DNA of 64,000 nucleotides, taken from the IMG/VR virus record IMGVR_UViG_3300029286_000036, positions 1 through 64,000 of that record. The stretch is one strand, 5' to 3'. This DNA comes from a virus. The notes beneath the pieces are model-generated. The model saw nothing but the letters and a program-made list of their open reading frames with translations, was not told where the DNA came from and did no database searches. A program made the translations under genes and the position numbers. This document shows, in pieces, positions 1 through 64,000 of this stretch (its first letter is position 1; each line of letters opens with the position of its first letter).

Positions 1-239
1 ACTTTAAGCCTTGTTTTAAGTTATTTACAGCTACTTTAAGTAATATCACATCTGATTGATTGAATTGGAGTTGTTTTAGTGGGGTGGGGGTTTCGGTTGA
101 ATTAACAGTGGATGCCCATTCATATGCAGTCAAAATTTGTTTGCAATTATGGCAACAATGAGCTTTTGCATCTTATATTCATTTACTTGTCCACCTCTCT
201 TAATCTCATTTTACCACATATAATTCACAAAGTCAGTTA
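1..239. other. Left-edge region without a convincing gene
   Basis: No reading frame with a ribosome binding site and plausible protein is visible on either strand. The rightward 64-codon frame starting at 112 has no Shine-Dalgarno sequence and runs against all neighbours. On the minus strand, start codons downstream of the promoter-like site at 208-236 open only very short frames that end within about a dozen codons. It may be the leader of a gene beyond the left edge. Confidence 0.5.
208..236 (-). promoter_or_regulatory. Candidate leftward promoter (CTGACT-17-TAAAAT)
   Basis: Read on the minus strand, CTGACT is followed by 17 bp ending in TGG and then TAAAAT. The layout copies the promoter module found across the window, but the -35 box is weaker. 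It sits directly after the stop codon of the alanine-rich gene and would drive something off the left edge. Confidence 0.45.
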
Positions 240-830
240 TTATTTCAATAAACTTATCCCAAAGTTAATGATGCGGGACTGCATCTCTTTTTTAGCAGCA
301 GCATAAGCATAAGCAGCAGCAGCAGCATAATAAGCAGCAGCAGCATAAGCAGCATAATAAGCAGCATAAGCAGCATCAGCAGCAGCAGCATCAGCAGCAG
401 CAGCATCAGCATAAGCAGCAGCAGCAGCAGCAGCATCAACAGCAGCATCAGCATCAGCAGCATCAGCATGAGCAGCAGCAGCAGCAGCAGCATAAGCAGC
501 AGCAGCCCTTGCTTTATCTCGATTTGCTTTAGTATTTCTTTTCAAAACCACTTTAGCGGCATCTATTGCAGCTCTAGGTCTTTTGTCATCTGGGTGTTTC
601 TTTTCGAAAATCTCAATGACTTGCTCTGCTGCGAAGATAGCATAAGCCAACACTTGCTTTCTTTTCATAATCCGAGGAAGCAGCCATAATGCATAATCCA
701 GCTTCCCTGCTTCTACGAGTTTCTCCAAAAAATACCCATGTTGCTTATCTAAAAGATTCATCCCAGTTACATACTCCATCCCTTTTTCACATGCATGTTT
801 GCTTTCCAAAAACGCTTTAGTTATTTTCAT
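240..830 (-). CDS. Alanine-repeat Imm5-like protein
   Basis: 196 residues. The first ~110 residues resemble the Imm-5-like (putative immunity protein) family seen in phages and bacteria, including the stretch AIFAAEQVIEIFEKKHPDD followed by RPRAAIDAA. Residues ~110-178 are almost entirely Ala with periodic Asp, Tyr and His, encoded by a GCA-rich tract, and probably form a long helix. A short charged tail follows. In this family an Ala/Tyr-rich repeat after the conserved domain is common. The gene is monocistronic under a strong promoter (855-883). Family placement is from memory of the motif; the function in phage is unknown. Confidence 0.7.
   Translation of the reverse strand: MKITKAFLESKHACEKGMEYVTGMNLLDKQHGYFLEKLVEAGKLDYALWLLPRIMKRKQVLAYAIFAAEQVIEIFEKKHPDDKRPRAAIDAAKVVLKRNTKANRDKARAAAAYAAAAAAAHADAADADAAVDAAAAAAAYADAAAADAAAADAAYAAYYAAYAAAAYYAAAAAYAYAAAKKEMQSRIINFGISLLK
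294..506. repeat. GCA/GCT-type trinucleotide tract inside the alanine gene
   Basis: About 210 bp built from GCA units with interspersed ATA and ATC on the plus strand, giving Ala, Tyr and Asp codons on the minus strand. The length is a multiple of three in all parts, so slippage would change repeat number without breaking the frame. Confidence 0.9.
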
Positions 831-854
831 TGAATCCTCCTAAATTCCATTCCC

Positions 855-883
855 ATTATAACATACTTAATTTACAAAGTCAA
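855..883 (-). promoter_or_regulatory. Promoter TTGACT-17-TATAAT
   Basis: On the minus strand TTGACT, 17 bp ending TGT, then TATAAT. It lies 25 bp before the start codon of the alanine-repeat gene, with a GGAGG ribosome binding site in between. Confidence 0.85.
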
Positions 884-906
884 GGGTTTATTTGCTTCCT
901 TTAATC

Positions 907-959
907 TTTAGAAGTCGGATTTTGCGGGTGCGACTCGGGGGTTCGCCAGACCCTCTAAA
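907..959 (-). other. GC-rich three-way-junction fold, candidate structured RNA
   Basis: A GC-rich island in AT-rich surroundings that can fold into a compact three-way junction. Helix 1 is TTTAGA (907-912) with TCTAAA (954-959). Helix 2 is AGTCG (913-917) with CGACT (931-935). Helix 3 is GGG (937-939) with CCC (951-953), then GG (940-941) with CC (946-947) around a four-base loop. Leftward transcription would place it at the 3' end of the 36-codon gene, whose stop codon lies in helix 1. There is no U-tract, so it is not a normal terminator. Strand and expression are inferred. Confidence 0.4.
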
Positions 960-1065
960 AGTTTCTCTGAAATTCACCACATCTTTTGCATCTAACTAGA
1001 AAACAATAAGTAAATCTATATTTATGACCAAATATTAAACAGATTAATTTATTAATTGCCTTCAT
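955..1065 (-). CDS. Small CxxC protein, 36 aa
   Basis: Starts with MKAINKLICLIFGHKYR and contains the pair CKRC near residues 26-29. Short phage proteins with a hydrophobic start, a GHK motif and a CxxC pair are common, but I know no function. The ATG at 1065 has GGAGG four bases upstream; an ATG at 1068 is too close to that site. It overlaps the stop codon of the broken 66-codon gene upstream, so the two were probably translationally coupled. Confidence 0.6.
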   Translation of the reverse strand: MKAINKLICLIFGHKYRFTYCFLVRCKRCGEFQRNF

Positions 1066-1269
1066 CATTCCTCCGTATTTTCCATATACCATTTATACAG
1101 CGTTCTTATGCATTTTACGATAAACTCATCTGCTTGCTTTGAATCTAACTCATCCAATCTGTCCTCAAGTTCTGGAATTAATTCAATCGATTCATCATAA
1201 AATGAATGAATGAATTACCTTATCTAGCTGCATGTCAATTGCCCATTTCTTGAGTTCATCGTTATTCAT
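1065..1269 (-). pseudogene. 66-codon gene frameshifted by a 4-bp repeat
   Basis: A strong site (AAGGAG, eight bases before ATG at 1269) starts MNNDELKKWAIDMQLDKVIH, then the frame ends after 24 codons at TGA. The next frame continues at once as a plausible acidic helical protein (YDESIELIPELEDRLDEL, then DSKQADEFIVKCIRTLYKWY) to a stop at 1065. The junction is a run of three ATTC units. Removing one unit joins the two parts into a 66-residue protein that ends exactly where the next gene starts. It is either a real mutation, a slippage-switchable gene or a sequencing error. Function unknown. Confidence 0.75.
1201..1215. repeat. Tetranucleotide repeat (AATG)3 at the frameshift
   Basis: AATG AATG AATG AAT on the plus strand (ATTC units on the coding strand). 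It lies exactly at the point where the reading frame of the 66-codon gene breaks; losing one unit restores the frame. Confidence 0.85.
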
Positions 1270-1270
1270 T

Positions 1271-1480
1271 TTATTTCTCCTTTTTTACTTTAACTAACCT
1301 AGACCCACCACAATTAGGACAATAGGATGTTCCTAGAGTTCTGTTAAAGGTTAGTCCATTTGCATCCGATACTCTATATAACTCGTCAACAAACTCATGA
1401 TGACAGTGTTCATTTAAACATGTATACTTATAAAATCCCAAAGATTCTACTTCCATTTTAGGTTTATCTTTTTCATTCAT
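1271..1480 (-). CDS. Small zinc-ribbon protein
   Basis: 69 residues. Two metal-binding half sites are visible: CLNEHC with neighbouring His residues near positions 21-27, and CPNCGG near 54-59. This is the layout of a small zinc ribbon, as in many phage proteins that bind nucleic acid or other proteins. Start ATG follows AAGGAG by seven bases. It lies between two other small Cys-rich genes and shares their promoter at 1722-1750. No specific function can be assigned. Confidence 0.75.
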   Translation of the reverse strand: MNEKDKPKMEVESLGFYKYTCLNEHCHHEFVDELYRVSDANGLTFNRTLGTSYCPNCGGSRLVKVKKEK

Positions 1481-1482
1481 TG

Positions 1483-1680
1483 TTATTTCTCCTTTTTCTT
1501 CCTAGTCATAAAATTACTCTTATTAACGCAAGCAGTACATGATGAGATATGGGGATTACAGCAATCGCAGCAAGGCATTGTTTTCTCTAATTCATCCTCA
1601 TCTATTGGAATTGAGTTGTCTATTATGGGTTCATCTTTGTGAGTTTCTTGCTTTAAATGTGATTTCTTGATTTTACTCAT
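1483..1680 (-). CDS. Small Cys-rich protein
   Basis: The start is the ATG at 1680, which has AAGGAG eight bases upstream; an upstream ATG in the same frame lacks a site and overlaps the promoter region. The 65-residue product has a charged N-terminus and a cluster of six cysteines (CCDCC, then SSCTAC) that probably binds zinc. The next gene follows after two bases. Function unknown. Confidence 0.7.
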   Translation of the reverse strand: MSKIKKSHLKQETHKDEPIIDNSIPIDEDELEKTMPCCDCCNPHISSCTACVNKSNFMTRKKKEK

Positions 1681-1721
1681 GTGACTCCTTATCATTGAAT
1701 TTATATTCCCCTTCTGAATAT

Positions 1722-1750
1722 AATATATCATATTAATATTATATTGTCAA
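1722..1750 (-). promoter_or_regulatory. Promoter TTGACA-17-TATATT
   Basis: On the minus strand the element AAAATAATCCTTGACA, 17 bp ending TGA, then TATATT. The TAA stop of the mom gene is inside the A-rich upstream part. It drives the small zinc-protein genes to the left. Confidence 0.85.
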
Positions 1751-1753
1751 GGA

Positions 1754-2371
1754 TTATTTTGGATATTTCTCTTGTTTATATTTAATAATATTATAATTGG
1801 GCTTTTTACCTGTAATGTAAATATAACGATGCTTGCGGGGTCTTGGCTTTAAATAGAAATTATCTCCGTATATCTCACGCATCTTATCAGCTCTGTGCTC
1901 CATTCCTCTGGTCTTATCTGCAATTGTACATCCATGTAAATGTTCCATTCCTTTTACTTTCCAATCTGTTCTTTTAGCTGATAATCCATAATATTTAAAG
2001 TTACATGCTTGATATACATATCCCTTATGATTCTGTTCTGTATCTGCAAATGAGACCACAATTGAATTGGGAGGTAATAGCTTGGGACTCTTAGATACCA
2101 AGAAGGATGCCTCATTTGGGAGATTATTGAGTAAACAAAGACGATTCAACTCAAGAACTCTGGAAATATTCTCTTTACCTGCTACTCCCATTCTTAAAGT
2201 AGATGATGGAGGGGTGCCGTAAGTTGCAATCCCAACTAATAGTTCATTAAGGAATAATCCATAAGCATAAGATATAGATGGGCTTCGATGTGCATAATGA
2301 ATATTTAATATAAATGGAAGAGATTCTGCTCTGGATATTAACTTAACAATATAATCATGCTTGTTCATCAT
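1754..2371 (-). CDS. mom: Mom-like DNA modification protein (GNAT fold)
   Basis: 205 residues. Resembles phage Mu Mom and its relatives, which convert adenine in DNA to a carbamoylmethyl form and so block restriction enzymes. Recognisable blocks are SYAYGLFLNELLVGIATYG, ELNRLCLLNNLPNEASF, a VSFADT motif, GYVYQACNFKYYGLSAKRTDW and a basic tail PRPRKHRYIY. Mom is a member of the GNAT acetyltransferase superfamily. No second modification gene is adjacent. There is no ribosome binding site: the first of two adjacent ATGs lies four bases after the -10 box, so the message is probably leaderless. Single gene under its own promoter. Confidence 0.88.
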   Translation of the reverse strand: MMNKHDYIVKLISRAESLPFILNIHYAHRSPSISYAYGLFLNELLVGIATYGTPPSSTLRMGVAGKENISRVLELNRLCLLNNLPNEASFLVSKSPKLLPPNSIVVSFADTEQNHKGYVYQACNFKYYGLSAKRTDWKVKGMEHLHGCTIADKTRGMEHRADKMREIYGDNFYLKPRPRKHRYIYITGKKPNYNIIKYKQEKYPK

Positions 2372-2375
2372 TAAT

Positions 2376-2404
2376 ATAATATCATATTAAGTTAATAAAG
2401 TCAA
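2376..2404 (-). promoter_or_regulatory. Promoter TTGACT-17-TATTAT of mom
   Basis: On the minus strand TTGACT, 17 bp ending TGA, then TATTAT, with the first ATG of mom only four bases later. Transcription would start at or inside the start codons. Confidence 0.85.
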
Positions 2405-2423
2405 GGAAATAGTTAATAAATAG

Positions 2424-4301
2424 TTATTTGATGCTTTTAAGTAATTGATTTAGTTCAATTATTCTAAGAGCTTTATTTATTAAATCTGAGCTTTTAACTG
2501 TATCAATGAAGTTATCTATTAAAGGAGCTAATCCCTTAAGAATATCTCCATTTGGCCATAAACCATCGGTTTCAGTACATCCAGCTAAATATGTATTCTC
2601 ACGATTATTCTCTTTTAGTTTATTTTGGATATGACTTTCAAATGCTCTTGCAAACATCTCACATCTATCAGTCCAATAACTACCTTCTAGTCCCATTTCT
2701 TGTAATTTCTTAACTGTTACACTAACCTTATCGTAATAAGCTTGCCATTCTGGGGATGAGGTTAATTTTCTAATAGATTTCTCAACTGGATTCTGATTTT
2801 CCTCTAAATGAGTAGCAGATTCAGTAATATATCCCTGTTTTCCAGTATTAGCTACATTTACTAAATTATCTAATGCATGTCCCCATTCATGGGCAAGTGA
2901 GCCTATTCCATTCTTACGAGTTAAATTGATTACCATTAATTGAGGTTCATAATGAGCTAATGCCTCTCCCTTGCCTCTTGCTCCTATTGCAACAGCTAAT
3001 TTACCATTAAATGATACATATTTCTCAGGGATTCCAGTAATATCCGATAAGTCTTTAAATGCTGTTGTTAAAGACTTTAAATGATATTCACGTTCATCAT
3101 CTGTAACTGAGTTACCATATTGTAAGCCTCTAAGTTGCATTGTCTTTAACAATTCATTCTCAGCTCCAGCAACTGTCTTAAGTTCATTATACTCTGGACC
3201 AACTCGTTTTGCTTTTTTATTGTAAAAATCAGATGCTTTTATCTTCTTTTCAGTTACTCCTTTAATCTTATCTAAGGATTCGCCTTCAAGAATTCTAGTT
3301 GCAAATTCAACCTTTTGAGAACCAACTAATTCATCTGCATTCATTTTAGTTACAACAGATGCAAAATCCTTATATATCCCACTAATTGCAGATAATTTAT
3401 TATTATAATAACTTGCTAATAGATGTGCAGTTCCTGAGTATTTATCTGTAGCTTGAATTCCTTGAACCATTTGTTTAACTTTATCCATCAATTTTTGTCT
3501 TAAATCTGTGAATTTTGTGGAAGTCTGTGATAATTCACCTAAGAAAGTATTTAATGTTTCAATTGCTTCAACGTATTCTTTTCTGTTGATTTTATCTAAT
3601 TCATCTTTCTTTATGCCAACATACCCCTCACCCATGTCATATACTGATGTGTTTCGGCTGTAAATATCTATTCTACCCATCGTTCCCTTAGGGGTTCTGT
3701 ATGCTACAAATCCATCTGGACTTACCCTAGTAGGCATTTCATAAGGTTTTGCAGGTATATTCTTAATTGCATAATAAGCCATTAATCGAACTTCGAGATT
3801 ATCATTTGTTAATCCAGTTATTAAATCAACAGGATTTTGTTTTAAAATGACATCTCTTTTTACGGATTCAATTTGTCCAGTAGATTCAGCGTGCTCTAAT
3901 CCTTTCCATTCATTTCTTTTGTGACGTGCGGATTCAGCCACATCTTCACCCTTATTCTGGAACTTAGATTTGCGAGCATAAGCATATTCGCCTTCTTCTA
4001 AGTCATGTTTAAGTTCTTTAGATACTTCAGCACGGACTTCAGATTCTGCTTCTGATGTTCTTTTATCTATATCAGCCATCATCTTAGCTTCTTGGTCTTC
4101 TTCATGTGCTGCTGCTTGTTGTGGAGTAGGTTCTGCTCCTTCTATCTCTTTACCATGTTCATCTTGATAAAAATATTTATAATTACCGCTTGAACCTTCT
4201 CTTCTGATGTATTTATGATACATTGATTTTCTTAGTTCTTCACATAAATCTTTCATTTGAAGGGATTTACTGAAAGTCTGGAATAAATTACTTTTGCTCA
4301 T
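2424..4301 (-). CDS. Polyvalent protein with HEWGH metallopeptidase domain
   Basis: About 625 residues. Residues ~30-50 carry the module KYIRREGSSGNYKY, also present in the neighbouring 979-residue protein. A coiled, charged middle is followed by a C-terminal zinc-peptidase-like domain with HEWGH (~475-479) and a later EMFARAFE segment that could supply the third ligand; this matches the large polyvalent protein-associated domain LPD1. Such proteins are often injected with phage DNA. The ATG at 4301 has GGGG upstream and is preferred over the ATG at 4313; it overlaps the end of the upstream gene. The last residues read ELNQLLKSIK, a motif repeated in the neighbour. Confidence 0.7.
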   Translation of the reverse strand: MSKSNLFQTFSKSLQMKDLCEELRKSMYHKYIRREGSSGNYKYFYQDEHGKEIEGAEPTPQQAAAHEEDQEAKMMADIDKRTSEAESEVRAEVSKELKHDLEEGEYAYARKSKFQNKGEDVAESARHKRNEWKGLEHAESTGQIESVKRDVILKQNPVDLITGLTNDNLEVRLMAYYAIKNIPAKPYEMPTRVSPDGFVAYRTPKGTMGRIDIYSRNTSVYDMGEGYVGIKKDELDKINRKEYVEAIETLNTFLGELSQTSTKFTDLRQKLMDKVKQMVQGIQATDKYSGTAHLLASYYNNKLSAISGIYKDFASVVTKMNADELVGSQKVEFATRILEGESLDKIKGVTEKKIKASDFYNKKAKRVGPEYNELKTVAGAENELLKTMQLRGLQYGNSVTDDEREYHLKSLTTAFKDLSDITGIPEKYVSFNGKLAVAIGARGKGEALAHYEPQLMVINLTRKNGIGSLAHEWGHALDNLVNVANTGKQGYITESATHLEENQNPVEKSIRKLTSSPEWQAYYDKVSVTVKKLQEMGLEGSYWTDRCEMFARAFESHIQNKLKENNRENTYLAGCTETDGLWPNGDILKGLAPLIDNFIDTVKSSDLINKALRIIELNQLLKSIK

Positions 4302-7227
4302 TTTTAACCCCATATTGTGTGAGTTGATTAAATTGTTCTAATGCTGCATCTATATCACCATATGATGCTTTTAGTCCATCTGTATTCATAAAACTAGGAT
4401 GTCTTAAGGCATTGTGCATCTTATTCTTTAATCCGGCCAGTCCTAATAATGATTCTTCTAGTTCATTTAAGTCTAGTGAATCATTTGCTGCTTTTAGTTT
4501 TTTTATTATTGTGTCAGTTGATTCAAAATCATCACTTTGGATTAAATCTATTCCTTCTAAACTTTCAGCTAATTTTATTAACTTATCAGTTGTTTTTTGT
4601 AATGTCTTATGGTCTGAGTTTGTTAATTCCTTGCCCATTGCTTTTTTATGAAATATCTCATGAACCTTAGTGAAATTATCTACTACATCTTGACCTATTG
4701 GTGCGAGATTTCCTTCTTTTGCATAATCTTTAGCAAATTTCACATCACCATTGGCAGCCACGTAATCGCTCATCTTAACTTTAATGGCTCCTTTCTCTGC
4801 TCCATCAACTCTTATGATTCCATCAGTTCCACCATTGTCAAGGTATTTCTTATATGCTTTTACGTAAATATCCTTTTCTCCCTTCTGGTCTGCTGAGTAT
4901 ATGTAGTTCGTTCCTCTTGAGTATATCGAAACATAATCCTTTGGTTGTTTCTTATAATAACTCATTAAGGCATCATAACCTTGTTGATGTTCATCTCCTC
5001 TTGCCATTGGAATTATCCCATCTTTATCGTTAAGTGGAATCATTACATATCCTACATCATCCATTTGTCCTTTCTTTTGGTCTTTGGATATTGAATTGCC
5101 AACTAATATCTTAGCTTTCCAATTCTTAGCGTTACTTAAATCTCCTTCCATTTGGAAATTCTCAGGTTTTGCTTTCGAGTCTAATTTAAGGGATGTTTTA
5201 ATTTCTTCTTTAGATGCAGAGAGTTTATTTGTTAAGTCTTTGATTTTACTTGTCTTATCTTTTTTAGTTTCTTTTAACTTATCATTTAACTCTTTAATCT
5301 TCTTAGGTTTTTCTGCCCCCGCATCTTTCATTTCATCAAAATTAAAATTCAATGCAAATTTCTTCTTCTCGCCATTTGCTAATTCCATTTCACTATACAT
5401 ATCAGTTGCATCTGCTTTTTCTTCCCAACCCTGACCTGTTTGCATCTTCCCTTCATTCTCACCTGTTGTATATATCATTTCGTTGTTGCCTTTGTCACCA
5501 TATATAATAGAATCTTGATTAAACTGTTTTCCTAATTCTACTAGTTTTTTTCTATCTGCTCCCATTACTAAGAATGAGTCCTCTTCTTCACCGTATTTCC
5601 CTTTCATGTCCACATATTCTATTCCAGCATCATCAAGGGCTGTTCTTAATTTGTCATATCTTTCTTCTATTGCCTTGTCATCCATTTTGGAGTCTTGAGG
5701 GCTATTTGGATTCTTTCCAGCCGATATCATTCCGAATTGTTCTGTGTTTAACGTACTTTCAAGTTTCTCTTGGCTTATCTTTGTTGTTGTATGATACTTA
5801 GAAGTTCTTTCACCTTTTACATCTTTTCCCTTGACATCGTTGATAAAGTTCTGTAGTGCTTCTCTTGGAGTCTCGCCATTTGCACCATATTTATCTTGGA
5901 AGTTTTGAGCAACTTGAGGAGATACATTAATCTCTTGTATTTTCTTGTAAGCTTCATCTATATTAAACTTAGCATCTCTAATGATATCTTCAAAATGCTC
6001 AGTCTTTGAATAGTCTACTTCTTCTTTCTTACCTTTAGGTTTTTTAACTTCTTCAAACTTAGGTTGGTCTTTTTTAGGTGCTTCTTCAGATATAGGGGAT
6101 TTTGCTTCTTTAACTGAAAGCCATTGACCTGATTGTTCCTTACGATAATCCACTCCACCCCATTTACGCACGGTTCCTGCTGGGAGTGGTTTGCCTTTGG
6201 ATAATATTTCATTGAGTTCGGAGATTTCGAGGGATTTACTAACTGGTTCATCTTTCTCTACTTCTTGCTTATCAAATAATGCAACAACGCCAGCCATCTT
6301 GCCACCCATTGCACTGTTCTTATATCCTGCATACCCTGCTGATTTTATCTGATTTTCCATATCGGTAGCATCTTGGAAAGGCACCTTAAACTTAGCTTTC
6401 ATTTTCTCAATATCTGCCACATCTATTATATTCTCAGGGCGTTTAACTTTGTACATCTTTTTAGCTGCTGAGGTTACTAATACTTCATGGTCTTTTTTGT
6501 CTGGACTTTCATAATAATAAGAGCGAGGTGGTCTGTTTGGTCTGTCTGTCTCTTGTCCTGCTGCTGCCGTTCCTTGTTTATGCGGGTCAATTACATCAAG
6601 ATTCTCTTTAGTTGAATAATGGTATAAATAGGTATAGTTTCCTGAGGTTCCTTCCCTTTTTATGTACTTATGGGTCATAGCTTTGTTTAAAGCTGAGGTT
6701 AATACAGTATACTCACTATTTTTCTCATTCTCACGTTTAGTCATTTCATGATTTGATTTAATTTCATCTAAAACAGACTGTTTGTCCTTTTCTATCTGTT
6801 CTGGTGATGTAATGGGTTCTTTATATTTAATATTGTTTAATATACCATCTTTATCTTCTATTGCTTTTTCGATACCAGTGGATAATAGCTTTTTAAGTGC
6901 GTCTATCTTTTCAAGGGTTGCTCTATCTTCTCCTGCTATTTGAGATAACTCAGCTACTTCTTGTTTAATTTCATGTGCTGGTTTATTTAAGTAAGCGTCC
7001 ACATTTATTGGGTTACGTCTTTCTTCTTCTAGCTTGATTTGTTTGTTTTCTTCATGTAACTTAGTAAAATACTTATTGTACTCTGCTTGTTCTTTTAGGT
7101 CTTTTGGGGTAGATTCGTGGTAAATATACTTAGCTTGGTCGCCTGTGCCTAGCTTGGCTAAATACTTATGATTAAAGCTTTTTAGCAATTCATTTAATTC
7201 TTGTATATCTTTTTTAGAGTCTGACAT
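4288..7227 (-). CDS. Large polyvalent protein, 979 aa
   Basis: A long, lysine- and glutamate-rich, probably modular protein. Two copies of a short module are visible, HKYLAKLGTGDQAKYIYHE (20-38) and HKYIKREGTSGNYTYLYH (187-204), and a third, weaker one near 352-371 (VRKWGGVDYRKEQSGQW). The segment after the second module (~203-320: YHYSTKENLDVIDPHKQGT onward) resembles an ADP-ribosyltransferase-like or related domain of phage polyvalent proteins, but I cannot confirm a catalytic set. Residues ~640-690 are coiled coil. ELNELLKS-type motifs occur near the N-terminus and around 337-343. Late position next to head genes suggests a virion-packaged, host-acting protein. Confidence 0.6.
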   Translation of the reverse strand: MSDSKKDIQELNELLKSFNHKYLAKLGTGDQAKYIYHESTPKDLKEQAEYNKYFTKLHEENKQIKLEEERRNPINVDAYLNKPAHEIKQEVAELSQIAGEDRATLEKIDALKKLLSTGIEKAIEDKDGILNNIKYKEPITSPEQIEKDKQSVLDEIKSNHEMTKRENEKNSEYTVLTSALNKAMTHKYIKREGTSGNYTYLYHYSTKENLDVIDPHKQGTAAAGQETDRPNRPPRSYYYESPDKKDHEVLVTSAAKKMYKVKRPENIIDVADIEKMKAKFKVPFQDATDMENQIKSAGYAGYKNSAMGGKMAGVVALFDKQEVEKDEPVSKSLEISELNEILSKGKPLPAGTVRKWGGVDYRKEQSGQWLSVKEAKSPISEEAPKKDQPKFEEVKKPKGKKEEVDYSKTEHFEDIIRDAKFNIDEAYKKIQEINVSPQVAQNFQDKYGANGETPREALQNFINDVKGKDVKGERTSKYHTTTKISQEKLESTLNTEQFGMISAGKNPNSPQDSKMDDKAIEERYDKLRTALDDAGIEYVDMKGKYGEEEDSFLVMGADRKKLVELGKQFNQDSIIYGDKGNNEMIYTTGENEGKMQTGQGWEEKADATDMYSEMELANGEKKKFALNFNFDEMKDAGAEKPKKIKELNDKLKETKKDKTSKIKDLTNKLSASKEEIKTSLKLDSKAKPENFQMEGDLSNAKNWKAKILVGNSISKDQKKGQMDDVGYVMIPLNDKDGIIPMARGDEHQQGYDALMSYYKKQPKDYVSIYSRGTNYIYSADQKGEKDIYVKAYKKYLDNGGTDGIIRVDGAEKGAIKVKMSDYVAANGDVKFAKDYAKEGNLAPIGQDVVDNFTKVHEIFHKKAMGKELTNSDHKTLQKTTDKLIKLAESLEGIDLIQSDDFESTDTIIKKLKAANDSLDLNELEESLLGLAGLKNKMHNALRHPSFMNTDGLKASYGDIDAALEQFNQLTQYGVKNEQK

Positions 7228-7230
7228 TAT

Positions 7231-8106
7231 CTACTCCTTGTTGTTTAGCTTTTCGTATTCGGATAGATACATTAAATTGGCTCTTTTCGTAGCTCTTCCG
7301 TTTAATTGGTCAGTAAGAGTCTGTCTCTTCATTCCTACGGATTCGGCTGCCATTGTAACTGTTGGATATATCTTTTTTGTTTTAGTATCTATTACTGAGG
7401 TCTTGTGAAAAGATGTTTCTCCTTTTAGTTTTTTATCTAAATTTATCTTGCTCAATAGAGCTTTAGTTTCATCTGAAACAAATCTACCCTTTTGAGCTCT
7501 ACTCATGTTCAATTTAGCTTGTTTCGTATGCTTTTTTCCTGTTTGTGTTTTTATAAGTTTTTGTTTCGATTCTTCCTTCCATATATAACCCATGTGAGAC
7601 TTACTCATTTGTTTTAAAAGTTCTTCTGAATAAACTCCAGTTTTACCTTTACTCCAAGATGTTTTTCCCTTATTTGCATTGGAAATTTTATCTTTGGTTT
7701 CTTGTGTATGTTTTTTACCATAAAAGGGATTATTCTTTCCCCCAGTTGCATTTCTTAATTTTTGAGTAGTCTCTTCTGAAAATACACCAGTTTTTCCTTT
7801 ATTCCAAGGAGCTAAACCACTTATTCCTTCTCCTCCTAAAGTTAAGTTAGCCTTACATAAATTTTGAGATTTATAAAATGAAATATGCTCCTTTTCCTTC
7901 TCAAATGATTTTATTTCTGTAAGATTATCTATTATAATTTCTACTCTATAACCACATTTACTTACTATATTACGCCAATAGCTGTTTCTTCCAGACTCGC
8001 TCCATGCTCTATAGCCGTAGCCTTTACCAACATAAAAAACTTCCCCATTATCTAATCTAATGTGTTTGTAAATATAAAATCTTTTTGGTAATTCTCTTTT
8101 CAACAC
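7231..8106 (-). CDS. GIY-YIG homing endonuclease with NUMOD3 repeats
   Basis: 291 residues. The N-terminal catalytic domain has YIYKHIRLDNGEVFYVGKG and an Arg in GYRAW. The middle holds several NUMOD3 DNA-binding repeats (NPFYGKKHTQETKDKIS and similar), and the end resembles a NUMOD1/IENR1 helix-turn-helix (TVTMAAESVGMKRQTLTDQL). These make site-specific cuts that copy their own gene into empty alleles. It is inserted exactly between the connector-like gene and the polyvalent gene. The start is non-ATG (GTG at 8106 or TTG at 8103) after a GAGG site. Confidence 0.9.
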   Translation of the reverse strand: MLKRELPKRFYIYKHIRLDNGEVFYVGKGYGYRAWSESGRNSYWRNIVSKCGYRVEIIIDNLTEIKSFEKEKEHISFYKSQNLCKANLTLGGEGISGLAPWNKGKTGVFSEETTQKLRNATGGKNNPFYGKKHTQETKDKISNANKGKTSWSKGKTGVYSEELLKQMSKSHMGYIWKEESKQKLIKTQTGKKHTKQAKLNMSRAQKGRFVSDETKALLSKINLDKKLKGETSFHKTSVIDTKTKKIYPTVTMAAESVGMKRQTLTDQLNGRATKRANLMYLSEYEKLNNKE

Positions 8107-8111
8107 AGCCT

Positions 8112-9002
8112 CTACAAAATAGACATTGTTTCGCCACGATAATAATCACGAAGTATTTTAATTAAACTTGAGTCACGTTCAGCTTCTGTGGTTCCAAACA
8201 CAAGCTTTTGAAATTGTTTTATCTGTGCACTATATGCTGTATTTTCCGAACTTTGTGTTGTCTGTATTGACTCGCTGAGACCGTCAATCGAAACCGATGA
8301 CCCGCTAATTCCGGCACCCAAAATAAGTATACCACCGACGGTGAGAACCAGTATTGATGCAATCATCGCAATACATTGGTTAAGCAAAACTGGTACTTTT
8401 CCCTCGCTGAAGCCTATGCTGTACTCAATTTTCCATAAGTGAGGTATCATTGTACTTCTTAATATTTCAGGAAAGAACGCCCCTGTATTTCCAATCTGTA
8501 AATTACCAGGGAATGAGCTATTTGGTATCAGCCTCAATACTCCATCGTGGCTTTGTATCCTCAGCCACTGAGCTGGGATATTTAATACTGGATTATCTTG
8601 ACTATTAACGTCTTTCATATACACAAATTGAAGATTATTTATCTTAATTACAGGTACATTATTTGTCATCATATATGACCAATCCCAGTATTCATTCTGT
8701 CTAAAATCCTTATGCTCTACGATATCCTGAGGTAATATTGATATGTCTAAATCGTGCTCTAGCATAGATACTGCTGTATTTATAAATTGTTGATAAGTAT
8801 CATCACTTAAGTCTTCCCCCGTCTCTTTATCAAGCACATGGACACCGAAAAGATAAGATTTCTTTAAAATGTCAGGGGTTATTAAAGGTTCTACCCTATT
8901 AATTTGCCTATTTGAATTCTTAATTCCTTCCACTTCTGCATAAACTGGATATCCAGTTGGATAGTCTTTTAATACACCATTATCTGATATATATTGTGCC
9001 AT
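8112..9002 (-). CDS. Connector/neck-type virion protein
   Basis: 296 residues. The region from ~215 to 265 has a hydrophobic stretch rich in Gly and Ile followed by SSVSIDGLSESIQTTQSSEN, a pattern I associate with neck or head-tail adaptor proteins of large tailed phages. The position after the capsid and decoration genes fits. Clear start with AAAGGAG. The homing endonuclease downstream probably invaded at this gene's 3' end. Identification as connector is an inference from pattern and context. Confidence 0.55.
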   Translation of the reverse strand: MAQYISDNGVLKDYPTGYPVYAEVEGIKNSNRQINRVEPLITPDILKKSYLFGVHVLDKETGEDLSDDTYQQFINTAVSMLEHDLDISILPQDIVEHKDFRQNEYWDWSYMMTNNVPVIKINNLQFVYMKDVNSQDNPVLNIPAQWLRIQSHDGVLRLIPNSSFPGNLQIGNTGAFFPEILRSTMIPHLWKIEYSIGFSEGKVPVLLNQCIAMIASILVLTVGGILILGAGISGSSVSIDGLSESIQTTQSSENTAYSAQIKQFQKLVFGTTEAERDSSLIKILRDYYRGETMSIL

Positions 9003-9017
9003 TTTGTTCTCCTTTAA

Positions 9018-9392
9018 TTATTCGTCAAGAACTCTAGTTAATGCGTTTATTGCGACCCCTTTCTTAATTATTGTGCCATTTCCTAAAGTGTCTACAGAAA
9101 TTTTAATATTTCCACCAATTAACGTAGCTGAGTTAGCAGCAGTTATACTTACTGTTTGCATAGACCTATCATCTGTATCGGGAACTCCTATCTTAGTAAG
9201 AGTGCTTCCATCGGATAAATTGAATATAAAGCTAACAATCGCAGTTGATGGTGGGATATATCTTAAATTCAAATCATCATCAAAAAGCATCATCTTTAGT
9301 GTTATTGCAGTACCAGTTACGAAATTTATAGCACTAAGGAAGTTGTGCTGATTCAGCGTAGCTTCTTCGTTTAACATTTTTGCACTAATCAT
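9018..9392 (-). CDS. Small beta-rich structural protein
   Basis: 124 residues without Cys, rich in Thr, Ile, Val and Asn in alternating patterns typical of beta-structured virion proteins. GAGGAG precedes the ATG. It begins right after an extended -10 promoter (9423-9431) and directly precedes the connector-like gene. Probably a head or neck component; no family recognised. Confidence 0.55.
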   Translation of the reverse strand: MISAKMLNEEATLNQHNFLSAINFVTGTAITLKMMLFDDDLNLRYIPPSTAIVSFIFNLSDGSTLTKIGVPDTDDRSMQTVSITAANSATLIGGNIKISVDTLGNGTIIKKGVAINALTRVLDE

Positions 9393-9422
9393 TATATGTC
9401 TCCTCTAATTATAGCTACCCTA

Positions 9423-9431
9423 ATTATATCA
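9423..9431 (-). promoter_or_regulatory. Extended -10 promoter TGATATAAT (late type)
   Basis: Minus-strand TTTATGATATAATTAGGGTA with no -35 box at 17 bp. The TGA is also the stop codon of the upstream phosphoesterase gene. The same 17 bases TTATGATATAATTAGGG recur at 12494. Confidence 0.7.
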
Positions 9432-10016
9432 TAAATTCAAGGTCAAATCTATCAAATCATGTATTTGCGTAACTGAGACAGGGGCATACTTCCAAGCATA
9501 GCAACCGACATGAATCTGCTTCTTCTTTAGATTTATCTTCTCAAACCCACTATGAACATGACCATGTAGTAAAAAATCCTCATTCCCCTTAACAGGTGAG
9601 TACTTGTTAATCTTGGTATATTTCTTTCCGGTTGTAATCCGAATCCACCACATCTTTAACTTTGAATACTTGTAAGGGTAATGTGCTAGCTTGAAGGTCT
9701 TTTGCCCGCACTTTATGACCGCTTCCTGCAATACTAAATCGAATCCCATTTTATAGTAATTATTAACAGTATGATTGTCATGGTTGCCTAAAATGAGTAT
9801 TTTCTTGCCTTTTAGCTGTTTTAATATTTCAATCCCTTCATGAATCTGAATGTATCCAAAATCTCCTAATATGTAAACTATGTCATCTTTTTTTATTATG
9901 GAATTCCAATTATCAATTAGAGCCTTATTCATCTCCTCTACATTGGAAAAGGGACGATTGTCGTATTTTAATATGTTCGTGTGAAAAAAGTGCAAATCAC
10001 TTGTAAAATAAATCAT
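9429..10016 (-). CDS. Calcineurin-like metallophosphoesterase
   Basis: 195 residues. The metal-binding motifs are in order: DLHFFH (D-x-H) near residue 7, GDFGY near 51, GNHDNH near 76, an HYP block near 112 and HGHVHSG near 151. This is the compact phosphoesterase family common in phages, with possible activity on phosphodiesters or nucleotides. It has its own TTGACT promoter, and the ATG lies nine bases after the -10 box with no ribosome binding site, so translation is probably leaderless or nearly so. It stands alone among head genes. Confidence 0.88.
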   Translation of the reverse strand: MIYFTSDLHFFHTNILKYDNRPFSNVEEMNKALIDNWNSIIKKDDIVYILGDFGYIQIHEGIEILKQLKGKKILILGNHDNHTVNNYYKMGFDLVLQEAVIKCGQKTFKLAHYPYKYSKLKMWWIRITTGKKYTKINKYSPVKGNEDFLLHGHVHSGFEKINLKKKQIHVGCYAWKYAPVSVTQIHDLIDLTLNL

Positions 10017-10025
10017 ACTACCAAT

Positions 10026-10054
10026 AGTATATCACGCCTCAATAATTAAGTCAA
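10026..10054 (-). promoter_or_regulatory. Promoter TTGACT-17-TATACT
   Basis: Minus-strand AAAATAATACTTGACT, 17 bp ending TGA, TATACT, then nine bases to the ATG of the phosphoesterase gene. Confidence 0.85.
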
Positions 10055-10120
10055 GTATTATTTTGTTGTGCTAATATTGTAACAACTTTTGATAACAATC
10101 GTTATCTCTTTTGATTACAT

Positions 10121-10152
10121 AAAAAAACCCCGTAGGGCTTTAATCTACGGGG
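10121..10152 (-). terminator. Rho-independent terminator
   Basis: Minus strand: CCCCGTAG (145-152 side), nine-base loop, CTACGGGG, then seven T. Eight perfect pairs. It ends the transcript of the coiled-coil membrane protein gene at 10190-10564. Confidence 0.9.
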
Positions 10153-10189
10153 ATTGGGATATAATAACTGCCGAAGCAGGGATTAGCCC

Positions 10190-10564
10190 TTATATTATTT
10201 TTAATAGTCTTAAAACTATTCCCATTACAGTTCCAATTACTCCAATTACTGATGTTATTCTAAAAGCTGAATTACATATTTCTTTTACTTTAGCTTTTCT
10301 AATTGCGGAAGCGATTCTGTGATTTTCTAATGCATCTACTTTCTGTGATAAAATTTCTCTTGCTTCTATTTCAATTTCCAGTCTTTGAGTGTTTGCTATT
10401 GTAGCTGCTATGTGAAACTCTAAATCCTCAGTATTCTTAGCCACATCATCTCTCACATTAAACAAACTATTCTTTACAACTGCAACATCTTCACTGACCT
10501 CAGACACTTTATTGCTGAGATTTCTAATTTCTCCCAAAAGAATCGTAAATTCCGTGTTTTCCAT
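10190..10564 (-). CDS. Coiled-coil protein with C-terminal membrane segment
   Basis: 124 residues: ~85 residues of heptad-patterned coiled coil, a basic patch (RIASAIRKAKVKE), and one membrane segment at the end (ITSVIGVIGTVMGIVLRLL). The arrangement is like XhlA-type haemolysin/holin accessory proteins, but a structural role cannot be excluded because it sits between virion genes. Start with AAGGAAG. A strong terminator follows. Confidence 0.6.
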   Translation of the reverse strand: MENTEFTILLGEIRNLSNKVSEVSEDVAVVKNSLFNVRDDVAKNTEDLEFHIAATIANTQRLEIEIEAREILSQKVDALENHRIASAIRKAKVKEICNSAFRITSVIGVIGTVMGIVLRLLKII

Positions 10565-10576
10565 GTTACTTCCTTA

Positions 10577-10612
10577 TATAAAAACGGGGCTGGAGAGTTT
10601 AACTCCAACCCC
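10577..10612 (-). terminator. Rho-independent terminator
   Basis: Minus strand: GGGGTTGGAG, seven-base loop, CTCCAGCCCC (ten pairs with one G-T), then GTTTTTATA. Lies directly downstream of the triplicated virion protein gene. Confidence 0.85.
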
Positions 10613-10621
10613 TGCTTTCAT

Positions 10622-12046
10622 TTATGCGTATAAAGCTATTACTTCTTTAAAGGAAGCATTATCACACAGCATTACATTCAATAATTCTTTACATTTCTGT
10701 AACTTAGCTGCTGCTATAATTGATGTTGAACCGCCTTCGATTACTCTAACTATTTCTAAATAATAAACATTATTCTTACTCACACAGAAAGAATTCTGAA
10801 GTGCTTTTTTAGCTAATGTTGTTAATGTTCCACCATCTGCCTTACCTATTGTAATTACTGTAGTTTCTATTGTATTTACATCATTTACTCTTCCAACAAA
10901 ACCTGCTCCAATTTCTTTGTTTTCTATAATAAATTCGCCTGTTAATAGGTCTTCAATTCCAACAAATTCAGCATCTGCATCTATTGCTGTATACATAACT
11001 GCTGCTGCCTGTATTGCCGTCATTAATGATGTTACTGTATCTATTTTAACAACTCTATCACATGCTGCAACTACTGTAGGTACGGATATACTTAAATTAT
11101 CTACATCTACATAAAATCCCACTGTTCCATTTTTATCAAAAGCTAGTAAATAATCTCCTTGATAATTAGAATCAGCACCTGCTGTATCAACTGTAACTGT
11201 AGTAGCTGAAGTTCCTGCTGTTCCTGCTGTCTTTGGTCCATAAGTTGTTGAACGAACTTTTATTGTTCCTGCTGCATTTGATGTTCCTACGAATTTAGCA
11301 TCTCCATCTATCTCATTATAAATTGCTGTTCCAACTGCTGTAGTTGATGTGTTGTTAGCAACTGTAGTTATTTCAACTGCTCTATCACATGCTGTAGCTG
11401 CTGCTGGGATAGTAGTTCCACCATTGTCTACATCAAACCAAAAACCTACTGAACCTGCTTCGTCTTGAAGAACTATTGTCTTGCCATTATAAACTGAAGG
11501 TAAACCCTGAACTGTAACTGATGCTGTGTATCCTGCTGCTCCTGTAACATCTATATCTGCTCTTGTTCCCATTGCCACATCTTCAATAATATAAGTTCCT
11601 GCTGAGTCGTCAGAAATCTTAACAAATTGAGAATCTGCTGCTAATGCATTGCCTATTTTTGTTCCTACTGCTCCAATTAAATCTCCAGTTGCAACTGTAG
11701 TAATCTTTATTAATCTAGCAACTCCTGCTAATCCTGCCGGAACTCCACCTGCTCCATTTTCCATGTAAACACCAACTGAACCCGCTGAATCGTAAAGTAT
11801 AAAATACTTTTGGTTTGTGTCATCAGCTACGTCTGCTGTTACTGTGATGCTTGTTCTTTCGTAACGACCTGTTTCTGCTGGACATACTAATTGAGTGATT
11901 TCTCTAACATTGGCAGTAACTGCACTCATACAGCTAACTTTGAACTTTTCCTTAGCTCCACCCATCATGTCAGCAATTTCATTACCTAAACTGTTGCTGC
12001 AAATCCCTTCTTTAATTTTCCTTCTTAACCTTGAACTAACACTCAT
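10622..12046 (-). CDS. Virion protein with three ~105-residue repeats
   Basis: 474 residues. An N-terminal helix region (1-60) is followed by three homologous modules at about 79-180, 187-290 and 297-400. Each has a YFILYDSAGSVGVYM-like strand, a VARLIKITTVA-like middle and a GDAKFVG-like end. A Cys-containing helical tail follows. Low charge, high Ala/Thr/Val/Gly content and position next to head genes suggest a capsid fibre, decoration or tail-tube-type surface protein. No family name recognised. GGAGG-type site upstream and a terminator downstream. Confidence 0.65.
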   Translation of the reverse strand: MSVSSRLRRKIKEGICSNSLGNEIADMMGGAKEKFKVSCMSAVTANVREITQLVCPAETGRYERTSITVTADVADDTNQKYFILYDSAGSVGVYMENGAGGVPAGLAGVARLIKITTVATGDLIGAVGTKIGNALAADSQFVKISDDSAGTYIIEDVAMGTRADIDVTGAAGYTASVTVQGLPSVYNGKTIVLQDEAGSVGFWFDVDNGGTTIPAAATACDRAVEITTVANNTSTTAVGTAIYNEIDGDAKFVGTSNAAGTIKVRSTTYGPKTAGTAGTSATTVTVDTAGADSNYQGDYLLAFDKNGTVGFYVDVDNLSISVPTVVAACDRVVKIDTVTSLMTAIQAAAVMYTAIDADAEFVGIEDLLTGEFIIENKEIGAGFVGRVNDVNTIETTVITIGKADGGTLTTLAKKALQNSFCVSKNNVYYLEIVRVIEGGSTSIIAAAKLQKCKELLNVMLCDNASFKEVIALYA

Positions 12047-12103
12047 ATCGTCCTCCTATAAAAACGTGCAAGATGACTATACGCCACCTTGAATGAGACT
12101 AAC

Positions 12104-12457
12104 TTAATCTGCGGACACTTCTAATCTAATCGCCGCTGAAGTTCTAACATAATCATCTGTAGCTACTGTAAAAAATGTAGCATTCGGCATCAATATTGTA
12201 TCTAATCCGTTTACATCTGGAACTGTAACAGTAGACCCACCGAAACGCATAAAAGCTGCTCCATTACCAAATACTCTAACTAAAGCCCCTTTTCCTACAT
12301 AAACAGCAGTTGTTGCATCTGCTATAACAAGATAAGGAATTGGTATCATTCCACTAATTACTTTATCTGACTTAGAGATATCATTGTAACGATGTTGTTC
12401 TATCGTCCCAGCAGTCATCTGCTCTTTACTCTTATATCGACTTCCATTTCCAGCCAT
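12104..12457 (-). CDS. Small head-decoration-like protein
   Basis: 117 residues from the second of two adjacent ATGs, which has GGAGG at better spacing. Composition is like a capsid decoration protein: few charges, strands such as YLVIADATTAVYVGKGALVR and VTVPDVNGLDTILMPNA. An extended -10 promoter sits at 12494-12502. Assignment rests on composition and context only. Confidence 0.5.
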   Translation of the reverse strand: MAGNGSRYKSKEQMTAGTIEQHRYNDISKSDKVISGMIPIPYLVIADATTAVYVGKGALVRVFGNGAAFMRFGGSTVTVPDVNGLDTILMPNATFFTVATDDYVRTSAAIRLEVSAD

Positions 12458-12493
12458 CATAAACCTCCAAAAGTGTACATTATATACACCCTA

Positions 12494-12502
12494 ATTATAT
12501 CA
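12494..12502 (-). promoter_or_regulatory. Extended -10 promoter TGATATAAT (late type)
   Basis: Minus-strand TTTATGATATAATTAGGGTG without a -35 box; nearly identical to the site at 9423. Drives the decoration-like and triplicated virion protein genes. Confidence 0.7.
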
Positions 12503-12530
12503 TAAAAAGTAAGGATATTATTGAATAAAG

Positions 12531-12560
12531 AAAAAGAGCTACCTCATTTAAAAGTAGCCC
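12531..12560 (-). terminator. Rho-independent terminator
   Basis: Minus strand: GGGCTAC, 11-base loop, GTAGCTC, then TTTTTCTTTATT. Ends the accessory-gene transcript coming from 13-17 kb before the late promoter at 12494. Confidence 0.8.
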
Positions 12561-12589
12561 TATTTATGCTATTATATTCAGATACTTAT

Positions 12590-12835
12590 CTATTTCTTAG
12601 CATCTCTTAATGCTTGATGGACTTGCTTTAGGAGATATCTGTGAATTGACCTAAACCGTTTAAATTCTGAGTTTAAAAATGTTCTCTCGAGGTCCAAACA
12701 ACTCCTTTTAGCATCATCAAAATTAAGAAATACGACCCCATCTATTACATCACAATCTATAAACTTAATTCCTTCAAATATTAAGAAGGTTGCAATGTCT
12801 AAGTCTTGAGTTGAGTATATTTTAGGGTCTTTCAT
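12590..12835 (-). CDS. DUF5659-like small protein
   Basis: 81 residues. Starts MKDPKIYSTQDLDIATFL and ends with a helix containing RSIHRYLLKQVHQALRD; the order (short strand, FLIFEGIKF strand, DC/FLNFDDAKRS strand, helix) fits DUF5659, a small phage protein of unknown role. It follows the upstream stop codon directly (TAGATG) and lacks its own strong ribosome site, so it is translationally coupled to the Cys-rich gene. Confidence 0.6.
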   Translation of the reverse strand: MKDPKIYSTQDLDIATFLIFEGIKFIDCDVIDGVVFLNFDDAKRSCLDLERTFLNSEFKRFRSIHRYLLKQVHQALRDAKK

Positions 12836-13195
12836 CTATTTTGCTACTTTAATTTTATTTGGTGCATGCGGAGGTCTTCCTGCTTTCTTTTTAGTTCCAC
12901 ATATAACACATTCTTTTGTTGAATTTCCGTCTTTATCCAAATAGTGATGCTTTTTACAGGATGAATCTTCTTCTTTTTTTACTTCTTCCTTTTGCTCTTC
13001 TTCTCCCTTCCCACATGTACAATTATCACATTTACCGTCACATCCTGTTTCTGGAGCACATGGGTCTTCTATTAAGTCGCCTTTATAATCATACCCTGCT
13101 TCCTCACAACATTCACCGATAAAAAACTCACCTATGTCTTTAACAAAATGCTTCTCGCTTACTCCACATCTACAACTCTTTTTAAATAACGGCAT
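12836..13195 (-). CDS. Cys-rich protein with AT-hook-like tail
   Basis: 119 residues with about 16 cysteines in three groups (CRCG near the start; CAPETGCDGKCDNCTCG in the middle; CVICG near 97), separated by a Glu/Lys-rich linker. The C-terminus reads KKKAGRPPHAPNK, and the core GRP flanked by basic residues resembles an AT-hook that binds the minor groove of AT-rich DNA. Probably a zinc-binding DNA-associated protein. GGAGG upstream of ATG. Confidence 0.6.
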   Translation of the reverse strand: MPLFKKSCRCGVSEKHFVKDIGEFFIGECCEEAGYDYKGDLIEDPCAPETGCDGKCDNCTCGKGEEEQKEEVKKEEDSSCKKHHYLDKDGNSTKECVICGTKKKAGRPPHAPNKIKVAK

Positions 13196-13212
13196 CTTTA
13201 ATCCTCCAATCT

Positions 13213-13404
13213 TTAATCTGTCTTAATTTTATCACATAATACCACATTATAAGTTACGCATCTGTGATACGAAATGAAAGCTCTACAATAATCTTCTGCT
13301 TGCTCCCGATGGTCAAAGTATAGTTCAGGTGTAAACTCTTTACCTTTAGGGTCTAAGATTACCCAATAATGCTTATTAAGTTGCTTTAATGTGAAAGTTA
13401 GCAC
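13213..13404 (-). CDS. Hypothetical protein, 63 aa
   Basis: Starts with GTG whose first base is the last base of the upstream TAG stop; GGAAG site upstream. Small alpha/beta protein (YWVILDPKGKEFTPELYFDH, then a helix). No family recognised. Part of the accessory operon running from 13709 to 12590. Confidence 0.55.
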   Translation of the reverse strand: MLTFTLKQLNKHYWVILDPKGKEFTPELYFDHREQAEDYCRAFISYHRCVTYNVVLCDKIKTD

Positions 13405-13658
13405 TATTCCACTTCCTTTTTTAAACTACCTGCAAATTCTAAAGCTTGGTCGCCTAACATGCTGTACATTCCTTGAAGTCTTTCAAATAAATCTCTAAAT
13501 TCTCTACGTTGCATTAAGAATCCTAATTTCTCTTGGTCTGTGGCATTCTCGTCGCCCTTTCTGAAGGTATATTTTGAGATAACTAATTTATCTTTTATCT
13601 CTTTTCTTAACTCGCTGATTCCTTCAAGTATTAATTTAAGTTCTTCTTGCTTTGTCAT
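13404..13658 (-). CDS. Hypothetical helical protein, 84 aa
   Basis: The ATG at 13658 follows AAGGAG closely, and a longer frame upstream runs into the promoter, so this start is chosen. The product is helical and charged (MTKQEELKLILEGISELRKE, then RREFRDLFERLQGMYSML). Unknown function; first gene after the promoter at 13681-13709. Confidence 0.6.
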   Translation of the reverse strand: MTKQEELKLILEGISELRKEIKDKLVISKYTFRKGDENATDQEKLGFLMQRREFRDLFERLQGMYSMLGDQALEFAGSLKKEVE

Positions 13659-13680
13659 TTTATTTTCTCCTTTTTCTTTT

Positions 13681-13709
13681 ATTTTAACACAAAAGAAATA
13701 GGATGTCAA
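13681..13709 (-). promoter_or_regulatory. Promoter TTGACA-17-TAAAAT
   Basis: Minus strand: TAG stop of the upstream gene, then at once TTGACA, 17 bp ending TGT, TAAAAT. Drives the accessory genes 13658 to 12590. Confidence 0.85.
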
Positions 13710-14003
13710 CTATTTTTTTAGCTCTTCAATAACTAAAGATACAAATCTTTTACGAATCTTATTCATCTTAAGCTGTTCACGGTATGGTTCATTAAGCATT
13801 TTTGTATTCTGAATAGATGCTTCAAGTTTCTCGTCTGCCTTTTTTGTTGTTACAATTGCTTGCTCTTCCATGGCTAATCCTAACATTTTGTCATCTAACT
13901 CTTCCTTACTCATTCCTCTGATTTCTGCCACATACTCAATTTCCAATTTTCTAGCAAGTTGTGTACTCTCGGGAACTTCCATTAATTTGCTTTCGTTACT
14001 CAT
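13710..14003 (-). CDS. Hypothetical coiled-coil protein, 97 aa
   Basis: Strong AAGGAG site. Acidic and helical (RGMSKEELDDKMLGLAMEEQ, then LNEPYREQLKMNKIRKRF), probably an extended helical bundle or an adaptor. Lies after the RNA ligase gene in the same operon. No family recognised. Confidence 0.55.
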   Translation of the reverse strand: MSNESKLMEVPESTQLARKLEIEYVAEIRGMSKEELDDKMLGLAMEEQAIVTTKKADEKLEASIQNTKMLNEPYREQLKMNKIRKRFVSLVIEELKK

Positions 14004-14015
14004 GTTATTTCTCCT

Positions 14016-14948
14016 TTATAAATAATTCTTTAACAGTTTGAATCCTTCTGACCCAATACTACATATTCTCTTTATATCATCTTTGTGGTAAATAGTCAAG
14101 GAGTATTCTTTCTCAAAGTCTATTTTTGCATCATCTATTAAATATTTAATGTATTCTCCGATTTGTTTACAATCCTGAATTTGTCCATATTTACTGAATA
14201 TTGATTGTAATCTATTGTCTGTGATGTATTCTAAGAATTTATCGTTTAGGTCATCTATTTCGGTTCTTTCTCGAGGTTCTTTCTGAACTTTAGGTGCCCT
14301 TGCGATTTCCTTAAACTTATCATTTTTCTTTTTAATCCAAAAGGATTCCCCAATTACTGAATACCAATTATTGTAGAAAGGTTTTATTACAACTCCCTCA
14401 CATATATTATTTTCGATATTTAATACTTTTGAGTCAAATTCTGTGTTGAACTCTAATGCTTGCTCCAGCGATTGCGCAATCTTTACGACCGGAACTATTG
14501 GTAAATCGTACATTCTACCATGACCAAAGAAATAGAATGGAGATAGCATGCATCCATTAAGTCTCATGTCAAAGAAAAATATCTGTTTTTCTTTCCCGTA
14601 GTCTACTCCCTTTTGAATCCCTTGTCCAACTAATTCTCCGTATAACGTAATATTTTCTACTTCACCTGAGATATCTCTTTCTTGAATCTCTTTAAAGATT
14701 CTCATATATTTATCTTGATTAACTACATTCTGGATGTCATTAAACTTCTCATCATCTTTAACCCAGTCTGTTCTTTTTCCTATCTCAATGTTATCTTTTG
14801 TGATATGAATTTGAATATTGCATCCATGAAGCTTTTCTGTGATGATGTAAGATTGATATGCCAATTCTGGATATAATTCCAAAAATCGTTCAATGAATTT
14901 ACTTTGGTAATGATTCTCAATACTTGGATACTTCTTAAATTCACTCAT
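14016..14948 (-). CDS. Rnl2-type RNA ligase
   Basis: 310 residues from the ATG at 14948, which has AGAGGTGA upstream; a longer frame overlaps the previous gene. Nucleotidyltransferase motifs are visible: motif I EKLHGCN (38-44, Lys39 as the AMP-accepting residue), motif III-like FFFDMRLNG near 128-136, motif IV EGVVIKPF and motif V WIKKKNDKF. These match the RNA ligase/Rnl2 family (PF09414). Such ligases repair RNA breaks such as tRNA cleaved by host defence nucleases. No polynucleotide kinase is seen beside it in this window. Confidence 0.85.
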   Translation of the reverse strand: MSEFKKYPSIENHYQSKFIERFLELYPELAYQSYIITEKLHGCNIQIHITKDNIEIGKRTDWVKDDEKFNDIQNVVNQDKYMRIFKEIQERDISGEVENITLYGELVGQGIQKGVDYGKEKQIFFFDMRLNGCMLSPFYFFGHGRMYDLPIVPVVKIAQSLEQALEFNTEFDSKVLNIENNICEGVVIKPFYNNWYSVIGESFWIKKKNDKFKEIARAPKVQKEPRERTEIDDLNDKFLEYITDNRLQSIFSKYGQIQDCKQIGEYIKYLIDDAKIDFEKEYSLTIYHKDDIKRICSIGSEGFKLLKNYL

Positions 14949-14949
14949 T

Positions 14950-15150
14950 TTATTCACCTCTAGTAACCGATACTGTACCTGATGAAATACTCCATACAAA
15001 GTTCTTTTTACCTTCATAAGGTAATCCTAACTCGGTACACATTCTATCAAAGCTCTTAGGTTCCAACGTAAGATTATGTATCTTGATATCAGAAGCTCCC
15101 ATTTGGATTATAAAATCGTACAAGATTTCCGCAGCTTTCTTCTGTTCCAT
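14950..15150 (-). CDS. Hypothetical protein, 66 aa
   Basis: GGGAGG site six bases before ATG. Small alpha/beta protein (MEQKKAAEILYDFIIQMGAS). Its first 62 bases overlap the 3' end of the upstream gene in another frame; both genes have good ribosome sites, so both may be real. It directly precedes the RNA ligase gene. Confidence 0.55.
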   Translation of the reverse strand: MEQKKAAEILYDFIIQMGASDIKIHNLTLEPKSFDRMCTELGLPYEGKKNFVWSISSGTVSVTRGE

Positions 15151-15361
15151 CGTTTTCCTCCCAACTAATTATACTTGTGCTTTCTCCGTCAATTATCTTA
15201 TATCCCAAATTTAAAAAATATAGTCTCACGTGTGGATTTACAAACTGTTTATTGATTACTGTTTTAAATGAACCATTATTAACAGCTTCCTGAACTATAT
15301 TTTTAATCAGAACAAGCTGTCTATTGTATGCTGTTTTTTTGGCTTCTTTGGCTGTATACAT
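15089..15361 (-). CDS. Hypothetical phage protein, 90 aa
   Basis: Starts MYTAKEAKKTAYNRQLVLIK; contains LGYKIIDGESTSIISWE, a helix then beta-hairpin pattern frequent in small phage proteins that begin with a TAKEA-like motif. AGGAG upstream; the start overlaps the stop of the 50-codon membrane gene (TAATG). No function known. Confidence 0.6.
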   Translation of the reverse strand: MYTAKEAKKTAYNRQLVLIKNIVQEAVNNGSFKTVINKQFVNPHVRLYFLNLGYKIIDGESTSIISWEENDGTEESCGNLVRFYNPNGSF

Positions 15362-15513
15362 TACTTTAAGCTCCTATATAGAACTATCCCATAAGTAATA
15401 ACAAAAGCTGCTAAATACCCTGCTGATTCATCTCTTCCTACTATAATTGCTTCTATTATGAAACACATGGATGCTAAAATCAATACGCTGTCGATAATCA
15501 TTTCTTTAATCAT
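15361..15513 (-). CDS. Small membrane protein, 50 aa
   Basis: A 50-codon frame with AAGGAG before the ATG. It begins MIKEMIIDSVLILASMCFI and has two hydrophobic segments separated by GRDESAG. It is tightly packed: its ATG overlaps the stop of the NDP kinase gene (ATGA) and its stop overlaps the next start (TAATG). This packing argues for a real gene. Function unknown. Confidence 0.65.
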   Translation of the reverse strand: MIKEMIIDSVLILASMCFIIEAIIVGRDESAGYLAAFVITYGIVLYRSLK

Positions 15514-15902
15514 TTTGAACTCCTTGTATTTTTATATAAAAATTCTACTTCTCTTATGAAACTATCTTCTGAATCACTTCCATGAACTGCATTCTCGTAC
15601 AATTTCTTTCCAGTAAACTTCTTTCTAATATCCAACATAACTCTACGCCATTCTACAATCGCATTCTTTTTTTCAAGAATCAAAACAAATACTACTCCAC
15701 TCGACATAAACTTAACCAAATCTTTATAAAAATCCTTATCCTTATGCTCTTTATAAAACTCACTAGCTGCTTTTACCGACATCTTAATTTCTCTAATAAA
15801 AACTATATCAAACTTATTCTTCTCAATAGTCTGAATTATCTCTCCCACATTTCGATTCTTTACTGCGTCTGGTTTAATGATTGCTACTGTATGTTTGCTC
15901 AC
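15510..15902 (-). CDS. ndk: Nucleoside diphosphate kinase
   Basis: 130 residues. NDP kinases move the terminal phosphate between nucleoside triphosphates and diphosphates through a phosphohistidine. The family blocks are present: TVAIIKPDAVKNRNVGEII at the start, a central FMSSGVVFVLILEKKNAI and the active-site block NAVHGSDSED with the catalytic His near 108. Length is close to the usual ~140. GTG start with AAAGGAG. It lies one gene away from a divergent paralogue that has lost the His, and would supply dNTPs for phage replication. Confidence 0.9.
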   Translation of the reverse strand: MSKHTVAIIKPDAVKNRNVGEIIQTIEKNKFDIVFIREIKMSVKAASEFYKEHKDKDFYKDLVKFMSSGVVFVLILEKKNAIVEWRRVMLDIRKKFTGKKLYENAVHGSDSEDSFIREVEFLYKNTRSSK

Positions 15903-16093
15903 TATAACTCCTTTATATTGACTATCTTTTGAATCGCTGAATCCATTCCCGATACATAAGCCTTTAAAATCAAATTAAAATAGAATCCTCCACAATCTAT
16001 ATTGTACTTACTGCATAATTCACGAGCAAAAACTTCTGCTTCTTTCATAATTTGGTCAGCATGGCTTTTGGTTTTCCTTGAAGTTTTCTTCAT
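15902..16093 (-). CDS. Hypothetical basic protein, 63 aa
   Basis: Basic N-terminus (KKTSRKTKSHADQIMKEAE), then a helical region with two Cys. Stop and next start share a base (TAGTG). It lies between the two NDP kinase-like genes, under the promoter at 16113-16141. Unknown function. Confidence 0.55.
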   Translation of the reverse strand: MKKTSRKTKSHADQIMKEAEVFARELCSKYNIDCGGFYFNLILKAYVSGMDSAIQKIVNIKEL

Positions 16094-16112
16094 GCAATTT
16101 TACCTCATCCTC

Positions 16113-16141
16113 TTTATATCACATCTGAACTAAATTGTCAA
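16113..16141 (-). promoter_or_regulatory. Promoter TTGACA-17-TATAAA
   Basis: Minus strand: TTGACA, 17 bp ending TGA, TATAAA, located just after the stop of the upstream NDP kinase-like gene. Drives the operon starting at 16093. Confidence 0.85.
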
Positions 16142-16150
16142 GGTTAATTT

Positions 16151-16516
16151 TTAAACTTCTTCATCAAAAAAATACAGCATGTCCCTTACGGCTTTTTCTT
16201 CACTTGCAGAAGCTTCGATAATATCGCCACATACAGCCTTGATAATAGAAATGATTCTGTTAAATTCAGCTACTGCATTTTTCTTTCTTAATACCAAAAT
16301 CATAGACGAACCTGAAGTCATGTAAGATATCAACTCCTCGTAGAAATTCATTGTTTTATATTCCTTGAAGTATCCCTTAGCCCTTTCACGACTAAAAGTT
16401 TCGTTTGCTAAGTAACCAATCTCAAAATCACAAGCTTCTATAATTCTAATGATGTGTGGTTCTAACTTACTTCTAATTCCATGAGGTTTGATTAAAGCAA
16501 TAGTAAAGTCTTTCAT
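16151..16516 (-). CDS. NDP kinase-like protein lacking the catalytic His
   Basis: 121 residues from the ATG at 16516 (AAGGAG upstream). It shares the NDP kinase framework with its neighbour: FTIALIKPHGIRSKLEPHII at the start, SYMTSGSSMILVLRKKNAV in the middle, and an active-site block reading DIIEASASEE where the partner has NAVHGSDSED. The phosphate-accepting His is therefore Glu. It is probably not a normal kinase; it may join mixed oligomers, regulate, or have a new role. The fold call is solid, the loss of activity is inferred. Confidence 0.8.
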   Translation of the reverse strand: MKDFTIALIKPHGIRSKLEPHIIRIIEACDFEIGYLANETFSRERAKGYFKEYKTMNFYEELISYMTSGSSMILVLRKKNAVAEFNRIISIIKAVCGDIIEASASEEKAVRDMLYFFDEEV

Positions 16517-16517
16517 T

Positions 16518-16856
16518 TTAGCTCCTTGGTCTGTCATATTCTGACGCATTTAATGTAGTATGCTTATCAGTTACTGAATTTAACCATGCTGTTTTTACAA
16601 ACTTTCTATAAGGAATAATTGCAAGTAACATATCGTATCCAGCGTTATATTTCACTCTATAAAGTATCTTTTCTACCATTCCATCTTCTACTTCTATTTC
16701 AATAACTTTTGCAGTCGAAGTATCTAAGAAGGCAGGAAGCGTAATCCCCTTATCCACTGCTCTGGAAAGAGCATGATTTGAATAAGTTAATGAGATTACG
16801 CCGCTCGGCAATCTATTTGTCGGAAGACCTAATTGATAATGGTATTTTCTAATCAT
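16518..16856 (-). CDS. Hypothetical protein with DUF4258-like start
   Basis: 112 residues. LTYSNHALSRAVDKGITLP is like the N-terminal strand-helix of DUF4258/BrnT-type small proteins, and the rest is beta-rich (VEKILYRVKYNAGYDMLLAI). Ends TTLNASEYDRPRS. It is probably of the RelE-like fold or a related phage family, without a visible antitoxin. Function uncertain. Confidence 0.5.
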   Translation of the reverse strand: MIRKYHYQLGLPTNRLPSGVISLTYSNHALSRAVDKGITLPAFLDTSTAKVIEIEVEDGMVEKILYRVKYNAGYDMLLAIIPYRKFVKTAWLNSVTDKHTTLNASEYDRPRS

Positions 16857-16888
16857 TTTCTTTTTCTCCTCTTATTAACTACATGTAT

Positions 16889-16917
16889 ATAATAACATAC
16901 TAATAAAAGGATGTCAA
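16889..16917 (-). promoter_or_regulatory. Promoter TTGACA-17-TATTAT
   Basis: Minus strand: TTGACA, 17 bp ending TGT, TATTAT, about 30 bp before the ATG at 16856. Confidence 0.85.
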
Positions 16918-16936
16918 GAAAAATCTTTATTTATTT

Positions 16937-17035
16937 TTAATATTTATTTGTGGAAAGTCTTACGTATAATAACACATAGATAGTAATAACTACCACACCT
17001 ATAAAAGCGAGAATCTTCATTGGTATTCTAATCAT
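16937..17035 (-). CDS. Single-span membrane microprotein, 32 aa
   Basis: ATG overlaps the TGA of the upstream 64-codon gene (ATGA), without a strong ribosome site, so it would be translated by coupling. The product is a short basic start (MIRIPMK), one membrane segment (ILAFIGVVVITIYVLLYV) and a short polar tail. Too short to place; the tight coupling is the main support. Confidence 0.5.
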   Translation of the reverse strand: MIRIPMKILAFIGVVVITIYVLLYVRLSTNKY

Positions 17036-17226
17036 TTTAACGCTTCTACCGGATTTTGCCAATACCAATCATCTGAGTCTAAATTGATGGTATTAAATTC
17101 CGTGTTAAAAGCATTTAGAAGAGAGCTAAAAGATTTTAGGGTATACTTCTTTCCCTTCTCATTGTAAATGAACTTTCCCGCATCTGATGGCTTAGCTGGA
17201 CGGTCTTTAAGTGATTCTAGTATCAT
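17032..17226 (-). CDS. Hypothetical protein, 64 aa
   Basis: AAGGAG upstream. Polar, with ESLKDRPAKPSDAGKFIYNE at the start and an aromatic end (DSDDWYWQNP). Shares the operon with the 74-residue gene upstream and the microprotein downstream. No family recognised. Confidence 0.55.
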   Translation of the reverse strand: MILESLKDRPAKPSDAGKFIYNEKGKKYTLKSFSSLLNAFNTEFNTINLDSDDWYWQNPVEALK

Positions 17227-17241
17227 ATCGTACTCTCCTTT

Positions 17242-17466
17242 TTAATCACAATTAGCGTAACAAAACCAAGTTGCCACATACATCTTGCTAGGCTGCTGAA
17301 CTACGTTAAAACTACAGAAATCATAACCTGCTGGATGTCTGCCTGATGCCGTCTGTAATTCTCTACATAATAAATTAGTTATTGGGAAATCTGCTACTAC
17401 TCTGAATTCGGTATGTCCACCCCCTCTAGTGGTTTCATCTTTAAGGATTTCTAATTTTAGTTCCAT
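17242..17466 (-). CDS. Hypothetical protein, 74 aa
   Basis: Two overlapping GAGGTGA ribosome sites precede the ATG. Beta-rich (MELKLEILKD, then VADFPITNLLCRELQTASGR) with a hydrophobic, Cys-containing end. First gene after the promoter at 17486-17514. Function unknown. Confidence 0.55.
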   Translation of the reverse strand: MELKLEILKDETTRGGGHTEFRVVADFPITNLLCRELQTASGRHPAGYDFCSFNVVQQPSKMYVATWFCYANCD

Positions 17467-17485
17467 CGAATCACCTCACCTCTCA

Positions 17486-17514
17486 ATCTTATCATAAAAT
17501 CGGCTCAAAGTCAA
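17486..17514 (-). promoter_or_regulatory. Promoter TTGACT-17-TAAGAT
   Basis: Minus strand: AAATAGTCCTTGACT (TAG is the stop of the endonuclease gene), 17 bp ending TGA, TAAGAT. Confidence 0.85.
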
Positions 17515-17517
17515 GGA

Positions 17518-19104
17518 CTATTTGAGTTTCATTAGATAAATCTCTGACCCTGCATCGTAAATTGCATACCATCCTAAGTTGTTTTGCTGTTCTCTTTCTG
17601 TTGAACCCTTTGAGTATAGATTCTTTTTATGCTGAAAACGTCCCTCTCTGACTCCATCTTTTTCGTAAAAATAATTAGCATCAGTTTTACCTTGATAGTC
17701 AAAGCCAGACTTCCTATATACTTCTCCTGAACCAAATCTACAGTCTGCATATGTTAATATAGCGTCTATATTTAGAGTATTTGCCCATTCCTTAACTACT
17801 TTAAGTAACTTCTGAAAACCTCCTACTATTGAATGATTTCTCTTTGAAGCAAATCTAGCTATTTCAATACAATTTCCCCATCTCTTATTCCAAGTACCTC
17901 TCATAGAAATGACACTAACTAACTCACCTTCGTAGAATAGTCCCCAACTATTAGGTGCCATCGTATCTCCGGCGATATGACTTTGTTCAAAGAATATTTT
18001 CCTTTCCCTAGGTTCTATCTTTCTAACCTCACATTTCCTTGCATAAATCTTATTAATAGACATTCCCATCTTACTTCTTATTATAGACTTACATATTTCT
18101 TTTTTATCTAGCCATTCATCTTCAAATATTTGTATTAACTTTATCCCATTTCTCTTGGCATTTATGTATTTTTCTTCATGAAGTCTTCTTATTTCAGTTA
18201 GATTTTTTTCATAATGAATTGTTCTTTCTGAATGATGGACTAATCCATGATGTTCAATTGCTATACTCTTAGAGGGAATCCACATATCTAATTCCTTTCC
18301 GTTCATAAAAGATGGTCTTTTATTTCTCAAAATATCGGTTTCCTCAATCTGTAACTCGTTAACTATAAAGTCATGAATTTCATTTTCGGGTTTAGTCATT
18401 GCACATGAACATGACTTGCATTTGTGATTTGCCCCTAATTCTAAATAATTAAGATTAGTATTGTATTCTTTCCCACAAACTGAACCATCTTTCTTTAGGG
18501 CACCACATTTTACTGTTATAGGTTGTGATTTACTTACATAACCATCGTTAGTCATAATAGCCACTAGTTCTAAATTTAAACTCTTACAGTATATTTTAGC
18601 TTCTTCTTCTGTAGTATTTGTCCTCTCTCCTCGTTTAGAGAATAAAGTATCGGAAATCCTTAGTTTCTGACTATCGGTTTTACTTATACCCTTATTTGGT
18701 CCATCATGTGACTCATAGTATCTATGTAGTCCCTTGCTTATTTTTGTTCTCTGTTCTATAGCATGCTGTGTTCCTTTATTTTTTATACCCATAGCTTTTT
18801 TAGTTTCTTCTGAGTAGATATCTGTTTTACCTTTATTCCATGCAGTTTTTCCTTTTTTAGAATCAGAAATTTTTTGTCTAGCTTCGGTTGTCATATTCTG
18901 AGAAGAAGTATTTCCTACTTTAGAGCATGAACGGCATTTTCTTTTTAGTTGGTTATAATTAGAAATGAATTCAATTTTACCACAAGAACATGCTCTCTGA
19001 ATTCTTCTGATTCCGTTTGCTGCTTTAGTTGCACAGTCTACACTACAGAATTTTATAAAATTATCTGGAATTTCTTTTTGACAGTATGCACACTTTTTAT
19101 TCAT
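17518..19104 (-). CDS. EDxHD (Vsr-like) homing endonuclease
   Basis: 528 residues. N-terminal zinc-binding segment (CAYCQKEIPDNFIKFCSVDC), NUMOD3-like repeats around 72-150, a second Cys-rich segment (200-233), then a Vsr/PD-(D/E)xK-type core: ELDMWIPSKSIAIEHHGLVH (271-290) and IKLIQIFEDEW (321-331). This is the arrangement of the EDxHD homing endonucleases such as I-Bth0305I. The final part (~375-480: SHIAGDTMAPNSWGLFYEG) is an accessory domain common in the group. It has its own promoter and sits between the capsid gene and accessory genes. Confidence 0.85.
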   Translation of the reverse strand: MNKKCAYCQKEIPDNFIKFCSVDCATKAANGIRRIQRACSCGKIEFISNYNQLKRKCRSCSKVGNTSSQNMTTEARQKISDSKKGKTAWNKGKTDIYSEETKKAMGIKNKGTQHAIEQRTKISKGLHRYYESHDGPNKGISKTDSQKLRISDTLFSKRGERTNTTEEEAKIYCKSLNLELVAIMTNDGYVSKSQPITVKCGALKKDGSVCGKEYNTNLNYLELGANHKCKSCSCAMTKPENEIHDFIVNELQIEETDILRNKRPSFMNGKELDMWIPSKSIAIEHHGLVHHSERTIHYEKNLTEIRRLHEEKYINAKRNGIKLIQIFEDEWLDKKEICKSIIRSKMGMSINKIYARKCEVRKIEPRERKIFFEQSHIAGDTMAPNSWGLFYEGELVSVISMRGTWNKRWGNCIEIARFASKRNHSIVGGFQKLLKVVKEWANTLNIDAILTYADCRFGSGEVYRKSGFDYQGKTDANYFYEKDGVREGRFQHKKNLYSKGSTEREQQNNLGWYAIYDAGSEIYLMKLK

Positions 19105-19126
19105 TTTATTTGCCCCTCTAATATAT

Positions 19127-19155
19127 AGTATATCATATTATGAGGTAGCTGTCAA
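19127..19155 (-). promoter_or_regulatory. Promoter TTGACA-17-TATACT of the EDxHD gene
   Basis: Minus strand: TTGACA, 17 bp ending TGA, TATACT, about 20 bp before the ATG. A selfish gene with the same promoter type as the phage genes. Confidence 0.85.
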
Positions 19156-19180
19156 GTGTTATTTTTATTTATTTTACAAA

Positions 19181-19210
19181 TAAAAAGGGCAGCTATTTCT
19201 AGCTGCCCTT
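19181..19210 (-). terminator. Rho-independent terminator after the capsid gene
   Basis: Minus strand: AAGGGCAGCTA, GAAA loop, TAGCTGCCCTT (11 perfect pairs), then TTTATTTG. Ends the capsid transcript and isolates the endonuclease gene. Confidence 0.9.
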
Positions 19211-19233
19211 AATAGTCTAACTAACTGATTTTA

Positions 19234-20652
19234 TTATGCTAATGTGATGTTCTTTATTACAACGTTCTTTCTAGCTGCTGCTACAAGAGGTGTTCCATAA
19301 AGCAATTGCAACCATTTATAACTTGTGTCAGTAACAGCTAGGTCGTACTTAATCATCGAACCCAATTGTTTGAAGCATAGTACGTCAGCGTCGTTCATAA
19401 GTAAATAAGCTTTTGCTGCGCCAGGAAGGTAAACGTTAAGGTCCATAATGTGTGCAGAAGCTGATGCTCCAACAACTATTCTCTGAATAAATTCCCAACC
19501 TGCTACTGTTCCTACTGGTGCTCTAAATACGTTAAAATAAAGTGGTGTTCCTGTGTAAGAAATTTCGCATCTTACGTCGTCGCCAGCACTAACTGCGATG
19601 TCTATCTTAGCTGAAGGAAGAGTTTCGCCGTCTGCATAAACACTTGAAATCTTATAAGAATAAGTTCCAGCGTCAGCACTTACGAATTCACTTGCTGAGT
19701 TACCAGGGCTTGTTCCGTTAGCTAATGTAGGAGCTGCTGTTGCGCTGATTGCTACTGCTAAAGGAGCTTTTCTAGGTCTACAGAAAAGAGATGGTTTAAA
19801 TCTATAGTCTGTTGTACCACTGTGTTCTTTAATTCTGTTACCGGAGCTGATTACTGCACCAGGAACTGTTCTTTGTTTGTTATAAACAGTTTTTGAGAAC
19901 TTGCTGTGTACGTCTGTACCTAAATACATGTCCATAGCCATACCAAAATTGTTTACGTTCATAAGAGCTGCATCTTCTGCTGCATCTTCATCAAACATAG
20001 CTCTAAGGTCCATGATTACGCTGTCTGTTGTTCCAACTGATTCATAACCTGCAAAAGCTGTTGATTTGAAACCAGCAACGATTTCTTTAGCTGCGATTTG
20101 AGCAAATATACCATCATACTCTAAAGCATTGATTGTAGAATCTGCATCAAACATAGCTCTTTCATTTTTACCTAAAAGTTCTACTGTTTTGTTTTTAACT
20201 TCTCTAGCTACAACCGGACCATGAGCCGCTTGAATAAGAGTTAAGTTGTGTTGTACTTGAGCTTGTGTACCTAAGTATTTAACTTGGTAAACCATTCTGT
20301 TGTAAGCTGCTGTTGAAGCTGTAGGTGTTGAACCCATTGTAAAGAAAGGACTTACTTCTTCACCGTAAGAATTCTGCACGTTAAATTCGCCAACTGCTTG
20401 TGTAACTTTTTCTTTAACTATGTCTTTCCATAGTTTAAGATGTTCAAGACCGAAAGTTACAAGTTTAAGTGTTCTGTCTAAGTCTTCTACGGATAGAGCT
20501 GAACCGCCTGTTAATGCGTTAGCTGCTGTTGTACCGTAATTTTGTGAAATAGAAAGAGCTTTTTGAAGTTCTTCTACTTCTTTGATGCTGTGTGCGCCGA
20601 AACCGGTCATAGCTGCATCATTCGCTACGTTTTCAAGAATCTGATTTGACAT
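19234..20652 (-). CDS. Major capsid protein (HK97 fold)
   Basis: 472 residues. Order protease, scaffold, this gene is the classic head cassette. Sequence features are a helical N-terminus (1-44), the stretch NALTGGSALSVEDLD (45-59), the capsid-like VTFGLEHLKLWKDIVKEK, and a probable Ig/FN3-like insertion at ~300-420 (TYSYKISSVYADGETLPS, then YFNVFRAPVG). The N-terminal part up to the NALTGG motif is probably removed by the prohead protease, since the same motif occurs in that protein. AAAGGAG upstream and a strong terminator downstream support high-level expression. Confidence 0.9.
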   Translation of the reverse strand: MSNQILENVANDAAMTGFGAHSIKEVEELQKALSISQNYGTTAANALTGGSALSVEDLDRTLKLVTFGLEHLKLWKDIVKEKVTQAVGEFNVQNSYGEEVSPFFTMGSTPTASTAAYNRMVYQVKYLGTQAQVQHNLTLIQAAHGPVVAREVKNKTVELLGKNERAMFDADSTINALEYDGIFAQIAAKEIVAGFKSTAFAGYESVGTTDSVIMDLRAMFDEDAAEDAALMNVNNFGMAMDMYLGTDVHSKFSKTVYNKQRTVPGAVISSGNRIKEHSGTTDYRFKPSLFCRPRKAPLAVAISATAAPTLANGTSPGNSASEFVSADAGTYSYKISSVYADGETLPSAKIDIAVSAGDDVRCEISYTGTPLYFNVFRAPVGTVAGWEFIQRIVVGASASAHIMDLNVYLPGAAKAYLLMNDADVLCFKQLGSMIKYDLAVTDTSYKWLQLLYGTPLVAAARKNVVIKNITLA

Positions 20653-20765
20653 GATTTGTCTCCTTTAAATTTTTAGGAATGTTACCTTTTTTGATTGTTA
20701 TTCAATCTTTGTAAATAAAAATGTATTTGTTAGACTATACTTAACTCTTGCGAGTGTAAGCCAAA

Positions 20766-21482
20766 TTAACTATTAAGAGCTTTTTCTAATTTAGCTCTTG
20801 AAGCTGAGTTATAGATGTAGCCATTATTCTCTAATTCTATAACTTCATAATCTGTAAGTTCGCCTTTCATGAAAAGCTCTTCTGCTTTATTTAACATTTC
20901 AGCTTTAGAGAAACTTTCTTGTTTATTATTTTCAGGTGACATTGACTTCTCAAGAACGCTAACTGATGTTATTGATTTTGGTCTTTGAGGGGTATTTGCC
21001 ACAGCTTTAACAAGGGCTGCTGATTCTTGTACTGATTTCTGAAGTGCTTCTATCTTAGCTTCATACTTAGCTGCTGTTCTTTCTACTACTGACTTGATTA
21101 GTTCTTCTTGAGCTTGAACAACTTCAGCTTTTTTCATTTCTTCAGCTTTAGCTAATTTTTCTGCTCTAAAAGCCATAAGTTCATCCATATCTGCTTTATT
21201 AAGAGGAGCAGGAACTATAACTTGTTTAGCTTCAACAGGTTCTTCAACTTTAACTAGAGCTACGATAGCTGCATCATAATTACCTGTATCTGTTTCGATA
21301 TCTCTTAATTCTTTAGGTCTGTCTTTTTTCTTTTTATCATCTTCGCCTTTAGGAGCTTCAGCTATCGCAGCATCGGCAGTCGTAGGGGCATCACAAACTA
21401 TCTTTAACTCAGCAGGAACTTCTGCCTTAGCAAAACATTCGTCAATTAAAGAATCTATGCTTTTCATTAATTTCTCTTCCAT
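20766..21482 (-). CDS. Capsid scaffold protein
   Basis: 238 residues, highly charged and helical, with long Ala/Lys/Glu coiled coil around 95-165 and a short folded C-terminus (ELFMKGELTDYEVIELENNG). Position between prohead protease and capsid, plus composition, identifies it as the scaffold that shapes the prohead and is later removed. An extended -10 promoter lies just upstream. Confidence 0.75.
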   Translation of the reverse strand: MEEKLMKSIDSLIDECFAKAEVPAELKIVCDAPTTADAAIAEAPKGEDDKKKKDRPKELRDIETDTGNYDAAIVALVKVEEPVEAKQVIVPAPLNKADMDELMAFRAEKLAKAEEMKKAEVVQAQEELIKSVVERTAAKYEAKIEALQKSVQESAALVKAVANTPQRPKSITSVSVLEKSMSPENNKQESFSKAEMLNKAEELFMKGELTDYEVIELENNGYIYNSASRAKLEKALNS

Positions 21483-21521
21483 TGTATTTCTCCTAAATGG
21501 TTAGTTTAATATCTACCTGTA

Positions 21522-21530
21522 ATTATATCA
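21522..21530 (-). promoter_or_regulatory. Extended -10 promoter TGATATAAT (late type)
   Basis: Minus strand TTGTGATATAATTACAGGTAG, no -35 box at the usual distance. Precedes scaffold and capsid genes. Confidence 0.65.
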
Positions 21531-21543
21531 CAATTCTAAGCTG

Positions 21544-22464
21544 TTACTTTTCGTCATTTATTTCCGGATACTGGGTATTCATTCTCTCTTTTACACATGC
21601 CCATAAAGTAGATTGTTCCACTTCTGGGTATAATTCTTGAAGTTTGTCCATAATAGAAATCATAGAAGCTTTGTAAAGAGCTTTTGATAACTTAGGTAAC
21701 TTCTTCATGTTCTTCTTTTCTTGTTTATCTTGAATTATAACAGGGTCATTTTCTGGTCTATCATCTTCATCTTCTTTCTTCTTTGATTTAGGGTCAAAAG
21801 ATTGCATGGATAAAGCATCTCCGCCTGTCATTGCATTTGGTGCAAATGTTGCATAGCTTACTGTTATTCCTAGGGATTTTAGAAGAGCTGATACCTGAGC
21901 TACGGTAAATACTGGTTCATCTGTAGCTGCCTCTTGTAATAATGCATTCTCTTCTGTAGCTTCAAATTCAACTTCAGATGCATTGAACCCCTTAATTAAA
22001 TCAGCATAAGTATCAGTATTTACTGGATTAAAAGTAACAGCACAATTTCTAATTTGACATTTTTTTATTATTTTAGGATTAAAAGCATCTCTTTCTAGTA
22101 CACTACCTTCCACACTTAGTCCTATTCTCCCTTTGTCATTTTCTCCCAAAGATTGCATGATTTCATATACAGCTTGTGCTCTTTTGTGAGCTTTGAATAA
22201 TCTTCCTTCTATAACTAATCCTTTATCTGTTTTTGCATATCCGTCTAAAGTTCCAATTCTGTCTTCCAACAATTTTGAATGTTCGTAATTTAGCCAACCT
22301 TTTTTTGAATCTACTGGACTTAAGTCTATTCCTTTCTGTAATATTATTTCTCCCTGTCTATCTTTATTTTCAGTACATGCCAATCCCCTTATCTTCCATT
22401 CTCCATCTTTACCCTTTGATATTTCCGCTGGAATTATAAAGTTAAAATCATTATTATTTTTCAT
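21544..22464 (-). CDS. Prohead protease
   Basis: About 306 residues from the ATG at 22464 (GAGGAG upstream). Resembles herpesvirus/HK97-type prohead serine proteases: WKIRGLACTENKDRQGEII, the His in LNYEHS (~61) and the Ser in IGLSVEGSV (~117), then FNPVNTDTYA. A ~140-residue C-terminal extension contains NAMTGGDALS (~210-219), nearly the same as NALTGGSALS in the capsid protein, and a basic helical end. The protease cuts capsid and scaffold proteins and often itself during head maturation. Confidence 0.85.
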   Translation of the reverse strand: MKNNNDFNFIIPAEISKGKDGEWKIRGLACTENKDRQGEIILQKGIDLSPVDSKKGWLNYEHSKLLEDRIGTLDGYAKTDKGLVIEGRLFKAHKRAQAVYEIMQSLGENDKGRIGLSVEGSVLERDAFNPKIIKKCQIRNCAVTFNPVNTDTYADLIKGFNASEVEFEATEENALLQEAATDEPVFTVAQVSALLKSLGITVSYATFAPNAMTGGDALSMQSFDPKSKKKEDEDDRPENDPVIIQDKQEKKNMKKLPKLSKALYKASMISIMDKLQELYPEVEQSTLWACVKERMNTQYPEINDEK

Positions 22465-22487
22465 CAAAATACTCCTCTGATATCTAA

Positions 22488-22496
22488 ATTATATCA
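22488..22496 (-). promoter_or_regulatory. Extended -10 promoter TGATATAAT
   Basis: Minus strand AAGTGATATAATTTAGATATC, just after the stop of the GIY-YIG gene and before the protease gene. No -35 box seen. Confidence 0.55.
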
Positions 22497-22497
22497 C

Positions 22498-23196
22498 TTA
22501 TTTGGTAATATCATTAGAATCGGCATTTAATACTCTCAGGGTAGTATTATTAGGACGATTTCCGCATAACCAACTATTAAGAGTTGCTCTCTTTAACTTT
22601 AAATCAATTGCTGCCTCTGTAATGGATTTCCAAATTTTACCAGTTTTCATATCTAAGACTTTAACAGATTGAATTTTACCTTTTCCCATAATTCTATGTT
22701 TTTGTTCATCATTCTTATGTTCTATGTTTAATAGTCTATATGTTGTGGGATTTCTTCTAGTTCCATTAATCCAGTTTTTAAATGTACCATAAGGAATTCC
22801 TATTTCTTTTGCGGCTTGTTTGATACCTTTCCATATCTTACCTGTGGACTCATCTATAACTTCCTTATACATAGAGTTAATTAGCTTTTCTTTAGTCTGT
22901 TCTGATTTTCTTACACCAGAAGAGCCCTCTCCCCCTATAGTCTGATTTGCTAATTGATGTCCCAATTGTCTATAGTATCTAATATACTCAATTTCTTTCT
23001 CAAAAGCTTCTTTTTCATCTAAATTAATAAAAAGATAAATTATTTCATATCCATAGATTTCAGCAATATCCACAACTTTCTTGCTATAAGATTTTATTCG
23101 CTTAGCTCTGTCCCTTATTCCTTTTCCTACATAGAAAGGAGTACGATTATCTAATCTTATGTAAATATAAATGTAAAACTCTTTTTTAAGATTCAT
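22498..23196 (-). CDS. GIY-YIG homing endonuclease
   Basis: 232 residues. N-terminal GIY-YIG domain (FYIYIYIRLDNRTPFYVGKG, Arg in RDRAKR, Glu in EKEIEYI). The rest holds two similar DNA-binding units of the NUMOD1/IENR1 type (GKIWKGIKQAAKEIGIPYGT and GKIWKSITEAAIDLKLKRAT), each with a helix-turn-helix. No ribosome site is visible before ATG, so expression may be low or coupled. Placed between the HTH gene and the protease gene. Confidence 0.88.
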   Translation of the reverse strand: MNLKKEFYIYIYIRLDNRTPFYVGKGIRDRAKRIKSYSKKVVDIAEIYGYEIIYLFINLDEKEAFEKEIEYIRYYRQLGHQLANQTIGGEGSSGVRKSEQTKEKLINSMYKEVIDESTGKIWKGIKQAAKEIGIPYGTFKNWINGTRRNPTTYRLLNIEHKNDEQKHRIMGKGKIQSVKVLDMKTGKIWKSITEAAIDLKLKRATLNSWLCGNRPNNTTLRVLNADSNDITK

Positions 23197-23211
23197 ATGT
23201 TTTTATTAAAT

Positions 23212-23655
23212 CTAATTTTCCTCAGAAGGAGGGGTATCCTTAGTTTCAAGCAAGTCTGCTAATGCATCTAATATGCTATATACTTCCTCACTTCCATCAT
23301 CTTTTAAATTGTGTAATTCCTGTGCTTTACATATTTCAACTAAGGCAGCCATTGCGTCTTTAGTTTGAAAATGGATACGGGTTGGACTACATGCGAATAG
23401 TTTAGCTATTTCCCCTTGACTTGTTTCTTTTAAACCTCCATCAGCATCGCTGTGATTTTGAATATATCTCCAAAAACAATAGCAATCTTCAACAGAATTA
23501 ACCCACCAAGGGCATTTAGGTTCTTCCAACAATCTATTCTTTTTATCTAAAATGGGTTTTCCCTCAGAGCAAGGGGTATTGGGAATTAACTCTAATTTAA
23601 GTGGACATTTATTCCAAAAACAAGATTCTTTAGTGCATTTATTGCTGCATTTCAC
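23212..23655 (-). CDS. Cys-rich protein with sigma region 4-like HTH
   Basis: 147 residues, GTG start with GGAGG upstream. The N-terminus has seven Cys (CSNKCTKESCFWNKCPLKLE and later CPWWV, CYCFW), possibly a metal site. Residues ~78-110 (TSQGEIAKLFACSPTRIHFQ) fit a sigma-70 region 4-type helix-turn-helix. It may be a phage transcription factor, and extended -10 promoters without -35 boxes lie close by; a direct link is speculative. Driven by the promoter at 23730-23758. Confidence 0.55.
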   Translation of the reverse strand: MKCSNKCTKESCFWNKCPLKLELIPNTPCSEGKPILDKKNRLLEEPKCPWWVNSVEDCYCFWRYIQNHSDADGGLKETSQGEIAKLFACSPTRIHFQTKDAMAALVEICKAQELHNLKDDGSEEVYSILDALADLLETKDTPPSEEN

Positions 23656-23729
23656 TTTATTCCTCCAATTAACATCTGGTGTGATTGTTTTAATTATGGA
23701 GGTTGTGAATTACTCCTGTTCTTATTCTT

Positions 23730-23758
23730 ATTCTACCATACCTTTGGAGAAAAGTCAA
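23730..23758 (-). promoter_or_regulatory. Promoter TTGACT-17-TAGAAT
   Basis: Minus strand: TTGACT, 17 bp ending TGG, TAGAAT, overlapping the end of the upstream small gene and leaving a ~70-base leader before the HTH gene. Confidence 0.8.
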
Positions 23759-23930
23759 GGGAAATATTTGAATTGTTTGATAATTCTTTCATAAATAAGT
23801 TATACATCTCTTTTACTATAACTAAATTATCGTAAGTATTTATATTTATTGGTGATTTAGACATAGCTTTGTACATCTCATCCCAAATGAGCTGTTTAAG
23901 TCTAAGAGTGTTTAGTTCTACCTTACTCAT
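23733..23930 (-). CDS. Hypothetical protein, 65 aa
   Basis: Helical (VELNTLRLKQLIWDEMYKAM). There is no good ribosome site before the ATG, but the frame ends exactly in the promoter of the next gene, as many real genes here do. Lies downstream of a terminator-like hairpin. Doubtful but possible. Confidence 0.4.
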   Translation of the reverse strand: MSKVELNTLRLKQLIWDEMYKAMSKSPININTYDNLVIVKEMYNLFMKELSNNSNISLDFSPKVW

Positions 23931-23962
23931 AATAAAATCATATCATGCGATTATTAATAAAT

Positions 23963-23998
23963 TAGCCGCAGATAATATGTATATATCGTCTGCGGCTA
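23963..23998. terminator. Probable bidirectional terminator hairpin
   Basis: TAGCCGCAGA (23963-23972) pairs perfectly with TCTGCGGCTA (23989-23998). The flanks are T-rich on both strands (TTAATTTT rightwards, ATTTATTAAT leftwards), though neither is a perfect U-tract. It follows the 61-codon gene in the leftward direction. Confidence 0.65.
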
Positions 23999-24004
23999 TT
24001 AATT

Positions 24005-24045
24005 TTACCTAAAAGACAAGAGGGAGGTAACTCTTTCTTAGGTAA
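24005..24045. other. Second hairpin with nested stem
   Basis: TTACCTAA (24005-24012) pairs with TTAGGTAA (24038-24045); inside, AAGAG pairs with CTCTT around an eight-base loop. It stands directly beside the terminator hairpin, giving two tandem structures in the 135-bp gap between genes. Confidence 0.5.
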
Positions 24046-24065
24046 TGAGTATTCAATCTAAAATC

Positions 24066-24251
24066 TTAATCTACTTTTTCAACTTTCTTAACATGTGTAC
24101 TATCAAAAGTACCTAGATAATGCAAAATTCTATCCATTTCTGATATAGCTGAACCTTTACTACTAGCTTGGAGAATATATACTTTTTCTTCTATTAGCTG
24201 ACCTGTATACTTAGGGTCTCTTGTCCACACAACAATACGATAATTTCCCAC
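24066..24251 (-). CDS. Hypothetical protein, 61 aa
   Basis: GGAGGTCACGTG context gives a ribosome site before ATG. Compact alpha/beta protein (YRIVVWTRDPKYTGQLIEEK, then a helix). Followed by two hairpins. Function unknown. Confidence 0.55.
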   Translation of the reverse strand: MGNYRIVVWTRDPKYTGQLIEEKVYILQASSKGSAISEMDRILHYLGTFDSTHVKKVEKVD

Positions 24252-24272
24252 GTGACCTCCAGAATGCGTTAT

Positions 24273-25088
24273 TTACTTATCTTCTAAATACACAAATGAT
24301 GTATTATTATTACTTTTTCCATTAAGTTTGCAAATTAATGTACTATAATTTATTTTAAAAAAGAGGGCTACTTCTTTGGCACAATCCCATACTCTCCCCG
24401 TTTTATTATCAATAACTTTTCTTGCTCTATAGCTATTAGACCCTTTATGACTAGCTGATAGTTTCTTTTTAGTTTCCTCAGAATGTTGTTTTCCACTCCA
24501 ACTTGGGGGTCTGTCTCCATTTATCTTATGTGAGATGCTCATTTTTAAACGAGTCTTCTCTGAGATTCTTTTTCCATATAAGCGATGCTTCTCTCCCTTA
24601 TTACTTTCACGAATTTTATTTTTAGTCTCCTCCGTAAGCTTGCTGCCGAGCTTAGACTTACTCATCTTTTCACGAACCTCTTGAGACCTCTTTCTACCTT
24701 TATTTGCATTACCTATTTTTTTAAGAGTTTCCGAAGAGTGTTTCTTGCCGAAAAAGTAATTTTTATTTCCTTTATGGGATTCACTAATCTTCTTGCAAGT
24801 TTCATTGGACTGCTTAATGCCAAGAACCCCTTTTCCTCCTTTAGATAAATTATATCCCTTTTCCAAATTTGTACTATCAAAAAAGGAAATCCAGTAAATC
24901 TCTCTTTCATTTAGCAAATTGATATCATTACAAAATTCTAAAATTTCTTTTATAAAATTTTCTTTACCATACTTTTTAATTGCCTTCTTTAATAATAACC
25001 CACTTCCCAGATAACTACAGTCATTTTTAGTATCTAAACCTATGTAAATCTTATTGTTAATTAAACATGTTGTTTTATATATTATCAT
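24273..25088 (-). CDS. GIY-YIG homing endonuclease with NUMOD3 repeats
   Basis: 271 residues. GIY-YIG start (IIYKTTCLINNKIYIGLDTK, Glu in LNEREIYWI) followed by about five NUMOD3 repeats (NYFFGKKHSSETLKKIG and similar) and a C-terminal helix-turn-helix (CAKEVALFFKINYSTLI). No clear ribosome site. Inserted between the Cas4-like nuclease gene and a small gene. Confidence 0.9.
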   Translation of the reverse strand: MIIYKTTCLINNKIYIGLDTKNDCSYLGSGLLLKKAIKKYGKENFIKEILEFCNDINLLNEREIYWISFFDSTNLEKGYNLSKGGKGVLGIKQSNETCKKISESHKGNKNYFFGKKHSSETLKKIGNANKGRKRSQEVREKMSKSKLGSKLTEETKNKIRESNKGEKHRLYGKRISEKTRLKMSISHKINGDRPPSWSGKQHSEETKKKLSASHKGSNSYRARKVIDNKTGRVWDCAKEVALFFKINYSTLICKLNGKSNNNTSFVYLEDK

Positions 25089-25094
25089 TATTAA

Positions 25095-25880
25095 TTATAT
25101 CCCTAAAATATTCTTGCCACATTTAGTTCTGTACGGGCAGAAAAAGCAGAAATCTTCTGCTTTAGGTGGTAATGTTTTAGTTTTAGTGTGCTGCTTTACC
25201 TGTTCCATCTTCTCTACTATTTTTATGAATAGGTCATCATCTGCTAATACCGTAAACTCTTTTAAAATTCCACTTCCATCTTGTTTCCAATTTTTTTCAT
25301 CTTTTGAGAAATATAAAAACTTTATGCCTTCTACTTTTTTTATTCCACTCAAGGCAGGTATGTAACTAAATAAGTTATCCTCTAATGCCTTATTGAATAT
25401 GTATACGTATACCATTGCCTGTATTCGATGTTCTGGTTTTGGCTCTATTAGCTTTAGCCAATCCTCTCCCTTTATGGATTTATATTCTGCAATCCATAAC
25501 TTATCCTCGATTTTTAGTACGGCATCTATCTTAAGTGATAAGTTTAGTTCGAAATCTTTTAATGGAAACTCGTGGTCAGGTTTATGGGAATACTTACCTA
25601 TTGGAGTTCGACCGTCAGGGAGTACGAAATCTACTAAAATGTTAGCCTTTCTAAAGATTTCTGATAAATATTCATGAATATAGTTACCCATGTCACAGAT
25701 AATCTTATTCTTTCGTGCCATCCCAAAATCTTCTAAAACACAATTGTATGAGTAGAATATCTTTCTTAGACAAGGTGACCCCAAAATAGATGGTTTGAAT
25801 CGTGCACTTTGCTTATAGGTAACAGGTTTGCTATTTTCATCTATTACTTTAAAGAAAATGTCTATCATTGATTTGCTCAT
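25095..25880 (-). CDS. Cas4/RecB-type PD-(D/E)xK nuclease
   Basis: 261 residues. Nuclease core: LKIDAVLKI (Asp119), WIAEYKSIK (Glu132, Lys134) and HRIQAMVY (Gln154), the RecB motif order. Cysteines C37, C245, C248 and C254 (SPCLRK and FCFFCPYRTKC) are placed as in Fe-S nucleases of the Cas4/AddB group. Probably a DNA end-processing exonuclease for recombination or packaging. There is no cas1/cas2 or CRISPR array nearby, so a CRISPR role is not supported. Overlaps the next upstream gene by four bases. Confidence 0.85.
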   Translation of the reverse strand: MSKSMIDIFFKVIDENSKPVTYKQSARFKPSILGSPCLRKIFYSYNCVLEDFGMARKNKIICDMGNYIHEYLSEIFRKANILVDFVLPDGRTPIGKYSHKPDHEFPLKDFELNLSLKIDAVLKIEDKLWIAEYKSIKGEDWLKLIEPKPEHRIQAMVYVYIFNKALEDNLFSYIPALSGIKKVEGIKFLYFSKDEKNWKQDGSGILKEFTVLADDDLFIKIVEKMEQVKQHTKTKTLPPKAEDFCFFCPYRTKCGKNILGI

Positions 25881-26074
25881 TTGTCATCGCCAAAAGTTGT
25901 TTCTATTAACTTGAGCAGTTTTTGTTCATCTTCAAATACTTCAAAATTTTTAATCTTATAGCTTTTAATGAAAACAGAATCTGCATACAAACTGATTTCA
26001 TTGCCAGTTATAAAAGTATGAACACAGGTTGGCTTCCTTAAAAATGTTATTCCTAAAAAATTAAATGATTTCAT
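25877..26074 (-). CDS. Hypothetical protein, 65 aa
   Basis: The ATG at 26074 has GGGAG six bases upstream and overlaps the end of clpP. Beta-rich start (SFNFLGITFLRKPTCVHTF) and acidic helical end. Coupled on both sides by overlaps. Function unknown. Confidence 0.55.
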   Translation of the reverse strand: MKSFNFLGITFLRKPTCVHTFITGNEISLYADSVFIKSYKIKNFEVFEDEQKLLKLIETTFGDDK

Positions 26075-26714
26075 CAACTACTCCCATCTCAAGTAATTCT
26101 TCTGCGGTAAAGTAGGCATCTATACCTATTCCTTTAGTTAGCCAAAATTTTGAATCTTTATCACTAAATTGAGACATCCATTGTGCCCATTGTTTTTCTT
26201 CTTTTTCCAATTCAGCAACAGTTGCCTTCATTTGTGAGTGTCTGCCTTCCATTGCGTAGGAAGCTTCATGCCACATAAATACTGCAAATCTGGAGATTCT
26301 GCGTTTATCTCCACATGCTAATATAAGAGTGGCTGCGGACATTACTTCTCCATAACCTTCTGTTATTATTTGGCATTTAGAGCGTTTAAGTCTTCCAACT
26401 AATGCTAATGCATCTCCGCATGAACCACCTACCGACTTGATTCTTACGGTGATGGCTTGTTTACTTTCTGATTCCATGAAAGATAATCCTGCATCAACTA
26501 TATCAAACATTGGATAAGTAATTTCTTCAGATATAGTTATGATTCTATCTCTAAGATTAACTCCATACTGAAACATGTATTCAAGCTGAATCCCTAGAAG
26601 TCCTAAACCTCCATCATTTGGATTTGGTACTACGTTGACAGCTTCGACTTTTGCATGTCGAATGGGTCGAACTAGCTTACCACTTGGCTTACGATTGTTG
26701 CGTCGGTTCTTCAT
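26061..26714 (-). CDS. clpP: ClpP-like serine protease
   Basis: 217 residues. Matches the ClpP fold: DRIITISEEITYPMFDIV (57-74), a GGSCGDALAL turn (96-105), Ser126 in GEVMSAATLILACG, His149 in MWHEAS and a C-terminal DAYFTAEELLEMGVVDE. In phages ClpP-like proteins serve as prohead proteases or act with unfoldases. A separate prohead protease of another family is present here at 21.5 kb, so this one may have a quality-control or host-directed job. GGAGG site; overlaps the GroES-like gene by 26 bases. Confidence 0.85.
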   Translation of the reverse strand: MKNRRNNRKPSGKLVRPIRHAKVEAVNVVPNPNDGGLGLLGIQLEYMFQYGVNLRDRIITISEEITYPMFDIVDAGLSFMESESKQAITVRIKSVGGSCGDALALVGRLKRSKCQIITEGYGEVMSAATLILACGDKRRISRFAVFMWHEASYAMEGRHSQMKATVAELEKEEKQWAQWMSQFSDKDSKFWLTKGIGIDAYFTAEELLEMGVVDEII

Positions 26715-26970
26715 TTTCTTCCTCCGCTATAGCAATTATATTGTCTTCATCCATTACTTGTACGTCAACTCCTGCCATGCGGACTTCTTCTCTTTTATTA
26801 CCATAATAAACTTTTTGGTCAATCTTGTATTTAGAGCCTTCTGCTACATATTTTATTAAACCTAAGCTCTGAGATACTTCAACTGGTGCAAAAAATACAG
26901 TAGCATCTTTCTTAGACGATTTACCTACTCTTTCAACCGCAATTTTTCCATTTACCATTGTAATTTTCAT
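26689..26970 (-). CDS. GroES-like co-chaperonin
   Basis: 93 residues, the usual GroES size. The first strand (GKIAVERVGKSS), the middle GLIKYVAEGSKYKIDQKVYY and the ending VDVQVMDEDNIIAIAEE follow the GroES pattern (…VLIMSESDILAIVE in E. coli). The mobile-loop region reads KDATVFFAPVEVSQS instead of the usual GGIVL type, so contact with GroEL is probably adapted to the phage chaperonin. A phage GroEL is encoded 31 kb away. The assignment rests on pattern and size. Confidence 0.65.
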   Translation of the reverse strand: MKITMVNGKIAVERVGKSSKKDATVFFAPVEVSQSLGLIKYVAEGSKYKIDQKVYYGNKREEVRMAGVDVQVMDEDNIIAIAEEENEEPTQQS

Positions 26971-26973
26971 ATC

Positions 26974-27495
26974 TTATTTCCTTCTTGAAATTCTATCTAT
27001 AGAGATTTTTGCAGTAAATGTTTTACCATCTTTCTCGAAATCAACTTCTTTTTCCTCAGCTATGCCCATTCCTAACATGCCATTAACTATAGCTACGTCT
27101 AGTTGATTGCCTTGTCCACCAAAATCTACAAATTTTAAGTTTTGTTTATTTGGATAAACTTCTTCTTCTTTAGCTTTAACAGCTACACCACATCTAACTA
27201 CATCGCCAACTTTAATTGTATCTTCAACTTTTACTAATCCCATTCTAAGGTCTTCTATGTCAGCCATGATTGCAGATAGTTCAGGGTCTGTTATTCCCAA
27301 TTTATCTTTTAATACAGTTTCAATAGTCCTAATTCGGTTTGATAATAAAGTAAGTATTTCGTCTATCTGTTCCTGTTGAACTCCTAAATACTGTTGTACT
27401 ATTTCTTGAATGATAGGTTCTACTTTTTCTCTCAATACTAACTCTGCACTTTTTTTAACTTCTTGCGGAAGTCCTGCATCTTTCTTCTTTCCCAT
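26974..27495 (-). CDS. Possible trigger-factor/FKBP-like protein
   Basis: 173 residues. Residues ~1-90 form a helical, coiled domain. The C-terminal part (KVGDVVRCGVAVKAKEEE, then DVAIVNGMLGMGIAEEKEVD and KTFTAKISIDRI) has the strand order of the FKBP-like domain of trigger factor, where a two-function loop precedes GMLGMGIAEEKEV. This is a weak similarity seen by eye. It is the third folding- or proteolysis-type gene in a row with the GroES-like and ClpP genes, which makes a chaperone role plausible. Confidence 0.45.
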   Translation of the reverse strand: MGKKKDAGLPQEVKKSAELVLREKVEPIIQEIVQQYLGVQQEQIDEILTLLSNRIRTIETVLKDKLGITDPELSAIMADIEDLRMGLVKVEDTIKVGDVVRCGVAVKAKEEEVYPNKQNLKFVDFGGQGNQLDVAIVNGMLGMGIAEEKEVDFEKDGKTFTAKISIDRISRRK

Positions 27496-27500
27496 TTTAA

Positions 27501-27707
27501 TTACTCTCCTATTATTTTTTTATCTAACTTAGGCTTTTTAAGTGATTGAGATGGCATGATTTTAATCTTACCATTTATGCTCTGAAAAGTTCTGTTTGGA
27601 TGAAATACCGTACCCTGATTTAGCTTAAGTTGTTGTTCTTTGTCTTCTTTCTTTAAATTAGCTTTGTACTCTTCATAAGTCTCATCTTCTCTTCTGGGTC
27701 TGTTCAT
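27501..27707 (-). CDS. Hypothetical basic protein, 68 aa
   Basis: Starts MNRPRREDETYEEYKANLKK, a pattern of small phage proteins with unknown role; Lys-rich end. GAGGAG site. Sits in the operon between the 157-residue gene and the possible trigger-factor-like gene. Confidence 0.55.
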   Translation of the reverse strand: MNRPRREDETYEEYKANLKKEDKEQQLKLNQGTVFHPNRTFQSINGKIKIMPSQSLKKPKLDKKIIGE

Positions 27708-27710
27708 GTT

Positions 27711-28184
27711 TTATTTCTCCTCTTTTAATCTTATCTTGTCTATATGAACCGTAACCACATAACCTGTTACTGTTGCAACTATAACATTTGGGCAATCAAG
27801 TCCGTTTACTGTGCCTTCTACTTCTCCATTTGGAGTAGAAAGGATAACTGTTTTGCCACCTAAGTTTCTATGCTCAAGTGCAAATGCCATTTTATCTTGC
27901 TTATTTAGGGGTTTTTCTTGAACTACTTCCGTTGGTAGATTTACTTCTGTGGAAGTTTGGGTACTTATTGTAACGGTTTGTTGTTTAGAAGATTCTTCTT
28001 CGTTTTCAATTAAATTTATCATTTTATCAATAAATCTATTCAGTTCTTCCTTTACTTCTGTACATATTGGGGTATTGTACTTCTCTGCCTCTTTATAGAT
28101 AGCCATTTTTATATCCTTATAATAGGATACTTTATCCATTTTTCTTTTAAGTTTCTCTAATTGGATTTCTAACTTAGAAGCCAT
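27711..28184 (-). CDS. Hypothetical protein with beta C-terminal domain
   Basis: 157 residues. An N-terminal coiled coil (KLEIQLEKLKRKMDKVSYYK), a Thr/Gln linker and a C-terminal beta domain (GKTVILSTPNGEVEGTVNGL, then VATVTGYVVTVHIDKIRL) that looks SH3- or KOW-like. Driven by the promoter at 28206-28234. Function unknown. Confidence 0.55.
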   Translation of the reverse strand: MASKLEIQLEKLKRKMDKVSYYKDIKMAIYKEAEKYNTPICTEVKEELNRFIDKMINLIENEEESSKQQTVTISTQTSTEVNLPTEVVQEKPLNKQDKMAFALEHRNLGGKTVILSTPNGEVEGTVNGLDCPNVIVATVTGYVVTVHIDKIRLKEEK

Positions 28185-28205
28185 TATGTACTTACCTCTT
28201 ATTCT

Positions 28206-28234
28206 ATTCTATCATAAGAGGGTAAAAAAGTCAA
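28206..28234 (-). promoter_or_regulatory. Promoter TTGACT-17-TAGAAT
   Basis: Minus strand: AAAAATAATCCTTGACT, 17 bp ending TGA, TAGAAT. Starts the transcript for the genes 28184 to about 25 kb, including the chaperone/protease cluster. Confidence 0.85.
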
Positions 28235-28253
28235 GGATTATTTTTGAAGAAAA

Positions 28254-29153
28254 TTAAGAGAGTTTAGTTTTTATATATTCTGCGAATTTCTCTAAGCCAA
28301 TAAATGAAGTTTTTCCACCGGAAAGCACCTGCCAGCCCTGCTTTAATTCCAGCGGTTGCGCCTCCCTACAGTTAGGGTGGGTTGCTCCTGTCACAGCCTC
28401 GTACTCACTAAATTTTTTACCATAGTTTGTTCCATTGCTTAACAGGGTGCTGAGCCTGTACACTTTAGGAGTTCCATCGCTATCTACATACAATCGTCTA
28501 CATGCTGGACATAGTTTTCCATCCATAACAGAAATACGATAAACGTAAACATCATTAAAATCTTTATCTTTATTATCTTTAACTATTCTATCTATGCTTC
28601 CATTTCCAAGGGCATTGCTCATTTCCGTACTTACTATTCTATCAAAATTCCTTCCAACTTCTCCGCTTGAATCTAATAATTCTGATTTTATCTTTGAAAA
28701 AGTTAAGTCTTCCATCTCTTCCTTTTCTTCTGGAGTTCTATTTGGATTACCTATAACTTCAAACTTATGCTTCACTCCTTCATTCAGTATAACATTACTC
28801 ATATTTGTAATGGTATCTTGTTTTAATTTATCTAGCAATACTTTAAATGTGTTATTTAATTGAGACACCGCATATGCTTCTGTATTAGTTAATAGGATGT
28901 TATCCTTTTGTTGCTTTAGCATTTCCTTGATAGTTGTCGGTATTGTTTTATTCTCCACATTATTTATTAAGTTGTGGACATATATGCTTTTTAGGAAGCT
29001 TTCTTTGTTAGTGGTATCTATTCCCATTCTTTTTAAGTTATTCAATTCTTCTGGAGTAAATACTGAATTTCCAAGTAAAGATACGGTTAAATAATTATAA
29101 TGTTTGTCTATAATCTTTTGTATCTTATTTAAAAGTTGAGTTGATATAATCAT
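28254..29153 (-). CDS. MuF-like minor head protein
   Basis: 299 residues. The C-terminal half has the phage Mu gpF/SPP1 gp7 pattern: RIVSTEMSNALGNGSI, then a metal-type site CPACRRLY, and later THPNCREAQPL. These proteins sit inside the head near the portal and follow the portal gene, as here. Helical N-terminal half. Overlaps the upstream small gene by four bases. Confidence 0.85.
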   Translation of the reverse strand: MIISTQLLNKIQKIIDKHYNYLTVSLLGNSVFTPEELNNLKRMGIDTTNKESFLKSIYVHNLINNVENKTIPTTIKEMLKQQKDNILLTNTEAYAVSQLNNTFKVLLDKLKQDTITNMSNVILNEGVKHKFEVIGNPNRTPEEKEEMEDLTFSKIKSELLDSSGEVGRNFDRIVSTEMSNALGNGSIDRIVKDNKDKDFNDVYVYRISVMDGKLCPACRRLYVDSDGTPKVYRLSTLLSNGTNYGKKFSEYEAVTGATHPNCREAQPLELKQGWQVLSGGKTSFIGLEKFAEYIKTKLS

Positions 29154-29374
29154 TTGTTTTCTGCCTTTAGTAGTTTTTCTATTTCTTTAAGGATTAAACT
29201 CATGGTATCTTGATGCTTTTTAAGAACTTTTTGATGAACTTCGGACATAGCAGGGTCTTCAAACTTGTCATTTGAATGAAGTATTCCGGAAGCTTGAACA
29301 CCAAAGGCTTTAGCTAGTTGCTCTTTGGCTTGTTCTTCTGTTTCGTTTTTTTCGAGAATAATTTTTACTTTCAT
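29150..29374 (-). CDS. Hypothetical protein, 74 aa
   Basis: A short strand then helices (MKVKIILEKNETEEQAKEQL). It sits between portal and MuF genes but has its own perfect promoter. The start codon lies nine bases after the -10 box; the GGAG seen upstream would not be in the transcript. Probably leaderless. Function unknown. Confidence 0.6.
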   Translation of the reverse strand: MKVKIILEKNETEEQAKEQLAKAFGVQASGILHSNDKFEDPAMSEVHQKVLKKHQDTMSLILKEIEKLLKAENK

Positions 29375-29383
29375 ACTAACTCC

Positions 29384-29412
29384 ATTATATCCTACTTTAA
29401 GAATATTGTCAA
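29384..29412 (-). promoter_or_regulatory. Promoter TTGACA-17-TATAAT (consensus)
   Basis: Minus strand: both boxes match the sigma-70 consensus exactly with a 17-bp spacer. It lies at the 3' end of the portal gene and drives the 74-codon gene and MuF. Confidence 0.9.
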
Positions 29413-31457
29413 GAGTTAAATTTGTAGAATTCCACTTTTATAGGACTATTCAGCGATTTGCTTATGCTATCTAAATCTTTAGCATCTGGGTTTTCACTTG
29501 TAAGTATTGATTTAAAAGCTTCATCAGCTTGATTAGTAGGCGCAGGTGCCATCACATTCGACGGCTGCATACCTGCATTCATTTGTTGCTGTTGCATCAT
29601 ATCTTGCTTATTTTTTTCTGCTTTTGCTTCAGCTTTAGCACTAAATTGAGAATACCATTGAAAGTAAACTGAATCGAGAATCACATCATCCATTCCAGGA
29701 ATCGGAGGTAAGTTATCTTCTGCTCTGATTTCGTTTACTGTCTTTTTATACTTAACCTCTTCCTTCTGTCTATTTAGAGCTTCCTGTTCAGATTCATCAT
29801 CTATTCCAACAAATTCTAATTTAAAATCAGGGTCTAGGTTATCTATGATATTCAAGTTGATGTAGTTAGCTATGAATGTTAAAAGAGGTTTTAGCCCTTT
29901 ATCTTTTGAATGACTTAATTTAGATTCTGTATCGCCACCTGATAGTCCGCCACCAGAAACTCCATTTTCTCTTGCGGAAAAACCTATTTCCGAAGGGTCT
30001 ATCTGATAAACAGCGCACATGATTTTTATAAGATACAGCATCCATCCATTAAATTCCATTTCAGAGTGATTTTGATTAAGAGGAATCCAATTAATCTTAT
30101 CAACACCTGCAACTATTGGTGTACTGAAGGAATTACGATTGCCCTTAATCATATGGTACCACTGTTGTCTAATGGTTTCCAGTTTTCTACGATTTATAGG
30201 AGCTTGAATATGTAGTATTCCTTTTGCAGAAAATCCCTGTGTGAAGTAAGCTATGTTGTAATATTCTGTATTCAAGTGAGAAGTTACTATACTCATTAAC
30301 AATTCTAATTCTGATACAGGATATCCATTATTATAGATATCAGTAGTTGCGTTTCTGCAACCCATTTTCATTTCGTCATCGGTGAATGCTCTTTCGATTT
30401 TTCCTCTAATTACTTGAACATATTTATACTTTTCAGCTTCTAATTTTTGTTCATCTAAATTCAATACGTCTTTTTCTTCAACTAAAAATTTAAGCTGCTT
30501 TTCTGAATAAGCATAATCTAAGTTCTGAGTTGCTGTAGGAAAGTTTTTATATTTCTTTAAATCTACTGTAGCAAACTTAATAGTTAATGCATCTACGGGC
30601 ATAAAACTATGCATTACATTCATTTTATCTGGAATTATTTCTGTACATAATCTGTCATATGTTAGAGAATCTCTAACAGTTGCTCTTAAATATGAATCAA
30701 AGTTCCATTTCTTAGTTTCAAAAGGTCTCTCATTCGTATATCCACAGTTTACTATAAAATCTTCTACAATTTTTCTACTTTTTTTGATTTTTTCTTCTAA
30801 TTGTTCTTTTGCCTTTCTATCTATTTCAAAGTTGTAAACTTCAACTTCATCATCTGTGTTGCCATCTTTATCTTCTACTCTTGAACTTTGGATGTCTGGA
30901 TTTGACGTATTTACACTATCTTCATCTGTTTCTGCTTTAACCATTCCAGTAAATAAGTTTCCAGCTTGTGGATTCTGAAGTTGTGATAAAGTGTCTTCTT
31001 TTTCTTTCTTTGCATCTTTTACTTTTTTCTTTTTATCGAATTCTACTTTTAGTTTTTCTTTAATTTCTTCAAGTTGAGTTGCTTCGTCTTTAAGTACGAT
31101 TCTGAATCCTTGTTTATGATTAGATTTAACTAAATTAGCATGATTTGCTACTTGATTTTGACGGGTCTGGATTATAGCTGCTACGATAGTATTCTTAAGT
31201 GACATCTGTTTTAAAAATGCATCTTGAAGTCTATGAGGTTTTTCTTTGTATCCTTGGCTTGCTATTTGATAATTAGGTTCATCTACTACAGCTTTACCAT
31301 AGTACATGTCTTCTTCTTCTTCCTTTACTTCTTTGTTTATTTTGCGGGCTTTTTCCACATTATCAAGGGCTGCTTCTTCTGCCATTGAGCGAGCTTTGTA
31401 TATCTGAGAATCAAGTATAGCTTCGCCGGCATCTAGTATCTTTTTAAAAATCGACAT
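29409..31457 (-). CDS. Portal protein
   Basis: About 682 residues from the ATG at 31457 (AGGAG seven bases upstream); the frame also opens at a TTG six bases earlier. The portal is the dodecameric ring through which DNA enters the head. Portal-like features are the order TerL, portal, MuF, the conserved middle (TPIVAGVDKINWIPLNQN, then WMLYLIKIMCAVYQIDPSEI, then an ENGVSGGGLSGGDTES segment) and a Gln/Met-rich C-terminal tail. Long charged coiled insert at ~140-230. Confidence 0.85.
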   Translation of the reverse strand: MSIFKKILDAGEAILDSQIYKARSMAEEAALDNVEKARKINKEVKEEEEDMYYGKAVVDEPNYQIASQGYKEKPHRLQDAFLKQMSLKNTIVAAIIQTRQNQVANHANLVKSNHKQGFRIVLKDEATQLEEIKEKLKVEFDKKKKVKDAKKEKEDTLSQLQNPQAGNLFTGMVKAETDEDSVNTSNPDIQSSRVEDKDGNTDDEVEVYNFEIDRKAKEQLEEKIKKSRKIVEDFIVNCGYTNERPFETKKWNFDSYLRATVRDSLTYDRLCTEIIPDKMNVMHSFMPVDALTIKFATVDLKKYKNFPTATQNLDYAYSEKQLKFLVEEKDVLNLDEQKLEAEKYKYVQVIRGKIERAFTDDEMKMGCRNATTDIYNNGYPVSELELLMSIVTSHLNTEYYNIAYFTQGFSAKGILHIQAPINRRKLETIRQQWYHMIKGNRNSFSTPIVAGVDKINWIPLNQNHSEMEFNGWMLYLIKIMCAVYQIDPSEIGFSARENGVSGGGLSGGDTESKLSHSKDKGLKPLLTFIANYINLNIIDNLDPDFKLEFVGIDDESEQEALNRQKEEVKYKKTVNEIRAEDNLPPIPGMDDVILDSVYFQWYSQFSAKAEAKAEKNKQDMMQQQQMNAGMQPSNVMAPAPTNQADEAFKSILTSENPDAKDLDSISKSLNSPIKVEFYKFNS

Positions 31458-31467
31458 TCTCAATCTC

Positions 31468-31851
31468 CTATATAACTGCCATTATAATATCTACATTTGC
31501 TGCTGTTCCTGAAGCATTACTAATTGTAAGAGCTGTAAATTCACCTCTGATTGCAAGAGCTGGACATTTTTCCGTAGCTACTCTAGGGTCTAACTTTATT
31601 ATAGTAGCTCCACTATTAAGTTTTATAGTTATAGATTGGTCTGTGAAAATCAGTAAATAGTCTGTAGTTGCAGCAGGTAGGGTTATTGCTTGGTTTGTTG
31701 CTCCATTTGCTATTACCGTATTTTGTCTAAAAACCTGAGTAACATCAGTCTCTTCTACATATTTTGAAATTTTATCTGCATCTGATGGATAATTTGTTAA
31801 TGTTCCCTGATAACTTTGCCATTCAATTGTTAATTTAGTTTTAATTGACAT
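31468..31851 (-). CDS. Small beta-rich virion protein
   Basis: About 127 residues from the ATG at 31851, which has TGGAG upstream. Composition (NTVIANGATNQAITLPAATT, then SGATIIKLDPRVATEKCPAL) is typical of a capsid-associated or fibre-like beta protein. It lies between TerL and portal with an extended -10 promoter just upstream. No family recognised. Confidence 0.5.
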   Translation of the reverse strand: MSIKTKLTIEWQSYQGTLTNYPSDADKISKYVEETDVTQVFRQNTVIANGATNQAITLPAATTDYLLIFTDQSITIKLNSGATIIKLDPRVATEKCPALAIRGEFTALTISNASGTAANVDIIMAVI

Positions 31852-31893
31852 TTTATTTTTCTCCAAATAAGAAAGTATCTAATACTACCATTA

Positions 31894-31902
31894 ATTATAC
31901 CA
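31894..31902 (-). promoter_or_regulatory. Extended -10 promoter TGGTATAAT (late type)
   Basis: Minus strand ACTGTGGTATAATTAATGGTAG, overlapping the TerL stop codon, no -35 box at 17 bp. Precedes the small virion protein and portal genes. Confidence 0.6.
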
Positions 31903-34900
31903 CAGTACCACTATCGTCATCATCTGAACCCTCGAATTCTGCTTCCTCTAGCTCTTCTACCCTTACTAATAGTCCTGTTTTAGGGTCTTTTGCATAATCT
32001 GCACTGTTGTCTAGTACGGAATATCCCAATTCTTCATCTAAAAGCTCTGGAGGAGGTGCAGAAAAGCACTTTCCAGCTATATCTCTTTGAATTCCATAGG
32101 TTTTTTCTAAACTTACGGCTTCTACATCAGATTCAATTAGTCCTTCGCTTTGGGTTAATATGTATACTCCCATTGCCAAACTTGCACAGTTGTGTACAAC
32201 GTATCCATTTGCCACATAACTATTATCTTCTTCAACAGATAAATTATATACGAAGCCATTGTACTGAAAATCCTCGTTTTTATTTATCTTGGAAGCAACA
32301 TATTTTCCATCAAAAGTGTTTTTACTATTTAAAGATACTTCGGATACATCTTGGGGTCTGTAAAGAGTAATCCAGTATTGGTCTTTAGTCTTTTTTTCAT
32401 ATCTGTGTCTAGTGCATTGACTTATGTTAGTATGGTATCCCTCTCTAATAGCTAACTCTCTCATGCTAAGAGCTAACTCTTTTGATGTAGTTGCTCCTAC
32501 TCTATAATTTCTTGTTCTGCAAGAATCTGCCTTAAGCCATCCGTACAATACATACTTATTCCTAAAAGAATAGTCTTCAAAAAAAGATGGAAGCACCTTT
32601 TCTGACTCAAACGAGTAACACTTGCTAAATAGATTCCATATAACTTTTGAATGAAAATTTAATATTAAACAATTACGGTGTACCTGAATCTGACTATTTA
32701 TGCCAATTTTAAGTAAAAACTTCTGTAATATTCTGCAAAGTCTACCATCTTTTTTAGCATTAAAAGCTAAATTACATCTATAATGAGACTTTTCTCCATC
32801 TTTTGCTGCCCAACCATCTCCCAAAAAATATCCCAATATAAAGGACATCATTTTATCTATTTTAATAGAGTTTACTTTAGTTAGATTATTTGCTCCTATT
32901 TCGAATTCATTATATTTTAATCTAGTATTTTCCACGTATCTGGGAGTTACTGTTTTATAACTCTTTTTCCAGTTCTGTAAATCTACCCACTTGTACTGAA
33001 TATACTCCTTCTTATCTCCTGTGCCATAAAAGGGAATGTTAGCTAACACTGGATGATTATCTGTTATCATTACATCTAAGTTTCCAAAACTACGAATCTT
33101 TTTTAGATATCCATTAAAAGGAACTTCGCTTACATCTAATACTGGTTTGAATCTTCCATTATGTGTTAAAACTAAATCTCCACGTTTAATGTCTGTTATC
33201 CTTTTATGACCGTTAATTGTTCTAATTAATGTTGCTGGATGAAAACAGTAATCGTCGTGCCCACCTGCTGGATGCCCTATTCTAATCTTACCTGTTGAAC
33301 TTACTTCTACCTGAAGTTCCTTTATTTCCTTAATGGTAGGAACGTGGTCTAGTAAGTCTATTAATTGTGAATCAGTTAAGTATTTGAGATTCTTATATAT
33401 TTTCTGCTTAAACATGTTATTCCATGTTATTTCTGTTAAAACTAAATTAAACTGAGCAAATATTTCCCTTAATGGATTGTATGAAAATTGGTCTGCAAAT
33501 ATCTGGTCGAAGTCATATTGCTTATTGAGTTCTCTTATTACTTTAGCTACTTCAAAAGCCTTTACCGGAGCTTTAGGAGTTCCATGAAATCCTACTGTTG
33601 CAAATTGCTTTATTCTATTTCCTAATTTACCCACAATATTAACAGTAAAGCGGTCTCCTTTGAATGCTGAGTCTATGGAGCATATGTATCTAACTCCTTG
33701 AAGTTTAGAAGCAGGAGGTACTACTGAGGTTCCTAGCATGATTGCTTGGTCTATAGATGCAATGTTAAAGAAATTGCTTATAGATTGAAGGAAATTAGCT
33801 CTATACTCCCTGTCAAAGTTAGTTGGGTCTTCTTTGTGCTCATCTTTGTATTCCTCTGGGTCATATCTATCATTAAAAACCCATGAAGGAGACTTTAATA
33901 TTAAGTATTTTGTAGAAAACTCATCTCTTTTTTCATATTTTTCATAAAAATAACCACTTTTAGCATTTGGGGTTGATATTTCAATCCATAATCCTTGTTT
34001 ACCGAATTGTAACATAGATGGCTTTAAAGCTCTAACTATAGATTTTGCTGTTTCTTTGGAATCCATTTCGGCTCCCCAGAATGCAATTTCGTCATTGATT
34101 ATACATGGACATGCTGAACCTCGAGAAGATTTAGAAGATGCAGCATTGGTTCTTATTCTTACAAATGAGTAAGAAATTCTACCTTTTTCATCTCTAAATG
34201 GCACTTTTAAGTTTATTACATTAAATGTGTTTTTAGCATGTTTGTTTACTAATCTACATAGAGCAGGAGAATCTTCTATTATTGCTCTAATCTCGGATAC
34301 TGTTTCATCTGAAAATTCTTTAGATTGACTTAATACTAAGATAGTTGCTACTTTTTTACGACCTAATTGAGCTTTCCAATTTTCCTTTAAAGCAGCATAT
34401 ACAGCGAGAATGGAAGCTATTTGGGTATTGTGTGTAACTAATCCATTTGCTAATAAATATAAGTGAGTATCATTATTAAGTGTTAAATCGTAACAATGTT
34501 CTTTTCTAGGATTTTTCATTTTAACGCCAGCATATTTAACATTAGAATTATGAGGGTCAATCGCATCGAATTCTGGTCTGTATTTTTTTCTATCACATAC
34601 TAAGTAGGCGGTTAGTTCTTTTAATATTCTGATTGCATCATTATTGTTATATCTCAATCTGTACACTGGTCCATTTTTGTATTTAGCTCTATTGTCCACA
34701 TATATCTTTAAACTTACTGAAAATAGGTCTAAAAACAATGCTTGGGCTGCTTCTACAACTATTTTTGCTTGCATATCTAATCCAATTGACATTCTATTGT
34801 GCTTTTTATTAAATCTAACTCCGCCATCTGTGTCAATTAATCCTGCTAAAAATTCTAATTGGGAAGTTCTGTTCCATGTTCTTATTTCTTCTAAATCACA

Positions 34901-35827
34901 GATTTTATCATAAGAATGTCTTCCATCTAACCATTCTCTGTAAAATGGAACGCTGTCTTTATCTACTCGTTTTAATCTCCAACTATAATTATTCTTATTC
35001 TCGGAACTATGTTCAACTCTTAACAATCTAGCTACTTTGTCTACTACTGATACATCAGCAGAAGAAATCTCAACGACTCCTTCTCTTAGTGGGCAACATC
35101 CGTCTCCTAACAATGCACCTAAAGCATATGCTTCGGTAATTTCTTTAGTACCTCCAGAAATTTCAGTATATTCTCTTGCTATTCCATCTAATTTATTAGT
35201 GAATTTTTTAATCTCTTTTACTCTTCTTTTTCCACTTCTCCAGTCATGTGCTAACCATCTATGCTCTTTAGTACATGTTGCCATTACTTCTCTATTTCTA
35301 ACTAAATCCACTACATCCTTTATTCCTTGGTCATGCGTTCCTATTACTTCAGTTAAAGATACTGTTCCATCTGCATTATATCCATAAACTAAATCTCCAA
35401 CTTTTATATCTTCAATTTTCTTACTTCCTGTAGGTGTTTTTACTAGTGTTCCCTCAGCTAAACATTTGCCACCTCTTCTTCCTACGATAAGTGATATATC
35501 TCTAATGGTTAAAATGCTTTTAAAATCATATTCTTTTTCTGTATAATACTCATACAATTCCACTTCAGTCATCTGAGTAGTTATTAATTGAAATTCTTCC
35601 TTTCCCAAATCCTCTTGAAATACTGAAAATTTAGTTTCGGAATCTAATTCCTGACCCATTACTAATTTAATAAGAACTCTCTGTCCTGTAGTAAGTTTCA
35701 TATTAATGAAACCCTTAGCTTCAACGAAGTTCTTGATGGGGTCTCTCATTATCTGCTTATGCAATTCACAGAAAAGAACATCAAACTGCTCTTCTGTCAA
35801 TTTCTCTATTTTATCAAAATCTTGCAT
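31895..35827 (-). CDS. terL: Terminase large subunit with two inteins
   Basis: 1310 codons; without the two inteins the protein is 611 residues, a normal TerL size. The ATPase P-loop GRRGGK-T is split by intein 1 after Lys121. Walker B is CPCIINDEIAFWG (573-585). The nuclease domain shows ICSIDSAFKGDR (715-726), IFADQFSYNP and HDDY-C, the last being split by intein 2 after Tyr860. TerL cuts and pumps DNA into the prohead. Splicing is needed for both its ATPase and its nuclease. Directly follows TerS. Confidence 0.93.
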   Translation of the reverse strand: MQDFDKIEKLTEEQFDVLFCELHKQIMRDPIKNFVEAKGFINMKLTTGQRVLIKLVMGQELDSETKFSVFQEDLGKEEFQLITTQMTEVELYEYYTEKEYDFKSILTIRDISLIVGRRGGKCLAEGTLVKTPTGSKKIEDIKVGDLVYGYNADGTVSLTEVIGTHDQGIKDVVDLVRNREVMATCTKEHRWLAHDWRSGKRRVKEIKKFTNKLDGIAREYTEISGGTKEITEAYALGALLGDGCCPLREGVVEISSADVSVVDKVARLLRVEHSSENKNNYSWRLKRVDKDSVPFYREWLDGRHSYDKICDLEEIRTWNRTSQLEFLAGLIDTDGGVRFNKKHNRMSIGLDMQAKIVVEAAQALFLDLFSVSLKIYVDNRAKYKNGPVYRLRYNNNDAIRILKELTAYLVCDRKKYRPEFDAIDPHNSNVKYAGVKMKNPRKEHCYDLTLNNDTHLYLLANGLVTHNTQIASILAVYAALKENWKAQLGRKKVATILVLSQSKEFSDETVSEIRAIIEDSPALCRLVNKHAKNTFNVINLKVPFRDEKGRISYSFVRIRTNAASSKSSRGSACPCIINDEIAFWGAEMDSKETAKSIVRALKPSMLQFGKQGLWIEISTPNAKSGYFYEKYEKRDEFSTKYLILKSPSWVFNDRYDPEEYKDEHKEDPTNFDREYRANFLQSISNFFNIASIDQAIMLGTSVVPPASKLQGVRYICSIDSAFKGDRFTVNIVGKLGNRIKQFATVGFHGTPKAPVKAFEVAKVIRELNKQYDFDQIFADQFSYNPLREIFAQFNLVLTEITWNNMFKQKIYKNLKYLTDSQLIDLLDHVPTIKEIKELQVEVSSTGKIRIGHPAGGHDDYCFHPATLIRTINGHKRITDIKRGDLVLTHNGRFKPVLDVSEVPFNGYLKKIRSFGNLDVMITDNHPVLANIPFYGTGDKKEYIQYKWVDLQNWKKSYKTVTPRYVENTRLKYNEFEIGANNLTKVNSIKIDKMMSFILGYFLGDGWAAKDGEKSHYRCNLAFNAKKDGRLCRILQKFLLKIGINSQIQVHRNCLILNFHSKVIWNLFSKCYSFESEKVLPSFFEDYSFRNKYVLYGWLKADSCRTRNYRVGATTSKELALSMRELAIREGYHTNISQCTRHRYEKKTKDQYWITLYRPQDVSEVSLNSKNTFDGKYVASKINKNEDFQYNGFVYNLSVEEDNSYVANGYVVHNCASLAMGVYILTQSEGLIESDVEAVSLEKTYGIQRDIAGKCFSAPPPELLDEELGYSVLDNSADYAKDPKTGLLVRVEELEEAEFEGSDDDDSGTVV
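32189..33247 (-). mobile_element. Intein 2 of TerL (353 aa, LAGLIDADG)
   Basis: Begins CFHPATLIRT and ends SYVANGYVVHN, followed by Cys as +1 residue. The splicing block with ITDNHPVL is block B-like. Endonuclease motifs are FILGYFLGDGWA (136-147) and a degenerate YVLYGWLKADS (232-242). Inserted in the TerL nuclease motif between HDDY and CASLAMG. Boundaries follow standard intein rules (Cys1, His-Asn end, Cys+1). Confidence 0.92.
34427..35464 (-). mobile_element. Intein 1 of TerL (346 aa, LAGLIDADG)
   Basis: Begins CLAEGTLVKTPTG and ends HLYLLANGLVTHN with Thr as +1 residue. Block B is near CTKEHRW. Endonuclease motifs are YALGALLGDGC (113-123) and FLAGLIDTDGG (205-215), both with the catalytic Asp. 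Inserted inside the P-loop, between GRRGGK and TQIAS. Confidence 0.95.
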
Positions 35828-36426
35828 TATTCGTGTTCATCCTTTTCTTCAAATAGTTCTGAGTATTCTGAAATATCTATTATATCTGGAACCTCTAACT
35901 CCTTTACCGGTTGACCTGCTGCCATTATCTCATTTAGTTTATCTAATATCTTATACAGCCCTTCTCCCACATTAAAGGATTCTCTTAGATTTCTAATTTC
36001 ATTAGCCACATTGGGGATTTTGATTGGTATTACCATCCCATCCGTATCTTTCATTTCTACGCCAGAATCTGGATAAACTTTATTTAAGTGACCATATCTC
36101 TCATAATAAGCTGAGTAGCCTTCCATTAGTTTTTCTAATTGAATTAATTTAAGCTTTTTAAATCCATTTTCTAAACTCAATAATTTTTCAGCTTGCTGAA
36201 TCTGAGAATTTTGAATCTTGGCAACCCCACTCCTGATATATGCCTTTCTCAAGTCCACCCAATTATTTTCTTTAGAAAGTTCCTCTACCGTATTATATGT
36301 CATCTTATATCTTTTAGCAAGGTCAGCTATAGTAATATCTTCTGTAATAAATACTGATTGTAATTCTTCAACAGTTGGACCTTGTGCTTTTTTATAATCT
36401 TTAATTTTTTTAATATCATAAGCCAT
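35827..36426 (-). CDS. terS: Terminase small subunit
   Basis: About 199 residues from the ATG at 36426, which has AAGGAG upstream; the longer frame overlaps the previous gene. It lies directly before terL, sharing a base with its start. An N-terminal helix-turn-helix (TIADLAKRYKMTYNTVEELS) is the DNA-binding part that selects the packaging site. The middle is helical for oligomerisation, the C-terminus acidic (ELFEEKDEHE), typical of the TerL-contact tail. Confidence 0.8.
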   Translation of the reverse strand: MAYDIKKIKDYKKAQGPTVEELQSVFITEDITIADLAKRYKMTYNTVEELSKENNWVDLRKAYIRSGVAKIQNSQIQQAEKLLSLENGFKKLKLIQLEKLMEGYSAYYERYGHLNKVYPDSGVEMKDTDGMVIPIKIPNVANEIRNLRESFNVGEGLYKILDKLNEIMAAGQPVKELEVPDIIDISEYSELFEEKDEHE

Positions 36427-36430
36427 AATA

Positions 36431-36832
36431 CTACTCCTTGTCCATAACATTAAAAATACTTTCGATTTTAGGTTCTTTAGCTTTTTTCTTAGCATATTCA
36501 AGTTCTGCTTTCCACCTATCTTCTTTCATTATGATTTTAACTGAGTAGTTAGGTAGTTGTTCCTGAATTCCATTTATTATCTTAATTGCTAAGTTTCTTT
36601 GTATTCTTTTAAATTTACCTAGAAAGTTAGTTTTTATGTAAACCGAAATCACTTTATCAGGTGAATCTATTATGAGTTCTACATAACGAATAATCCAAGA
36701 AACTTGATATATATTGACATAAAGATGATTAACCAAGGGAGTCTCTTGAACTGCCTCGTTCTCGTAAAGAAACTTCATGCTCTGGTTTATGTTAATAGCC
36801 CTTTCGTCCAGTTGGGTTTGCTTGCTTGTCAT
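36431..36832 (-). CDS. Hypothetical protein, 133 aa
   Basis: GGGAG site. Helical start, central beta part (VISVYIKTNFLGKFKRIQRN) and basic end. Sits just before terS, overlapping the small coiled-coil gene by 41 bases in another frame. It may assist packaging by position, but no family is recognised. Confidence 0.5.
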   Translation of the reverse strand: MTSKQTQLDERAININQSMKFLYENEAVQETPLVNHLYVNIYQVSWIIRYVELIIDSPDKVISVYIKTNFLGKFKRIQRNLAIKIINGIQEQLPNYSVKIIMKEDRWKAELEYAKKKAKEPKIESIFNVMDKE

Positions 36833-36992
36833 TTATCTCCCTCATTGCTTGTTCATAACGGTAAATCTTGCTCCATACTTTAAAAAACGGGTCATCGTGA
36901 ATGTCCATTCCTTGTGCAATCAATTCATCTAGCTGAGGTTTTAATACTTTAATTTCCGCTTCCATTTCTTGAACTGTCTCGGTAACTGCCAC
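36792..36992 (-). CDS. Hypothetical coiled-coil protein, 66 aa
   Basis: GTG start with AAGGAG. Helical (VQEMEAEIKVLKPQLDELIA) with a basic end (NPTGRKGY). First gene of the packaging operon, just below the promoter at 37053-37081. Confidence 0.55.
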   Translation of the reverse strand: MAVTETVQEMEAEIKVLKPQLDELIAQGMDIHDDPFFKVWSKIYRYEQAMREINDKQANPTGRKGY

Positions 36993-37052
36993 GTTAATCT
37001 CCTTTTTACGGTTCTATAAACCTTGTATACGAAATTAACCTCCATACTTTGG

Positions 37053-37081
37053 ATTATATCATGTTTTGATTAGAAAGGCAA
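37053..37081 (-). promoter_or_regulatory. Promoter TTGCCT-17-TATAAT
   Basis: Minus strand: AAAATAGTCCTTGCCT, 17 bp ending TGA, TATAAT. Directly after the resolvase stop codon; starts the terS-terL transcript. Confidence 0.85.
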
Positions 37082-37089
37082 GGACTATT

Positions 37090-37692
37090 TTATTCTTCTA
37101 CAAATTTTAAATAAGCCGATGCCATTGCTATGGAATCTACAACGTCATTATCTGTAGCATTATTCTCCACATCAAAGGGAGTATTGTAGGTTTTATTAAC
37201 ATAATACTGAGCCAAATGCTTGGGAGTTATGATTATTAGCTTTCTACTTCCTCTTTGAAGTTTTTTATTCATAAGCTTATTCTCTTTATTATGAATCTTA
37301 TTTTCTTCAGAAAGTTTTAGACCTAAAAGATATCTCCATCCATTGTAACCCGTTACGTTCATGAAGACTACCCTTTTTATATCTTTAATGATTGTATATA
37401 AAACAATCCAATGTAAACCATCCAGTGTTTTTTGTCCTAAATAATTTTTTGAACCACTAATCTCCTCTATTAGTATAGTTTTGGGATTAATTCTTTCCAC
37501 TAATTTTTTAATTTCATTAGCTATGGATATCATTTTAATTAACTGAATTTCTGGATAACCTAACTTTCTTTGATATTTATCTAATTTTGGTAAAATCGCC
37601 CCATACTCTATTAATTCCTTAGTATCCATATTAAAGACAGACCATCCTGTACATGCTGTACTAAGGTCAAGACTTAAAATAAAATTATCCAT
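37090..37692 (-). CDS. RuvC-like Holliday junction resolvase
   Basis: 200 residues with the RNase H/RuvC fold: ILSLDLSTACTGWSVF (first Asp), TILIEEISGSKN (Glu), and an acidic C-terminal motif NATDNDVVDSIAMASAY. Cuts branched DNA before packaging; position just before the terminase operon fits. Its start overlaps the end of the HNH endonuclease gene by eight bases. Confidence 0.82.
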   Translation of the reverse strand: MDNFILSLDLSTACTGWSVFNMDTKELIEYGAILPKLDKYQRKLGYPEIQLIKMISIANEIKKLVERINPKTILIEEISGSKNYLGQKTLDGLHWIVLYTIIKDIKRVVFMNVTGYNGWRYLLGLKLSEENKIHNKENKLMNKKLQRGSRKLIIITPKHLAQYYVNKTYNTPFDVENNATDNDVVDSIAMASAYLKFVEE

Positions 37693-38404
37693 GAGTTTTT
37701 ACCACCAATCTACATAATTCAACAAATTCTTCTATATTAGAAATATGTTTCATTAAATTTACCTGCTTACTACAGATTCTAATATTATCTTTTGAGTATC
37801 CTTTATTTGAATCTAATCTATCTATAGAGGCATCCCATCTTCCGCCATCATGAGTTAATTCTTTATTTGTGTAAAAGCACTTTCCTTTCTGACTATTATA
37901 CTGATTGACCACATCTTCGAAAGATAAACTAAATTCTATTTTCCTATTAGCTGAACTCTGTTCTGCTACTTTAAATCTATCGTAAAGAGACCTCATCTCT
38001 TTACTAAGTCCCTCTACCCATCTTCGATAAAGTAATTTACTCTTTTGCTCTTCAGTTAAGCACTTAGCTAATTTTTGTTCTTTTCTCTTTTCTAAAATCT
38101 GAGGTAAATTCTGTCTTCTCCTCTCTTTTTGATTTATTCTTATCTCTTCTAAATTCTTTTTATAATATTCCTTTTTATAATCACAAATATATTCTTTATG
38201 CTTTAGGTAATACTTCTTTTTATTTAAACTAATCTTCTCTTTATTTTCTATTCTATGTTTTTTTCTACAATCAAAACAGTATCTTACCCATCCAGATAAG
38301 GTATTGGCATCCCTTCCCTTTCTTTTAGTAAAATACTTATGGGCATCTTCTACTGAACAACTAAAGTTACATGATTTACATTTAATACTAATTTTAGAAT
38401 CCAT
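37685..38404 (-). CDS. HNH homing endonuclease
   Basis: 239 residues. Cys pairs at the start (CKSCNFSC and CFDCRKKH) form a zinc site, followed by a long basic helix region and a C-terminal nuclease core GKCFYTNKELTH … SIDRLDSNKGYSKDNIRICS, like endonuclease VII/HNH proteins. The ATG lies seven bases after an extended -10 box and there is no ribosome site, so translation is probably leaderless. Located between the DUF2061 operon and the resolvase gene. Confidence 0.82.
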   Translation of the reverse strand: MDSKISIKCKSCNFSCSVEDAHKYFTKRKGRDANTLSGWVRYCFDCRKKHRIENKEKISLNKKKYYLKHKEYICDYKKEYYKKNLEEIRINQKERRRQNLPQILEKRKEQKLAKCLTEEQKSKLLYRRWVEGLSKEMRSLYDRFKVAEQSSANRKIEFSLSFEDVVNQYNSQKGKCFYTNKELTHDGGRWDASIDRLDSNKGYSKDNIRICSKQVNLMKHISNIEEFVELCRLVVKTHG

Positions 38405-38411
38405 AATCTTT

Positions 38412-38420
38412 ATTATATCA
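38412..38420 (-). promoter_or_regulatory. Extended -10 promoter TGATATAAT of the HNH gene
   Basis: Minus strand TTATGATATAATAAAGATT then ATG. No -35 box at 17 bp. The start codon falls at the expected transcription start. Confidence 0.65.
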
Positions 38421-38461
38421 TAATTTTTAAAAAGTTATTTCCGAATTTCACTATTACTTTA

Positions 38462-38785
38462 TTAAATATCTGATATCTTCTTTCTCCTTTCGCCTTTTTC
38501 ATCGAGACAGTTCATCTGTATTATAGCCTCGTCCGTTCCTGATTCTTTATTGATGGCAATTAGGTCATCTATGCTAGTTTCTCTTGAATGATTCCTAGCT
38601 CTTTCCTTTAGCATCTGTTCCATATCTTTATGCTTAGACTTTCCAGTTGCCTCGTCTGCACAAACCATCATCTTTCCAGAAGGTGCCATTATCATCTCTT
38701 CCCACTCTTCTTTAGGAGTAGGCTGTCCCTTCATTGTACGCAAAACTTCATTTGTTTTTAAGTTTCTGTAATACTTTAGTGCCAT
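38462..38785 (-). CDS. Hypothetical protein, 107 aa
   Basis: AGGAG site. Starts MALKYYRNLKTNEVLRTMKG and continues with charged helical sequence. Similar starts are common in small phage proteins. Overlaps the DUF2061 gene by 38 bases. Function unknown. Confidence 0.6.
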   Translation of the reverse strand: MALKYYRNLKTNEVLRTMKGQPTPKEEWEEMIMAPSGKMMVCADEATGKSKHKDMEQMLKERARNHSRETSIDDLIAINKESGTDEAIIQMNCLDEKGERRKKISDI

Positions 38786-39023
38786 TGGCTTTGCTCCTAT
38801 ACTTTTTTAAATACTTTATGTATCGGTAAACTAATTCATGAATGTAATAAGCTATCATCGCAGTTCCATTAAATACAATAGTAAATTTTGTAGCTTGGGA
38901 TGACGATGCTCCCATGGCAGCACTTACTGCAAAGCCAAGAACCACAGAAATGATTCTCCATGTCAGAGTCTTATAAATCGTTTTTGTTTTGAATAAATAC
39001 TCAGATGTAGTCGGTCTCTTCAT
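38748..39023 (-). CDS. DUF2061 small membrane protein
   Basis: 91 residues. The pattern KTLTWRIISVVLGFAVSAAM, then IVFNGTAMIAYYIHELVYRY, matches DUF2061, a two-span membrane protein found in bacteria and phages. Role unknown. ATG overlaps the sbcC stop (ATGA) with GGGAG upstream. Confidence 0.75.
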   Translation of the reverse strand: MKRPTTSEYLFKTKTIYKTLTWRIISVVLGFAVSAAMGASSSQATKFTIVFNGTAMIAYYIHELVYRYIKYLKKYRSKANGTKVLQKLKNK

Positions 39024-40915
39024 ATCTCCCTACTTATCCCCCCTTTTAACTCTACAGTAAAGGTCTTATTCACTATGGTTTTAGCGACGCTGTTGTGCTC
39101 AATTATTATAGTTGGCTTATTAAGCGTTTTAAATATCTCTATGCACTTAATCATACTGCTTTCAGATAAATTTTGGAAAGGTTCATCAAAAATTGCTAAG
39201 TTAATGTTTGACTTTCTGACACTTACCATCTCAGCTAAAGCCAAATCTCCTGCCAAAGCTAATCTAGCACCCTGTCCACCAGATAATGTACCTAAACTAC
39301 ATTCCTCTCCATTCAAATTAATACGAGTTGTGATTTTCATATCATCATTATTAAAATTTACTTTAATTGGCATTTCAAATAATAGAGACGAATACTTGTT
39401 AAGCTTTCTTGATAATTCTCCTAGGGAACTATTAAAAACGTACGACTTAACTTCTTTAAATCCTGTCTTAAGCATATCTAATCTGTCTATATAAGCTGAT
39501 TTTTCTGCTAATAATGCTTGAGTAACTAGCAGATTCTCATTACAAGTTTCTAATTTTAGTTCATATTTAGCTTTTTCATCAACTAAATCATCAACTTTGA
39601 AATCTCCTGCTACTAGTAGTGTTCTACTTTCCTTAGCTAAATCTTCTTTTTGTCTTTCTATCTGCTTACTTAAATTCTCTGCTTCTTTTTGAGCAATCTT
39701 AGCTAAATTTAAGTCTTGATTTTCTTGTTTAATCTCAGCATTGATTACTCTTATCTGTATATCTAATTGAGTTGTCTCATTTTTAAGCTGAGTTTCATCA
39801 TAGTCTACTTCCGCTTTTATCTGAGCATCCAAAGAGTCTAACTCAATTGCAAGCTCTTCTATGCTCTTACTGATACTTTCCATTTCTGAAACAGCATGTG
39901 ACGTGTCTGCGTTCTCTAAAGTCGTGCCACATGTTGGACAAATCTTGGTCGGATTTTGGACGAATGCTTCTAGTTTAGCTAGTTCTTTTGCAAGAGACTC
40001 AAGTCTCCTATACTGACTATTATAAGAATTTTGTAGCTTTATTTTGAATCTCTTTTTTTCTTCTATGCTCCCAAGGGAAATCATAGTTTCTTGTCTTACT
40101 TTCTCTACTTTAGCTTTTTCTGCTTCAAGTTCGTTTATTTTTGAATTTATAGCTTCTTCATTTACTTCGATTTTGCTGAGGTCAGCAAACTTGATTTTGT
40201 CTTTACACAGCCTCATTTCCATGTCATCTATTCTAGTTTGTACTTCTTTTACCTTTCTCGCAGCTTGTTCTTCTCTTTCTACCATTCTTTTGTCTACTAT
40301 CCCCAATAATTCCCCAATATGAGATTGTTCACTGATTATACCATTAAGTGTTACTTTTAATGAATCATGACTTGACTTCTCGACTTTAAGCATATCATGT
40401 GCTTTCTTATAGGCTTTATCAAATACCTGAAGATTTAAGATTTCTGATAAAATCTTGGCTTTTTCTTCTGGAGTTGATGATATGAACTTGTCATGCTGAT
40501 TTTGAGGAAAATAACAAGACATGCAAAACGTCTTAAATGACATTCCAAGTACATTATCAATCATTTCTTGAGTTTCTTTTGCATCTTTACCTGTTATAAT
40601 CTCATCATTAAGAGTTAATAGATATACCTTATTTGGAGTTCTGGAGCGTACTATGCTCTTATAAACTGGATGGTCTATGGTAACTTCTCCATAACATCCT
40701 TTCTGCCCTCTTCGAACAACCTCATCTACTTTAATGTCTTTAGGTATCTCACCAAAAAGAATCCAACAAAGAGCATTAACTGTAGCTGATTTTCCAGAGC
40801 CTTCATTACAGTCATCGTCGGCATTGTAACCTTGAATCAAAGTGATATTATGGTCTAGGTCAAATTTTAAGCTATCCCATGATTGGAAGTTTTTTGCTGA
40901 TATACTTTTAATCAT
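39020..40915 (-). CDS. sbcC: SbcC/Rad50-like (T4 gp46-type) ATPase
   Basis: 631 residues. N-terminal ABC ATPase half with ITLIQGYNADDDCNEGSGKS (P-loop), long coiled coil (~165-490) with a zinc hook ICPTCG (C326, C329), and C-terminal half with the signature LGTLSGGQGARLALAGDLAL and Walker B NLAIFDEPFQNLS. Works with the SbcD partner encoded just upstream to process DNA ends in recombination-dependent replication. The two genes overlap by four bases. Confidence 0.92.
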   Translation of the reverse strand: MIKSISAKNFQSWDSLKFDLDHNITLIQGYNADDDCNEGSGKSATVNALCWILFGEIPKDIKVDEVVRRGQKGCYGEVTIDHPVYKSIVRSRTPNKVYLLTLNDEIITGKDAKETQEMIDNVLGMSFKTFCMSCYFPQNQHDKFISSTPEEKAKILSEILNLQVFDKAYKKAHDMLKVEKSSHDSLKVTLNGIISEQSHIGELLGIVDKRMVEREEQAARKVKEVQTRIDDMEMRLCKDKIKFADLSKIEVNEEAINSKINELEAEKAKVEKVRQETMISLGSIEEKKRFKIKLQNSYNSQYRRLESLAKELAKLEAFVQNPTKICPTCGTTLENADTSHAVSEMESISKSIEELAIELDSLDAQIKAEVDYDETQLKNETTQLDIQIRVINAEIKQENQDLNLAKIAQKEAENLSKQIERQKEDLAKESRTLLVAGDFKVDDLVDEKAKYELKLETCNENLLVTQALLAEKSAYIDRLDMLKTGFKEVKSYVFNSSLGELSRKLNKYSSLLFEMPIKVNFNNDDMKITTRINLNGEECSLGTLSGGQGARLALAGDLALAEMVSVRKSNINLAIFDEPFQNLSESSMIKCIEIFKTLNKPTIIIEHNSVAKTIVNKTFTVELKGGISREI

Positions 40916-41844
40916 TTGCAGCTCCTTAGAATCTCTGCTCCAATTTTTACAGTTTCATCATCTACACCTTTGATGTTTCTAGCCCAATCCTCAAATTGCG
41001 ATACACAATCTACAGTTTCGTCAATTGATACACTTGTCTCAAACTCATCTGTAGGTCTTTCTATAAAACGCACATTAAGATACTCTTTCTTTGGAAATGA
41101 GTTAATCTGCTCTTGAGTTCCATTTAAAATAAATCGGTAAATATCCCCCTCAACTAAGTTAATTTCTTGAGGAGAGCTACAATCCACATTTAATGATTTA
41201 TGCTGTGGAAAATTAGATTTTATGAGTTCTAATGATTGAGTTTCAGTCTCGTAACATGCTATAAATTTATCTTGGTCTGTTTCTCCAAAGGATTTACTAA
41301 AAGGAGTACCTAGAAAAGTTAATTTATCTTCATGTTGGTATTTATGAAAGTGTCCTGCTATAACTCGTTTAAAGCTACTCAGTTGTTCTTTAACTACCCC
41401 CTCTTCGGCTTTATAACCATTCCCATAGTCATAACCGACGATTCCTTGATGTATCATTAAAGTATCGACGCTATTACTAGCTAAAACCGACTTAAGTGCT
41501 ACCAAATCGTGGATATATGGTACGAAAAAGACGTTATCTATTACTTGTGGTTCATCTATTATAGTCACATTCTTTAATTCTTTAAGAGTTTCAAGACTGT
41601 GTTCTTTAGAGTCCAGCGATATTAAATCATGATTTCCTACTAGAACTATGAAGTTTAATTTAGATTCCTTAAATCGTTTATAATACAGATTCAAGCACTC
41701 TGCTCTTACTATTGCCTTATTATCTAGCAAATCTCCTAGTAATATCGTAGGATTTCCTATCTGTTCTATGATATCAAATAGATGATTTACTTTGTCGGTA
41801 TCTTTAAGAGTAGCGTGTATGTCTCCTATTATGGTATAAACCAT
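40912..41844 (-). CDS. sbcD: SbcD/Mre11-like (T4 gp47-type) nuclease
   Basis: 310 residues. Phosphoesterase motifs: IGDIHATLKDTD (start), ILLGDLLDNK (~35-44), VLVGNHDLIS (~67-76), MIHQGIVGYD (~129-138) and VIAGHFHKYQH (~157-167). C-terminal capping region to residue 310. Forms the nuclease subunit of the Mre11-Rad50-type complex with the downstream SbcC. AGGAG site. Confidence 0.92.
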   Translation of the reverse strand: MVYTIIGDIHATLKDTDKVNHLFDIIEQIGNPTILLGDLLDNKAIVRAECLNLYYKRFKESKLNFIVLVGNHDLISLDSKEHSLETLKELKNVTIIDEPQVIDNVFFVPYIHDLVALKSVLASNSVDTLMIHQGIVGYDYGNGYKAEEGVVKEQLSSFKRVIAGHFHKYQHEDKLTFLGTPFSKSFGETDQDKFIACYETETQSLELIKSNFPQHKSLNVDCSSPQEINLVEGDIYRFILNGTQEQINSFPKKEYLNVRFIERPTDEFETSVSIDETVDCVSQFEDWARNIKGVDDETVKIGAEILRSCK

Positions 41845-42080
41845 TAATTCTCTCCTACAACTTTACCTCTGATTAATTGAAAGGTAACTCGTTTAAGTTC
41901 GTTTGCGAAGATGCGATTAATCTCGCTGCGAAGAATTCTTAATTCATCATGTGGTGCTATATAATCATAAGATAGTTCCATATAAAAAGGTTGCATATTC
42001 TCAATTTTAATAAGATAAGGGGTCTTTGGAAATGTGCTATCTCTAAATAACGGAATGAAAAGAATTCTAACCATCTTCAT
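41844..42080 (-). CDS. Hypothetical protein, 78 aa
   Basis: GGAG site eight bases upstream. Beta-rich (MKMVRILFIPLFRDSTFPKT) with a helical middle. Lies between recA and sbcD, its stop sharing a base with the sbcD start. Possibly recombination-related by position only. Confidence 0.5.
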   Translation of the reverse strand: MKMVRILFIPLFRDSTFPKTPYLIKIENMQPFYMELSYDYIAPHDELRILRSEINRIFANELKRVTFQLIRGKVVGEN

Positions 42081-42085
42081 TGAAA

Positions 42086-42991
42086 TTACTCCTTATCTTT
42101 TGAGTCTAATACTTTAAATCCTTCTGCTGTAATTGAATATTGAACTTCTGGGGATAATAATATTTGCTTTCCATTTTCATCTACAATAGATTTAGCATAA
42201 TGATTTTTGAATACTTTCCATGATACTTTTGCACCAAGTCTAACTTTCTTTCCTTGTCTTACTGCCTCAACCCAACCTATTCTGGAAGCTTGGATACTAA
42301 TCATAGTAAAGAAATTAAGAGCCTGACCTCCAGCATTTGTCTTTCCATGACTTCCTATATTATCATAAGTATAGTTTACAACTAAGATAGCAACGGGGTC
42401 TGTTTGCATACGAGCTATCATTGTGTTGAGTCCTTGTCTATTGGTCTTAGCAGCTCCACCTGGTTTTTGTGAATCTGTAGTCATATCAGATTCTGAATCT
42501 CTTTGTGATACCGTATTACCAAATGAATCAAATATTACTAAAAGTTTTTCCTTTGGATAATCTACAAAGAATTGATTCCATGCTTTAAATACACCATCAT
42601 ATACCTCTTCTGTTATTCCTGTAGATACAATCATAACGCCTTCTGGGTCTATTCCAGCATTAGTTAGGTCTTGTACTGTGGTCTTATTTTCAGTCTCAGC
42701 GTATATTATCCCAATACCTTGTTCTTGAGCTGCTAACATTGCTTTAAGTGCTAAAGAAGTCTTGCCTGTATCCGATGTACCAGCAATTTGTACTATCTTA
42801 CCAAATTGAAGTCCAATAACCCCGAAGTTATCCTTCCATTTTAATTCTTCTGGAAGAACCACATAATCTTTTGGGTCTTGACTTATTTCAGTAAGAGCTT
42901 CTCCTACTCCAAATTGTTTGGAACGTCTTTCGTCCTTTCCCATTGATTTCTGAACTTTTTCAATTGTTGATTTGAAGTTAAATTTACTCAT
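42086..42991 (-). CDS. recA: RecA/UvsX-type recombinase
   Basis: 301 residues. Walker A is GTSDTGKTSLAL (~72-83), Walker B KLLVIFDSFGNTV (~149-161), and the L1/L2 regions include ILVVNYTYDNIGSHGKTNAG. Shorter than bacterial RecA, as in phages. Carries out strand exchange during replication and repair. AAGGAG site. Forms a recombination operon with sbcD and sbcC. Confidence 0.9.
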   Translation of the reverse strand: MSKFNFKSTIEKVQKSMGKDERRSKQFGVGEALTEISQDPKDYVVLPEELKWKDNFGVIGLQFGKIVQIAGTSDTGKTSLALKAMLAAQEQGIGIIYAETENKTTVQDLTNAGIDPEGVMIVSTGITEEVYDGVFKAWNQFFVDYPKEKLLVIFDSFGNTVSQRDSESDMTTDSQKPGGAAKTNRQGLNTMIARMQTDPVAILVVNYTYDNIGSHGKTNAGGQALNFFTMISIQASRIGWVEAVRQGKKVRLGAKVSWKVFKNHYAKSIVDENGKQILLSPEVQYSITAEGFKVLDSKDKE

Positions 42992-43160
42992 TATCCTTAG
43001 TCTCCTTTATAAAAACCTTAATGGCGGTATGCTTTAATTGATTTGGTTGTCTAATTACAGTGAAGGAATATCCTGATTTCTCAAAAATTGCTTTCAAGTC
43101 CTCTAGTACAAACTCACCATCTTCTACATCAATTATAATTTCAATTGGGATACTTAACAT
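42984..43160 (-). CDS. Small hypothetical protein, 58 aa
   Basis: A 58-codon frame starting MLSIPIEIIIDVEDGEFVLE, with GGGAG before the ATG. The ATG overlaps the stop of the upstream gene (TAATG) and its end overlaps the recA start by eight bases. The ferredoxin-like strand-helix-strand pattern and tight packing support a real gene of unknown function. Confidence 0.65.
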   Translation of the reverse strand: MLSIPIEIIIDVEDGEFVLEDLKAIFEKSGYSFTVIRQPNQLKHTAIKVFIKETKDNE

Positions 43161-43570
43161 TAATTTGACTCCCGACTCATTTGTCTATAGTGAACATGCG
43201 CATCCTGAAAAATTTTCATGTTGCCCTTAATCCACTCTCTTAGTGCTTCTAGTTCCTCACATGCTTCTCTATTGTCTGTAAAGGATTTGTGCCCATTTAC
43301 CATCGTTTTCTTCTCAGTGACTGTCATCTTAATCTTATTGCCTTCTTTATCTATAAGGGGAACATCGTTGAGAGTATCACAGTATGCTGCATCTTTTATG
43401 GTTTTAAGTTTAACTAACTCCATATCTATTTCGTAGAGATAATCCCCTAAGATGGCATTTATGATGAGGAATTTTGATGCTCTCTCATTACTCTCAGCGA
43501 AGCCTTGTCGTCCTATTTCTATGAGTTTGATGTGTTGGTCGATTTTTACTTTGATTTCTTCATAAGTCAT
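43160..43570 (-). CDS. Hypothetical protein, 136 aa
   Basis: Mostly helical and charged (MTYEEIKVKIDQHIKLIEIG, then FLIINAILGDYLYEIDMELV). First gene of the recombination operon, just below the promoter at 43585-43613. It may act with RecA, but nothing in the sequence proves it. Confidence 0.55.
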   Translation of the reverse strand: MTYEEIKVKIDQHIKLIEIGRQGFAESNERASKFLIINAILGDYLYEIDMELVKLKTIKDAAYCDTLNDVPLIDKEGNKIKMTVTEKKTMVNGHKSFTDNREACEELEALREWIKGNMKIFQDAHVHYRQMSRESN

Positions 43571-43584
43571 AAGTTCTTTACCTC

Positions 43585-43613
43585 GTATAATATCATATCA
43601 TATTTACGAGGTA
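43585..43613 (-). promoter_or_regulatory. Promoter TTGACT-17-TATGAT
   Basis: Minus strand: TTGACT, 17 bp ending TGA, TATGAT, just after the stop of the spanin-like gene. Starts the recombination operon. Confidence 0.85.
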
Positions 43614-43629
43614 AAGTCAAGTGTTTTTA

Positions 43630-44553
43630 TTAGAATCCTACTCCAAGTCCTATAAAGTATCTTTTTCCTGTTGTAGAATAAGAAACTCCAGCATCTATAT
43701 AAGTGTTCGAGAGTGCGTTAGGAAACGGTCTATACATAATTGGAACTAAAGTTAAAGCTAATTTATTAGTTTTTGAGTATTCTATACCTACTTCTGCGAA
43801 TCTCCATGACATGTCTCTTTTTGACTGCCCTATTCCCATTAAACTCATACCCACGTACGGCAATACATCGTCTATATAGAAGTGAACTCCCCCACCTAAC
43901 TTTGGAGCAAATAGATAGAATCTTGAAGTAGGCACTTTAACCTCTTCTGTAGGGTCTACAACAGCCGTTCCACCTGTAATAGGTAAAGAGTAAGGCTTAT
44001 CTAACCACTCGCCATATTTCGTGTTTTTAGGCGTTTCTCTTAATACAAATTCTGCTTTAGATGCGATATTATATTTACCTGTATCATTATCTTTCGTTAC
44101 TACGGTCTTAACTTCCACATCATAATTATAAAGCTTGGATTGAACTTGTCCGTCTTTACTCATCAATACATAACCTACAGGAGGTCCGTCTGTAAAGCGA
44201 ACTTCATTTAAAGTATATCCACCATTAAAGTATATGTCGGATTCTTTCTCAGTTCTTTCTTTTTCTTGAACTGAAAATGTTGAATTAGATAATATTAAGA
44301 TTTGTCCCTTAAGTGCATCCATTTCTTGCTGCCATTGTTCTTTAAGCTGTTCAGTTAGAGCTACTTGGTCTTTATATTGAATCTCAAGTTTAGCTGAATA
44401 CTTATTAAGCTGTTCGTACTTGTGTTTTTGACCAATAAGTTCTTCATGAAGTTTCTGATTTTCATAAAAAAGATTATAAATCTTCTGTGCTCCAAAAAGT
44501 GCTGCAAGGACTATTAATCCTATTACACAATACTTTATTACTTTTCCAATCAT
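43630..44553 (-). CDS. Membrane-anchored coiled-coil protein with OMP-like end
   Basis: 307 residues. An N-terminal membrane anchor (VIKYCVIGLIVLAALFGA) is followed by a periplasm-type coiled coil (~28-85) and a beta-rich C-terminal domain whose last strands (YIDAGVSYSTTGKRYFIGLG, ending VGF) have the alternating pattern and terminal Phe of outer-membrane proteins. Coupled to the holin-like gene upstream, it could act as a spanin that joins inner and outer membranes during lysis. This is inference from architecture; an adhesin or exclusion protein is also possible. Confidence 0.55.
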   Translation of the reverse strand: MIGKVIKYCVIGLIVLAALFGAQKIYNLFYENQKLHEELIGQKHKYEQLNKYSAKLEIQYKDQVALTEQLKEQWQQEMDALKGQILILSNSTFSVQEKERTEKESDIYFNGGYTLNEVRFTDGPPVGYVLMSKDGQVQSKLYNYDVEVKTVVTKDNDTGKYNIASKAEFVLRETPKNTKYGEWLDKPYSLPITGGTAVVDPTEEVKVPTSRFYLFAPKLGGGVHFYIDDVLPYVGMSLMGIGQSKRDMSWRFAEVGIEYSKTNKLALTLVPIMYRPFPNALSNTYIDAGVSYSTTGKRYFIGLGVGF

Positions 44554-44819
44554 TGGTTTTCTCCTCCGTCTCTAGGCGGTTTATTTGCTGGACTGTTGTA
44601 TAAGCTATCTATTGCATAATTACCTAATTGTAAAACCCCACCTGCTCCTATTGCAGTAATTCCAGTCCAAATGGAATTTAAGTCAAAGTTATATCCGCAG
44701 AATCCATTTAAGAGATACCCTAGTATGTACAGCACAAACATCAGACTCATCATGGACATAATTACTTTAATCCACGTTTTATTGGTAAATAGATTTAAAG
44801 CTAGTTTAAATTTTCTCAT
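44550..44819 (-). CDS. Holin-like small membrane protein
   Basis: 89 residues with a basic start (MRKFKLALNLFTNKTWIK), two membrane segments (VIMSMMSLMFVLYILGYLL and an IWTGITAIGAGGVLQLG region) and a polar tail. Size and topology suit a holin. It overlaps the spanin-like gene by four bases, which supports a lysis role. The endolysin lies in the other arm. Confidence 0.6.
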   Translation of the reverse strand: MRKFKLALNLFTNKTWIKVIMSMMSLMFVLYILGYLLNGFCGYNFDLNSIWTGITAIGAGGVLQLGNYAIDSLYNSPANKPPRDGGENQ

Positions 44820-45088
44820 TCTACATCCCCATTTTCCCTAATTTTTTTGTCCTCATAAGGACTTATCACTTTTCTCGTTAGTTCTAATTTACAACATTCT
44901 AGCATTCCTACCATTGCATTTAGATTTTCATAACAAAGACCTTTTTCTTTTATATAGGCATGAATCATTACGGTGAATAAATAATTCATATCTCCAGCAC
45001 ATACTGAGCCTTTAGACTCAATAGCTTTTTTAAACTTAAGAATAACATCGTTAAAAACTTTTCTATCTTCTTTTTTGATGTAAGGCAT
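44816..45088 (-). CDS. DUF6899-like conserved phage protein
   Basis: 90 residues. MPYIKKEDRKVFNDVI at the start, GDMNYLFTVMIHAYI in the middle and LECCKLELTRKVISPYEDKK at the end match a small protein family frequent in phage replication regions (DUF6899). Function unknown. AAGGAG site; overlaps both neighbours. Confidence 0.75.
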   Translation of the reverse strand: MPYIKKEDRKVFNDVILKFKKAIESKGSVCAGDMNYLFTVMIHAYIKEKGLCYENLNAMVGMLECCKLELTRKVISPYEDKKIRENGDVE

Positions 45089-45753
45089 TACATTATCTCC
45101 TTTAGTCTTTTTTGTACTTCCGCTTCAAATTCTGCGAGAGTACCACCATTCTCTATCTTATCACATTTACTTGCAGTTGTCAACACTTTTTTTTCGGAAC
45201 TATGCATATCAGACATCGCCAATGCTTCCGCTCTTGTATTTTTAATGTAGAATGCCTTTAAATTGTATCTATCATTATGAAAGAAATTAAATTCGGAAGG
45301 AAATCTCATATCTGGTATAGTATACGTTTCATTACTTATCATTTTTCTAGCTATAACTTTACAATGAATATCCACATCTATTCCTTTTAAAACTTCGGTT
45401 CCTATATATTGTAAAATCTGACGTAAGCTATAGAAAATATAACCACAGTGATGACGTAAATGTTTGTCAAAGTCATACACTATGCCTAATGCCTCAAATT
45501 CTTCTCTATAACCTTCCATGATACTCAATAAATCCTCTCTTGTTAAATTTATAGGTGGGTCTAACTCTTTTTCTTTTAATAGTCCATCCTCAGCATCACT
45601 TCGTTTGAAACCAAAGGTAGCACAACAAACATCCTTTAGGAGACCAGCTAACATCAATTCCTTAATTTCTGGATATAAATTTTGTAATACTTTAACGGCG
45701 GTAGACTTGCCGGCTTGTTTGACAGCACAAAAGGCAATAATTTTTGGTTTCAT
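45088..45753 (-). CDS. Deoxynucleoside monophosphate kinase
   Basis: 221 residues. P-loop FCAVKQAGKST (~8-18), SLRQILQYIGTEVLKG near 120-135 and IPDMRFPSEFNF match the phage dNMP kinase family (T4 gp1, T5 dnk). It makes dNDPs, which the NDP kinase at 15.5 kb can convert to dNTPs. AAGGAG site. An HNH endonuclease gene sits directly upstream. Confidence 0.82.
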   Translation of the reverse strand: MKPKIIAFCAVKQAGKSTAVKVLQNLYPEIKELMLAGLLKDVCCATFGFKRSDAEDGLLKEKELDPPINLTREDLLSIMEGYREEFEALGIVYDFDKHLRHHCGYIFYSLRQILQYIGTEVLKGIDVDIHCKVIARKMISNETYTIPDMRFPSEFNFFHNDRYNLKAFYIKNTRAEALAMSDMHSSEKKVLTTASKCDKIENGGTLAEFEAEVQKRLKEIM

Positions 45754-46479
45754 CTATTCTCCTTTTTTATCTAATTTAAGATAATTATATATTTTTATTA
45801 TTTGATTCTTGAATTCATCTATTCCATCTTTTAATTTCATGTAATTACAATGTGGACAACATGGTACTACATTCTCTAGTGTATACCCTATTTTGAAATC
45901 TAACCTATCCAATCCATTAACTTCTATGTAAATCTCTCCGTACTTCCATTTTCTTGAGTTTTCTCCACAATAGTGACATGGTTGTTTTATTATATTTAAA
46001 AAGTCAATTTTGCTGATATTGAATTCTTTATTCTTTCTACTAGCATTAGACTTATAAGTAAAATAATATCTATCATACGCTTTTTCTTCTCTAGTTATGT
46101 TTTTATTATAATTTGAATATTTCTTATTTATACATCCACATGACCTAATCCCTTTTTTTAAATTGCCAGAGGTAGCAATATGTGTGTTTCCGCAATCACA
46201 TCTGCATGTCCATTTCTCCCTGCAATTTGGTTCTACTAAATCTTCTACAACTAACCTTCCAAAACGTCTTCCTCTCAAATCTTCACTATAGTTATTTAAA
46301 TGACATATCTTACACCATTGACCCTTTAAAATCTTTATAAATCGATTTTCCCAAACATGTCCCTCTTTACATTGCCAAATCATAGGCGAATCGCAGTCAA
46401 CATATTTATCGGAAAGACATTTCCCTCCTCTCTCTTCTGCTATCCTATGGCATTCTTCTAATGTATGCCACTTACCCAT
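45754..46479 (-). CDS. HNH homing endonuclease
   Basis: 241 residues. N-terminal zinc and target-binding parts (GHVWENRFIKILKGQWCKIC; RCDCGNTHIATSGNLKKGIR; SCGC) and a C-terminal HNH core (CHYCGENSRKW, NGLDRLDFKIGYTLENVVPC, CCPHCNYMK). Its ATG follows the polymerase stop codon without a gap and its end touches the dNMP kinase ribosome site, so it fills the junction between the two genes. Confidence 0.88.
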   Translation of the reverse strand: MGKWHTLEECHRIAEERGGKCLSDKYVDCDSPMIWQCKEGHVWENRFIKILKGQWCKICHLNNYSEDLRGRRFGRLVVEDLVEPNCREKWTCRCDCGNTHIATSGNLKKGIRSCGCINKKYSNYNKNITREEKAYDRYYFTYKSNASRKNKEFNISKIDFLNIIKQPCHYCGENSRKWKYGEIYIEVNGLDRLDFKIGYTLENVVPCCPHCNYMKLKDGIDEFKNQIIKIYNYLKLDKKGE

Positions 46480-49400
46480 CTATTTAGACTCCTTTAAAGA
46501 ATCACATATTACAGGTTCTGCAATCATTGGAATATCTAGCATCTGTGCATATTTATTCTTTTCCATTCCCTGTTGTAAACATTTAGCTGCAAGTTCAGCT
46601 TGGTCTTCTCTAACTAACATTGTTATCTCATCATGTATTTGCATGCTAATGAATCCCTCGACGTTATTTTCTCTTAAGAGAGTTTCCACTTCTATCATAC
46701 TTCTGTTTGCAATATGAGCTGCCAGCGACTGAATTGGTGTGTTTTTTGAACCATTATATTCCACTTTGCAGAGGTTTTTTATGAAAGACCAGTATCCATG
46801 TTCAGCAATCTTAGCATAATCTATTTTGAATTTTCTTGAAATTTCTTTTAAATCTTCTTCTCTCAACTCAATTGAAGTTCCTTGTATCTTAACCGTTGCT
46901 TCCTCTAATCGAGATGCTGCTGTACTCAGAAATTTTTCAAATAAATCCTTTCTCATTTTGATAGATTCTTTTGTATCTTTAATTATACTTCTACCTAAAA
47001 TTTTCTTACTTACATAAGGAGCAAATTCAAAGTGTCTTCTTCTACCTATCAAAGACTCGACATATCCTTGTTCTATACATTCGGATTCTCTTTCTTTCAT
47101 GTATCTATGCAATTGTGGATATGCTTTTAAGTACAAATCTATTACTAATTTTCCTTCTTCATACATTGGCTTTCCGTCTTCTTCTACGAGATTGAGCATG
47201 TGGCAGACCTGGGCTTCTTTCGCCCCGTAAGGGATACCGAGAACTAGAGGTTTTATCTTAGTTCTTTCTGGGTTATTTATCTTTTTAAGATAGTTATCGT
47301 CTTTTGGATTTGCTGAGTATTTATGTTTATTATCGAACATGTCACAAAAAACCTGTGAATATAGGTCTAGTCCTTTTAAAAATACTTCTTTAAGTTTTTT
47401 ATCTCCAGAACAGAATGCGAAGCAATTATGTACTCTCATTCCATTGCATATAAACTCTTCATTTCCTTCTACAGTAATGTCAATAAGTTCTTCCTCTTGT
47501 CCATATAATATGCGAATAACTTCCGCCGATTGTCTATGAGTTTTAATAACTTTTCTTTTCTCTTTAACTTTCTTTCTTTCTACTATTTGAAATTTTTGAA
47601 AATCTAAATCTATTAATTTATTAACCGAAATAGAAGTTAATCTTATAATATATCCCTCATGGGTCTTATTTACACTCTTCTTATCTGCACAACACAGTAT
47701 TCCATCCAGACCTATACTATCTAAGAGATTGATGATGTCTGTAGCTAACAAGATAGATTTAGTAGAAAAACATAGCTCACCACCTTTTTTATAAGTACCG
47801 TCTGTATCAATTAGTCCTGCTATGAAGTTAAGTTTTCTCTCTAACGAACTATTAAATATAAATGTTGGAACTCTTAGCGTCTTTTTAACTTCGTCTATTA
47901 CGTTAAATGTGTGTTTAAATATATCCACTAACCATGCATCGTGAAAATTAAGAGCTTTCATGCCTTGTGTTCTTTTATCAGTGTATATTCCCCCTTTATA
48001 TCCATATCTCATCATAATCTCATTGAATCTGGTAATAACTCCATCTTCTTCTAAACCACATACTCCTATATAATTCGCTCTTCCCGTTCTTGCCCATATT
48101 CCATCTCCTACAAAAGCTCCCAATACCCAATAAATGTCGTCATCTAAATTAAAATAGCCTATTGGTTTTTCCGCATTAGGGTTTTTTTTGGGAAATAAGG
48201 GAAGTTTTATGTTATCTTTATGCTCTATATTAAACTTGCAGTCTTCAATTATATCTCCCTTAACTATGTCTTTTGCTTCAATAAATCCTTTATTTAGCAC
48301 ATATATCTTATGTTCATTGGAGCATCTAACTAATCCTCTTTTCGTTATAATAGATATGTTATTTTTAATAGATGTCCATTTTTTAAGAATAGTTTTGAAT
48401 CCATACTTGGTTTCAATTAAATCTCCTTCCTTTACATCTTTAAAAAGTTTAATACCTGAATCCTTTATATTTACCAGAGAGTCGGGGTCTACACATCTCG
48501 GTTCTAGTGATGAGAAGTCGGCGTTTACAATCTTCCATCCTTTAGGTGCTGTGAAACCTTTCTTAATGGCAGAAGGCTGTATTATGTTTTCTTCAACATG
48601 ACCACAAGTTTTACATGTTTTTGTGAGTAAAAGCTCTATTGGACTAGTCATTTCTACATCTTCTGATTGACACTTTGAGCAGCAATTTGATTCTTCTTCA
48701 ACCTTTGGAAGAGTCTGTAAGTTAAATCCACCTGCACACGAAAAACGTCCCGAAATGGTGCCTGATTGACGCCAGTCTACTGTTAAATATCCGTTTATAT
48801 TGAGTTTTATTGCAGGAAGTACGTAAGATGAGTAAAGTTTTGCAAGTTTATTATAAGTTAATAAATCCTTAACAAAGTCGAATTTAGGAAGCATGTGCTC
48901 AATTAATACCTCAGCTTTCATACTTGGAATTAAATTGTCTTTTGTAGCAGAATCTGTTTGAGGTAAGTCCTTTGCACTCATCCCCAATTTCTCACAAAAT
49001 AACCATCTTACGTGAGCATCTGAGTTAATATTAAAAGAGTATCTTCTCTCTTCTATTTCTTCATATAGTTCTTGTTTAATCTTTTTTAATTTCTCATCAC
49101 TATATTTAATTTCTTCTTCACCCAAAATAAATCCAAAAAGCCAATGAGGATTAATCTGATAAGCCTTCTTTATTGCAGGTTTGCTCATTGTATCTTTACC
49201 TGTCTTTGAGTCTTTAGGTAGTGATAGTCCCTCTAAATCTGCTATTTTCTTTACTAGTCTTTGATTAGAAATAGATTCATCTATAGATTTTCCAAGTGTA
49301 AAGTCATCTAAATAAGGAGATATATTATTTATGATATTATCTTCAAGTTTAAGCATCATTTGCTTAGTTTCTATTTCAAGTTTTTTGAAATGTTCTACGT

Positions 49401-51273
49401 CAATAAAAACCCCATTTCTTTTCATCATTGTGACTATTTTGCAGAGAGGCATTATTTCATCAGTGTAGAACCAGTCAATTTTAGATTCCCCATACTCAGA
49501 GTAAAATTTATTCATTAGAACTTCAAATATACCTAAGGTTAAAAAGGCATCCGCACAGTTATGGGTTATTATTCCATTTACTACATAGGACTCATCCTTG
49601 TCTACTGAGATATTATGTACCTGTGTCTTTTTCCATTCTTTATCTATTCTTAAAATCCTAACATGTCTCTTAAATGAACAATCTCCTTTAATGTCATTTC
49701 TCTTTTTTATTTTTAAAAATAAATTTAATTTAGTTGCCTCATTTGTAGTTAATAGAAGATTATATCTATGCCTTCTATTTTCAGTAGCGTTATAATCTCC
49801 TCTATATGCACTAATTTCGTGTTTTGAAAATAATAAATCTATTGTATTAATTAAATTATAAGAGGTTACACATAAATCTAATTGATATGTAAATCTTCTG
49901 GTTTTCATCTTCCTAAAATGACCATCACCGTCATATACTCCAGCAATCAATGACATTGCTGCATCGTAGTTATTGAGAAGATAACTAAAAACTTCTTTAC
50001 TTATCTTTTTTTCATAACATTTAAAATTTCCTCCACTTAATCTTAAGAATAACTCCCCTAATTTAGTATCACAGATAACCACATCTCTACCTTTACTTTC
50101 TGCCTTTTTTATTATGGAGCATTTAATTCCTCTTTCTTTTAAAAAATTACTAAAAAAAGGAACTTCATCTTGGTGCAACGTTATGACTAGGTATTTGTTA
50201 TTATTCTGAATCCTAACGTATCCTTCTGCTAAGTATAATCCAAAAAACCACCAAAAATCATTATCCATCTCTGACAAACAAGTTCTATCTTCTATTATTA
50301 TCTGAGGCTTGGTTAATAAGTCATTCATTTTTAAGTCACATACTTTTACCCATTCGTATTTTAAAGTTTTTTCATTTAAAACCAAAAAAGGATGCTCTCC
50401 AGTAACGTTCTTTATTTTTCTACCACCCTCCAAAGAAATGTTGTAAATATAATCCTCTACTTCTTGAGTTTTAGTTGCGTACACTTCATGAATACTTCCT
50501 GTATGCGTTATCACTTTATCTCCAGTGCTTACGTCCTCAATAAACTTAGCGGAACCGTCTTCCATAGAAACTAAAGCCGAATTCTTTTCAAAACATGCGT
50601 ATTTACTCTGATACCAAGATTCGGCTCTCCAGACCTCCTTTGAAGTTCCACCATTTTCAATAATAGATTTAACCAGTTCTTGCTGTTCTATATTAGCTGC
50701 CATGTAGGGATTTATACCTAGCTCTTCTTTGTATTGTTCCGCAATTTTTTTTAATCCATGAGGTGAATTTTCATCCAATGTGTGGTGCAAAAGTCCGACA
50801 TCACAAAATACATTATCCTTAATATCTAAACCAGTATTGACGAAAATCATGTTAACATCAAAGGGAGCATTTTGTAGAATTAAATTTCCAGAAGTAAGCC
50901 ATTTTTTCATATAATCTACTATGAATTGAGGAGGTGAGTATTCCTCTGGAGTTACAAATTCTGGATATTCCTTTCCTGTCCAAATGTCCACATAATTACC
51001 ACTCATGAAGCATTCATATACTTCACCTTTAATTGTTCTTTTTTTAAGGCTGGTTGGGATTTTTTTCCATTCTAAAAATGGAATGTAAAATCCTTGGTCT
51101 TTAGATACAGCGACTGAGAATCCAATTACAACTGACTTATAAAGTAATAATCCATTAGTCTCAGTGTCTATCGCTAAAAAGTCAAATTTAGGTTTATCTC
51201 CGTCCATGAGGAAGAAGTCTAACTCTTTTAACTTCTCTAGGGAATCTATTCTATTGTGTTTCGTGAAGGGCAT
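46480..51273 (-). CDS. Family A DNA polymerase with two inteins
   Basis: 1597 codons; the spliced protein is 894 residues. 3'-5' exonuclease motifs: FLAIDTETNG (Exo I), LQNAPFDVNMI (Exo II) and KYA-CADAF (Exo III, split by intein 1). Polymerase motifs: SGTISGRFSCAGGFNLQTLP, motif A VNADFSSLEPR-CFAFCS (split by intein 2), motif B RTKIKPLVLGIPYGA and motif C MQIHDEI. Unusual is a zinc-ribbon insertion (CSKC at 865-868, CKTC at 887-890) between the NLQTLP block and motif A. Main replicative polymerase, under a strong promoter. Confidence 0.93.
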   Translation of the reverse strand: MPFTKHNRIDSLEKLKELDFFLMDGDKPKFDFLAIDTETNGLLLYKSVVIGFSVAVSKDQGFYIPFLEWKKIPTSLKKRTIKGEVYECFMSGNYVDIWTGKEYPEFVTPEEYSPPQFIVDYMKKWLTSGNLILQNAPFDVNMIFVNTGLDIKDNVFCDVGLLHHTLDENSPHGLKKIAEQYKEELGINPYMAANIEQQELVKSIIENGGTSKEVWRAESWYQSKYACFEKNSALVSMEDGSAKFIEDVSTGDKVITHTGSIHEVYATKTQEVEDYIYNISLEGGRKIKNVTGEHPFLVLNEKTLKYEWVKVCDLKMNDLLTKPQIIIEDRTCLSEMDNDFWWFFGLYLAEGYVRIQNNNKYLVITLHQDEVPFFSNFLKERGIKCSIIKKAESKGRDVVICDTKLGELFLRLSGGNFKCYEKKISKEVFSYLLNNYDAAMSLIAGVYDGDGHFRKMKTRRFTYQLDLCVTSYNLINTIDLLFSKHEISAYRGDYNATENRRHRYNLLLTTNEATKLNLFLKIKKRNDIKGDCSFKRHVRILRIDKEWKKTQVHNISVDKDESYVVNGIITHNCADAFLTLGIFEVLMNKFYSEYGESKIDWFYTDEIMPLCKIVTMMKRNGVFIDVEHFKKLEIETKQMMLKLEDNIINNISPYLDDFTLGKSIDESISNQRLVKKIADLEGLSLPKDSKTGKDTMSKPAIKKAYQINPHWLFGFILGEEEIKYSDEKLKKIKQELYEEIEERRYSFNINSDAHVRWLFCEKLGMSAKDLPQTDSATKDNLIPSMKAEVLIEHMLPKFDFVKDLLTYNKLAKLYSSYVLPAIKLNINGYLTVDWRQSGTISGRFSCAGGFNLQTLPKVEEESNCCSKCQSEDVEMTSPIELLLTKTCKTCGHVEENIIQPSAIKKGFTAPKGWKIVNADFSSLEPRCVDPDSLVNIKDSGIKLFKDVKEGDLIETKYGFKTILKKWTSIKNNISIITKRGLVRCSNEHKIYVLNKGFIEAKDIVKGDIIEDCKFNIEHKDNIKLPLFPKKNPNAEKPIGYFNLDDDIYWVLGAFVGDGIWARTGRANYIGVCGLEEDGVITRFNEIMMRYGYKGGIYTDKRTQGMKALNFHDAWLVDIFKHTFNVIDEVKKTLRVPTFIFNSSLERKLNFIAGLIDTDGTYKKGGELCFSTKSILLATDIINLLDSIGLDGILCCADKKSVNKTHEGYIIRLTSISVNKLIDLDFQKFQIVERKKVKEKRKVIKTHRQSAEVIRILYGQEEELIDITVEGNEEFICNGMRVHNCFAFCSGDKKLKEVFLKGLDLYSQVFCDMFDNKHKYSANPKDDNYLKKINNPERTKIKPLVLGIPYGAKEAQVCHMLNLVEEDGKPMYEEGKLVIDLYLKAYPQLHRYMKERESECIEQGYVESLIGRRRHFEFAPYVSKKILGRSIIKDTKESIKMRKDLFEKFLSTAASRLEEATVKIQGTSIELREEDLKEISRKFKIDYAKIAEHGYWSFIKNLCKVEYNGSKNTPIQSLAAHIANRSMIEVETLLRENNVEGFISMQIHDEITMLVREDQAELAAKCLQQGMEKNKYAQMLDIPMIAEPVICDSLKESK
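47425..48495 (-). mobile_element. Intein 2 of DNA polymerase (357 aa, LAGLIDADG)
   Basis: Begins CVDPDSLVNI and ends EFICNGMRVHN, with Cys as +1 residue. Endonuclease motifs WVLGAFVGDGI (123-133) and FIAGLIDTDGT (224-234) look intact. Inserted in polymerase motif A between DFSSLEPR and CFAF. Confidence 0.95.
49558..50595 (-). mobile_element. Intein 1 of DNA polymerase (346 aa, LAGLIDADG)
   Basis: Begins CFEKNSALVSMEDG and ends SYVVNGIITHN, with Cys as +1 residue; block B near NVTGEHPFL. Endonuclease motifs are FGLYLAEGY (118-126, Glu in place of Asp) and SLIAGVYDGDGH (215-226). Inserted in Exo III between KYA and CADAF. Confidence 0.94.
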
Positions 51274-51291
51274 TCTTACTCCTCTAATACT

Positions 51292-51320
51292 ATTGTATCA
51301 GAAAAACGTCATCTTGTCAA
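51292..51320 (-). promoter_or_regulatory. Promoter TTGACA-17-TACAAT of the polymerase gene
   Basis: Minus strand: TTGACA, 17 bp ending TGA, TACAAT, about 20 bp before the polymerase ATG and just after the HNH gene stop. Confidence 0.88.
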
Positions 51321-51328
51321 GTAAAAAA

Positions 51329-51946
51329 TTATTTATTTCCTTTTTTCATGTTATCTATGTGCCAAAGAGGTTGGAGATTGGTATAGTGACATGCTTCCAG
51401 TAAGTGTTCTCTAATAGTTAAATCAAATTTGGATAAAGGTTTAATGTGGTCAATACTCCACTGCCCTTCTTTATTTCCGTGATTTTCCCAAGACATTCCG
51501 CTTAAGAATTTAGATTCAAGATAGGTTTTAAGAAAATCAATAGAACATCCTAAGTCTCTTACTGCTGAACCTGATTTATAACCTCGTTTAATAGCAGAAT
51601 GTAATCTAGCTCTTAAGGTTCTACTCAATTTAAAATTTACATCATTTGATTGTCTTTTTTGTAAGTAGACTCTCATGTAATCTCTCTTCTCTACTTTATG
51701 AGAATTATCATATTCCTTTCTCACATCTTTTATTTTCAAATAACGATTTCTATCATACTCACTTTTATCGGTCTTTTTTCCAATCCAATAATTCTTATTG
51801 CTTTCTTTTTTTAAAGGATGACTTAAGTAATACTCTTTAGAACTTATACTACGACAAGCTTTACATGCATAACAACTCTTACTAAACAATTTAAGTTCCT
51901 TAATTTCTCCGCATTTATTACATTTTCTTAATTCTAAGTCTTTCAT
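51329..51946 (-). CDS. HNH homing endonuclease
   Basis: 205 residues. A zinc site at the start (CNKCGEIKELKLF and CYACKAC), a basic helix region, and the C-terminal HNH core WSIDHIKPLSKFDL … CHYTNLQPLWHIDNMKKGNK. No clear ribosome site. Lies between primase-helicase and polymerase genes, upstream of the polymerase promoter. Confidence 0.87.
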   Translation of the reverse strand: MKDLELRKCNKCGEIKELKLFSKSCYACKACRSISSKEYYLSHPLKKESNKNYWIGKKTDKSEYDRNRYLKIKDVRKEYDNSHKVEKRDYMRVYLQKRQSNDVNFKLSRTLRARLHSAIKRGYKSGSAVRDLGCSIDFLKTYLESKFLSGMSWENHGNKEGQWSIDHIKPLSKFDLTIREHLLEACHYTNLQPLWHIDNMKKGNK

Positions 51947-51957
51947 ATGCTTTTTTC

Positions 51958-53919
51958 TTATTTCTTATTTGGTCTAATCTTATTTAAAATATTTTCTAAA
52001 TCTTCAGCACTATTGCTATAATTATACTCACATACTTTCTTCTTTTCGCTATTCTCTCTAGCTTCAGTAGCTTTTGGAATTAAGTCTTTTAGGGTATCGT
52101 ATTCTTCTGGAGTAGCCATACTTAATTCTCCTGTATTGGGTTCAAAACTTAATAGACGAGGCTGCAATACTCGTAGAGGGTCTGTTCTTCTTTTTTCTCT
52201 AACTTTAGCATAATGAAATGATAAAAAATACGCATCCAGTAAATGTTGTACACGTAACAATGGTTGCCAAATTGTAATGATATAATCAGCTATATTTTCA
52301 AATTGTGAAATACCATAGGCACCATCAATTGCGATAGGAACATCTCCTGTACCTTTACCTTTTGTAGTTTGGGTTAAAACTATCAAAAAAACATTTAACA
52401 TCTTAGCTAAAGGTTTTAATTGAGTAGCAAGATTTTCCATACTTAGACATCTCTTATCTCCTCTCTGTTGTAGTTCGTTTTCTGCTCCAAAAGTGTATTT
52501 TTTATGTAAATCAACTACTCTACTCATTATACCTATGTGGTCAATGGCTACACACCCAACTTCTTTTCCTGTTTGTTTTTTAATCTCAGTTGTATATTCA
52601 AAAACTTCCTGAATTCCTATATTTCTAGGTTCCCCTAACTCATCTTCATTTCCTATAACATATAATCTATTGGCTAAGTCTGATTCTTTTCCTACCAAAG
52701 CTATCCACCTTTCAACTATATCTTCTGCGGGCATTTCTAAACTAAAAAACACATATACATCATCTTTTGTTGGATTATTAAATATCATGTCTTTCAATAT
52801 CTTTAACGCAACACAGGTCTTTCCTATGCTTGGTCCAGCTATTAATCCTAAAACTTGCTTTTTTGCCCATGGCTTAGTTAGGCAATCAAACATTGTTGGA
52901 CCATTTACAGGTTCTCCAACTGTATCCTGTATCCCCATCCTAATTTGCTGTGCAACTGTCATAAATCTGTTTTTAGCTCTTCCAATATAAGCCTTATCCA
53001 CAGTTCCTATCGCATACTCGTATCGAGAGCTTCCTTTAGAAAGTGCCTTCTGCGTATTAGCTATTACAGCTAATGCATCATTCTTTTTAATATCTTTATT
53101 ATATAAAATATTAGCTAACTTTAAATCAGCGGAAGACCTATCTCCCTTATACATTGTAGGATTATTGAAGAGGTCGCTAACTTGTTGATTCTCATACATC
53201 AAATCTATAAATGATTCAGGTAATTCATCTAAATTTACATCTTGTGACACGTTGATTTGTAATTTTCCATCTAACTTATCTAAATGATTTTGAGCTTTCT
53301 TGTTATCGATTTCCGATACTGTGAATAATTCCGAAGGAAGGTCATTTAATGTGTATTCCTTATCAGTGTTTTCTACATCTTCAATTCTTGTAGACATAAT
53401 CTGACTATCATAGTGCTTTGTATTTACATAATTTGGTACTCTCATTAATTGAAGGACAGTCCATACCGAGGGGTCTGACTTAAAGTAGTGAATTAAGTTT
53501 AATTGAAGTAATACATAGGATTCTCTATCTAAATCTAATATCCTCCAGTAAGCATGTACCCCGTGTCCTGAATCTACTACCATGGATGGTTTTAGTGAAA
53601 ATTCAGATAATTTAGCATAAACTTCTTCTTTGGAGGCATATACTTTATCCTTAAGGTCTATGTCTATAAATATATAATTAAACACATCTATATCATTACC
53701 ATTTGCATACCATTTTCCCTGAGCGTATATATCTGTGGAAGGATGATTTGGCATCCAATAAATATTATATCCCAATGAGTTTAATATCTGTACAGTTTCT
53801 TTATCAAAACATCCTTCTATGATATCGTTGCCATCAATTTCTTGTACAAATTCGGGATTTGGCTCATCCTTTAACATGGGTTTTGCCCAATTTGGTTTTA
53901 TGCACCTATAAAAAGTCAT
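51958..53919 (-). CDS. Primase-helicase
   Basis: 653 residues. N-terminal part with FIDIDLKD (84-91) and SGHGVHAYW (117-125), motifs of archaeo-eukaryotic-type (RepB-like) primases. C-terminal part is a DnaB/RecA-type helicase with P-loop GPSIGKT (362-368), a FSLEMPAEDI block, VAIDHIGIMS (Walker B) and VLTQTTKGKG. So one protein unwinds and primes. A basic/acidic tail follows. Site AAGGATG. Genes for polymerase and an A1-like protein flank it. Confidence 0.85.
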   Translation of the reverse strand: MTFYRCIKPNWAKPMLKDEPNPEFVQEIDGNDIIEGCFDKETVQILNSLGYNIYWMPNHPSTDIYAQGKWYANGNDIDVFNYIFIDIDLKDKVYASKEEVYAKLSEFSLKPSMVVDSGHGVHAYWRILDLDRESYVLLQLNLIHYFKSDPSVWTVLQLMRVPNYVNTKHYDSQIMSTRIEDVENTDKEYTLNDLPSELFTVSEIDNKKAQNHLDKLDGKLQINVSQDVNLDELPESFIDLMYENQQVSDLFNNPTMYKGDRSSADLKLANILYNKDIKKNDALAVIANTQKALSKGSSRYEYAIGTVDKAYIGRAKNRFMTVAQQIRMGIQDTVGEPVNGPTMFDCLTKPWAKKQVLGLIAGPSIGKTCVALKILKDMIFNNPTKDDVYVFFSLEMPAEDIVERWIALVGKESDLANRLYVIGNEDELGEPRNIGIQEVFEYTTEIKKQTGKEVGCVAIDHIGIMSRVVDLHKKYTFGAENELQQRGDKRCLSMENLATQLKPLAKMLNVFLIVLTQTTKGKGTGDVPIAIDGAYGISQFENIADYIITIWQPLLRVQHLLDAYFLSFHYAKVREKRRTDPLRVLQPRLLSFEPNTGELSMATPEEYDTLKDLIPKATEARENSEKKKVCEYNYSNSAEDLENILNKIRPNKK

Positions 53920-53955
53920 ATTACATCCTTATGCCTAGGATTGTTACTCTTACCA

Positions 53956-54258
53956 TTAATCTACTTTTTTAACGTGATACTTATTGCCCAAGTCTATCAT
54001 TATTGAGTTTACTGCACCAATTTTCTTGCTATTTTCGGATACACCTCTTATAGCCATTTGAAAAACTTGAAAGCATTCGCCTGTTTCTGAATCTACATAA
54101 AATAATTTACCTTTATGATAAGGGTCTCTTTCTGTAGAATCTTTTTTTGTATCATTTGGATTATCCATAATGATTGAACAAAATGTTTCACCTTTTGAAT
54201 CTTTCTTTTCAAAAATCTTACCAATGAATTTCTTAAGTGCGTTTTTGTTGTCTTCCAT
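53956..54258 (-). CDS. Hypothetical protein, possible OB-fold
   Basis: 100 residues. The strand pattern (FIGKIFEKKDSKGETFCSII, then GKLFYVDSETGECFQVFQMA and SIMIDLGNKYHVKKVD) could form a small beta barrel such as a single-strand DNA-binding fold. Position beside primase-helicase fits. No family confirmed. GGGAG site. Confidence 0.45.
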   Translation of the reverse strand: MEDNKNALKKFIGKIFEKKDSKGETFCSIIMDNPNDTKKDSTERDPYHKGKLFYVDSETGECFQVFQMAIRGVSENSKKIGAVNSIMIDLGNKYHVKKVD

Positions 54259-54284
54259 TTCTTTAATTCTCCCTTTTTTATTAC

Positions 54285-54812
54285 TTATTTTTTACCTATA
54301 TTAAATCTTGCTAATGTTGCTTTAACTGCCGGATTACTTGACGTAACTGGTGTTTTTGGAGCTTCTTGAACAACTGGAGCTGGGGTAGGTGCTACTACAA
54401 CCGGAGCTACTGGAGTTGTATTTATTTTATTCATAAATGAAGGTCTTGCAACAGGGGTTTCCGCTTTAGGAACTACTGGAGCTGCTACAGGTTCTGGTTC
54501 GCATTCTGGTGAAGGAGCAACTTCTTCATTATTCCCATAAACAGATGCCCATTCTTTAGGAAATAAAGTATTGTCGGTCTTAGACTGACCATATTTGAAT
54601 TCCATGTTTGTATCTTTATCCACTATGGAATAAAACTTGCTACCATCTTTTACTTTACGATAAGTAATTACTAAATTAGTACCGCCTTTAAATCCCTTTG
54701 TAGGAATACCAGAATAGAATGAAGCTTTTTCAAAGAACTCTTTTTGAGTCGTAGCTTCTTCTTTAATGGTAAACTCAGTCTCGCCAATCTTTAATTTCAT
54801 CTCAAAATTCAT
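54285..54812 (-). CDS. Beta-domain protein with Pro/Ala linker
   Basis: 175 residues: a folded N-terminal domain (~1-95), a long Pro/Ala/Val linker (APVVVAPTPAPVVQEAPKTP) and a short conserved-looking tip (VKATLARFNIGKK). The design (DNA-binding-like domain, flexible linker, tail) resembles single-strand binding or accessory replication proteins, but the tail is basic, not acidic as in SSB. Role unknown. Confidence 0.5.
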   Translation of the reverse strand: MNFEMKLKIGETEFTIKEEATTQKEFFEKASFYSGIPTKGFKGGTNLVITYRKVKDGSKFYSIVDKDTNMEFKYGQSKTDNTLFPKEWASVYGNNEEVAPSPECEPEPVAAPVVPKAETPVARPSFMNKINTTPVAPVVVAPTPAPVVQEAPKTPVTSSNPAVKATLARFNIGKK

Positions 54813-54863
54813 AATACCTCCAATTCGTTGTATTTATATCACATCTTAGTCAAAAAATCAAAT

Positions 54864-56504
54864 TTATTTTATCGTGTATTTTCCATCAATGATATTAATA
54901 AGTTGTCTCTGACCATTTTCATAAATTATGCACAAAGTTTGTAACCAAGAAGAAGGACCGACATTGTAGACTAATTGTAAATAAGAAGAAGTTCCTACAG
55001 CCCATGCATCTCTTAGAATTCCTGGGGCATGTGAGTGACCTGTTACAGACTTAACATAAGACTTTTCCATAGAAGCTAAATTTCCTCTACTTCCGTTTGG
55101 TCCTTTGTCCCCATGTGCTCCACATTCTATGCCAGCTATCTTAAAATCTTCATCTCTTCTAAGCCATTTTATATTAGTTTCCATTCTGACCCCTGATTCA
55201 TTTACTCCAACTTGAAGAGGGTCTTTCTTGTCAAGTATAGCAATAGATAGTTCTAATCCAATTCTAAGATTTGAAGAATCATTATGAAAATGACCTGCTG
55301 ATAAATATCTATTTAGAAAGTCATCATGGTTAGATTTTACAACAACCACTTCATCTGTTAGTTTTGCTAACATATTTAGGTCTTTAGCAACCCCAGCCAA
55401 CTCTTCTTTTATATCTAATTTTCCAGCTTCAGCTCTTATACACTTGAGTGTTGAGTTATCCTTTTCATAAGGATTTATACTCATTCCATTAAAAACATCA
55501 TGAAGAATTATTCTTTTGGGTTTTAATTTAATTGCAAGTTCTTTTATTGCTTTGACAACTTTAGGGTCAGTTTCGCCTGAATGCCAATCCCCTGGAATCA
55601 TTGCTGCTGGAGCTACCTCTTTACAAGTTGTACCTGTATACTCTTTTCCAAAATCACAAAAAGAACCATTCTCATCAAACTGAATTGGTCTTGGATGAAA
55701 TACTTGTTCATCCTGAATTTCTACTACAAATGCTCCCATTTTATGGTCAGAATCTGCAATATAATCTGTTCTCCCTGACCCATACTTTTCCGACTTATAA
55801 TTAGGAAAGGTAATTGCGCCAGTAGTCATTAACGCATGCGGAAGTTTTGTATTTGATATAGATTCCATTTTTAACATCTGTTTTGGAGATGCAAATACGA
55901 AAGAACCTTCTTTTTGAATCCTACTCAATCCTGTTGTAGGATTTATTTGCTTTGCAGTCGTCTTAATTGCACATATGAAAAAATTAGAATTCAACTCAGT
56001 GTCATCCATGATTATGTGTTCATCTTTTAGTAATCTGTCAATAGTACCATAACCGCCCATAGAATTAGCAGGGTCAGAACATACTACTATTAGTAATTCA
56101 GCTTTATTTATTTTACAGTAGTTCTTAACTGACTTTAATGCATTCTCATCTACAGCACATCCAGTTACGGCTGTTGTTATAATGAATCTGTTATTTTTCT
56201 TTATAACTTCCTTTATCTCATTTTGACAATCATCATTTGTAAAATTTTCAACAGCTATATCTGTAAATGATTCTGGATACTGTTTTCTAGCAAGGTCATA
56301 TATTTCCTTTACAGAACCAAAACGATTCTTAAAAAAGGATTCACTTATTTCAGCATGTTTGCAAAAACCAACAAGAGTAACTATTCCTAATTTAGAAATG
56401 TAATACTCAACAAACATTTTAACTAAATTATCAATTCGTTGATTTTCTAGTTCTTGCTGTTTTTGTTCTCTTTCTTTTTTAGCTTTTTCTAAATCTTCTC
56501 TCAT
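54864..56504 (-). CDS. T5 A1-like metallophosphoesterase
   Basis: 546 residues. The C-terminal half has phosphoesterase motifs: PGDWHSGETDP (~308-318), LHDVFNG, VVKSNHDDFLNRYL, HGDKGPNGSRG and TGHSHAPGI. With an N-terminal helix-turn-helix-like part (YISKLGIVTLVGFCKHAEIS) this resembles phage T5 A1, which is needed for host DNA breakdown and second-step DNA transfer. I recall that similarity; it should be checked. Overlaps the upstream zinc-finger gene by four bases. Confidence 0.65.
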   Translation of the reverse strand: MREDLEKAKKEREQKQQELENQRIDNLVKMFVEYYISKLGIVTLVGFCKHAEISESFFKNRFGSVKEIYDLARKQYPESFTDIAVENFTNDDCQNEIKEVIKKNNRFIITTAVTGCAVDENALKSVKNYCKINKAELLIVVCSDPANSMGGYGTIDRLLKDEHIIMDDTELNSNFFICAIKTTAKQINPTTGLSRIQKEGSFVFASPKQMLKMESISNTKLPHALMTTGAITFPNYKSEKYGSGRTDYIADSDHKMGAFVVEIQDEQVFHPRPIQFDENGSFCDFGKEYTGTTCKEVAPAAMIPGDWHSGETDPKVVKAIKELAIKLKPKRIILHDVFNGMSINPYEKDNSTLKCIRAEAGKLDIKEELAGVAKDLNMLAKLTDEVVVVKSNHDDFLNRYLSAGHFHNDSSNLRIGLELSIAILDKKDPLQVGVNESGVRMETNIKWLRRDEDFKIAGIECGAHGDKGPNGSRGNLASMEKSYVKSVTGHSHAPGILRDAWAVGTSSYLQLVYNVGPSSWLQTLCIIYENGQRQLINIIDGKYTIK

Positions 56505-56881
56505 TTTTTTATCCCCTTTTTATAATCCTTGGAACATTGAATAGAGGTGTCTCTATTCTTCTCATAATCATCTTTTCCTCTATCAGGATTAGCTAATACT
56601 CGCCTTTCCCATGTTTCTTGATTATATTCTGGATTTCTAAGTAAAGCTTTTTGATAGCATTCTTTATTAAAATCTGGATTAAGAGCTAATCTTCTTTGAT
56701 ATTCATCTCTATTTATATTTGGATTTAATAATTTATCTCTAGCATATCTCTCTCTATCTACCAAGGTAGTACATGATTTACACCTATGAGATATACCATC
56801 ATGTCGGGATTTATTTTTATGGAAATCGGAAAAATCTTTCCATTGCTGACATTTACTACATTTTTTGGTCTTGTCCACCAT
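56501..56881 (-). CDS. Zinc-finger protein with four 15-residue repeats
   Basis: 126 residues. The N-terminal CSKCQQWKDFSDFHKNKS … CKSC is the zinc finger of endonuclease VII/HNH homing enzymes. It is followed by four tandem 15-residue repeats (48-107) such as RRLALNPDFNKECYQ and KALLRNPEYNQETWE, then a basic end. No nuclease core is present, so it may be a shortened homing endonuclease or a DNA-binding protein derived from one. Confidence 0.6.
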   Translation of the reverse strand: MVDKTKKCSKCQQWKDFSDFHKNKSRHDGISHRCKSCTTLVDRERYARDKLLNPNINRDEYQRRLALNPDFNKECYQKALLRNPEYNQETWERRVLANPDRGKDDYEKNRDTSIQCSKDYKKGIKK

Positions 56882-56904
56882 TGTAATTCTAACCTCTCAG
56901 ATAC

Positions 56905-56933
56905 ATTCTAACACAAAACAGTTACATTGTCAA
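56905..56933 (-). promoter_or_regulatory. Promoter TTGACA-17-TAGAAT
   Basis: Minus strand: AAAAATAATACTTGACA (TAA is the stop of the upstream gene), 17 bp ending TGT, TAGAAT. Confidence 0.85.
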
Positions 56934-56936
56934 GTA

Positions 56937-57503
56937 TTATTTTTTACCTCTCGTACTTGGACTATCAGATTCTGCTAAAACAAATCCAGCAATATTAAAT
57001 ATACTTACTCGCTGTTTATTACCAGTTACATATTTATCGCCAGTCATTAATTCTTTTAAACGATAATACCACATTCTATTAAAATCATCTAACATTCCTT
57101 TATTTTTTATAACATATTCTGAAGCTTTATCCATATCATTATTAAAATAAATAGCAGCAATTATCCCACATAGTGAAGACATGATGCTCTTCTGCTTTGA
57201 TGTTAATTCTCTATGAATTGCAAAAGATAATCTTAATGCTTGAAGGTCTTTGCGTGCGTTATAGTGCAGCTTATCTTCATTCCTGATGATATAATCCAAT
57301 CCTCTTTCGTTGGAATCTTTTAAAGTTGCAACTGTTTTATTTAACTCAGATATTTCTTTTATTATATAAACATCTGGGCAAATTGGATGATATAACAGAC
57401 AGAAATTACCTAGAACTTCGTACACTAAAAATGTATTAGATGCTTGATTTCCTTCCATCTTCAGTGTTACGGTCATTCCTTTTTCGATTTTTTTATCGTT
57501 CAT
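56937..57503 (-). CDS. Hypothetical protein, 188 aa
   Basis: Beta-rich first part (GMTVTLKMEGNQASNTFLVY, then FCLLYHPICPDVYI), helical second part with a hydrophobic stretch (IMSSLCGIIAAIYFNNDMDK). Translationally coupled to groEL (ATGA overlap), which suggests a partner or a shared regulation. No family recognised. Confidence 0.55.
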   Translation of the reverse strand: MNDKKIEKGMTVTLKMEGNQASNTFLVYEVLGNFCLLYHPICPDVYIIKEISELNKTVATLKDSNERGLDYIIRNEDKLHYNARKDLQALRLSFAIHRELTSKQKSIMSSLCGIIAAIYFNNDMDKASEYVIKNKGMLDDFNRMWYYRLKELMTGDKYVTGNKQRVSIFNIAGFVLAESDSPSTRGKK

Positions 57504-59110
57504 TTGTTATCCCTCACATAGATTATTCCGCCACCTGCTGTACTCAATAACGCTGCAATCGAAACTGCATTTTCTAACGCACACCTAGTAACTTTAACTG
57601 GGTCTATTATTCCTGCTTCAAGTGCATTAACTATTCTACGATGCCTTGCGTCATAGACGTTTAATTCTTTACCTAAAATTTCACCCATTTCTTCAATCTT
57701 TAATCCACCACTTCCGATATTTCTGAGTATCTGATTAAATGGTTCCATTAATGCCCGACACATTATCTTATCCCCAACATTGTCAGAATCTACTATACTC
57801 ATTGCAATTTTTAATAATGCAACTCCACCACCAACCACCACACCTTCCTCGATTGCTGCTCTTGATGCATTTAAGGCATCTTCGATTCGGTCATATTTTT
57901 CTTTTATTTCAAAATCAGTAGCTCCACCAACTCCAATCTTTGCTATCCCACCTGTCAATGCTGCTATTCTATCTGCAACAACTTGAGCATCATATGGACT
58001 TTCTGCTGCTTTCTTTAACGCCTTAAGTTGGTCAACTCTTTCCAGAATATCTTCTTCAGCTCCCTGACCTCCGTAAATCGTAGTAGTATACTTATCAATC
58101 AGAATTCTATCAACTAAACCAAAATCATCTAGTTCACAATTACTTAAGCCTCTATTGCCATTTCCAAGACGAGTTCCACCTGATAATACAGCTAAATCAT
58201 CATAATATCCAGTTCTTACTGTAGTCTGATGTGGTCCCTTAACGGCACAAAATGATAATCCAGCTTCTGCTCTCTGAATTAATAGCCATTGAATTGCTTC
58301 GTTGCTAAATTCATTTGCAAGTATCACAATCGGAGGAATAACTCCTTTTTTCTCTGCTGCTAAGATATTTAAAGCATTAACTAATTCGGTGTAATTAAGC
58401 ATTTTTCCATCAAAGATTAATAAATAACATTTTTCTGCTTCGTAACGGGTTCTTTCACGATTATTAAAAAATCTATCTGTTGCTTCAGCCCCTCGTTTGA
58501 ACTGGTACCCTTCCACAATCTCAAGGGTAGTATTTTGAGTATGTCCTTCGTCTACGGTAATGACTCCTTCTGCTCCAACTTTATCGAATGCTTTGCTTAA
58601 TATTTCTCCAATCTCCTCATCGCCATTTGCTGAAATACAAGCAACCTGTTTAACCATTTCGTAATTATTTCCAACAGGAATAGCCATCTCTTTCAATTTT
58701 TCTAAAACTCTTTTTGAGGAGAGTTCTACTTGTTCTCTAACAAGCTGTGGATTTAATTCAGGATTTAATTTTAGAGTTTCCAGAGTTTGATTTAATATTG
58801 CTTCGCCTAACACAATCGCAGTGGTAGTTCCATCTCCTGCTGTTCTATTTGTTTTTTGACATATTGCCTTAACTGATTGAATTATTAAGTCTTTTTCTGG
58901 GTCATCTGAGAAACACTCATTGGCAACGCTTACTCCGTCTTTGGTAATCTTAGGGGCTAAAGGAGACCCATCTAGTGCCTGTCCTATTCTCTGAATTATT
59001 ATAGGAAGTCCACCTGGTCCGAGGGTTCTTTTTACGATTCCTGCAATTTCTTTCATGCCTTCTAAGATTTTCGGAAATAATGTTTCTTTTTCTAAAATCC
59101 TTTTGCTCAT
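57500..59110 (-). CDS. groEL: GroEL-type chaperonin
   Basis: 536 residues. Conserved: TLGPGG near 29-34, ITKDGVSVA (55-63), GDGTTTA (92-98), ACISANGDEEIGEI, and EEGVVVGGGVALL in the C-terminal part. Compared with E. coli GroEL the segment before ITKDG has about ten extra residues (RIGQALDGSP) and the C-terminal Gly-Gly-Met tail is missing. Folds phage (probably capsid) proteins; a GroES-like gene is at 26.7 kb. AGGAG site; own promoter. Confidence 0.93.
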   Translation of the reverse strand: MSKRILEKETLFPKILEGMKEIAGIVKRTLGPGGLPIIIQRIGQALDGSPLAPKITKDGVSVANECFSDDPEKDLIIQSVKAICQKTNRTAGDGTTTAIVLGEAILNQTLETLKLNPELNPQLVREQVELSSKRVLEKLKEMAIPVGNNYEMVKQVACISANGDEEIGEILSKAFDKVGAEGVITVDEGHTQNTTLEIVEGYQFKRGAEATDRFFNNRERTRYEAEKCYLLIFDGKMLNYTELVNALNILAAEKKGVIPPIVILANEFSNEAIQWLLIQRAEAGLSFCAVKGPHQTTVRTGYYDDLAVLSGGTRLGNGNRGLSNCELDDFGLVDRILIDKYTTTIYGGQGAEEDILERVDQLKALKKAAESPYDAQVVADRIAALTGGIAKIGVGGATDFEIKEKYDRIEDALNASRAAIEEGVVVGGGVALLKIAMSIVDSDNVGDKIMCRALMEPFNQILRNIGSGGLKIEEMGEILGKELNVYDARHRRIVNALEAGIIDPVKVTRCALENAVSIAALLSTAGGGIIYVRDNK

Positions 59111-59145
59111 GTATAAATCTCCTAATTAATTTTCAACTCAAGTAA

Positions 59146-59174
59146 GTTATATCATATTTCGAAGAATAAATCAA
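59146..59174 (-). promoter_or_regulatory. Promoter TTGATT-17-TATAAC of groEL
   Basis: Minus strand: TTGATT, 17 bp ending TGA, TATAAC, 36 bp before the groEL ATG. Somewhat weaker boxes than the others. Confidence 0.7.
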
Positions 59175-59197
59175 GAACTATTTCGTGTGTATGTGAA

Positions 59198-59257
59198 AAT
59201 GTTATAGATAATGTTATAGATAATGTTACAGAAAATGTTACTGATATTGTTATTGAC
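59198..59257. repeat. Five 12-bp tandem repeats (AATGTTATAGAT)
   Basis: Units start at 59198, 59210, 59222, 59234 and 59246: two perfect copies of AATGTTATAGAT and three diverged copies (AATGTTACAGAA, AATGTTACTGAT, ATTGTTATTGAC). They resemble iterons or operator repeats next to an AT-rich segment. Confidence 0.8.
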
Positions 59258-59512
59258 TGTGGTTCTTATAATATTTAAGAATATATATTATTTATTATAT
59301 AATATTCAATTATTAGAATTTAAACTGTTGTATTTTCTTAAAAGAAAAGAAATAAAAGAACAATTGAAGCTTCTAATAAAATTCTATTGTATATTCTAAA
59401 ATACATTCTTCTGTAGTTTCTTATAAGATTCTTAAGATTCATTATATCTTATGTGGGGTCATACGAGCATTGAAGGTTCATCTGAAATATTCCGCCCGCC
59501 ACAAAATAGACC

Positions 59513-59541
59513 TTGCCTTTTTTCCGAAAGTATGATATACT
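59513..59541 (+). promoter_or_regulatory. Promoter TTGCCT-17-TATACT of the rightward arm
   Basis: TTGCCT, 17 bp ending TGA, TATACT, then six bases and the ATG of the helicase gene. The expected transcription start coincides with the start codon. Confidence 0.85.
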
Positions 59542-59547
59542 TGAGGC

Positions 59548-61017
59548 ATGAATGGGATTCTGTATATAAACAATTCATTTTGCAAATTTTCGGATGAAAC
59601 TTCCGTCTATATTTTAGATTCTGTTAAGGAATTGCTGACATATCACAACGATATCGGGGGGGAAAGGGCACAGAAATACAACATGATAAAAACAGCGAGG
59701 ATGAAAAAAAATGCAGTTTGGGAAGAAAGATTGAGAAAAGAAATAAAAGAACTAGAAGCCAGCGAGTGGGTTTGTTGGTTTCATGATAAATCTTTTCCTA
59801 CAGGACATTTGCCATTAGTTTTAGATTTACTAAACGAGATGAGAGCAACTCTGAAAGTGAACGATAACCGAAAGATTCCTGAAAGAGAATATAATTTTAG
59901 ATGGAAAAATACTCCGCATCCTCCAAGATATTATCAAAAAGAAATGATTGAATTGGGATTAAAATATCATAGGGGAGTTTTTGAACTCGCTGTAGGTACG
60001 GGAAAAACTTTAGGTGCTATTTATTTAATCAAAGAATTAGGAGTTCCATCTCTAATCATAGTCCCATCATCTGGACTCAAGGAACAAATATATCAAGAGA
60101 TGGTATTGTATTTTGGGATTAATTTTGTTCAAAAGATTGACACAGCCATTGTCCGAAAAGAGGGGAAGCTAAAGCCGATTAGAATAACAACTGTCCAGAC
60201 TTTAGGCTCTCTACAAAAAACAGGAGAATTGAGACATTTAGTTGAAGATGTTGGTGCAATTTACGTCGACGAAATTCACCATGCAGGGTCAGAAACTTAT
60301 TTGAATCTACTCAAAGAAATAGACCACATTTACTACCGATATGGTTTTACTGGAACTTTTTTACGCAACGACGATAAAACTTTAGATATGTGGGGATTTT
60401 TAAGCACAAAATTGATGGAATACAAAGCAAAACAAGCTATTGAGGATGGCTTTTTAACTCCCCTAAAGGCTATAATTTACGACATCAAGGGAAAGCGTTC
60501 AGAGTATTATCCAGCGGAGTACAAGAAAAACTACTGTGAGAATACAATTCTGTTAAAAAAGATTTCACAAATAATAAAAAATATACCAGAAAACGAGCAA
60601 ATATTAATCTTGGTAAATCGAAAAGATAAGAGTGGTAAGGTAGTTCATGATTTTCTTACAGCCTCTGGATTTGAGAATTCGTATATCTCGGGTGATGATG
60701 ACGCTAAAAAAATTAACTTGACAATTTCACGGTTTAATGGTAAAGTAGTAAGAGTGCTCATCGGAAGCAGCGTAATCGGAGAGGGTATTGATGTGCGGTC
60801 TGCTGACCATCTAATTATGATACAGGGGGGCAAGAGTCCAGTCGCAATTGTGCAAGCTGTGGGAAGACTTGCAAGACTATTCGAGGGAAAATTAATCGGA
60901 ACGATTCACGACTTTAAGTTTTATGGCACAAAGTGGATGACAAAACATTTAGACAGGAGATTACAGATTTACAAGGACAATTTTGACCCTGAAATTATTT
61001 ATAAAAAAGAGGAGTAA
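59548..61017 (+). CDS. SF2 (UvsW-like) DNA helicase
   Basis: 489 residues. Motif I is AVGTGKT (148-154), preceded by a Q-motif-like PRYYQKEMI; motif II is DEIHHAG (~225); then GFTGTF (motif III), ILILVNRKD (IV), IGSSVIGEGIDVR (V) and QAVGRLARL (VI). This is the layout of UvsW/RecG-like phage helicases that unwind branched DNA or R-loops. The N-terminal 120 residues are a phage-specific domain. Translation is probably leaderless. Confidence 0.88.
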   Translation: MNGILYINNSFCKFSDETSVYILDSVKELLTYHNDIGGERAQKYNMIKTARMKKNAVWEERLRKEIKELEASEWVCWFHDKSFPTGHLPLVLDLLNEMRATLKVNDNRKIPEREYNFRWKNTPHPPRYYQKEMIELGLKYHRGVFELAVGTGKTLGAIYLIKELGVPSLIIVPSSGLKEQIYQEMVLYFGINFVQKIDTAIVRKEGKLKPIRITTVQTLGSLQKTGELRHLVEDVGAIYVDEIHHAGSETYLNLLKEIDHIYYRYGFTGTFLRNDDKTLDMWGFLSTKLMEYKAKQAIEDGFLTPLKAIIYDIKGKRSEYYPAEYKKNYCENTILLKKISQIIKNIPENEQILILVNRKDKSGKVVHDFLTASGFENSYISGDDDAKKINLTISRFNGKVVRVLIGSSVIGEGIDVRSADHLIMIQGGKSPVAIVQAVGRLARLFEGKLIGTIHDFKFYGTKWMTKHLDRRLQIYKDNFDPEIIYKKEE

Positions 61018-61020
61018 AAG

Positions 61021-61584
61021 ATGAAAGCATCAAAATCAGCATGGAAAAGAGCTTTAGGGGAACAAGTAGACGAAGAACTTCCTAAAGTTAAAGACCTTTA
61101 TGAGCGTCTTGATTTTCTTGATTGCATAGATTACATTAAGGCAAAACACTCAATTACTCCAAACGAGTTAAGTGAAAATACTTATCAAATTTTCTTTTAT
61201 CCGCATTCAGAATTTGCTCGCCTCATATATGACCCAGAACATAAACGAATTGTAATATCTTTCTGTACACAGACCTCAATTGTAGATGCTATACTTTTCT
61301 TTCAAAACCTGAAAGTGGTTTGGAAAGATATTGCACTGATGGTAAGCTACTATGTGGACGTTGTCACAAATCAGCTCTATTTAGGGACTGAAGCGGAAGC
61401 TAAAATGTACGATGATTTGGAAGATGCCATGGTAGAAAACTTTATGTTAGAGGTTGAAGACCCTATCGTCGACGCATATTTAAAGGGAAAAAGTGAAGAA
61501 GAGTTTGTATACTCAAGTGATGATAAATTTGCAGCTTTGGAATATTTCTTGAGATTAAAGACTCCTACGGGATATTTAAACTAA
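61021..61584 (+). CDS. Hypothetical protein, 187 aa
   Basis: GAGGAG site, three bases after the helicase stop. Mixed alpha/beta and acidic (YPHSEFARLIYDPEHKRIVI, then an acidic helical end). Operon partner of the helicase. No family recognised. Confidence 0.55.
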   Translation: MKASKSAWKRALGEQVDEELPKVKDLYERLDFLDCIDYIKAKHSITPNELSENTYQIFFYPHSEFARLIYDPEHKRIVISFCTQTSIVDAILFFQNLKVVWKDIALMVSYYVDVVTNQLYLGTEAEAKMYDDLEDAMVENFMLEVEDPIVDAYLKGKSEEEFVYSSDDKFAALEYFLRLKTPTGYLN

Positions 61585-61592
61585 AATAATCC

Positions 61593-61621
61593 TTGACATT
61601 TTGCTCAAAGTGTGTTACAAT
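61593..61621 (+). promoter_or_regulatory. Promoter TTGACA-17-TACAAT
   Basis: AAAATAATCCTTGACA right after the stop codon, 17 bp ending TGT, TACAAT. Drives the deoxyribosyltransferase and lysis genes. Confidence 0.9.
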
Positions 61622-61650
61622 AGTATTTGGACGCATGGAGAGTCCTAAAA

Positions 61651-62163
61651 ATGAAGAATGGAAATAAAGTATCGGTTTACCTCGCTGGAAGTATTGAGTC
61701 GTCGGCGGACTTAGGAAAAAGTTGGAGAAATGAGTTAACTCCATTTTTAGAAGAGTTGAATATGGAAGTAAATGACCCCTGTAAATTGGAACATCATAAA
61801 CTTTCAGGTAGACACTTAAACAGACTTCCTCAAGGAATAAAGCATTGGCATGAGTTAAAAAATTGCAAAGAACCACATTTAAGATGCAGATTTAAGACTT
61901 ACATGGATGCGATAATCATGTATGACCTAGATTTAGTTGAGAATAAGTCTGATATAATCGTTCTTCTGTGGGACAGATGGTCGGCTGGTTCTTCGGGTGA
62001 AGTTACTCTAGCCAGAAAAATAGGAACTCCTGTATATACTGTAGCTACAGTAGAGCTTCCTGCATGGATTTCTGGATGCAGTGAGAGAATTTTTAGCAAC
62101 TTCGATGAACTAAAAATATTCTTAAAAAGAAATTATAAAGTAAAGTTAGAGGAGCCTAAATGA
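61651..62163 (+). CDS. Nucleoside 2-deoxyribosyltransferase-like protein
   Basis: 170 residues from the ATG at 61651 (GGAG upstream); an in-frame TTG at 61627 is less likely. VSVYLAGSIESSADLGKSWR at the start and SDIIVLLWDRWSAGSSGEVT in the second half match the nucleoside deoxyribosyltransferase/TIR-like Rossmann family, with the Glu in GSSGEV as likely catalytic residue. Probably changes nucleosides or nucleotide cofactors; the real substrate is unknown. Overlaps the next gene by four bases. Confidence 0.72.
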   Translation: MKNGNKVSVYLAGSIESSADLGKSWRNELTPFLEELNMEVNDPCKLEHHKLSGRHLNRLPQGIKHWHELKNCKEPHLRCRFKTYMDAIIMYDLDLVENKSDIIVLLWDRWSAGSSGEVTLARKIGTPVYTVATVELPAWISGCSERIFSNFDELKIFLKRNYKVKLEEPK

Positions 62164-62576
62164 TTTTCCATAGAATAAAAAACTTCTTTGAATATATACC
62201 AACTATTCCTAAAAGATTTATATACTCATCTAAGTGGTTTTTTCGTACATGGAATTCCCCTAATTGGGATTATGCTTATCTTCTTTACATCATTGGATAT
62301 AAAATTTCCGATATGAATAAAACTCTTCAAAAAGCAGACTTTGATAAGGACAATGATTGCCCATTTCAAACAGACCCAATGTTACCTATAGCATACGAAA
62401 GACTTCAGATATGCGATAAGATTTTGAAAAGAATTGCAGACGATAAGTATGATTATAACTTTCCCAGTAACCCAAAAAAATATATCAAAAATGGAATGTT
62501 TCAATTTCCCGAAGACCGAGATGCTGCTTTAGCCTTAAAGATACTATCTAAATATTTTAATTATTGGTGGAATTAA
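62160..62576 (+). CDS. Conserved phage hypothetical protein, 138 aa
   Basis: Aromatic-rich start (RIKNFFEYIPTIPKRFIYSS) and a WNSPNWDYAYLLYIIGYKIS block typical of a phage family with unknown role. GGAG site; coupled on both sides. It lies directly before the endolysin gene. Confidence 0.6.
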   Translation: MIFHRIKNFFEYIPTIPKRFIYSSKWFFRTWNSPNWDYAYLLYIIGYKISDMNKTLQKADFDKDNDCPFQTDPMLPIAYERLQICDKILKRIADDKYDYNFPSNPKKYIKNGMFQFPEDRDAALALKILSKYFNYWWN

Positions 62577-62577
62577 C

Positions 62578-63048
62578 ATGATTAACTTTAGCAATCCGTT
62601 AGAAAAGATTTCAAGGTATTTTACGATTAAAGATGCAACCCATTTACCTAAATGGAACGTTTTGCATATGCCAAGTAAGCGTGAGATGATTGAACTTACA
62701 AAATTGTTTGAAAAAATGGACATAATTAGGGATACAGTGAGACTTCCCATCCTAGTCCATTGTAGCATTAGACCTACCTCCGTAGTGTGCAATAATGCGC
62801 AATATAACGGAAAAAACTACAATGAGGCAATTGGGAGCACTGCAACTAAATCCGCCCACATATTTGGACAAGCTTGCGACTTTCATGTGGTTGGTTTTGA
62901 GGATACTAAAGGTTGTGCTGAAATGAGAAAGAAAATTCAGCCTATTTTAGAGAAATTGGGTTTAAGAATGGAAAATATTACTGGAAGCTGGATACACGTC
63001 GATACATATCCTGTAAAAGCTGGTGGTAAGAGATTCTTTATCCCTTAG
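62578..63048 (+). CDS. M15-family peptidase endolysin
   Basis: 156 residues. The zinc site is SAHIFGQACDFHVVG (His and Asp ligands, ~98-112) and SWIHVDTYP (second His, ~140), the pattern of M15 (VanY/L-Ala-D-Glu-type) peptidases that cut peptidoglycan cross-links. No signal sequence, so a holin is needed. The next gene codes a membrane protein. Confidence 0.88.
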   Translation: MINFSNPLEKISRYFTIKDATHLPKWNVLHMPSKREMIELTKLFEKMDIIRDTVRLPILVHCSIRPTSVVCNNAQYNGKNYNEAIGSTATKSAHIFGQACDFHVVGFEDTKGCAEMRKKIQPILEKLGLRMENITGSWIHVDTYPVKAGGKRFFIP

Positions 63049-63056
63049 GAGTTAAT

Positions 63057-63260
63057 ATGAAAAAGTTTTTTAACCGATTTGTTAAAGATTTCAACATATG
63101 GTTGGCTGTAACATCGAAGACGAAAAAGAGTGAAGTAAAATTCCCTTTATGGGAAAAAACACTTTTCTTCCTTTGTTGTATATGGTTTATTCAGATATGT
63201 CACTTTATTGTATTGTCCACTATTGTAACAATTTTTATTTTGTGTAGTCAATCTTTATGA
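63057..63260 (+). CDS. Small membrane protein, holin candidate
   Basis: 67 residues. Basic, aromatic N-terminus (MKKFFNRFVKDFNIWLAVTS) followed by one long or two short membrane segments (TLFFLCCIWFIQICHFIVLS, then TIVTIFILC). Position just after the endolysin fits a holin or antiholin. AGGAG site; overlaps the next gene by four bases. Confidence 0.5.
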   Translation: MKKFFNRFVKDFNIWLAVTSKTKKSEVKFPLWEKTLFFLCCIWFIQICHFIVLSTIVTIFILCSQSL

Positions 63261-63439
63261 TTAAATATCGTACTCCTCCCATGTATTGGAATAAATGTAA
63301 AGCATTAAAGCAGTTTATTGCCGATAGATATAAGGGTAGACAAATCAAGATAATAGCAGATGGAGATAAGTACGTTGTAGAGATGTCTCGAGAATTGTAT
63401 GAGATGATTTATAAGCAACTTGCATTTTTCATAAAATAA
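63257..63439 (+). CDS. Hypothetical protein, 60 aa
   Basis: Basic alpha/beta protein (YWNKCKALKQFIADRYKGRQ). ATG overlaps the previous stop; its own stop lies inside the A-rich part of the next promoter (AAAATAATCCTTGACA). No family recognised. Confidence 0.5.
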   Translation: MIKYRTPPMYWNKCKALKQFIADRYKGRQIKIIADGDKYVVEMSRELYEMIYKQLAFFIK

Positions 63440-63442
63440 TCC

Positions 63443-63471
63443 TTGACAGCAGCCGGTTTTAGGAGTATAAT
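63443..63471 (+). promoter_or_regulatory. Consensus promoter TTGACA-17-TATAAT
   Basis: Both boxes are perfect with a 17-bp spacer, preceded by AAAATAATCC. Drives the PQ-loop gene. Confidence 0.92.
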
Positions 63472-63490
63472 ATAGGCTGAGGTGAATAAA

Positions 63491-63835
63491 ATGTTTTCCG
63501 CAATCGTAGGTTGGTTAGCAGCGTTTTTCTTGGCAGTATGTGGAGTTCCACAAGCAATCTTATCTTTCAAACAAGGACACTCTCGAGGAATATCATGGGG
63601 TCTACTAAACATGTGGGCACTCGGTGAATTTTTTATGTTCATTTACGTATTACCCATGGCTTCCCCTCAATTGATTTGTACAAGTATAGTAAATTTAGCA
63701 GCAGTTAGTATTATTCTTTATTTTAAGATTAAAGATAGATACATGAAAGAAGAGACCACAATTGGGGATTTAATTAAAAAATTACCTAAGACAATACCTT
63801 ATTACTACGGAAGTCCTGACGATAGCGACGAGTAA
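63491..63835 (+). CDS. PQ-loop (SemiSWEET-like) membrane protein
   Basis: 114 residues from the ATG at 63491 (GAGGTG upstream). Three membrane segments: AIVGWLAAFFLAVCGVPQAI with the PQ motif, WGLLNMWALGEFFMFIYVL and a LICTSIVNLAAVSIILYF segment, then a charged tail. The PQ-loop unit (VPQAILSFKQGHSRGISW) is that of SemiSWEET sugar transporters and related proteins. In phage genomes such genes are uncommon; a transport role is inferred. Confidence 0.75.
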   Translation: MFSAIVGWLAAFFLAVCGVPQAILSFKQGHSRGISWGLLNMWALGEFFMFIYVLPMASPQLICTSIVNLAAVSIILYFKIKDRYMKEETTIGDLIKKLPKTIPYYYGSPDDSDE

Positions 63836-63843
63836 AATAATAC

Positions 63844-63872
63844 TTGACATTCCCATTCCATTATGTTATTAT
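63844..63872 (+). promoter_or_regulatory. Promoter TTGACA-17-TATTAT
   Basis: AAAATAATACTTGACA, 17 bp ending TGT, TATTAT, right after the stop of the PQ-loop gene. Confidence 0.88.
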
Positions 63873-63897
63873 ACATGAAGAGTTGGAGGTAAACAAA

Positions 63898-64000
63898 ATG
63901 AAAACAATTATTTTAATCTTTATTCTAGTAAGTTCATTTTCGTATGGCAATACACCCATACACAGACCCATACCACATGATGTAACTTACTATGAAATTA
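63898..64000 (+). CDS. Start of a secreted protein (partial)
   Basis: Cut by the window end; 34 codons visible. GGAGG seven bases before ATG. It begins MKTIILIFILVSSFSYGNTP, a short signal peptide with likely cleavage after the SYG region, followed by Pro/His-rich sequence. Probably exported to the periplasm or cell surface. Confidence 0.65.
   Translation, partial: MKTIILIFILVSSFSYGNTPIHRPIPHDVTYYEI

Follow-up and report, generated by a model that had tools for sequence, protein, structure and literature searches.

A small phage gene probably frameshifted by the gain of one unit in an ATTC repeat

The best explanation for the locus described here is that a real small phage gene of about 66 codons was frameshifted when spontaneous slippage added one 4-base unit to a short repeat, a reading to which we assign a probability of roughly two in three. 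Two coding-like frames meet at a repeat tract that is rare in the 64,000-nucleotide window (the whole stretch of DNA that was analysed, positions 1-64000 of a linear contig, 65,904 bases long, from an environmental bacterial virus), the first frame is led by a ribosome site, and the segment fits between its two neighbours as tightly as genes do in an operon. The features of the locus are as follows:

955-1092, minus strand: downstream ORF, weakly DUF1660-like, with a CxxC zinc motif (Pfam PF07874 E 0.0024, below cut-off; phrog_2670 E 7e-4).
1065-1199, minus strand: 3' half of the broken gene, with 44 codons and a stop (codon score; junction test).
1178-1217, minus strand: imperfect hairpin with the repeat tract as its 5' arm, limits approximate (DNA fold).
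1195-1269, minus strand: 5' half of the broken gene, with 24 codons opened by ATG 1269 and closed by TGA 1197-1195 (ORF list; AGGAG upstream; codon score).
1198-1214, minus strand: 17-nt zone holding the frame change, between TAA 1217-1215 and the first-frame TGA (20-nt frame overlap counted from the TAA).
1201-1215, minus strand: repeat tract ATTCATTCATTCATT, three tetranucleotide units plus three bases, the site of the frame break (period-4 tract count).
1271-1480, minus strand: upstream gene, 69 aa, with zinc-ribbon-like cysteine pairs (ORF list; weak zinc-ribbon matches below cut-off).
1483-1731, minus strand: 82-aa ORF (ORF list).

The window has a G+C content of 33%, and its capsid and portal proteins are ~30% and ~36% identical, respectively, to their SPO1-like phage counterparts. 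The broken gene lies ~1 kb from the left end, among small minus-strand genes. Its ATG at 1269 is abutted by the stop of the 1271-1480 gene, and on the other side the 955-1092 gene, whose weak similarities hint at a possible DUF1660-type zinc protein, probably starts at ATG 1068 or at ATG 1065, where it overlaps the broken gene's stop codon. On the same flank, the C-terminal half of ORF 240-830 (minus strand) is alanine-rich with many AGC/GCA triplet repeats, and this ORF shows weak similarity to Imm5-like families.

Several other features of the genome were recorded. The adjacent, overlapping genes 2424-4313 and 4288-7227 (minus strand) have by eye a repeated motif in common (HKYIRREGSSGNYKYFY / HKYIKREGTSGNYTYLY / HKYLAKLGTGDQAKYIY). 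The adjacent paralogues 15510-15902 and 16151-16549 (minus strand) are nucleoside diphosphate kinase-like and about 30% identical, and the latter seems, by eye, to be without the active-site histidine motif. Judged by eye from splice-junction motifs, the terminase-like gene 31895-35827 and the DNA-polymerase-like gene 46480-51273 (minus strand) apparently hold two inteins each. Endonuclease genes of GIY-YIG- and HNH-like type are numerous in the genome as well, and the phage encodes a GroEL chaperonin at 57500-59110 (minus strand; phrog_5725 E 2e-109).

The first frame of the broken gene is preceded at normal spacing by the ribosome site AGTAAAAAAGGAGAAATAAA, i.e. AGGAG; it encodes the 24-residue product MNNDELKKWAIDMQLDKVIHSFIL and meets its TGA straight after ATTCATTCATTCATT (1215-1201, minus strand). 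The second frame is open from just past TAA 1217-1215 down to TGA 1067-1065, a stop sharing bases with the tandem ATGs (1068 and 1065) of ORF 955-1092. Since the two frames overlap only in 1214-1198, the break must fall there, and 14 of these 17 nt belong to the repeat. When one ATTC unit is removed, the joined frame runs for 66 residues to TGA 1067-1065. The sequence-only reading had described a 24-codon gene with a ribosome site, broken at an ATTC repeat, and a continuous 66-residue protein once one unit is taken out; the former is confirmed by the ORF list, the AGGAG and the sequence itself, and the latter by reading the joined frame. Its further remark that the joined protein ends where the next gene begins is correct in that the stop overlaps the next ATG codons, but this is a fixed property of the second frame whatever the lesion. 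Similarly, its claim of one extra ATTC unit accords with the repeat filling most of the break zone, yet other single changes fit equally well. Indeed, a unit gain is not the sole possible lesion: any other +1-type change in the zone 1214-1198 gives an identical picture, as would, for example, one base added in the adjoining T run.

What favors slippage is the tract and its position. Reading AATGAATGAATGAAT on the plus strand, it is the sole period-4 tract in the 64-kb window to reach 15 nt, and hence its longest tetranucleotide tract, where 0.1 would be expected under Markov models of orders 1-3; the bare 8-mer ATTCATTC is not enriched in the window (5 found versus 6.3 expected). The length of the tract by itself is unremarkable, and it is the position inside the 17-nt break zone that ties the tract to the break. 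Because the longest tract falls in this zone, it is improbable that the break arose independently of the tract, and slippage is the natural cause; the event would then have been the gain of a unit. A DNA fold of 53 nt around the tract gives -7.4 kcal/mol (z -2.4), whereas an RNA fold over 91 nt lends the hairpin no significance (z -0.8). We considered a hairpin-templated origin of the insertion and rejected it, the hairpin being insufficiently significant and not needed.

There is good evidence that the two halves are one gene frameshifted internally. Codon usage was scored with a model for which 49 long ORFs from the window served as training set. The 5' part reaches 3.0 bits, where true frames average 3.4 +/- 3.2 and wrong ones about -2.8; the 3' part reaches 4.3 bits, below the true-frame average of 7.7 +/- 5.8, with wrong ones at about -6.4. 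Openness over 44 codons is found in only 0.3-1% of wrong-frame samples. Furthermore, close to the break no start codon is available to the second frame, the nearest being a TTG at 1157, 40 nt downstream of the first-frame stop. We compared this with other ribosome-site-led ORFs that have another long open frame soon after their stop (n = 27 junctions, a few sharing one stop): a second-frame start codon lies within ~40 nt of the stop at 26 of them, the sole exception being 1269/1197. This junction test replaced a frameshift-aware Viterbi gene model, which flagged 1206 together with many ordinary gene junctions. The locus could alternatively hold two units of coding, namely a 24-aa microprotein and an independent or chance open frame that possibly begins at TTG 1157. 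A ribosome-site-like sequence upstream of that TTG and the lack of a homologue of the joined protein in our searches speak for this arrangement; we nonetheless consider it unlikely, since the second frame runs uninterrupted through 44 codons of coding-like usage and ends exactly on the next start while having no start codon of its own at the junction. The two frames would thus once have been a single gene.

If they belong together, they might still be joined during translation, by programmed +1 ribosomal frameshifting or another form of recoding, giving a protein one residue longer. The frame overlap of just 17 nt, the required shift of +1 and a hairpin that can form around the site are consistent with such a mechanism, which we regard as very unlikely. 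No codon able to re-pair in the +1 frame, as in prfB-type shifting, precedes the TGA: by the codon re-pairing rule, the TTA found there would mismatch at the middle base when re-pairing at TAT. Moreover, the hairpin contains the site rather than lying downstream of it, the layout is not known to be kept in any relative, and recoding would not account for the break falling at the repeat.

It is also conceivable that the broken frame is an assembly or consensus error and that the true genome carries the intact one, as the locus lies close to the end of a linear viral contig. A near-twin contig bears on this point. It is 99.98% identical with zero indels over 20.7 kb, covering only 14367-35076 and not the repeat; since it agrees over that length without an indel, indel errors look rare in the assembly. 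In addition, the 15-nt tract is short enough for a single short read to span. We therefore hold an error to be unlikely. The sequence-only reading had offered a recent mutation and an assembly error as its alternatives, and of the explanations considered here a recent mutation ranks as the likeliest.

The search of the joined 66-residue protein that had been suggested from the sequence was run and returned no detectable homologue: nothing convincing appeared among viral contigs, phages, plasmids, bacterial genomes, PDB, Pfam or PHROGs. The two genome matches are, by eye, short acidic stretches in MoeB/ThiF-rhodanese-like proteins and were dismissed as chance. A single-sequence AlphaFold model, built on the +1-step reading that is one residue longer than the joined protein, shows three helices at a mean pLDDT of 67, too weak for a fold search. 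The gene product is an orphan protein and, judging from this model, probably helical.

Sister copies of the locus were sought along several routes. The capsid gene led to 23 related loci, among them the near-twin contig, and the whole records, mostly fragments, were examined. Neither in IMG/VR nor in these 23 related phage records, many of them fragments, was a second copy of the locus with any unit number found, and exact-pattern scans gave no match either to the repeat flanks at any unit number or to the 3' half. Scans with the neighbouring genes 1271-1480, 2424-4313 and 4288-7227 likewise returned nothing. Both the small protein and the 2424-4313 gene are absent from all 23 capsid-relative records (mostly fragments), which suggests that variable accessory DNA makes up the left end of the genome, as far as records that are in many cases fragments can indicate.

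A further route used the neighbouring Mom-family DNA modification gene at 1754-2371 (minus strand; Pfam PF25680 E 9e-37, phrog_1384 E 3e-49), with which 41 viral loci were fetched. It was abandoned, as the Mom gene is the sole shared feature besides scattered weak matches to common phage genes, and the small gene is in none of these loci. Homologues of the Mom gene, up to 68% identical, occur in dozens of viral contigs with hardly anything else in common with this phage; given their presence in such otherwise dissimilar contigs, the Mom gene appears to move between phages.

The sequence-only reading had gone one step further and proposed a slippage-controlled, phase-variable gene. The geometry, the coding scores, the packing and the rarity of the tract uphold a gene broken by slippage; control does not follow, with three units only and no unit variation found, and phase variation is not supported. 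Under such a proposal, reversible gain and loss of ATTC would switch the small protein and perhaps a coupled downstream gene. In its favor, the window has no longer tract of this kind, the repeat sits early in the reading frame, and the unit number of a non-triplet repeat inside a reading frame sets the frame at 1201-1215, as at a contingency locus. There is also phage precedent, in that repeat-driven switching by poly-G tracts is described for Campylobacter phages (Sorensen et al. 2021, as cited in PMC11868660). For tetranucleotide (AGTC) repeats, however, 2-4 units are classed as proto-mutable (1e-9 to 1e-7 per division), about 3-12 as mutable, and those above 9-10 as hypermutable (PMC4235727). 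Three ATTC units stand at the border of the proto-mutable and mutable classes, below the hypermutable range and far short of the tracts at known contingency loci. An orphan product of this type is, furthermore, unlike the usual targets of phase variation (receptor binding, surface modification, DNA methyltransferase), and the searches of IMG/VR and of the 23 related records, many of them fragments, yielded no copy with another unit number. Altogether, we judge a phase-variable gene to be unlikely as well. A narrower version, in which a slow tetranucleotide slippage switch in a distant SPO1 relative acts on a small helical accessory protein and also tunes the downstream gene via the stop/start overlap, seems distinctly unlikely.

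For the preferred reading, a simple frameshift by unit gain, the following course may be envisaged. Strand slippage during replication would add one 4-base unit, the gene being readable with two units and broken with three. The ribosome would then make the 24-residue peptide and halt, leaving the remainder untranslated or, at best, subject to weak restart at the internal TTG, and the 66-residue product would presumably be lost. The gene would probably be dispensable, and the frameshifted form could represent either the majority in the sampled population or a single lineage that happened to be sampled. As such, the locus would be an ordinary case of short tandem repeats breaking small accessory genes of phages and a reminder that such genes escape gene callers. 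Mixed unit numbers, if seen in reads, would instead make it a rare case of repeat switching in a phage gene that does not encode a receptor-binding protein.

Three known systems invite comparison. The poly-G receptor-binding genes of Campylobacter phages are alike in that repeat length does the switching in a phage genome; according to the account in PMC11868660, which cites Sorensen et al. 2021, they involve hypermutable mononucleotide tracts, receptor-binding genes and plaque phenotypes, none of which is shown at the ATTC locus. The tetranucleotide contingency loci of Haemophilus influenzae share an in-frame tetranucleotide repeat whose unit number decides the frame; the reported ones, whose variation is established, have at least five units and in most cases 15 or more (PMC4235727), whereas the ATTC locus has three. 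In lacI of Escherichia coli, three tandem 4-bp CTGG units lie in frame, a one-unit slippage breaks the frame, and the site is a hotspot of spontaneous unit gain and loss, also in Pseudomonas putida (PMC3485313). There, three units are the intact state and the mutations were directly observed, whereas at the ATTC locus three would be the broken state and the event is reconstructed from the layout. As in lacI, a few tandem units are found at the break of an otherwise continuous coding frame (1201-1215), and in its unit number the ATTC tract is like lacI and unlike a contingency locus.
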